The notes below the pieces were generated by a model that did no database searches, was not told where the DNA came from, and saw nothing but the letters and a program-made list of their open reading frames with translations. From Enterovirga sp. (GTDB lineage Bacteria > Pseudomonadota > Alphaproteobacteria > Rhizobiales > Beijerinckiaceae), in NCBI GenBank assembly GCA_028290695.1, contig JAQGJJ010000216.1, positions 1 to 32,297 on the forward strand: 32,297 nucleotides of DNA, given 5' to 3'. The translations under genes and the position numbers were made by a program. Positions 1 to 32,297 of the stretch are shown in pieces; position 1 is the stretch's first letter, and the number at the start of each line of letters is the position of its first letter.

Positions 1-3508
<3,508 letters not shown>

Positions 3509-3524
3509 GGCAGGGGACAGGACC

Positions 3525-5663
3525 ATGGCCGTCCAGGCTCCGGAACGGATCAACATCCTCCTCGTCGACGACCAGCCGGCGAAGCTCCTCAGCTATGAGG
3601 TGATCCTGAGCGAGCTCGACGAGAACCTGATCAAGGCGAACTCCGCCCGGGAGGCTCTGGAGCACCTGCTGAAGACGGAGGTCGCCGTCATCCTCCTGGA
3701 CGTGTCCATGCCGGAGCTCGACGGGTTCGAGCTCGCCAGGATGATCCGGGACCACCCGCGCTATCAGAAGACCGCGATCATCTTCGTATCCGCAATCCAG
3801 ATCACGGAGATCGACAGCCTGCGCGGCTACGAGGCCGGTGCGGTGGATTACGTGCCGGTCCCGGTCGTGCCCGAGGTCCTGCGGGCCAAGGTGCGGATCT
3901 TTTCCGAGCTGTACCGGAAGACCCGCGAGCTCGAACGGCTCAACGCGGACCTGGAGCGACGGGTGGCCGAGCGCACCGCCGCGCTCGAGGCCTCCGCGGC
4001 GCGGTTGCGGGACAGCGAGCATCGCCGCAACCTCGCCATGGCGGCCGGCCGCATGGGTGCCTGGGAGTGGGACATCGTTCTCGACCGGTACGTGTGGGAC
4101 GAGGGCCAGTTCCGGATCTTCGGCGTAGACCCGGCGGAGTTCGAACCCACGGCCGCCAATGTAGACAGCCTGATCCATCCGGAGGACCGCGAGAGCATCC
4201 GGACGGTTGCGCTGGAGGCCGCAGTCAGCGGCCGGTACCGGGACCGCGAGTTCCGGGTCAGGCGGCCCGACGGCAATCTCCGCTGGTGCATGGCCAGCGC
4301 GGCCGCCACCCTGGACGAGGCGGGCCGCCCGGTGCGCCTGTCCGGCGTCACGCACGACATCACCGAGCGCAAGCTTGCCCAGCAGGCCCTCCAGCAGCTC
4401 AACGAGCAATTGGAGCAGAGGATCGAGCAGCGCACCCGCGAGCGGGAAACCGCCCTGGCGCAGCTCTTCGAGGCCCAGAAGGTCGACACGATCGGTCATC
4501 TGACCGGCGGCGTCGCGCACGACTTCAACAACCTGCTGATGGCGGTGCTCGGGAGCCTCGAACTGCTCAAGAAGCGGCTTCCGCCGGATGACGCGCGCTC
4601 GCACCGGCTCCTCGGCAATGCCGTGCAGGGAGCCGAGCGCGGGGCCGCGCTCACCCAGCGGCTGCTCGCCTTCGCACGACGTCAGGAGTTGAAGCCGGAA
4701 ACGGTGAACGTCTGGAAGCTCATGTGCGGGATGGAGGACCTCCTGGCCCGGGCGGTCGGGCCCGGCATCACCATCGAGAAGCACCTCCCGAGCGGGCTGC
4801 CCTCTGTCCGGGTCGACGCCAACCAGCTCGAGCTCGCGATCTTGAACCTGGCCGTGAACGCGCGGGACGCGATGCCGCTCGGCGGCTCGCTGTCCATCGT
4901 CGGCTCCGAGCAGCGCATTCCAGCGGGCGATACGCTGGGCCCGCGCGGGCTGTCGCCGGGCTCCTATATCAGGCTCGACGTGGTCGACACCGGGATCGGA
5001 ATGGACGAGGCGACGCTTGCGCGTGCGACCGAGCCGTTCTTCACGACAAAGGGACCCGGCAAGGGCACGGGGCTCGGATTGTCGATGGTGCAGGGCCTCG
5101 CGGTGCAGTCCGGTGGCGCCATGACGGCGACGAGCGAGCCCGGACGCGGCACCACGATCGCGCTGTGGCTGCCGCAGGCCGAGTGCGAGGACCTGCCGGC
5201 CGAGCCCGGGGAGGCCGCGTCGGAGGACGCGGACGCCGCGATCCGGCCCGAACTCACCGTGCTGGTAGTGGACGATGATCTCCTCGTATCCGCCGGCACG
5301 GCAGCCATGCTGGAGGATCTCGGCCACCGGGTCGTGGAAGCGAGTTCCGGCACGCAGGCGCTCGAGGCGCTTCGGAGCGGGGCGCCGCGCATCGATGTGG
5401 TGATCACGGATCACGCCATGCCGGGCATGACGGGCCTCGAGTTGGCCCGACGGATTCAGGAGACCTTTCCGAGGATGCCCATCATCCTGGCGAGCGGCTA
5501 TGCCGAGGCGCAGGAACTGGCCGATTACGGCGCAGTGCCCCGGCTGGCGAAACCGTTCCGGCAGAGCGAACTCGCCGCGGTCATTTATGCGACCCGCACA
5601 GGCGGCGCGGGCCTGGCGAGCGAGGCGCCCCCGCCCGTGGTTGCGGCCGGCTGCGAGGGCTGA
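3525..5663 (+). CDS. Hybrid histidine kinase: N-terminal REC, coiled-coil, PAS/PAC, HisKA, HATPase_c, C-terminal REC
   Basis: ATG at 3525 (MAVQAPERINILLVDDQPAKLLSYE). REC motif DVSMPELDG, PAS/PAC segment (MGAWEWDIVLDRYVWDE...GVTHDITERK), H-box GGVAHDFNNLLMAVLGSLELL, G-boxes DTGIGMDE and GKGTGLGLSMV, and C-terminal REC VLVVDDD...DHAMPGMTGLEL. The ORF-track start at 3405 overlaps the upstream gene and is unlikely. Confidence 0.93.
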   Translation: MAVQAPERINILLVDDQPAKLLSYEVILSELDENLIKANSAREALEHLLKTEVAVILLDVSMPELDGFELARMIRDHPRYQKTAIIFVSAIQITEIDSLRGYEAGAVDYVPVPVVPEVLRAKVRIFSELYRKTRELERLNADLERRVAERTAALEASAARLRDSEHRRNLAMAAGRMGAWEWDIVLDRYVWDEGQFRIFGVDPAEFEPTAANVDSLIHPEDRESIRTVALEAAVSGRYRDREFRVRRPDGNLRWCMASAAATLDEAGRPVRLSGVTHDITERKLAQQALQQLNEQLEQRIEQRTRERETALAQLFEAQKVDTIGHLTGGVAHDFNNLLMAVLGSLELLKKRLPPDDARSHRLLGNAVQGAERGAALTQRLLAFARRQELKPETVNVWKLMCGMEDLLARAVGPGITIEKHLPSGLPSVRVDANQLELAILNLAVNARDAMPLGGSLSIVGSEQRIPAGDTLGPRGLSPGSYIRLDVVDTGIGMDEATLARATEPFFTTKGPGKGTGLGLSMVQGLAVQSGGAMTATSEPGRGTTIALWLPQAECEDLPAEPGEAASEDADAAIRPELTVLVVDDDLLVSAGTAAMLEDLGHRVVEASSGTQALEALRSGAPRIDVVITDHAMPGMTGLELARRIQETFPRMPIILASGYAEAQELADYGAVPRLAKPFRQSELAAVIYATRTGGAGLASEAPPPVVAAGCEG

Positions 5664-5796
5664 TCCCGCCGAGTTCCGCACGGACCCGGCCGCCGCCGGT
5701 ACGGTCCCTCCTCGGCCGGCGCCGCATTACGCGACCGGCGAAGCGGGAGCCGGGCTTTGGCCGTGGCGGCCGTCCGTGCCGGCGTGGCTGGCCCGT

Positions 5797-6297
5797 TCAG
5801 CCGGCCGGCGAACCGGTGGGCCGGAACACTTCGAAGCGGCCATTCAGGTAAAGAAGAGGCGAGAAGTCCTCGTCCTGAAGGCGAAGTGCCTGCACGCTCC
5901 CGATGAACAGCGTGTGAGATCCAATCGCAACCGCGTCCGAGATCTCGCAGTCGAAGCTCGCCAGCGCTCCCTGAACCGCCGGCGCACCGGTCAGGAGTGT
6001 TGTCCAGCGATCACCGGCAAAGCGCTTGTTCCGGTCCTCCGCTGTGAAGCGCCCGGCCAGGGCGACATCGGTCTCGCCGAGCAGGTTCACGCAGAACACC
6101 CCCGCCTCCTGCATGCGGTCGTGAACCGAGCCTGACCTGTTCACGCAAACGAGGAGACACGGTCTCGGCTCGGCCGAGACGGAGCTGACGGAGGTCGCCA
6201 GGAAGCCATGGGGAACGCCGTCCTGGATCGTAGTGACGAGCGATACGCCGGAGGCGAGCCGGCGCATGCCCCGCTTGAACAGACCCGGGTCGATCAA
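5797..6297 (-). CDS. Flavin reductase family protein (HpaC/NtaB-like; FMN-binding split barrel)
   Basis: RRLASGVSLVTTIQDGVPHGFLATSVSSVSAEPRPCLLVCVNRSGSVHDRMQEAGVFCVNLLGE...ALASFDCEISDAVAIGSHTLFIGSVQAL is characteristic of short-chain flavin reductases. Probable TTG start with GAGGA upstream. Confidence 0.92.
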   Translation of the reverse strand: MIDPGLFKRGMRRLASGVSLVTTIQDGVPHGFLATSVSSVSAEPRPCLLVCVNRSGSVHDRMQEAGVFCVNLLGETDVALAGRFTAEDRNKRFAGDRWTTLLTGAPAVQGALASFDCEISDAVAIGSHTLFIGSVQALRLQDEDFSPLLYLNGRFEVFRPTGSPAG

Positions 6298-6328
6298 GGT
6301 TCACATCCTCTTCGGCGGTGCGGCCGCG

Positions 6329-7372
6329 TCAATGCAGGCCCTTGCGGGCCGGGGGACGGCAGGAATCCCGGATGATCAGGGTGGTCGGCAGCTTGAGCGC
6401 GCGCGGGGCGAGGGGCACCTGCCCGCGCATCCGGTCGAGCAGCATGGTGGCTGCATGCCGACCCATCTCCGACAGGTCCCAGCGGATTGCGGTCACGGCC
6501 GGGGAATAAAGCTCGGCCAGTTCGGAATCGCTGCCCGCCACGAGGGAGACGTCCCGTCCGACCTCCTGTCCGAGCGCCCGCAACGCGCGCAGGCTGCCGC
6601 CGAGCGTGTCCATTGCGGCAACGAGCAGGGCCGTCGGCGGCTCGGGCAGGCTCATCAGCGCCATGGTTTCCCGAAACGCGTCCTCCGTATCGAACACCCG
6701 CATCCGCACCAGGCCCGGATCGGGGGTAAGGCTCAGGGATGAATGTGCGTCCTGGAAGCCCTGGACCCGGCTGCGCGACGGAAACGCCTTCGTGTCGCCG
6801 ACGAGGAGGCCGACCCGGCGGTGACCGAGACCGAGGAGGTATTCCAGAGCGCTCTTGGCACCGCCGTAATGGTCCACCATCACCCGGTCGAGCGCCGGCA
6901 CGTGATCCCGGTCGATCAGGAGCACCGGCGCGGCTGCCTGCTCGAGCGCCTGGGCGACCCCTTTGTGCGCCTCGTCGCTGACGGTCATCATGATTCCGTC
7001 CACGCGCCGGCGTCCGAAGGCGCGCAGGAGGCTCACCTCCACGTCCGGCTTGTTCGTCGTGCTGGACAGGAGCAGCGTGTAGCCGTTCTCGCGGAAGATA
7101 CGCTCGGCTTCCTTGATGTAGGAGGCGAATTGCGGGATGTCGAAGTCGCGGATCGCGCAGGCGACCATTCTCGTGCTGCCCCCGCGCAGGCTCTGGGCCA
7201 CGATGTCGAGCTCGTATCCGAGCGCGTCGATCGCGGCCTGGACCTTGCGGCGCACCTCGGCATTGACCGTCGGATTGTCGTTGAGCACGCGCGACACCGT
7301 GCCGACGGCAACGCCCGCCGCTTCCGCGACGTCGCGCAGCTTCACCTGCTTGCGCTTGACCTCGTCCGACAC
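6329..7372 (-). CDS. LacI-family transcriptional regulator
   Basis: N-terminal HTH 'VKLRDVAEAAGVAVGTVSRVLNDNPTVNAEVRRKVQAAIDALGYELDIVAQSLRGG' followed by a periplasmic-binding-protein-like domain; GTG start. Confidence 0.96.
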   Translation of the reverse strand: MSDEVKRKQVKLRDVAEAAGVAVGTVSRVLNDNPTVNAEVRRKVQAAIDALGYELDIVAQSLRGGSTRMVACAIRDFDIPQFASYIKEAERIFRENGYTLLLSSTTNKPDVEVSLLRAFGRRRVDGIMMTVSDEAHKGVAQALEQAAAPVLLIDRDHVPALDRVMVDHYGGAKSALEYLLGLGHRRVGLLVGDTKAFPSRSRVQGFQDAHSSLSLTPDPGLVRMRVFDTEDAFRETMALMSLPEPPTALLVAAMDTLGGSLRALRALGQEVGRDVSLVAGSDSELAELYSPAVTAIRWDLSEMGRHAATMLLDRMRGQVPLAPRALKLPTTLIIRDSCRPPARKGLH

Positions 7373-7410
7373 GCCGCGCCTCCAGTACGGTGCAACTTGA
7401 CGCCGATTAG

Positions 7411-7424
7411 ATGAACCGGTTCAT
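7411..7424. promoter_or_regulatory. Candidate LacI-family operator ATGAACCGGTTCAT (perfect 14-bp palindrome)
   Basis: Lies in the lacI/MFS divergent intergenic region (7373-7457). It is palindromic with a central CG, as in LacI-family operators. The same 13-nt string recurs at 8709-8721. Confidence 0.75.
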
Positions 7425-7457
7425 AGGGGGCCTAGCGGGACAACGCAACAAGCTGCC

Positions 7458-8669
7458 ATGCTGGCTCCGGACGGATCGACACGCTTCGCCGCGACACTGG
7501 CCTTGCTCGGGGTTGTGGCTTTCGTGAACGCCCTCGGTTCCGTGATCGTGTTCCCGCTAGCCCCGTTTCTGGCCACGGATCTCGGCATCCCACCGCAGGA
7601 TGCGGCGTTCTCGACAGTATACTTCAACGGCGCCGCCGGGATCGGCGGCCTGGCGGGGGCGCTTCTGCTCGCCCGGGTCAGGCGTGTGCCCGCCCTGTGC
7701 GCCACCCTGGCAGGGCTCGCGGTGTCGAGCGCCGGGGCGGCGCTCGCACCGAACTTCGCCACGTTGCTGCTCGCCCGCCTGGCCGGCGGGCTTTGCGCCG
7801 GCCCGCTTCTCGGCATCCTCATGACGGCCGCGGCCGACGTGGCGCCGGGGCCTGCACGGGGCCGGGCGATCAGCGCCATCGTGGCATCGTACGGGTTGGC
7901 GCTGCTTCTCGGCTCGCCCATGGCCCTGGCGCTGGTCTCCTGGACGGGCACGTGGCGCGCCTCCTTCGGGGTGCTTTCGGGTCTGTGTGCCAGCCTGATC
8001 CTGGCCGTCCACCTCGTCTTCAGGGCTCGGCCCCGTCCCACATCCGAAGAATCCTCCTGGGGGATCGCCGACGTCCTGCGCCTTCTCGCGACTCCAGGCG
8101 TGCCGGGCGGCCTTCTGCTTCCGGCCTCCGCCTCCTTCGCCACCCTGCTCATCTCGCCCCATCTCGGGACCTTCGCGCTGAAGAACGGAGGTCTGACGGT
8201 GGCCGAGCTCGGGCTGGTCTACCTGATCGGAGGGACGCTGGCGCTCTTCACGGCCGGGATCACCGGCTGGGCGCTCGACCAGTTCGGTCCCGCTCTGGCA
8301 TCGGCAGTGGTCGGACTGGTGCTGACGCCGCTTCTGGCGACCGCCTTCCTGGCGAGCGTGCCGGCGGCCGTGCTCGCGCCGATACTGGGGCTCACCCTGG
8401 CCGCGCAGCTCGCCCGCAGCACGGTTGCCCAGGCGAGCGCGAGCCGGGTGCCGCGGGCAAAGGACCGCGTGGCATTCCAGTGTCTCGTGTCGGCCACCAC
8501 GAGTTTCGCCCAGGCGGCCGGCGCTGCCGTATCCACCGTTCTGCTCTCGGAAGGGCTGAACGGACACCTCGTCGGGATGGGGTGGCTCGCCGGGCTGAGC
8601 ATTGCGCTCTGCTGGATCCCGCTCTGGCTGATCATTCGCCTGGAGCGGCAGATCGCGGCAACTGCATAA
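7458..8669 (+). CDS. MFS transporter
   Basis: 403-aa hydrophobic protein with repeated TM-like segments; MFS-like pattern 'GIGGLAGALLLARVRRVPAL...GPLLGILMTAAADVAPGPARGRAISAIVASYGLALLLGSPMALAL'. Confidence 0.88.
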   Translation: MLAPDGSTRFAATLALLGVVAFVNALGSVIVFPLAPFLATDLGIPPQDAAFSTVYFNGAAGIGGLAGALLLARVRRVPALCATLAGLAVSSAGAALAPNFATLLLARLAGGLCAGPLLGILMTAAADVAPGPARGRAISAIVASYGLALLLGSPMALALVSWTGTWRASFGVLSGLCASLILAVHLVFRARPRPTSEESSWGIADVLRLLATPGVPGGLLLPASASFATLLISPHLGTFALKNGGLTVAELGLVYLIGGTLALFTAGITGWALDQFGPALASAVVGLVLTPLLATAFLASVPAAVLAPILGLTLAAQLARSTVAQASASRVPRAKDRVAFQCLVSATTSFAQAAGAAVSTVLLSEGLNGHLVGMGWLAGLSIALCWIPLWLIIRLERQIAATA

Positions 8670-8707
8670 CACTTCGACATCGAGGGGCGGCTATTTGTGC
8701 ACGCGCG

Positions 8708-8721
8708 GTGAACCGGTTCAT
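8708..8721. promoter_or_regulatory. Second candidate LacI-family operator GTGAACCGGTTCAT
   Basis: 12-bp perfect palindrome TGAACCGGTTCA at 8709-8720, about 60 bp upstream of the importer's first gene (ATG 8780). Differs from the 7411 site at one of 14 positions. Confidence 0.72.
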
Positions 8722-8779
8722 TGTCACCCGGGCGTGCCCATGGTCATCTCACTCCCGTTCTCGCTTGCGGGGGTTGAAC

Positions 8780-9781
8780 ATGCGCCTCGGTACGGTCGTT
8801 CGCCGCTTTGTCCTTGCCTCGGCTTTTGTCGCAGGCTCCTTCGCGACCCGGGGCGACCTGCGGGCGCAAGGCCTCCAGACGGTCAATTTCGCCGGCTCGG
8901 TGACCTGGATCGGCCAGGTGCCGATCCTGGTCGCCATCGAGAAGGGCTTCTTTCGTGAGCACGGGCTCGACGTCCAGGTCCAGGTGATCGCCAACTCGGC
9001 CGATCGCATCCGGGCCGTGGCAGCCGGAAGCGCGATGTTCAGCAATCTCGGGCGCGTGGCCGTCATCAGCGAGATGGCCCGTGGAAACGAGGCTTTCTAC
9101 ATCTTCGCCAATGTGGACGACTCCCCGGGGCAGGAGGGCTGCTGGGCGCGCCCGGGGATCCAGTCCATCAAGGATCTCCGCGGCAAGTCGGTTGCCGCAA
9201 ACTCCTCAGCCGAGATCACCCTGATGGGGCTTCTGGCCGAGGGCGGCATGGCGCTGAAGGACCTCGAATACCGGAACCTCCCTGGCTCCGAGATGGCCCC
9301 GGCCCTGAGCCACGGCGATGTCGAGGCTGCCTGCGTGTGGCAGCCGCTGCTCGACAGGCTGAAACAGGCGGTTCCGACCGGCAAGCTGCTCGGCACCGAC
9401 AAGGACACGGCGATCTACAAGCGCTTCGGTACGATGGCGGCCGGCGACATCGTCATCATTTCGCGCAAGGTCGCGGACACGCAGCCCGAGATCGCGAGGG
9501 GCATCGCGGCCGGTCTGCTCAAGGGCGCCGACTTCACCAACTCCAATCCCGAGGAGACCGCGAAGGCGGTCGCGAGCTATTTCCGTCAGAGCCCCGAACA
9601 GATGCTCGAGGCCATCAAGGGGTTTCAGTTCTTCGGCAGTGCCGGCTGGCCGGAGCACCTGCGCAAGCACCAGGAGCAGATGAAGTACCTCGCCGCCCTC
9701 CTGCACGAGGCCGGCAAGATACCCACGGCTCCCGATGCGGATCGCTGGGTCAACACGAGCTTCGTGCCGAAGGCGCAGTGA
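8780..9781 (+). CDS. ABC transporter substrate-binding protein, NitT/TauT/SsuA (NMT1-like) type
   Basis: Signal-peptide-like N-terminus MRLGTVVRRFVLASAFVAGSFATRGDLRAQ, then 'VNFAGSVTWIGQVPILVAIEKGFFREHGLDVQVQVIANSADRIRAVAAGSAMF'. ATG at 8780 is in frame with the 7697..9781 ORF. Confidence 0.88.
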   Translation: MRLGTVVRRFVLASAFVAGSFATRGDLRAQGLQTVNFAGSVTWIGQVPILVAIEKGFFREHGLDVQVQVIANSADRIRAVAAGSAMFSNLGRVAVISEMARGNEAFYIFANVDDSPGQEGCWARPGIQSIKDLRGKSVAANSSAEITLMGLLAEGGMALKDLEYRNLPGSEMAPALSHGDVEAACVWQPLLDRLKQAVPTGKLLGTDKDTAIYKRFGTMAAGDIVIISRKVADTQPEIARGIAAGLLKGADFTNSNPEETAKAVASYFRQSPEQMLEAIKGFQFFGSAGWPEHLRKHQEQMKYLAALLHEAGKIPTAPDADRWVNTSFVPKAQ

Positions 9782-10608
9782 TGGCCGCTCCGGATCAGGT
9801 CGCGGCCGTCGCGCCGCGCAACACGCCCTTCATCGTGCTGGCGCCGCCGTCCTGGCTCGCGCTGATCAGCCTGGCTTCCGTCCTGACCATCCTGGCCCTG
9901 TGGGCGGCCGCCACCACCTTCGGCTGGGTGTCGCCCCTGTTCCTGCCCTCTCCGGTGGACGTCGCCCGCGCGGCCGCGAAACTGGCGTCGAACGGCGATC
10001 TGTGGCGCGCGATCCTCGCCTCGTCCGCCCGCGTCTTCGCAGGGTTCTTCCTGGCTGCGGCCATCGCGATCCCGCTCGGGGTCGCGATGGCGGTGTTCGG
10101 GCCGGTCCGGGCGATGTTCAGCCCGCTGATCTCGCTGCTGCGCCCGCTGCCCTCGATCACCTGGATCCCGCTGACCATCCTGTGGCTCGGCATCGGCGAG
10201 CAGCAGAAGGTGATGATCGTCTTCCTGGGCTCGTGGATATACATCCTGCTCGCAACCTACGAGGCGACGCGGCGGGTCGATCCGCTCCTCGTCCGGGCAG
10301 CCCGCAACCTCGGCGCCGGCGACTTCACCGTCATGCGGGAGGTGATCCTTCCGGGCGCGCTGCCAGGCATTCTGGCCGGGCTCAAGGTGTCCCTCGCGAT
10401 CGCCTGGTCCTGCGTCCTGTCCGCCGAGATGATCGCGGCCCGCAGCGGCCTCGGGGCACTCATCTGGGAAGCCAAGGAGTGGGGCGACATGACCGTCGTG
10501 CTCGTCGGAATGACGTCGATCTCCCTGACGGTTCTCCTGGCCGATGCCGTCGCGGGCCGGGTCGAACTCGTCCTCCAGCCCTGGGAACGCGCGCGCCGCC
10601 GTCATTGA
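9781..10608 (+). CDS. ABC transporter permease, SsuC/TauC type
   Basis: MAAPDQVAAVAPRNTPF... with the motif 'EATRRVDPLLVRAARNLGAGDFTVMREVILPGALPGILAGLKVSLAIAWSCVLSAEM'. Start overlaps the upstream stop (TGA 9779-9781 / ATG 9781). Confidence 0.93.
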   Translation: MAAPDQVAAVAPRNTPFIVLAPPSWLALISLASVLTILALWAAATTFGWVSPLFLPSPVDVARAAAKLASNGDLWRAILASSARVFAGFFLAAAIAIPLGVAMAVFGPVRAMFSPLISLLRPLPSITWIPLTILWLGIGEQQKVMIVFLGSWIYILLATYEATRRVDPLLVRAARNLGAGDFTVMREVILPGALPGILAGLKVSLAIAWSCVLSAEMIAARSGLGALIWEAKEWGDMTVVLVGMTSISLTVLLADAVAGRVELVLQPWERARRRH

Positions 10609-10639
10609 GCGGAGCCCGCGAGCGAGCATCGAGCCGACC

Positions 10640-11440
10640 ATGTCCGCGATCCTGACAGCCGAGCATGTGACCAAGTCCTATCCCGTGCCGGGCGGGGAGA
10701 TGGTCGCGATCCGCAATCTCTCGCTCGACATCGCCGAAGGCGAGTTCCTGTGCCTGCTCGGCGCGTCCGGCTGCGGCAAGTCCACGATGCTGAACATGTT
10801 CGCGGGGTTCACGGCCCCGACGACCGGGCGCGTCCTGCTGCAGGGTCGGCCGATCACCGGGATCGAACCGCGTTGCGGAATGGTGTTCCAGTCCTACGCG
10901 CTCTTTCCCTGGAAGACCGTGCAGGAGAACATCGAGTTCCCGCTTCGGATGCGCGATGTTCCGCGGAGCGAGCGCCGAGCCATCGCGAGCTCCTTGATCG
11001 AAATGGTTCATCTCGACGGCTTTGCGGATCGCTATCCGGGCGAGCTCTCGGGCGGCATGCAGCAGCGGGTCACCCTCGCGCGCTGCCTCGCGGCCGATCC
11101 ACTCGTCATGCTCATGGACGAGCCGTTCGCCGCTCTCGACGCGATGACCCGCCAGGTCATGCAGGACGAGCTGCTGCGAATCCAGGAGCGCAGCGGAAAG
11201 ACCATCGTCTTCATCACGCACAACATCGACGAGGCCATCATCCTGGGCCACCGGATCGTGGTGATGTCGGCCCGCCCCGGCCGCATCAGGACGATCGTGG
11301 AGAACCCGCTGCCCCGGCCACGCCATGTGGGTGTCCAGACCTCGCACGCCTTCGCGGATCTCAAGGCTGAACTCTGGGCGCAGATCGAGGAGGAGGTGAT
11401 GCAGCACGTGGCCGCGTCCCGGCTCGCCGAGCACGCCTGA
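10640..11440 (+). CDS. ABC transporter ATP-binding protein, SsuB/TauB type
   Basis: Walker A LLGASGCGKST, signature LSGGMQQRVTLARCL, Walker B VMLMDEPFAALD, switch FITHNIDEAI. Confidence 0.95.
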   Translation: MSAILTAEHVTKSYPVPGGEMVAIRNLSLDIAEGEFLCLLGASGCGKSTMLNMFAGFTAPTTGRVLLQGRPITGIEPRCGMVFQSYALFPWKTVQENIEFPLRMRDVPRSERRAIASSLIEMVHLDGFADRYPGELSGGMQQRVTLARCLAADPLVMLMDEPFAALDAMTRQVMQDELLRIQERSGKTIVFITHNIDEAIILGHRIVVMSARPGRIRTIVENPLPRPRHVGVQTSHAFADLKAELWAQIEEEVMQHVAASRLAEHA

Positions 11441-11481
11441 CCGAACCATTGCCGCGCCAGCAGGACAGCCGGGAGTTGCCC

Positions 11482-12834
11482 ATGAAACCGCGCCAGATGC
11501 GCCTCGTCGCCTTTCTCAAGGCCGGCCCGACCTGTCATCATCACGGGGCCTGGCGCCACCCGGAAGCGGATAACGGCTTTCTCGAGCCGGAATGGTACGA
11601 GCACACCGCCCGCGTTCTCGAGGCCGGCTACTTCGACTGCCTGTTCTTCGCCGACGTCCTCGGACTGTACGACTACTACAACAAGAGCTTCGCCACGACG
11701 GTCGGGAAGGGCGGGGCGCTGAGCCTGCTCGATCCTCTCCCGATCCTGGCCATGATGGCGCGGGCCACCCGTCACATCGGGCTCGGCGCCACGCTGTCGA
11801 CGACCTTCCACAACCCCTACCAGATCGCCCGCACGCTGGGGACGCTCGATACCCTGAGCAAGGGCCGCATGGCCTGGAACGTCGTCACCTCGGCCAGCAA
11901 CCTCGAGGCCCAGAACTTCGGGCTCGAGGCCATTCCGGGACGCGCGGAGCGCTACGGTCGGGCGGACGAGGTGGTGCAGGCCTGCATGCGCCTGTGGGAG
12001 AGCTGGGAACCGGGCGCGCTGGTCGTCGACAAGGAGAGCGGCCGCTTCGCCGATCCGGAGAAGGTCGCCTACGCGAACTTCAGCGGCAATTGGGTCAAGA
12101 CCCGGGGGCCGCTCACCGTACCGCGCTCGCCGCAGGGCCACCCGGTGATCATGCAGGCGGGCTCCTCCGGGCCGGGCCGCGACTTCGCGGCGCGCTGGGC
12201 CGAGATGATCTTCACCCTCCAGCACACGACGGAGGATATGCGCCAGTTCCGGTCCGAGACGCGCGCGTGCCTGGCGGCCATCGGACGGGACCCGGACAGC
12301 TGTGCGGTCCTGCCCTCAGTCGACCCGATCATTGGTGAGACTGAATCGATCGCGCGTGAGAAGCAGGACTTCGTCAACAGCCTCGTCGATCCGGAGCTCG
12401 CGATGGCGCTCATGTCCTCCCATATCGGCACGGACCTGTCGCGCTACCCGATCAACGAACCCGTCGGAAACCTGTCGCTCGAGGAGGGGTCGCGGGGCTC
12501 GCTGGACGTGATCCTGCAGGGGACACGCTCGCACGGACTGACGCTCGGCGAGGCGGCGCGTCGCTATGCGACCAGCGAACTCGCCCCGCAGGTGGTCGGC
12601 ACTCCGGAGCAGGTCGCCGACCAACTCGAGGCGATGTTCACGAGCGAAGCCTGCGACGGCTTCATCCTGACCCCGACCGTGTCTCCCGGCACCTGGGAGC
12701 AGTTTTCGCGCTCGGTGGTTCCGCACCTGCAGAAGCGCGGTCTGCTGCGCCGCTCGTACGAGGGCGCGACCTTGCGGGACAACCTGCGGCTAGCATCGGG
12801 CCAGGGCGCCTCGCTGAAGGACCAGGCGGCGTGA
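11482..12834 (+). CDS. LLM-class flavin-dependent monooxygenase, NtaA/SnaA/DszA(SoxA) family
   Basis: HHGAWRHPEADNGFLEPEWYEHTARVLEAGYFDCLFFADVLGLYD...TTFHNPYQIARTLGTLDTLSKGRMAWNVVTSASNLEAQNFG...ERYGRADEVVQACMRLWESWE...HPVIMQAGSSGPGRDFAARWAEMIFT is family-typical. ATG chosen at 11482; the ORF also opens at 11449. Confidence 0.95.
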   Translation: MKPRQMRLVAFLKAGPTCHHHGAWRHPEADNGFLEPEWYEHTARVLEAGYFDCLFFADVLGLYDYYNKSFATTVGKGGALSLLDPLPILAMMARATRHIGLGATLSTTFHNPYQIARTLGTLDTLSKGRMAWNVVTSASNLEAQNFGLEAIPGRAERYGRADEVVQACMRLWESWEPGALVVDKESGRFADPEKVAYANFSGNWVKTRGPLTVPRSPQGHPVIMQAGSSGPGRDFAARWAEMIFTLQHTTEDMRQFRSETRACLAAIGRDPDSCAVLPSVDPIIGETESIAREKQDFVNSLVDPELAMALMSSHIGTDLSRYPINEPVGNLSLEEGSRGSLDVILQGTRSHGLTLGEAARRYATSELAPQVVGTPEQVADQLEAMFTSEACDGFILTPTVSPGTWEQFSRSVVPHLQKRGLLRRSYEGATLRDNLRLASGQGASLKDQAA

Positions 12835-13751
12835 CCCGCCCGGTGATCGGCTTCGTCGGGTTCGGCGAGGCGGCCAGGTGCTTCGCGGCTCACCTGGACA
12901 CGGTTTCCCCCGGCGGGCTCCTGGCCTTCTGCGACGGCCGCAGCAACCGGCCGCCCTACAGGGAGGAGTTCCGCAAGGGCGCCGAGACGGTCGGGGTCGA
13001 GCTCGTGGACGGGCTCGACGAGCTTCTCGCACGCGCGGACGTGGTGGTCTCGGCCGTCGTGGTCGCAACCGCGGCCGAGGTCGGTACCGCCATTGCGCGT
13101 GCCCTGAGACCCGGGACGCTCGTCGTCGACATCAATGCCTCCACGCCGTCGGCCAAGACGAAGGTCGCCGAAGCGGTGTCGGCCGCCGGCGGCAGCTATG
13201 TCGATGCCAACCTGATGGGCGCCGTCAGCATCTACGGCGCAGCCGTTCCGCTCTATTCCTCGGGCGACGGAGCCGAGCGCTTCGCGGCGATCTTCGGCCC
13301 GCTTGGCTTCTCGGTCGAGATCGCGGGCTCGAAACCGGGCGCGGCCGCGGCGGTCAAAATGCTCCGAAGTGTCGTCACGAAAGGCATGGAGGCGCTCATC
13401 GTCGAGGCGATGGTGGCCGCGTCCGTAGCGGGTGTCCGGGCCGAGGCTCTTCGCGGGATTTGCGAACCCATGGACGCCACCCGCTTCAGCGCCTTTGCGG
13501 ACATGTGCATCCGCACGGACGTGCTTCACGCGGAGCGCCGCGCGGTCGAGATGGACGGCGTCGCGGACGGCCTCCGGGAACTCGGCGTCTCCCCGATCAT
13601 GACGGAAGCCACGAGCGCGCGGCTGCGCGCCTCGGCTGCGCTCGACCAGCGGGACGCCTTTCTGCGCCGGGAGACATACACGGCGGACCAGGTCCTCGAC
13701 GCCTACCTGGCGGCGCTGCCTCCGAAGCCTGGGGGTGCAGACCCCGCCTGA
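12831..13751 (+). CDS. NAD(P)-dependent oxidoreductase, 6-phosphogluconate/hydroxyisobutyrate dehydrogenase superfamily with DUF1932-like C-terminus
   Basis: Rossmann motif IGFVGFGEAARCFAAHL; 'ANLMGAVSIYGAAVPLYSSGDGAERF' and 'GSKPGAAAAVKMLRSVVTKGMEALIVEAM' are typical of this superfamily. GTG start overlaps the upstream TGA (GTGA, 12831-12834). Confidence 0.85.
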   Translation: MTRPVIGFVGFGEAARCFAAHLDTVSPGGLLAFCDGRSNRPPYREEFRKGAETVGVELVDGLDELLARADVVVSAVVVATAAEVGTAIARALRPGTLVVDINASTPSAKTKVAEAVSAAGGSYVDANLMGAVSIYGAAVPLYSSGDGAERFAAIFGPLGFSVEIAGSKPGAAAAVKMLRSVVTKGMEALIVEAMVAASVAGVRAEALRGICEPMDATRFSAFADMCIRTDVLHAERRAVEMDGVADGLRELGVSPIMTEATSARLRASAALDQRDAFLRRETYTADQVLDAYLAALPPKPGGADPA

Positions 13752-13836
13752 GGACCCGCTGCGCCCGGGCGGAGCGCCCGCGTGCACCGGACCGGACGGC
13801 GAGGCATGGCCGCATCCCGACCGGGGTGGCCCACCG

Positions 13837-15132
13837 CTAGGGTCGGAAGGCAGCTTCCATCGAGGCCGCGGCGTCCAGCAATTCCCGGTCGCGGCCATGA
13901 CGGCCGAACAGCATGAACCCGATGGGCAGCTCCGTGCCCGGGTTCGGCAGCGAGATGGAGCAGAGGTCGAGGAGGTTCGCCACCGCGGGATTGCGCAGCA
14001 TGAGGAGGTTCGCCCGGGCGAAGCGCTCCGGGTCGGCCTCGACGCTCGCGATGGTGGGAGGGAGCAGCGGCACGGTCGGCAGCGCCAGGGTGTCGAACGG
14101 CTCCATGCGGCGGTCGATCTCCGCCGCGAGGTTGCGGCGCAGGCGGGTGAGGGCGACATAGTGGCTCGCCGGCGCAGAGGCCCCGCGCCGGATACGGGCG
14201 AGGACGTTCGGGTCGATCAGGTGAGCGCTCGCGACGATCCGATCCCCGTGAATCTCGGCCGCTTCCATGGCCGGCAGCGAGGCGATGCTGGTCGCGGTGT
14301 CGAGTTGCCCGAGCAGATCCTCGATGTCGATATCGACGACCCTGGCACCGGCGCCCGACAGACGGGATAGGGCTGCCTCGAAGGCCCGCTCGACCTCCGG
14401 ATCCAGCTCGGAGAAGAGACGGCCGCGGGGCACCCCGATCCGCAGGAGAGACAGCGGCATCGGCCTCAGCGGCTCGGGCTCCGCATTGGTCAACTCTGCG
14501 GCCGCCGCCGCGCATTCGGCGACCGTGCGGGCGAGCGGCCCGATCGAATCCAGCGTGTACGAGAGCGGGAACGCGCCCTCGACCGGCACCCTGCCGACCG
14601 TCGGCTTGAAGCCGACCACGCGGTTCAAGGCGGCCGGGATGCGCACGGAGCCGCCCGTGTCGGTGCCGATCGCGATCTCGCTCGAGCCGTCGCCTGCGGA
14701 GACGCCCGCGCCGGACGACGAACCGCCCGGGACCAGGCGCGGATCGAGGGCATTGCCCGGCGTGCCGCAATGCGGGTTGAGCCCGAGACCCGTGAACGCG
14801 AACTCGGACATGTTGGTCTTGCCGAGGATCACGGCGCCGGCCCGGCGGAGCCGGCGGACCACAGGGGAATCGGCGGCCGCGGCGGCCCCGGAGGCGAGAG
14901 CCGCCGAGCCCGCCCCGGTCGGCTCGCCCTTCACGTCGAACAGGTCCTTGATCGACGCGATCGTGCCGTCCAGGGGGCCGAGCGCGATGCCGAGCGCATG
15001 CCGGGCATCCGCGGCATCCGCCGCGGCGCGCGCCGCGTCCGGGTACAAACGGGTGAAGACGTTGCGCGAGCCGCCGGCGCCGATCCGCGCCAGCCGGTCC
15101 TCGACCTTGTCGCGAACGGACGGCGCGCTCAT
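13837..15132 (-). CDS. Amidase (amidase-signature family)
   Basis: GPLDGTIASIKDLFDVKGEPTGAGS...AVILGKTNMSEFAFTGLGLNPHCGTPGNALDPRLVPGGSSSGAGVSAGDGSSEIAIGTDTGGSVRIPAALNRVVGFKPTVGRV: AS-family core with the Lys-Ser-Ser triad context. Confidence 0.96.
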   Translation of the reverse strand: MSAPSVRDKVEDRLARIGAGGSRNVFTRLYPDAARAAADAADARHALGIALGPLDGTIASIKDLFDVKGEPTGAGSAALASGAAAAADSPVVRRLRRAGAVILGKTNMSEFAFTGLGLNPHCGTPGNALDPRLVPGGSSSGAGVSAGDGSSEIAIGTDTGGSVRIPAALNRVVGFKPTVGRVPVEGAFPLSYTLDSIGPLARTVAECAAAAAELTNAEPEPLRPMPLSLLRIGVPRGRLFSELDPEVERAFEAALSRLSGAGARVVDIDIEDLLGQLDTATSIASLPAMEAAEIHGDRIVASAHLIDPNVLARIRRGASAPASHYVALTRLRRNLAAEIDRRMEPFDTLALPTVPLLPPTIASVEADPERFARANLLMLRNPAVANLLDLCSISLPNPGTELPIGFMLFGRHGRDRELLDAAASMEAAFRP

Positions 15133-15965
15133 GTCCCGACCCTCAGCGGAGCAGCGAGCTTGCGCAGATAGGCGATGACCGACAAGGCCGTGATGCGGCC
15201 GGTGCGCGGGTTCTCGGACGGCACGTTCTCGATGGACATCGAGAAGCTCGCGCTGTCAGCCACGACCTCGATGCGGTGCACGTTTCGCTCGAGCGCGGGG
15301 TCGGCCCAGATCTCGAGCGTGGTCCGGTCCGGTCCGATCCCGGCCAGCGACAAGGCCACGGCGACGTTGAGATTGGCCGGGAAGCCGATCGCGGCCTGCC
15401 GCGGCGTTCCGATGAAGACGCGCCGGGGCTCGGGCAATCCGAGGACCTCGATCCCGTTCTCGACGAGGTAAGGGGCACCCGCGAGCCCTCCGGGAGGCTT
15501 GCGCGTGATCATGCGGACGGAGGTGATGGTTCCTTCCGCCGCGGCCGAGACGGCGTCCAGCCCGAGCAGGGCTCCGGTCGGCACCGCGATCTGTCCCCCG
15601 TGCTGGCGGGCGAGCCCGATCAGATGCTCATGGGTCAGAAGCGCGCCGGCGCTCAACACCACGACCGACTTTCCCGCACGGAGAAAGGGCTCTGCGATCT
15701 CAGGGAGGAGCCTGGCGGGCGCGCTCTCGACGACGATGTCCGCCAGGGGCTCGAGCTCCTCCAGGGCGACAACCGGGACCGGTCTCGCGAAGCCGCCGAG
15801 GCGGGCGCGGGCACGGTCCTGGTCGCGCGCGGAAGCGGCCGAGAGGACGAGGCCGTCGATGCCGTGGTCGAGCGCCTCCGCGACCGCGAGACCGACCGTG
15901 CCGAGACCGGCGACCGCTACCCGAAGGGGCGTTTCGCGGGAGGCGAGGGCAGGCCGGGCACTCAT
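15129..15965 (-). CDS. Aspartate dehydrogenase-like NAD(P)-dependent oxidoreductase (NadX/DUF108 family)
   Basis: LRVAVAGLGTVGLAVAEALDHGI...VVESAPARLLPEIAEPFLRAGKSVVVLSAGALL...GGQIAVPTGALLGLDAVSAAAEGTITSVRMITRKPPGGL...FPANLNVAVALSLAGIGPDRTTLEIWADP...SMSIENVPSENPRTGRITALSVIAYLR. ATG (complement) at 15965. Confidence 0.9.
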   Translation of the reverse strand: MSARPALASRETPLRVAVAGLGTVGLAVAEALDHGIDGLVLSAASARDQDRARARLGGFARPVPVVALEELEPLADIVVESAPARLLPEIAEPFLRAGKSVVVLSAGALLTHEHLIGLARQHGGQIAVPTGALLGLDAVSAAAEGTITSVRMITRKPPGGLAGAPYLVENGIEVLGLPEPRRVFIGTPRQAAIGFPANLNVAVALSLAGIGPDRTTLEIWADPALERNVHRIEVVADSASFSMSIENVPSENPRTGRITALSVIAYLRKLAAPLRVGT

Positions 15966-16852
15966 CGGGCCGTCTCCGGGGCCGGGCAGAGCCCGGCATA
16001 ATGGCGGGCGATGTCCCCCGCCGTCGTGAACCAGATCCTGTCCTGAAGCGCGGCGATCCGGTCGAGCACGCGCCGGAACTGCTTCAGGCGGAACGGCTGC
16101 CCGACGATGAAGGTGTGGATGGTGATCCCGCACACCAGCGGCTGCCCGCGGGACTGCTCGAGCATCTCGTCCAGGTTATCGATCGCCATGTCGGCAAAGG
16201 CCGCCCCGGTGCCGTCGTGCAGAACGATCATGGGAACGTCATTGACCTCGTGCGGATACGGCATGGCCAGCAAGGGACCGGACGGCGTGCGCATCCAGAC
16301 GGGCTGGTCGTCGATCGGCCAGTCCATCGTGTACAGATACCCCGATCCGGCCAGCAGGTCCTCGGTCGCGGCGCTCGGATGGGCGCCGGGGCTCATCCAG
16401 CCTGCCGGCGGCCGCCCCTCGTGGCGGCGGATCGCATCGGTCGTTTCGCCGATCAGCCGGGCCTCGTCCTCGCGGGCGAGGCCGTTCTGATGTTCGGAAT
16501 TGGTGCGGCCATGCGCCACGATCTCGTCGCCCCGCTCCCGAAACGCAGCGACCAGCTCCGGGCAATGCTCGTAGCACTCCGTGTTGAGCAGCACCGTCAG
16601 CGGCAGGCCGTATTGCGCGAACAGGTCGACGAGCCGCCACCCGCCGACCCGGTTGCCGTATTCGCGCCAGCCCCAATTGTAGCTGTTGGGGTGCGACAGG
16701 CCCGGGGAATAGGCGAGGCCCAACCCCGAGCCGTAGGAGAAATGCTCCACGCAGAGCGCCACGTACACGGCCAAGCGCTTGCCGTCCGGCCAGCTGAAAT
16801 CAGGCCGCCGGACGATGGGCGAGTAGGAAAACTGCGGGGGTGCTGGGAGCAT
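15962..16852 (-). CDS. Polysaccharide deacetylase-family protein, PuuE/allantoinase-like
   Basis: PDFSWPDGKRLAVYVALCVEHFSYG...NWGWREYGNRVGGWRLVDLFAQYGLPLTVLLNTECYEHCPELVAAFRERGDEIVAHGRTNSEHQNGL...AGWMSPGAHPSAATEDLLAGSGYLYTMDWPIDDQPVWM resembles PuuE-type NodB-fold proteins. Confidence 0.88.
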   Translation of the reverse strand: MLPAPPQFSYSPIVRRPDFSWPDGKRLAVYVALCVEHFSYGSGLGLAYSPGLSHPNSYNWGWREYGNRVGGWRLVDLFAQYGLPLTVLLNTECYEHCPELVAAFRERGDEIVAHGRTNSEHQNGLAREDEARLIGETTDAIRRHEGRPPAGWMSPGAHPSAATEDLLAGSGYLYTMDWPIDDQPVWMRTPSGPLLAMPYPHEVNDVPMIVLHDGTGAAFADMAIDNLDEMLEQSRGQPLVCGITIHTFIVGQPFRLKQFRRVLDRIAALQDRIWFTTAGDIARHYAGLCPAPETAR

Positions 16853-16879
16853 GGCGAAGCGACCTTTCGGCGGGCTGGA

Positions 16880-17848
16880 TCAGGGCCGGTAATCGCCCGG
16901 CGCGACAACCGAGCTAAGATCGATGGAGGTGAGGTTTTCGGCCGTGACCAGGAGCGCCGGGGTGACCACGCGCTCCTCGACCGGCTGCTTCGCGGCCGCC
17001 TTGCCGGCCTGGGTCAGCGCGGCCCGGCCCTGGGCCACGATCTGCTGGATGGACGTGCAGGCGAGTTCCCCGCTCTTGAGAAGCTCCTGGGCGGTCGGGC
17101 TGAGGTTCGAGGCCGACACCTTCACGCCCGGGATCTTCTTGGCGTCCTTCAGGGCCGAGATTACGCCCGCCGCCATGTCGTCGGTCGCGGCATAGACGCC
17201 GTTCAGGTCGGGGAAGCGCTGCGCCCAGTCCTCGGCGGTGGTCAGCGCGGCGTTCCGGTTGTCGCCCTGCCGGGATTCCGCGACCACCGTGATCGTCCCG
17301 CCGGCCTTCGCGAGCGTCTCCTTGAAGCCGCGGGCTCGCAGGTCCGCCCAGACCTGCCCGGCGGGGCCGGCCATCATGGCGACGTTGCCCTTTCCGTTCA
17401 GCGCCTTGCTCAGGCATTCCGCCTGAAGCCGGCCCATGTCGTAATGGTCCGCGCTGATGCGCGAGGCGAGCTTGGGGGTGTTCGGCGGCGACGAAATGCC
17501 GATCACCGGGATCCCGCGCTCGATCGCCTGCTCGACGACGCCCTTCAGCGCATCGCCGTTCGTGGCCCCCACGATGATGGCGTCGACCTTGCGCTGGATG
17601 AGGTCCTGGATCTGCGAGATCTGCTGGCTGGAATTCGCATCCCCGCCCGCATTCAGCTTCAGGAGCGTGACGCCGTCCTTCTTGGCCTGCTCCTCGGCGC
17701 CGTACACGGCGGACACCCAGAACGAGGATGCGAGGTTGGGTACCGCCATGGCGATCGTTTTCTGCTGGGCGGCGGCCGGGATGGCGGCGAGGCCTGCCAG
17801 GGATCCGGCGACGAAACCGGCGAGGATGAGCGGTGTCCGAAGTGTCAT
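16880..17848 (-). CDS. Sugar-type ABC transporter substrate-binding protein (RbsB-like, Peripla_BP_4)
   Basis: Signal peptide MTLRTPLILAGFVAGSLAGLAAIPAAAQQ, then KTIAMAVPNLASSFWVSAVYGAEEQAKKDGVTLLKLNAGGDANSSQQISQIQDLIQRKVDAIIVGATNGDAL. Confidence 0.93.
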   Translation of the reverse strand: MTLRTPLILAGFVAGSLAGLAAIPAAAQQKTIAMAVPNLASSFWVSAVYGAEEQAKKDGVTLLKLNAGGDANSSQQISQIQDLIQRKVDAIIVGATNGDALKGVVEQAIERGIPVIGISSPPNTPKLASRISADHYDMGRLQAECLSKALNGKGNVAMMAGPAGQVWADLRARGFKETLAKAGGTITVVAESRQGDNRNAALTTAEDWAQRFPDLNGVYAATDDMAAGVISALKDAKKIPGVKVSASNLSPTAQELLKSGELACTSIQQIVAQGRAALTQAGKAAAKQPVEERVVTPALLVTAENLTSIDLSSVVAPGDYRP

Positions 17849-18792
17849 GGCTGGCGTCTCCTTGGGCGGCGGGGTGAAAGGTGAAACCCGTGCATGCCGT
17901 GGGCCACGAGCCCGGCCGCGATGATCACGACGCCGATCGCGGATTGCGCCACGAAGGGAGAGATGCCGGAGGTGTTGAGGCCCGTGAGCAGAACCTGCAC
18001 CAGCAGGGCGCCGGCAGCCGATCCGGGGACGCTGGCCATCCCCCCGGTCAGGGGCGTGCCCCCGATGACCGCGGCCGCGATGGCTTGCAGCTCCATCCCG
18101 CTGCCCTCGATCGGCAGGCCCGTGCCGGCCCGCAGCATCATCAGCGTGCCGGCCAGCCCCGCGAAGCATCCGCAGAGCGCATAGGCATGGCGGAGCGTGC
18201 GGGCTTCGTCGAGGCCGACGAGCGGCACCGCGTCCGGGTTGGACCCGAGCATCAGGATCCGGCGCCCCACCATCGTGCGGGTGAGCACGAGGTGGGCCCC
18301 CACCACCGCTGCGAGCGCGACCCAGTCGGCGGGCGGCAGCGCGGTGCCGCCGGAGAAGACCCAGGAGGCCGCGTCCAACTCCAGGGGCACGGCCTGCCCG
18401 TCATCCGTGACCAGGAGCGCGATCCCCCGCACTCCGATGAGCGTGGCCAAGGTCGCGATGACCGGCGTGATCCCGAGGGTTCCGATCAACAGGCCGTTGA
18501 GCATCCCGCACGCGAACCCGACCACCGGACCAAGGGCCAGCCCGACAGCCCCGAGAGTGTTGGCGGCCCAGGCCGCGGCGACGCCAGCCAGCGCCGCGAC
18601 GGCGCCCACCGAGATGTCGAATCCGCGTGTCGCCAACGCAAAGGTCTGGCCGGCCGCGAGGAGGGCCAGGACCCACATCTGCGACGCCATGTTGAGAAGG
18701 TTGCCGCCCGCGGCGAAGCCCGGGACGGCGGCCCCGAAGGCGGCCGCCGCGACCAGGATGGCGAGCGGGGCGACAAGCAGCCTCGGGCTCAC
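17845..18792 (-). CDS. ABC transporter permease (RbsC-like)
   Basis: ATRGFDISVGAVAALAGVAAAWAAN...GMLNGLLIGTLGITPVIATLATLIGVRGIALLVTDG-like...LGSNPDAVPLVGLDEARTLRHAYALCGCFAGLAGTL. GTG start (complement 18792) overlaps the upstream gene's stop. Confidence 0.9.
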   Translation of the reverse strand: MSPRLLVAPLAILVAAAAFGAAVPGFAAGGNLLNMASQMWVLALLAAGQTFALATRGFDISVGAVAALAGVAAAWAANTLGAVGLALGPVVGFACGMLNGLLIGTLGITPVIATLATLIGVRGIALLVTDDGQAVPLELDAASWVFSGGTALPPADWVALAAVVGAHLVLTRTMVGRRILMLGSNPDAVPLVGLDEARTLRHAYALCGCFAGLAGTLMMLRAGTGLPIEGSGMELQAIAAAVIGGTPLTGGMASVPGSAAGALLVQVLLTGLNTSGISPFVAQSAIGVVIIAAGLVAHGMHGFHLSPRRPRRRQP

Positions 18793-19763
18793 GACCGCGC
18801 GCCTTTCCGACCGAACCGCGTCCAGAGGCCACCCGGCCAGCCGTCCCGCTGGAGCAGGACGGCCGCCAGGATGACGACCGCGATCGCGATCTGCTGGTAG
18901 GCGACCGGCAGATTGAGCAGCACGACGGCGTTGTTCAGCATGGCGATCACGGCGACCCCGAAAAGGACGTTCGCGGCCCTTCCCTGGCCCCCCGCGAGCG
19001 GGATGCCACCGATCGCGCAGGCCGCGATCGTCTCGAAGGCGAGGTTCGGGGCGAGCCCGGGCTGCCCGGACGCGACCCGGCTGGTCAGGATCGCGGCGGC
19101 GAGTCCGACCAGGAGTCCCGCGGTGCCGTAACCCGCGACGACGGCCGAGCGCGTGGGAAGCCCGGACAGGCGGGCGGCGACCGGGTTCGCGCCGACGAGA
19201 CACCAGATCCGGCCGATCCGGGTGTGGCGGAGAAGAACATGCGTCCCGAACAGCACCAGGACGGCCGCGACGATCGGAACCGGGATCCCGGCCACCCGGC
19301 CGCGCGCGAGCCAGGCGAAGGCGGCGCTCGGGGGCGCGTCGATGGGCAGCCCGCCCGCGAGACTTGCGGCGAGGCCCGAGGCGATCATCAGGGCCCCCAG
19401 GGTGACCAGGAACGGCGGCAGGTCGAAGCGGCTGACGAGCCAGCCGTTGACGGTCCCGATGACGGCAACCGTCGCGACGCCGATCGCGAGCGCCCCGACG
19501 GGGCCTACGTCAGGCAGCGCCGACACCGCCAGGACGCTGGACAGCGCCGCCGACGCTCCGAAGGAGAACTCGACGCCGCCGAGCACCAGCACGATCGCCT
19601 GTCCGCATGACGCGATGGCCAGGATCGAGGCGATGCGTAGCACGTTCTCGAGGTTTCCGGCCGTGGCGAAGCGCGGGACGACGAGCGCGAACAGCAGAAA
19701 GATCGCGAGCGCGACCGGGGCGGAGGGCGGCACGGCTCCGGCCAGGCGACGAAGCGCCCTCAT
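18789..19763 (-). CDS. ABC transporter permease (RbsC-like), second subunit
   Basis: SCGQAIVLVLGGVEFSFGASAALSSVLAV...VNGWLVSRFDLPPFLVTLGALMIASGLAASLAGG...VGANPVAARLSGLPTRSAVVAGYGTAGLLVGLAAAI...ETIAACAIGGIPLAGGQG. ATG (complement) at 19763. Confidence 0.92.
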   Translation of the reverse strand: MRALRRLAGAVPPSAPVALAIFLLFALVVPRFATAGNLENVLRIASILAIASCGQAIVLVLGGVEFSFGASAALSSVLAVSALPDVGPVGALAIGVATVAVIGTVNGWLVSRFDLPPFLVTLGALMIASGLAASLAGGLPIDAPPSAAFAWLARGRVAGIPVPIVAAVLVLFGTHVLLRHTRIGRIWCLVGANPVAARLSGLPTRSAVVAGYGTAGLLVGLAAAILTSRVASGQPGLAPNLAFETIAACAIGGIPLAGGQGRAANVLFGVAVIAMLNNAVVLLNLPVAYQQIAIAVVILAAVLLQRDGWPGGLWTRFGRKGARS

Positions 19764-21379
19764 GCGGCCCGTGCGCCCCCGCCACCCATCGCGGCCAGCA
19801 GCGCTGGGTGGCCGGCTCCGCGCGGCAGGTCGGCCACGACCCGCCCGGCATCGACGACCAGGATGCGGTGCGACAGCGCCTCGACCTCGTCGAGATCCGT
19901 CGAGGCGAGCACGATGGCGACGCCGGCCGACGCAGCCTCCGCGAGCGCCTCGTGGATCAGGCGCCGCGCCGCGATATCGACCCCGCGGGTGGGCTCGAGC
20001 GCGACCAGCGCGCGAAGCCCGGGCACAAGGAGGTTGCGGGCGACAAGAAGCTTCTGCTGGTTGCCGCCGCTGAACGATGCCGCGCGCCGTTCCGGCTCGG
20101 GTGGATTGAGCCCGAGACGCTGCAGCCACGGAGCCACCATGTTCCTCTCGGCGCGGCCGCGCAGGAGGCCCGCCCGCGACAGGAGCGACAGCGCCGACGC
20201 GGAGACGTTGTCCGACGCCGACCGCACCGCGAACAGCCCGTCCGTGCTCCTGTCCGCCGGGATCAGGCCGATCCCGAGCCGGACCGCGTGCCGACGGTCG
20301 CCCGGGAGGAGCGCGGCCCCGTCGATCTCGACCGATCCCGAGGCGACCGGCCGAAGACCGGACAGAGCCTCGGCGATGCGGAGTGCTCCCGACCCGACGA
20401 GGCCTGCGAGCCCGAGCACCTCGCCCCGCCGGACGGCTATGTTCGTGGGCGGATCGGACGGCGCGACCCGAAGCGACCGGGCGCACAGCATGAGCGGGCC
20501 CGGGGTGCCGAGTGCGTGCGCGCCGGTGTTCACCGCCGTTCCCAGCATGGCCCGAACGAGGTCCGCCCGTCCCACGGTCTCCCGCCCGACGCCCTCGATC
20601 ACGCTTTCGCCGTCGCGGAGCACCGTCAGGTCGTCCGCGACCGTGTCGATCTCGTCGAGCTTGTGGCTGATGAAGAGGATCGCGGTTCCCCGTTCGCAGA
20701 GTCGGCGCACGGCCAGGAACAGCCGGTCGCGCTCACGATCCGACAGGGCCGCGGTGGGCTCGTCCAGAAGCAGCACCCGGCAGTCCTGGCCGATCGCCCG
20801 GGCGATCTCCACGAGCTGCCGCTCGCCCACGGACAGTCGCTCGACAGGGGTGGCGAGATCGCGGTCGAGTCCCACCGCGTCGAGCCACCTGCGCGCGGTC
20901 TCGGCCGCCACGAGCGGCGGCCGCAGGGCGAGCGGCCCCGTTCGCCCATACGCGAAGGCCGACAGGTTCTCCCGAACGGTCAGGTGGGGAAACAGGCTGA
21001 GGTGCTGATAGACGGGCACGATGCCGGCCGCGATCCCGTCGCGGGCGGAGCCCAGCCGGAGCGCGGCTCCGCCGAGGCGCATCTCCCCCTCGTCCGGGGC
21101 CGCAGCACCCACGACGATGCGGACCAGGGTCGACTTCCCGGCCCCGTTCTCGCCGAGGAGCGCATGCACCCGCCCCGCATCGAGCCTCAGGTTGACGCGT
21201 CGCAGCGCGACGGTCGTGCCGTAGCGTTTGGCGATCCCGTCCAGGACAAGAACGCCAGGCCGTGCCTGCGCCCCTCGTCCAGCTGGGTCCGACTGTCTCG
21301 TCAGCGGGGGCTCCGTTGCCTGATCCCGGCGAGCATAGGACGGCCACGATGCTCGACAATCGAAATACGCACGCTTCAT
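19760..21379 (-). CDS. Sugar/nucleoside-type ABC transporter ATP-binding protein with two NBDs (RbsA/NupO-like)
   Basis: NBD1 has Walker A LLGENGAGKSTLV, signature LSVGERQLVEIARAI, Walker B VLLLDEPTAALS. NBD2 has a degenerate Walker A (GLVGSGALRIAEAL) and LVALEPTRGVD. The start at 21379 is uncertain; the ORF-track start lies inside the divergent LysR gene. Confidence 0.9.
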   Translation of the reverse strand: MKRAYFDCRASWPSYARRDQATEPPLTRQSDPAGRGAQARPGVLVLDGIAKRYGTTVALRRVNLRLDAGRVHALLGENGAGKSTLVRIVVGAAAPDEGEMRLGGAALRLGSARDGIAAGIVPVYQHLSLFPHLTVRENLSAFAYGRTGPLALRPPLVAAETARRWLDAVGLDRDLATPVERLSVGERQLVEIARAIGQDCRVLLLDEPTAALSDRERDRLFLAVRRLCERGTAILFISHKLDEIDTVADDLTVLRDGESVIEGVGRETVGRADLVRAMLGTAVNTGAHALGTPGPLMLCARSLRVAPSDPPTNIAVRRGEVLGLAGLVGSGALRIAEALSGLRPVASGSVEIDGAALLPGDRRHAVRLGIGLIPADRSTDGLFAVRSASDNVSASALSLLSRAGLLRGRAERNMVAPWLQRLGLNPPEPERRAASFSGGNQQKLLVARNLLVPGLRALVALEPTRGVDIAARRLIHEALAEAASAGVAIVLASTDLDEVEALSHRILVVDAGRVVADLPRGAGHPALLAAMGGGGARAA

Positions 21380-21421
21380 GCATGAGGGCGGCTCATCCAT
21401 GATGCGCCGAAACCGGAGAGC

Positions 21422-22390
21422 ATGCGCATGAGCCTTCGCCTGCCGCCCCTCCATCAACTCCGCGGTTTCGAGGCGGCCGCACGACACCTCTCGTTCACCC
21501 GCGCGGCGAACGAGCTGTCCCTCACGCAGGGCGCGATCAGCCGGCAGATCCGCGACCTCGAAAGACATCTCGGGATTCCGCTGTTTGTTCGGCAGACACG
21601 CCGCGTCGAGCTCACGCCGTCCGGGGTGGAGCTGGCCCGGACGGTCCGCAACGCCCTCGTGGACATCGCCGGGACGACCGCGCAGATCAGGGGCGAGCGC
21701 GAGCCCGTGTCGCTCACCCTGTCGGTTCTGCCGACGCTGGCCTCGCGCTGGCTCATGCCTCGCCTGCACGGCTTCACGGCCTCGCACCGGGACATCGACC
21801 TGCGGGTGATCACCAGCATCGAGCCGACCGACCTTCTCGCGCACGACGCCGATATCGCGATCAAGGTCGGACGCGTTCCCGGGCGGCGCTACGATCCCAA
21901 GGCGGCCCGCATCGAGCTGCAGATGACCTCCGACTGGTCCGGGGTTCACGCGGACGAGCTCTTTCCGGACACGCTGGTCCCGGTCTGCGCTCCGGACCTG
22001 CTGCGCGGGTCGGCGCTGGAGCGGCCGGGCGACGTTCTCCGCCATCCGCTGATCCACACGACGTCCCGCCGGTTCGGCTGGCCGGACTGGTTTCAGCGGC
22101 ACGGTCTCGGCCGCCCGGACGAGCGGTTCGACCGGCTCGAGTTCGGCCACTTCTTCATGTCGCTCGAGGCCGCCCGAAGCGGGCGCGGCATCGCGCTGAT
22201 TCCGGACATCCTGCTGTCGGGCGAGCGGCAGCAGGAGCTCGTCGCGCCGCTCCCCGGCACCGCCAGCGCCGGCCTCTACTACCTGCTCGTGCACGAGACC
22301 CGGCTCAGGCTCCCGGCCGTGGACGCATTTCGGACCTGGCTTCTGCACGAGGCCGGGACGGCGTCGAGGTCCTCCGACCCTCGGGGCTGA
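21422..22390 (+). CDS. LysR-family transcriptional regulator (GcvA-like)
   Basis: HTH 'LPPLHQLRGFEAAARHLSFTRAANELSLTQGAISRQIRDLERHLGIPLFVRQTRRVELTPSGVELARTV' followed by a LysR substrate-binding domain. Confidence 0.96.
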   Translation: MRMSLRLPPLHQLRGFEAAARHLSFTRAANELSLTQGAISRQIRDLERHLGIPLFVRQTRRVELTPSGVELARTVRNALVDIAGTTAQIRGEREPVSLTLSVLPTLASRWLMPRLHGFTASHRDIDLRVITSIEPTDLLAHDADIAIKVGRVPGRRYDPKAARIELQMTSDWSGVHADELFPDTLVPVCAPDLLRGSALERPGDVLRHPLIHTTSRRFGWPDWFQRHGLGRPDERFDRLEFGHFFMSLEAARSGRGIALIPDILLSGERQQELVAPLPGTASAGLYYLLVHETRLRLPAVDAFRTWLLHEAGTASRSSDPRG

Positions 22391-22505
22391 TGTCGCCGCG
22401 CCGTCTCGGGCTGGCCGAGCCCGTCAGCCCCCGCCCAGGCTCGCCGGGCTCATGGTAATCCGCCCGCCCGCCCGGCGCTCCGCGACGGCCCGGGTTCGGG
22501 CGAAC

Positions 22506-23273
22506 TCAGTCCACCAGCCGGCGGTCGGGGGAGCAGGTGGCGCTGCGCTGACGCCCGATCGCCTTCAAGGCGTTGTCCCGTGCCGTGAAGTGGATGCGCC
22601 GCTGCAGCGTCTCGGCCTCGGCATCCCGACCCGCCTCGATCGCCCGCAGAAGTGCGCGCCATTCCGAAGCCGCCGCGCGGCGGCGCCGTTCCGACAGGAA
22701 GTCCAGCGGCTTCTCGCGCCAGATCAGGCCCCAGATCGAATACCGCACCTGCCGCCGAAGGAGTTCGGCGAGAGGCTCGCTCGTGCAGAGCTCGGTGAGC
22801 GCAGCCCCGATCCGGCCGATATACCGCGCGAACCGAACCGGGTCCTCCTCGGCGACCATCGTCTCCAGGGCGTCGACGCGGCGACGGACCTCGTCCAACG
22901 CCCCGTGATCCCCCCGCAGGGCGATCATGCGGACAGCGAGCCCCATCAGGGTCGCCCGCATGTTGAAGACGTCCGCGATCGTGTCGAGCGAGAGATCGAC
23001 CACATAGGCGCCGCGCCGCGGCAGGAAGTTCACCAGCCCGCGCTGCGCGAGGTCCCGGATGGCCTCGCGGACGGGGGCGCGGCTCGCCCCATAGAGGGCA
23101 GCGAGCTCCGTCTCGCGGATCCGCTCGCCCCCGCGATATTCGCCGTTCACGATCGCAACCGCGACATGATCGGCGATCTGCTGCGCGACCGTGCGCAACT
23201 GACCGCCCCGGCGAGGCCGCGGCGCGCACCCGTCGGGAGTGGGTCGCTCGAGTACCAGGATGTCACCCGTCAT
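22506..23273 (-). CDS. GntR-family (FadR/FCD subfamily) transcriptional regulator
   Basis: wHTH 'VAQQIADHVAVAIVNGEYRGGERIRETELAALYGASRAPVREAIRDLAQRGLVNFLPRRGAYV' plus FCD-like C-terminus. Start at 23273 is preferred over the track's 23306 because a dyad lies at 23282-23309. Confidence 0.93.
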   Translation of the reverse strand: MTGDILVLERPTPDGCAPRPRRGGQLRTVAQQIADHVAVAIVNGEYRGGERIRETELAALYGASRAPVREAIRDLAQRGLVNFLPRRGAYVVDLSLDTIADVFNMRATLMGLAVRMIALRGDHGALDEVRRRVDALETMVAEEDPVRFARYIGRIGAALTELCTSEPLAELLRRQVRYSIWGLIWREKPLDFLSERRRRAAASEWRALLRAIEAGRDAEAETLQRRIHFTARDNALKAIGRQRSATCSPDRRLVD

Positions 23274-23281
23274 CCGTCGAC

Positions 23282-23309
23282 CTTGGTGGATTGTCGACAT
23301 TGACACAAG
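23282..23309. promoter_or_regulatory. Candidate GntR operator: CTTG-N4-A-N-TGTCGACA-N-T-N4-CAAG dyad
   Basis: CTTGGTGGATTGTCGACATTGACACAAG is symmetric about 23295/23296. The inner 8 bp TGTCGACA is a perfect palindrome and the outer CTTG/CAAG arms match. It sits between divergent gntR and the ABC operon. Confidence 0.5.
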
Positions 23310-23371
23310 CGGCCCGGCATGATCGCGTGTTGGAAACGCGCAAACGAGACGCGGATTCTGGAGGAAACGGG

Positions 23372-24940
23372 ATGCTGAGGATGCGCGCCCACGCGCTGGC
23401 CGCGGTAACGCTCGCCGGCATGACGGCTCCTGCCCTTGCGCAGGACGCGAAGGGCAGCCTGACCGTGGCTTTCGCGGCGGAAGGCACGGTTCTCGACCCG
23501 GCCAAGTATTCCGCGGGCGTGGACCATTACTTCATCGGGCAGATGTACGAGCAGCTCGTCCGCCCGGGCCTGAACCTCGAGCCGACGAACTGGCTGGCCG
23601 AAAGCTGGAAGGTCACGGATCCGGAGACCAAGCCGGTTCTCGAGGTGGCGCTCAGGAAAGGGGTGACGTTTCACAATGGCGATCCCCTGACGAGCGAGGA
23701 CTTCGAGTTCGCCTATCAGCGCCTGCGTGACCCGAAGGTGTCGCGCTGGTCGCATCTCCAGGCCAATGTCGAGCGGTTCGAGATCGTCGACGATCACACC
23801 TTTCGGATCCACTTCAAGGAGCCGGATGGCGACTACATCGCGCAATGGCTTCAGCTCTGGGCCGTTCCCAAGAAGTATTTCGAGCGGGTCGGCGAGGAGG
23901 GCTTCACCAAGGCGCCGGTCGGCACGGGGCCTTGGAAATACGTGTCGCGCTCCGTCAAGGAGGAGCTGAAGCTCGAGGCCTACGACGGATACTGGAACAA
24001 GCAGCACCGCCCGAAGGTCAAGAACCTCACGATCAAGATCATCCCGGAGGATCTGACCCGCGTCGCGGCCTTCAAGACGGGCGCGGTCGACTGGATCGAC
24101 GGCGTGCCGCCCTCCATGGTGGAGGAGTTCAAGACGCTGCCCGGGGTCAAGACGCTGAGCGTCGTCTCGGGCAACAACCTGTATATCGACTTCCCGAGCT
24201 ACAAGCCGGATTCTCCCTTCAACAAGGTGAAGGTGCGCCAGGCCGTGGCTCACGCCGTCGATATGGACGCCATCATCAAGACGGTGTTGTTCGGCCAGGG
24301 CGAGCGCTACGCCGAGGTCGGCAAGGGGGCCACGGGGTACGATCCCGACCTGAAGCCTTACCCGTACGACGTCCGCAAGGCACGCGAGTTGCTGCGGGAA
24401 GCGGGCTACCCGTCCGGCTTCGAGACGCCCTGCTACAATCTCACCACGCCGCGCGAGCCGAACGTGAAGGAGATGGGTGAGGCGGTTTTCGCCTATCTCG
24501 GTGCCGTCGGAATACGCTGCCGCGTCCAGGGCCTCGAATATGGCGCCTGGATCAATCTCGGCCGCCGCGGCCGCTCGGGCCCACCCGAGATGGACGGCGT
24601 GCTGAGCTGGATGTGGAGCCAGAACCTTCCTGGCGATCCGGCCACGCCCTGGGGTGGGCATCTCCACAGCTTCGTCGCCGGCAAAGGCTGGGGCAGCTAC
24701 TCCTACACCGCCGACGAGAAGGCGGACGCCATGGTGGAGCAGCTGAAGAGCACCATGGTGCCCGAGAAGCGCGTCGCTCTGATCAAGGAGATCGCCCGCT
24801 ACAAGCGCGACAACGTGCTGGGCGGCTGGACGACGTATCGGCCCGTTATCACCCTCGCCTGGCGCGACAAGGTCGAGTTCACGCCCTGGGCCTATCCCGG
24901 CTACTGGCGGGGCTTCCAGGAGATCGGGCTCAAGCAGTAG
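23372..24940 (+). CDS. ABC transporter substrate-binding protein, peptide/nickel family 5 (SBP_bac_5)
   Basis: Signal peptide MLRMRAHALAAVTLAGMTAPALAQ; 'GTVLDPAKYSAGVDHYFIGQMYEQLVRPGLNLEPTNWLAESWKVTDPETKPVLEVALRKGVTFHNGDPLTSEDFEFAYQRL' is the family-5 signature region. GGAGG ribosome-binding site just upstream. Confidence 0.95.
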   Translation: MLRMRAHALAAVTLAGMTAPALAQDAKGSLTVAFAAEGTVLDPAKYSAGVDHYFIGQMYEQLVRPGLNLEPTNWLAESWKVTDPETKPVLEVALRKGVTFHNGDPLTSEDFEFAYQRLRDPKVSRWSHLQANVERFEIVDDHTFRIHFKEPDGDYIAQWLQLWAVPKKYFERVGEEGFTKAPVGTGPWKYVSRSVKEELKLEAYDGYWNKQHRPKVKNLTIKIIPEDLTRVAAFKTGAVDWIDGVPPSMVEEFKTLPGVKTLSVVSGNNLYIDFPSYKPDSPFNKVKVRQAVAHAVDMDAIIKTVLFGQGERYAEVGKGATGYDPDLKPYPYDVRKARELLREAGYPSGFETPCYNLTTPREPNVKEMGEAVFAYLGAVGIRCRVQGLEYGAWINLGRRGRSGPPEMDGVLSWMWSQNLPGDPATPWGGHLHSFVAGKGWGSYSYTADEKADAMVEQLKSTMVPEKRVALIKEIARYKRDNVLGGWTTYRPVITLAWRDKVEFTPWAYPGYWRGFQEIGLKQ

Positions 24941-24954
24941 GGCCGTCGCACGCC

Positions 24955-25875
24955 ATGGTCGGCTTCGTCGGAAAGCGCGTGCTGCACGGCCTCGTGAGCA
25001 TCGTCGGCGCGAGCATCCTGATCTTCGTGATCTCGCGCCTGTCCGGCGACCCCATCGTGCTGATGCTGCCCGTGGAGGCGCCGCCCCACGTGATCGAGGC
25101 GATGCGGCGCAATCTCGGTCTCGATCTGCCGCTCTGGCGGCAATACCTCATCTTCGCCGGCCACGCGCTGACGGGCGATTTCGGCATGTCCTACCGCTGG
25201 CAGACGCCGGCTCTCGATCTCGTGCTCGATCGCCTGCCGGCAACGATCGAGCTTGCGGTCGCGGGCCTCGTGTTCAGCGTCTGCCTCGCCGTCCCGCTCG
25301 GCGTGCTCTCCGCCGTTCATCGAGGCTCCTGGATCGACACCGTTGGCAAGGGTTTCGCCATGCTCGGGCAGGCCATGCCGGGTTTCTGGGTCGGGCTCCT
25401 CCTCATCCTGGTTTTCTCCATCCGGCTGAACTGGCTGCCCGCCTTCGGGCATGGCGGCATCTCGCACCTGATCATGCCGGCGATCGCACTCGGCTGGTAT
25501 CCGGTGGCCGCGCAGACCCGGATCGTGCGCTCCGCCATGCTGGACGTGCTCGAATCCGACTACATCCGAATGGGCCGCGCGCTCGGGGCGCCCGAACGCG
25601 TCCTCGTCTGGAAATATGCCTTCAGGAACGCCGCCGTGCCGCTCGTCACGATGCTCGGCGTCTACTTCGCCTCCATGCTGGGCGGCGCTTTCGTGATCGA
25701 GGTGATCTTCGCCTGGCCGGGCCTCGGCCGGACGGTGGTCGAGGCGGTGTTCTCGCGCGACTTCCCGGTTGTGCAGGCGGGCGTGTTGTTCACGTCCATC
25801 CTGTTCGTCACCTGCAACCTCCTGGTTGATCTGAGCTACGGCCTCATCGACCCGCGGATCCGGCGTGATGGCTGA
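24955..25875 (+). CDS. ABC transporter permease, DppB/OppB-like
   Basis: MVGFVGKRVLHGLVSIVGASILIFVISRLSGDPI...DYIRMGRALGAPERVLVWKYAFRNAAVPLVTMLGVYFASMLGGAFVIEVIFAWPGLGRTVVEAV is DppB-typical. Confidence 0.95.
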   Translation: MVGFVGKRVLHGLVSIVGASILIFVISRLSGDPIVLMLPVEAPPHVIEAMRRNLGLDLPLWRQYLIFAGHALTGDFGMSYRWQTPALDLVLDRLPATIELAVAGLVFSVCLAVPLGVLSAVHRGSWIDTVGKGFAMLGQAMPGFWVGLLLILVFSIRLNWLPAFGHGGISHLIMPAIALGWYPVAAQTRIVRSAMLDVLESDYIRMGRALGAPERVLVWKYAFRNAAVPLVTMLGVYFASMLGGAFVIEVIFAWPGLGRTVVEAVFSRDFPVVQAGVLFTSILFVTCNLLVDLSYGLIDPRIRRDG

Positions 25876-26782
25876 GGGGGCGTTCGCACAGGCCCAGCCG
25901 GCCGGCCCGCCTGTTGCGCAGTCCCGGCCGCGGTTCGGGCGAGTGCGCCGGCTGTTTCGGAACGGCCTCCCGATCGGTCCCCTTCTGCTGTTCGGGATGG
26001 TGGTGATCGCCGGGCTGAGCGGCGACGGCCTCGCCCCGCACGATCCCGGCGCGCTCAATCTCGGGGCAGCCTTCCGGCCGCCGGCCTGGTTGGCCGGCGG
26101 AAGCGCCGCGCATCTCTTCGGAACGGACAATCTCGGCCGGGACATTTTCAGCCGCGTCATCGTCGGCGCCAACATCGCCCTCGTGGTGGCCGCCTATGCG
26201 ATCGTCCTGTCCGGCACGGTCGGTGCGCTGGTCGGGATGGTGGCGGGCTTCTTCGGCGGCGCAGTCGACGCCCTCGTCATGCGGCTGGTCGACATCCAGA
26301 TGTCGATCCCCTCGCTGGCGCTCGCGCTTGTCCTCGCGGCGGTGCTGAACCCGGGGCTGTCGACGGTCGTGATCGTCATCACGATCACCTACTGGACCTG
26401 GTACGCGCGCATCATCCGGGGCGAGATCCTGTCCTTGAAGGAGCGGGATTATGTGGCTCTCGCCAGGGTCGCGGGCGTGTCCACCCCGGTGATCTTCGCC
26501 CGCCACCTGCTTCCGAACATTCTCAATACGCTCCTCGTCCTTGCGACCCTGCAGATCGGACAGGTCATCATCTTCGAGGCTTCGCTGTCCTTCCTGGGCC
26601 TCGGGATCCAGTCTCCCGACGTCTCCTGGGGCCTGATGCTGGCGGATGCCCGCAACTACATCCAGAACGCCTGGTGGGCGATCACCATCCCGGGCGTCGC
26701 CATCGCGCTCACCTGCCTGTCCGCGAACCTCATCGGCGACTGGCTGCGCGACACGATCGACCCCAAGCGGCGGCAGCTCTGA
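25868..26782 (+). CDS. ABC transporter permease, DppC/OppC-like
   Basis: HLFGTDNLGRDIFSRVIVGANIAL...ALARVAGVSTPVIFARHLLPNILNTLLVLATLQIGQVIIFEASLSFLGLGIQSPDVSWGLMLADARNYI. Overlaps the upstream stop. Confidence 0.95.
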   Translation: MAEGAFAQAQPAGPPVAQSRPRFGRVRRLFRNGLPIGPLLLFGMVVIAGLSGDGLAPHDPGALNLGAAFRPPAWLAGGSAAHLFGTDNLGRDIFSRVIVGANIALVVAAYAIVLSGTVGALVGMVAGFFGGAVDALVMRLVDIQMSIPSLALALVLAAVLNPGLSTVVIVITITYWTWYARIIRGEILSLKERDYVALARVAGVSTPVIFARHLLPNILNTLLVLATLQIGQVIIFEASLSFLGLGIQSPDVSWGLMLADARNYIQNAWWAITIPGVAIALTCLSANLIGDWLRDTIDPKRRQL

Positions 26783-26783
26783 C

Positions 26784-27812
26784 ATGGTGCCTACCGCCAC
26801 CGAACGTCCCGGCGGCGCCGAGCTGGTCCCGGCGCAGCCGCTTCTCAAGATCGAGAACCTGAGGACGCACCTTCACCTAGCTCGCGGGATCGTGCGGGCC
26901 GTGGACGGCGTGGATCTCGCTGTCGCGCAGGGAGAAACGCTCGGCGTCGTCGGCGAGTCGGGCTCGGGCAAGACGATGACCAGCCTGTCCATCCTGCGGC
27001 TCCTGCCGAAGCCGATGGGCCGCATCGCGGAGGGCTCGATCACGCTCGACGGAACGGATCTCGTCAGGCTTTCGGAAGAGGAGATGGCGCGGAGCTGGCG
27101 CGGCCGGAAGATCTCCATGATCTCGCAGGACCCCCTGACGTCGTTGAACCCGGTCTTCAGTGTGGGCGACCAGGTTGGAGCTCCGCTGCGCTACCACGGA
27201 CTCGCCCGCAGCCGTCGCTCGCTGCGCGAGACCGCGGTCGGCCTTCTGCGGCGGGTGCGCATTCCGTCCCCCGAGAAGCGCCTCGACGACTACCCGCATC
27301 AGTTCTCGGGCGGGATGCGGCAGCGCGTGGCCTGTGCAATGGCGATCGCATGCGCGCCCCGGCTCCTGATCGCGGACGAGCCGACCAGCAATCTCGACGT
27401 CACAATCCAGGTCCAGATGATGGAGCTCTTCCGCGAACTCCAGGCCGAAACGGGCCTCGGGATCATCCTGATCACGCACGACCTCGGTGTCGCGGCGGGC
27501 ATCTGCCACCGGATCGCGGTCATGTATGCGGGGCGCGTGGTCGAGAGCGGCGACGTGCGGGACATCTACCGGAGGCCCGCGCACCCCTACACACAGGCCC
27601 TTCTGGCCGCGATCCCCCATCTGGGAGGGGGGCGCAGGAAGCGGCTGCAGGCCATTCCCGGCATGCCGCCGAGCCTGATCGACCCGCCCACGGGTTGCCG
27701 CTTCGCACCTCGATGCCCGCACCGGATGCCACGCTGCGCCGATTACCCGCCGAGCTTCCAGGTCGGCCCGACTCACAAGGCGGCCTGCTGGCTGGCGGAG
27801 GCGGGCGCATGA
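26784..27812 (+). CDS. ABC transporter ATP-binding protein, DppD/OppD-like
   Basis: Walker A VGESGSGKTMTSLS, Q-loop MISQDPLTSLNPV, signature FSGGMRQRVACAMAI, Walker B LLIADEPTSNLDVTIQ, and the C-terminal oligopeptide-type extension GCRFAPRCPHRMPRC. Confidence 0.96.
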   Translation: MVPTATERPGGAELVPAQPLLKIENLRTHLHLARGIVRAVDGVDLAVAQGETLGVVGESGSGKTMTSLSILRLLPKPMGRIAEGSITLDGTDLVRLSEEEMARSWRGRKISMISQDPLTSLNPVFSVGDQVGAPLRYHGLARSRRSLRETAVGLLRRVRIPSPEKRLDDYPHQFSGGMRQRVACAMAIACAPRLLIADEPTSNLDVTIQVQMMELFRELQAETGLGIILITHDLGVAAGICHRIAVMYAGRVVESGDVRDIYRRPAHPYTQALLAAIPHLGGGRRKRLQAIPGMPPSLIDPPTGCRFAPRCPHRMPRCADYPPSFQVGPTHKAACWLAEAGA

Positions 27813-28801
27813 GCACGCCGCTTCTGGAGATCCAAGGACTGACCAAGCATTTCCCGGCCCGGAGCGGCCGCGGAACCGTGCGGGCCGTCGAGGACGTCTC
27901 GTTCTCGATCGGGCCGGGCGAGACCTTCGCGCTCGTCGGCGAGTCCGGCTGCGGCAAGACCACGATCACGAAGCTGATCCTGGGCCTCGAGACCCGGACG
28001 GCCGGCGAGATACGGTTCGACGGTCTCGACATCGCATCCGGCCGCGCGGCGAACATCAGGGCCTACCGGCGCCAGGCTCAGGCCGTGTTCCAGGATCCCT
28101 ACGCGTCCCTGAACCCGCGCATTCGGGTCCGCACCATCGTGGCCGAGCCGCTGATGGCGCAGGGGATCGGCGACCGCGCGTCGCGCGAAGCCCGCGTACG
28201 GGAGGTGCTCGAGGTGGTCGGCCTCCCGGCGAGTGCCGCGGACCTGTACCCGCACGAGTTCTCCGGCGGGCAGCGACAGCGCATCGCCATCGCCCGCGCG
28301 CTCGCGCTTCAGCCGCGCTTCATCGTGCTGGACGAACCGATTTCGGCTCTGGACGTGTCGATCCGGGCGCAGATCCTGAACCTGCTCGCCGATATCCAGG
28401 ACGAGTTCGGCCTCACCTACCTGATCGTCGCGCACGACCTCGCGCTCGTGGAGCATTTCTCGAGTCAGGTCGGGGTCATGTATCTCGGCAGCCTCGTCGA
28501 GCTCGGGGCGACGGAGGACGTCTTTGCGCGTCCCGCCCATCCCTACACCCAGGCGCTCCTCGCTTCCGTGCCCCGGCCCGATCCCGACCACCGGGCGCCC
28601 GTCGCGGTGATCCGGGGCGAGATCGGAAGCGCTACCGCGCCACCGCCTGGCTGCAGGTTCCACCCACGCTGTCCCCGCGCGATGCCCGTCTGCGCTGTCG
28701 ACGCTCCCGGACGCTGGAGCCTCGACGCCGGCCACTGGGCCTCCTGTCATCTGCTCGACCCGGCTCTCGGCGAGCAGCCCCGGATGGAGCCGGTCTCGTG
28801 A
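27809..28801 (+). CDS. ABC transporter ATP-binding protein, DppF/OppF-like
   Basis: Walker A VGESGCGKTTITK, VFQDPYASLNPR, signature FSGGQRQRIAIARAL, Walker B FIVLDEPISALDVSI, and C-terminal GCRFHPRCPRAMPVC. Confidence 0.96.
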   Translation: MSTPLLEIQGLTKHFPARSGRGTVRAVEDVSFSIGPGETFALVGESGCGKTTITKLILGLETRTAGEIRFDGLDIASGRAANIRAYRRQAQAVFQDPYASLNPRIRVRTIVAEPLMAQGIGDRASREARVREVLEVVGLPASAADLYPHEFSGGQRQRIAIARALALQPRFIVLDEPISALDVSIRAQILNLLADIQDEFGLTYLIVAHDLALVEHFSSQVGVMYLGSLVELGATEDVFARPAHPYTQALLASVPRPDPDHRAPVAVIRGEIGSATAPPPGCRFHPRCPRAMPVCAVDAPGRWSLDAGHWASCHLLDPALGEQPRMEPVS

Positions 28802-30507
28802 GCACGGTCGCGGAGGAGGAGCACTACCTCGCGGCGCACCTCGCCCGGGTGGACGAAGCCTGGCCGAGCGGGGTCCCGACCGAGGCCTGGTATCCGCACG
28901 GCCAGCGTCCGCTGACCGAGTATTTGCGCGCGTGGGCGCGACAGCAGCCCGACAAGCCGGCGGTGATCTTCTACGGGCGGGAGGTCACGTATGCCGAACT
29001 CGACCGGCTCAGCGATCGTTTCGCAGCGCTTCTGGCCGCGCACGGCGTCCGGACGGGCGACCGCGTCGCGGTTTTTCTGCCGAACTGCCCGCAATTCCAC
29101 ATCGCGTTCTTCGGCATCCTGAAGCTCGGGGCGGTGCATGCACCGGTGAGCCCCCTGTCGAAGCCGTTCGAGCTCGCCTACCAGCTCGCGGACACGGGGG
29201 CGGAAACGATCCTGACCCTCGACAGCCTGATGCCCGTCCTGAGGGCGGTGAAGAACGAGACGCGCGTCCGCACGGCGCTCGTGACCAGCTTCGCGGACAT
29301 GCTGCCGACCGAGCCGACCCTGCCGCTGCCGGAGATGCTGAAGGCCGGCAAGGTCGCCTGCCCGGACGCGATCGACCTCATGCCGGCGCTCGCCGCCGTG
29401 GCGGAGCCGCCGCCGGCGGTCCGGGTCGGGCTCGATGACGTGGCGGCGCTCAACTACACGGGCGGCACGACCGGGATGCCCAAGGGGTGCATCCACAGTC
29501 AGGGCGACATGATCTACACGGCCGCGACCAATCTGGGCATCGCGGCTCCGGTTTCGTCCGACACGGTCGCGCTCAGCTTCTTCCCCGAGTTCTGGATCGC
29601 GGGCGAGAACGGCTGCCTCATCTTCCCGGTTTTCGGCGGCTACACCCTTGTGCTGCTCTCGCGTTGGGACCCGGTCGCGTTTCTCGAGGCCATCCAGCTC
29701 TATCGGGTCACGAACACCGGCTTGCCGGTCGACGGGGCGGTCGAGCTGATGGACCACCCGCGCTTCGGCGAGTTCGACCTGTCCTCTCTCCGGCAGGTGC
29801 GGGTCGTGTCCTTCGTGAAGAAGCTGAACCTGGAGTTCCGCAGCCGCTGGAAGGAGCTGACCGGAACGGTGCTGGCGGAATCCGCCTGGGGCATGACGGA
29901 GACCCACACCTCCGACACCTTCACGACCGGGATGCAGGAGAACGATTTCGACCTCAGATCGCAACCCGTTTTCGTCGGACTCCCGATGCCCGGGACGGAG
30001 CTCAAGATCTGCGACTTCGAAACCGGCGCGCTCGTGCCCTTCGGCCAGGAGGGCGAGATCTGCTGCCGCTCGCCGTCCCTGCTGAAAGGCTACTGGGGCA
30101 GGCCCGAGGCGACCGCCGAGGCTCTCCGCGGCGGCTGGCTGCACTCGGGCGACATCGGCATGATCGACGAGAGCGGCTACTTGCATTTCCTCGGCCGCCG
30201 CAAGGAGATGCTCAAGGTCAAGGGCATGAGCGTGTTCCCGGCCGAGATCGAGGCCGTCCTCGGCCAGCACCCGGCGGTGAACGGCTCCGGCGTCATCGGA
30301 CGGAGCGATCCGGAGCGCGGGCAGGTGCCGGTGGCCTTCGTCCGGCTGAACCCGGCGGCCGCCGCCACGACCGGTGACGAGATCCGCGCCTGGCTCGGGC
30401 AGCGCATCGCCTCCTACAAGGTCCCCGACATCCGCATCCTGGACGAACTCCCCATGACCGCCACCGGCAAGGTCAAAAAGGGTGAGCTAGCGGCCTTTCT
30501 CGAGTGA
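28798..30507 (+). CDS. AMP-dependent acyl-CoA ligase/synthetase
   Basis: P-loop YTGGTTGMPKGCIHSQ, AWGMTETHTSD, GGWLHSGDIGMIDESGYLHFLGRRKEMLKVKGMSVFPAEIE, C-terminal MTATGKVKKGEL. GTG start overlaps the upstream TGA. Confidence 0.95.
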   Translation: MSTVAEEEHYLAAHLARVDEAWPSGVPTEAWYPHGQRPLTEYLRAWARQQPDKPAVIFYGREVTYAELDRLSDRFAALLAAHGVRTGDRVAVFLPNCPQFHIAFFGILKLGAVHAPVSPLSKPFELAYQLADTGAETILTLDSLMPVLRAVKNETRVRTALVTSFADMLPTEPTLPLPEMLKAGKVACPDAIDLMPALAAVAEPPPAVRVGLDDVAALNYTGGTTGMPKGCIHSQGDMIYTAATNLGIAAPVSSDTVALSFFPEFWIAGENGCLIFPVFGGYTLVLLSRWDPVAFLEAIQLYRVTNTGLPVDGAVELMDHPRFGEFDLSSLRQVRVVSFVKKLNLEFRSRWKELTGTVLAESAWGMTETHTSDTFTTGMQENDFDLRSQPVFVGLPMPGTELKICDFETGALVPFGQEGEICCRSPSLLKGYWGRPEATAEALRGGWLHSGDIGMIDESGYLHFLGRRKEMLKVKGMSVFPAEIEAVLGQHPAVNGSGVIGRSDPERGQVPVAFVRLNPAAAATTGDEIRAWLGQRIASYKVPDIRILDELPMTATGKVKKGELAAFLE

Positions 30508-30538
30508 GACGCGGCCCGCGGCTGCGCCGGAACCCAGC

Positions 30539-32297
30539 ATGACCTTCGCCAAGCTGCTCATCGCGAACCGCGGCGAGATCGCGATCCGCATCGCCCGGGC
30601 TGCGACCGATCTCGGGATCCGAACGGTTGCGGTCCATTCCGAGGACGACGCGCTCTCGCTCCATACCCGCCGGGCCGAGGAGGTCCTTCCGCTCCGGGGC
30701 CGAGGGGCCGCGGCTTATCTCGACATCGCGGCGGTGATCGCGGCCGCGAAGGCGAGCGGAGCGGATGCGGTCCACCCCGGCTACGGCTTTCTCAGCGAGA
30801 ACGCGGAGTTCGCGACCGCCTGCGCGGAGGCGGGGCTCACCTTCGTGGGGCCGCGCCCCGAGACGCTCCGGCTCTTCGGCGACAAGGCGAGCGCACGGGC
30901 CTTCGCGACCCGCAACAACGTACCGGTCCCTCCCGGAACGGACGGCCCGACGGAGCTTTCCGACGCCAGGCTCTTCCTGGCCGCCCAGGGCGGGGCGCCC
31001 GTGATGGTGAAGGCGATCGCCGGCGGCGGCGGTCGCGGCATGCGGATCGTGGCGAACCCGGACGAGATCGAGGAGGCGTTCGCGCGGTGTCGCTCGGAGG
31101 CGGAGGCGGCCTTCGGGTCGGGTGACCTCTACGTGGAGCGCCTGATCGGGCAGGCGCGTCACATCGAGGTGCAGATCATCGGCGACGCAACGGGCGCGGT
31201 CAGCCACCTGCACGAGCGCGAATGCACGCTTCAGCGGCGCAACCAGAAGATCGTCGAAGTCGCGCCCAGTCCGTCGCTCTCCCCTGGCCTGCGGGGCCGC
31301 ATCGCCGCGGCGGCCCTTTCGCTCGCCCGGGCGGCGGCCTACGAGAATCTCGGCACCTTCGAGTTCCTGGTCGACAGCGAGCGCGAGAGCTTCTTCTTCA
31401 TGGAGGCGAATCCGCGCCTCCAGGTCGAGCACACCGTGACCGAGGAGGTGCTCGGGCTCGATCTCGTGCAGGCGCAGATCGCGGTCGCCGCCGGCCGGAC
31501 GCTCGCGGATCTCGGACTTGCCCAGGAGCGCGTGCCGTCCCCGCGCGGCTATGCGGTCCAGCTCCGGATCAATCTCGAGACCATGGACCGGACGGGCGCC
31601 GTGATGCCGGCCGGCGGCGTCCTCTCGGCTTTCGAGCCACCCTCCGGGCCCGGCATCAGGGTCGATCATTTCGGCTATGCCGGCTATCGCACGAGCGCCG
31701 CCTTCGACGCGATGATCGCCAAGGTGATCGTGCACTCGCCGACGCCCGACTACGCCGACGCGGTCCGCAAGGCGGGGCGGGCCCTGGCCGAATTCCGCAT
31801 CGAGGGTGCCGGCACGAACATTCCGTTCCTGCTCGCCCTTCTCGACCATCCGGCCGTGAGGGCGAACACGATCGACACGCGCTTCGTCGAGGCGAATATC
31901 GAGGCGCTCGTCGGCACGGCGCAGGACGGGCGCAGGGCGCCCCGCTTCTTTCCGGACGCGGGCGGCGCGGCCGAGAGCGCCTCCACGGCCGTTGCGGCTC
32001 CGGCCGGCACGGTGGCGGCCGAGTCGCCCATGCAGGCGACCGTCGTGGCGATCGGGGTTTCGGTCGGAGATCTCGTGCGGCCGGGCCAGCAGCTCGCGGT
32101 GCTCGAGGCCATGAAGATGGAGCATCTCGTCACGGCCGTGACCGGAGGGATCGTGCGGGCCGTGGTGGCCAGCAAGGGCGAGACGCTGATGGCGGGCGCG
32201 CCCATCGTGTTCATTGAGGCGGCCGATGTGGAACCAGAAGGGGAGGCGGACGGCCACGATGCCGATCCGGACGCGATCCGGCCCGACCTCGCGGAGG
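30539..32297 (+). CDS. Biotin-dependent acyl-CoA carboxylase: biotin carboxylase + biotin-carrier domain; 3' end outside the window (possible fused carboxyltransferase)
   Basis: ATG at 30539. I translated it manually because it is missing from the ORF track, which lists only closed ORFs. MTFAKLLIANRGEIAIRIARAATDLGIRTVAVHSEDDALSLHTRRAEE..., ATP-grasp AIAGGGGRGMRIV, ECTLQRRNQKIVEVAPSP, MEANPRLQVEHTVTEEV, and the biotinylation motif EAMKMEH at 32105-32125. Frame stays open to the end. Confidence 0.93.
   Translation, partial: MTFAKLLIANRGEIAIRIARAATDLGIRTVAVHSEDDALSLHTRRAEEVLPLRGRGAAAYLDIAAVIAAAKASGADAVHPGYGFLSENAEFATACAEAGLTFVGPRPETLRLFGDKASARAFATRNNVPVPPGTDGPTELSDARLFLAAQGGAPVMVKAIAGGGGRGMRIVANPDEIEEAFARCRSEAEAAFGSGDLYVERLIGQARHIEVQIIGDATGAVSHLHERECTLQRRNQKIVEVAPSPSLSPGLRGRIAAAALSLARAAAYENLGTFEFLVDSERESFFFMEANPRLQVEHTVTEEVLGLDLVQAQIAVAAGRTLADLGLAQERVPSPRGYAVQLRINLETMDRTGAVMPAGGVLSAFEPPSGPGIRVDHFGYAGYRTSAAFDAMIAKVIVHSPTPDYADAVRKAGRALAEFRIEGAGTNIPFLLALLDHPAVRANTIDTRFVEANIEALVGTAQDGRRAPRFFPDAGGAAESASTAVAAPAGTVAAESPMQATVVAIGVSVGDLVRPGQQLAVLEAMKMEHLVTAVTGGIVRAVVASKGETLMAGAPIVFIEAADVEPEGEADGHDADPDAIRPDLAE

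Follow-up and report, generated by a model that had tools for sequence, protein, structure and literature searches.

A conserved, uncharacterized, and probably catabolic regulon with a DszA-like flavin monooxygenase and a DUF1932 dehydrogenase in Enterovirga sp.

Eight genes for regulation, transport, and oxidation flank a divergent promoter region in a 32,297-nucleotide stretch of Enterovirga sp. DNA (the window). On the reverse strand lie a flavin reductase gene of a RutF-like subgroup, the probable FMNH2 supplier (5797..6297; TTG start; PF01613, 138 bits), and, in the same direction, a gene for a predicted LacI-family repressor (6329..7372; PF00356 and PF13377). The forward strand encodes an MFS transporter (7458..8669; PF07690, 96.8 bits), an NMT1/SsuA-like ABC substrate-binding protein (8780..9781; PF09084, 85.9 bits; TIGR01728, 113 bits, cut-off 163.5), a TauC/SsuC-like ABC permease (9781..10608; PF00528, 89.6 bits; TauC model, 158 bits, cut-off 342), an ABC ATPase (10640..11440; PF00005, 116 bits), an LLM FMNH2-dependent monooxygenase of the NtaA/DmoA family with a DszA/BdsA-like active site (11482..12834; TIGR03860, 501 bits), and a DUF1932 oxidoreductase of predicted β-hydroxyacid-dehydrogenase fold (12831..13751; PF09130, 39.4 bits, cut-off 25; 4-bp overlap with the LLM gene). 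All eight genes called in the initial annotation were borne out at their positions, with families verified against Pfam and NCBIfam, as were the 31-bp gap between lacI and the reductase gene and the GTGA overlap between the LLM and DUF1932 genes.

A shared palindrome marks both the lacI/MFS region and the ABC operon. Putative operator 1, ATGAACCGGTTCAT (7411..7424), is a perfect 14-bp palindrome in the divergent region that separates lacI from the MFS gene. Putative operator 2, GTGAACCGGTTCAT (8708..8721), lies upstream of the ABC operon, 58 bp before the substrate-binding protein gene. Their common pattern, (A/G)TGAACCGGTTCA(T/C), occurs twice in 2.7 Mb of the same genome, both times at the regulon locus (chance expectation ~0.06 per 2.7 Mb). 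Operator 1 is conserved in five other genomes, and 16/16 operator sites in the six genomes fall at the regulon locus with none elsewhere in about 34 Mb; the reversed control pattern gave 0 matches. Where the operon is split into units, in A. vitis, an operator is kept at each unit. LacI orthologs encoded at the same locus are 76–77% identical in the Bosea genomes and 63% identical in the A. vitis one, and palindromes at the putatively regulated promoters are conserved together with the regulator, as expected of an autoregulated local regulon of the LacI family. A literature search with the operator string returned no relevant paper, and a simple promoter and terminator scan found no signal above chance. 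The nearest plasmid-borne homologs of the LacI and substrate-binding proteins have neighbors too uninformative to assign an inducer.

The same regulon is present in five other genomes, three from Bosea and two of the grapevine Agrobacterium/Allorhizobium type. As a predictive check, two genomes picked up by the DUF1932 gene alone also proved to have the operators and a reductase. G903 is 99–100% identical to A. vitis in the genes directly compared, and such near-copies bring the number of independent lineages to about three. With the same set and a shared operator in five other genomes, the gene grouping is far from chance, and the operator together with the conserved neighborhood supports reading the eight genes, from their sequences, as one probable catabolic unit. 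The LLM and DUF1932 genes recur as a conserved pair in the regulon genomes, in line with the initial annotation; of the wider neighborhood that it singled out (LacI, flavin reductase, LLM, and DUF1932), the set recurs, but the lacI–reductase arrangement is found only in this genome. LLMs with 67–70% identity (L014–L019, L053, and L054) were considered as members of the same system and rejected: DUF1932, transporter, and operator are absent from the stretches examined, and their neighbors differ among genomes.

The monooxygenase is a TIGR03860 enzyme (NtaA/DmoA family FMN-dependent monooxygenases) that most resembles BdsA. It scores 501 bits against the family model (cut-off 279.7; model positions 1–422 of 422), and among solved structures BdsA is closest (436 bits; next best 275), with EmoA at 182 bits. 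The earlier designation as NtaA/SnaA/DszA-type agrees with this family, and the nearest relatives are BdsA/DszA. Scores fall far below cut-off for SsuD (TIGR03565; 39.3 bits, cut-off 518.2) and RutA (41.7 bits, cut-off 498.3). BdsA residues F12, H20, F56, S139, F246, and H316 (numbering from PMC5819316) are all identical in the window LLM and R159 and Y160 are also kept, while Q80 is replaced by Ala (Ala79 in the LLM), H156 by Arg, and L230 by Ser. In BdsA, H20 and H316 contact the substrate, and their mutation removes >90% of activity (PMC5819316). The window LLM forms a separate branch outside the DszA clade (support 100/99), and neither a DszC (acyl-CoA-dehydrogenase-like) nor a desulfinase is among the annotated neighbors at the locus. 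Identification as DszA itself was ruled out by clade, the Gln80 change, and the lack of linked dszB/dszC. The structure predicted for the LLM with AlphaFold had a mean pLDDT of 58.9 and was set aside as too weak.

Its partner is predicted, from its domain, Rossmann fold, and conserved lysine, to be a β-hydroxyacid dehydrogenase-fold protein of the DUF1932 branch. The modeled fold (mean pLDDT 67.5) matches 3qsg, 4ezb, and β-HADs. Within a KMLRS motif, K176 is invariant across regulon orthologs, and we take it to be the equivalent of the β-HAD catalytic Lys. Relatives at 35–37% identity adjoin 4-carboxy-4-hydroxy-2-oxoadipate aldolase genes, which hints at hydroxyacids as substrates of this family, although these proteins are too distant for transfer to the window protein. 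The literature searched held no functional paper on DUF1932, only irrelevant matches. The proposal that DUF1932 is an unusual LLM partner needs qualifying: a dehydrogenase working with an LLM has a precedent in the sulfo-ASMO pathway, where SquD/SmoC works with the oxidoreductase SquF/SmoB (PMC12890257).

Transporter similarity is less informative than initially thought. The substrate-binding protein scores 113.3 bits against SsuA_fam (cut-off 163.5), which leaves the SsuABC-like label weak, and 48.6 bits against the taurine-binding model (cut-off 304.25). The claim of two importers also lacks support, as the MFS protein scores best against exporter-type NCBIfam models (MxcK, 113 bits, cut-off 525; Cmx/CmrA), all below cut-off. 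Deduction of the substrate from transporter similarity was rejected, with binding protein, permease, and ATPase all under informative cut-offs.

Flavin reductases accompany the regulon in every lineage yet differ in origin. The window reductase has RutF as its best NCBIfam model, at 123.9 bits and thus below that model's cut-off of 254.75. Its relatives at 48–55% identity lie in a rutA cluster (that of A. vitis, 48–50% identical) and in the operon of a related, DszA-side LLM, where the reductase is 49% identical and RidA is also encoded. In Bosea, DUF1932 is instead followed, with an ATGA overlap, by another reductase (31% identical), and in A. vitis a third (23% identical) lies downstream of DUF1932. 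The proposed reductase–LLM linkage is thus upheld in that a reductase occurs in each lineage seen, but the reductases are non-orthologous and the lacI-linked layout was seen only in this genome. Flavin reductases are often promiscuous FMNH2 suppliers. It is quite unlikely, in our estimate, that the lacI-linked reductase is an incidental neighbor and that the LLM draws FMNH2 from another cellular reductase: the linked enzymes are indeed non-orthologous among lineages and the own genome has three other reductase matches, but two of these three adjoin other LLM genes (C98 and C28), 6/6 genomes carry a reductase at the regulon locus, and a relative of the window enzyme shares an operon with a related LLM. 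The result is a two-component monooxygenase regulon with distinct, non-orthologous flavin reductases in three lineages.

Gene content, the conserved operators, the family and active-site residues of the LLM, and reductase linkage were all observed computationally; on this basis we consider it probable that the locus is a substrate-inducible catabolic regulon with a dedicated LacI repressor, ABC import, LLM oxidation, and a DUF1932 step. The repressor would bind both (A/G)TGAACCGGTTCA(T/C) operators, one governing lacI–reductase and the MFS gene and the other the ABC–LLM–DUF1932 operon, until an inducer (substrate or product) frees it. The ABC transporter would bring in a small acidic compound. 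FMNH2 made by the flavin reductase would serve the DszA-like LLM, together with O2, to oxidize and cleave a bond adjacent to a heteroatom; the DUF1932 dehydrogenase may then interconvert the resulting carbonyl or hydroxyacid. The suggestion of an uncharacterized oxidative catabolic route is sustained, as no characterized pathway with this gene set appeared in the databases and open-access papers searched. This is a real, rare, and uncharacterized catabolic regulon: familiar parts in a combination for which no characterized function was found.

As to the substrate, our tentative first choice is a nitrogenous carboxylate degraded via an imine (either a cyclic imino acid or an amino acid substituted on its nitrogen). 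The A. vitis regulon has extra genes resembling piperideine-2-carboxylate reductase (318 bits) and, most closely, the L-pipecolate oxidase model (254 bits, cut-off 600), which favors an imine-forming nitrogenous substrate. A further hint of nitrogen is the RidA gene in the related LLM operon whose reductase is 49% identical to the window enzyme. However, neither the Bosea loci nor the window locus has these DpkA-like and AmaA-like genes, which may therefore be peculiar to A. vitis and silent on the core substrate. One form of the nitrogenous reading is N-dealkylation as for EDTA/NTA: the ABC transporter would take up an aminopolycarboxylate or a compound resembling an opine, the LLM would N-dealkylate it to an oxoacid, DAO (in A. 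vitis) would oxidize the secondary amine, and DUF1932 would convert the oxoacid. The kinds of genes match the Chelativorans pathway (ABC, EmoA, and EmoB, with IdaA downstream; PMC7312458), the LLM shares the TIGR03860 family with EmoA, and a DAO oxidase occurs in the A. vitis regulon, but the LLM is far nearer BdsA than EmoA (436 against 182 bits) and no DAO gene lies at the window or Bosea locus; we judge this form unlikely.

Rather unlikely, too, is organosulfur scavenging or catabolism, in which a sulfonate, sulfone, or sulfur heterocycle would be imported, its C–S bond cut by the LLM as by DszA/SquD, and the leftover carbonyl reduced by DUF1932 as by SquF/SmoB. The nearest solved LLM is BdsA and both sulfone-contacting histidines are retained (PMC5819316, PMC11134501), the transporter is SsuA/TauC-like (though below every cut-off), and the sulfo-ASMO pathway has the same LLM, reductase, and dehydrogenase logic (PMC12890257). 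In Bosea (L011) the regulon is followed ~3 kb downstream by a bona fide ssu operon, whose SsuD scores 624 bits, and ssu-type genes occupy the corresponding position in the other two Bosea genomes, which keeps an organosulfur substrate in play. Against it, the regulon clade has Ala in place of Gln80, a residue that forms a hydrogen bond with the sulfone in one model of DszA, annotated neighbors include no dszB/dszC, the regulator is a LacI protein and no known sulfur-starvation regulator, and the A. vitis add-on enzymes are of nitrogen rather than sulfur type. More speculatively, and doubtfully at present, a DszA-type enzyme and a DUF1932 dehydrogenase may have been repurposed to degrade a cyclic imino acid, or a related nitrogen heterocycle, oxygenolytically, which, if true, would represent a previously unknown pathway and a function for a DUF1932 dehydrogenase. 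One repressor and one operator sequence here would control two enzymes without assigned substrates in a compact regulon, and given the conserved operator, a reporter could reveal the inducer and hence the substrate of both this DszA-side LLM branch and the DUF1932 dehydrogenase.

Known systems each share part of this arrangement. DszA/BdsA, the closest solved relative, is also a TIGR03860 LLM and has the eight conserved residues listed above, but the window LLM differs in its branch and at positions 80, 156, and 230, and is encoded with LacI, ABC, and DUF1932 partners instead of nearby dszB/dszC. In the Rut pyrimidine pathway (RutA/RutF), RutA is unlike the window LLM (42 bits against 498.3) and no rutB, rutC, or rutD was seen in the regulon, whereas the window reductase is RutF-like and has its 48–50% identical relative in the A. 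vitis rutA cluster. The Chelativorans EDTA/NTA pathway (EmoAB, IdaA, and an ABC transporter) likewise combines a TIGR03860 LLM, a reductase, and ABC uptake, and its oxidase recalls the DAO-type oxidase of the A. vitis version, but the window LLM is distant from EmoA and the regulon adds DUF1932 and LacI. Finally, although the LLM of the sulfo-ASMO sulfoquinovose pathway (SquD/SmoC, SsuE/SmoA, SquF/SmoB) is of the alkanesulfonate-monooxygenase type, and the window LLM reaches 37–39 bits against SsuD models with cut-offs >500, that pathway similarly joins a two-component LLM and reductase to an NAD(P)H oxidoreductase acting on the cleaved product (PMC12890257).

The catabolic regulon encoded in the window is real, rare and uncharacterised, and its gene families were confirmed with Pfam and NCBIfam. 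All eight genes reported by the initial annotation are present: a flavin reductase gene (FR, 5797-6297) and the repressor gene lacI (6329-7372), both on the reverse strand, and genes for an MFS transporter (7458-8669), an ABC transporter (SBP, 8780-9781; permease, 9781-10608; ATPase, 10640-11440), an NtaA/SnaA/DszA-type monooxygenase (LLM, 11482-12834) and a DUF1932 dehydrogenase (12831-13751). The 31-bp lacI-FR spacing and the GTGA overlap of LLM and DUF1932 are also as described, and the annotation's interpretation of this arrangement is supported in part.

A perfect palindrome, ATGAACCGGTTCAT, lies at 7411-7424 inside the 85-bp lacI/MFS intergenic region, and a second copy with one end base changed occupies 8708-8721, with the SBP start 58 bp downstream. 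Across all available sequence of the source genome the TGAACCGGTTCA core occurs twice, both times at this locus, against a chance expectation of ~0.06 sites from base composition. We infer that the LacI repressor binds these palindromes. Because lacI and FR are co-directional and so closely spaced, predicted operator 1 probably covers FR as well, which would give the split reductase and the monooxygenase a common control. The operator is a very direct experimental handle on the regulon.

Other loci also occupy the window. A separate convergent cluster without the TGAACCGGTTCA operator (13837-22348, reverse strand, and 21422-22390, forward strand; LysR gene at its upstream end) encodes an amidase (PRK05962) and an aspartate dehydrogenase (PRK13302), both above cut-off, together with a PuuE-allantoinase-like polysaccharide deacetylase, a TorT/RbsB-like binding protein, two BPD_transp_2 permeases and a double ABC ATPase. 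The cluster has the appearance of a further operon for the breakdown of nitrogen compounds. Adjacent forward-strand hybrid histidine kinases lie at 23-3508 (HAMP/GAF/HisKA and three receiver domains) and 3405-5663 (receiver/PAS/HisKA/receiver), and share ~100 bp as listed, probably because the true start of the second is later. At 23291-30507 (forward strand), a dipeptide/nickel-type ABC transporter (SBP_bac_5, two permeases, two oligo_HPY ATPases) is followed by an AMP-binding acyl-CoA ligase.

With the LLM as query, a scan of 84,980 species genomes returned 56 loci, only 3 of which carry the linked gene set (two Bosea, one Agrobacterium vitis). In Bosea, lacI is divergent from MFS-SBP-permease-ATPase-LLM-DUF1932, the gene order of the window, at 60-83% identity per gene. 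The A. vitis arrangement differs (SBP-permease-ATPase-Ldh_2; a DAO gene; lacI; MFS; LLM-DUF1932-FR), and its four operators stand 5′ of each separated unit. Whole-genome searches of these three genomes placed the palindrome exclusively at the regulon locus (2, 2 and 4 sites) and found zero sites for a reversed control pattern. A search for DUF1932 alone in Bosea and in the genus of A. vitis added two genomes, both with the regulon and with operators confined to it, so that 16/16 sites across six genomes fall at the regulon locus. The second vitis-group copy is almost identical to the first, leaving ~3 independent lineages. The regulon is rare, occurring in 1/398 genomes of the window's order (the source genome), 3/67 Bosea and 2/63 of the A. 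vitis genus. The source genome is a 2.73-Mb draft, 61.5% complete, so gene absence from it proves little.

The LLM belongs to TIGR03860 (501 bits, NCBIfam cut-off 279.7), and its nearest solved structure is by far the dibenzothiophene sulfone monooxygenase BdsA (436 bits), followed by LadA (275). It retains BdsA F12, H20, F56, S139, R159, Y160, F246 and H316; of these, S139 is essential in BdsA, where mutation of H20 or H316 removes >90% of the activity (PMC5819316). LadA, DmoA and YtnJ have no histidine in the H316 column. Four regulon LLMs form one clade (support 100/99) that groups with other alphaproteobacterial DszA-side enzymes, outside the DszA clade. Gln80, a sulfone-contacting residue according to one DszA model (PMC11134501), is Ala in the sampled regulon LLMs and Gln in their near relatives. 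On large plasmids of Mesorhizobium, DszA-side LLM genes (L067, L069, L074; 58-60% identical) have ectoine-, aminotransferase- and hydroxyacid-dehydrogenase-type genes in their vicinity, which suggests that there is a broader family of LLMs with a role in amino-acid-like catabolism.

The proposed link between FR and the monooxygenase system holds as a linkage, but the reductase itself is not conserved across lineages. The window FR is a RutF-like protein adjoining lacI; the Bosea reductase is a different protein (31% identical) starting inside the DUF1932 stop (ATGA), and that of A. vitis a third (23%), ~420 bp 3′ of DUF1932 beyond a small ORF. On visual inspection, that ORF (L013:12202-12615, forward strand) looks similar to the N-terminal part of an Asp/Glu/hydantoin racemase-like protein. 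A 49% relative of the window FR is encoded with a DszA-side LLM and RidA in one Paraburkholderia plasmid operon, and two of the three other reductases in the source genome adjoin other LLM genes. Together with the conserved linkage, these observations favour, short of proof, FR as the LLM partner. RutF-like relatives of FR are also found repeatedly in alphaproteobacteria, clustered with genes for rutA, isochorismatase, nitrilase and amidase (L113, L114-L117).

The dehydrogenase matches DUF1932 at 39 bits (Pfam cut-off 25), and its predicted model (mean pLDDT 67.5) has a beta-hydroxyacid-dehydrogenase-like fold, with 3qsg, 4ezb and 1i36, whose titles assign no function, as nearest structures, then beta-HADs. 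Lys176 of its KMLRS motif is invariant among orthologues. Distant plasmid-borne relatives (35-37%) adjoin 4-carboxy-4-hydroxy-2-oxoadipate aldolase genes, a setting consistent with a hydroxyacid or oxoacid substrate.

Two lines of evidence on the pathway substrate, nitrogen versus sulfur, conflict. We lean, tentatively, toward an imine-forming nitrogenous carboxylate, since the operator-controlled ABC unit of A. vitis encodes a strong piperideine-2-carboxylate reductase match (318 bits, next 125), its DAO-type protein, with its own operator, is nearest to L-pipecolate oxidase (254 bits, below cut-off), and RidA is encoded together with a related LLM. An organosulfur substrate, which we consider somewhat less likely, would agree with the DszA-like active site of the LLM and with a true ssu operon ~3 kb downstream in Bosea locus L011 (SsuD 624 bits), matching genes of which are also found in the other two Bosea. 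The transporter had been described as SsuABC/TauABC-like; its NCBIfam scores are below cut-off for every model.

Under the mechanism we propose, the ABC transporter would bring the substrate in and LacI would let go of its operators; the linked reductase would supply FMNH2, with which, and O2, the LLM would cleave the substrate oxidatively, and DUF1932 would handle the resulting carbonyl or hydroxyacid. Since the best-scoring NCBIfam models for the MFS protein are exporters, it may carry a product or metabolite out of the cell. In general outline, sulfo-ASMO (PMC12890257) is a precedent for uniting an LLM with a reductase and a dehydrogenase, and the EDTA pathway (PMC7312458) for uniting one with a reductase, an oxidase and an ABC transporter. 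The literature searched held no description of this particular gene combination.
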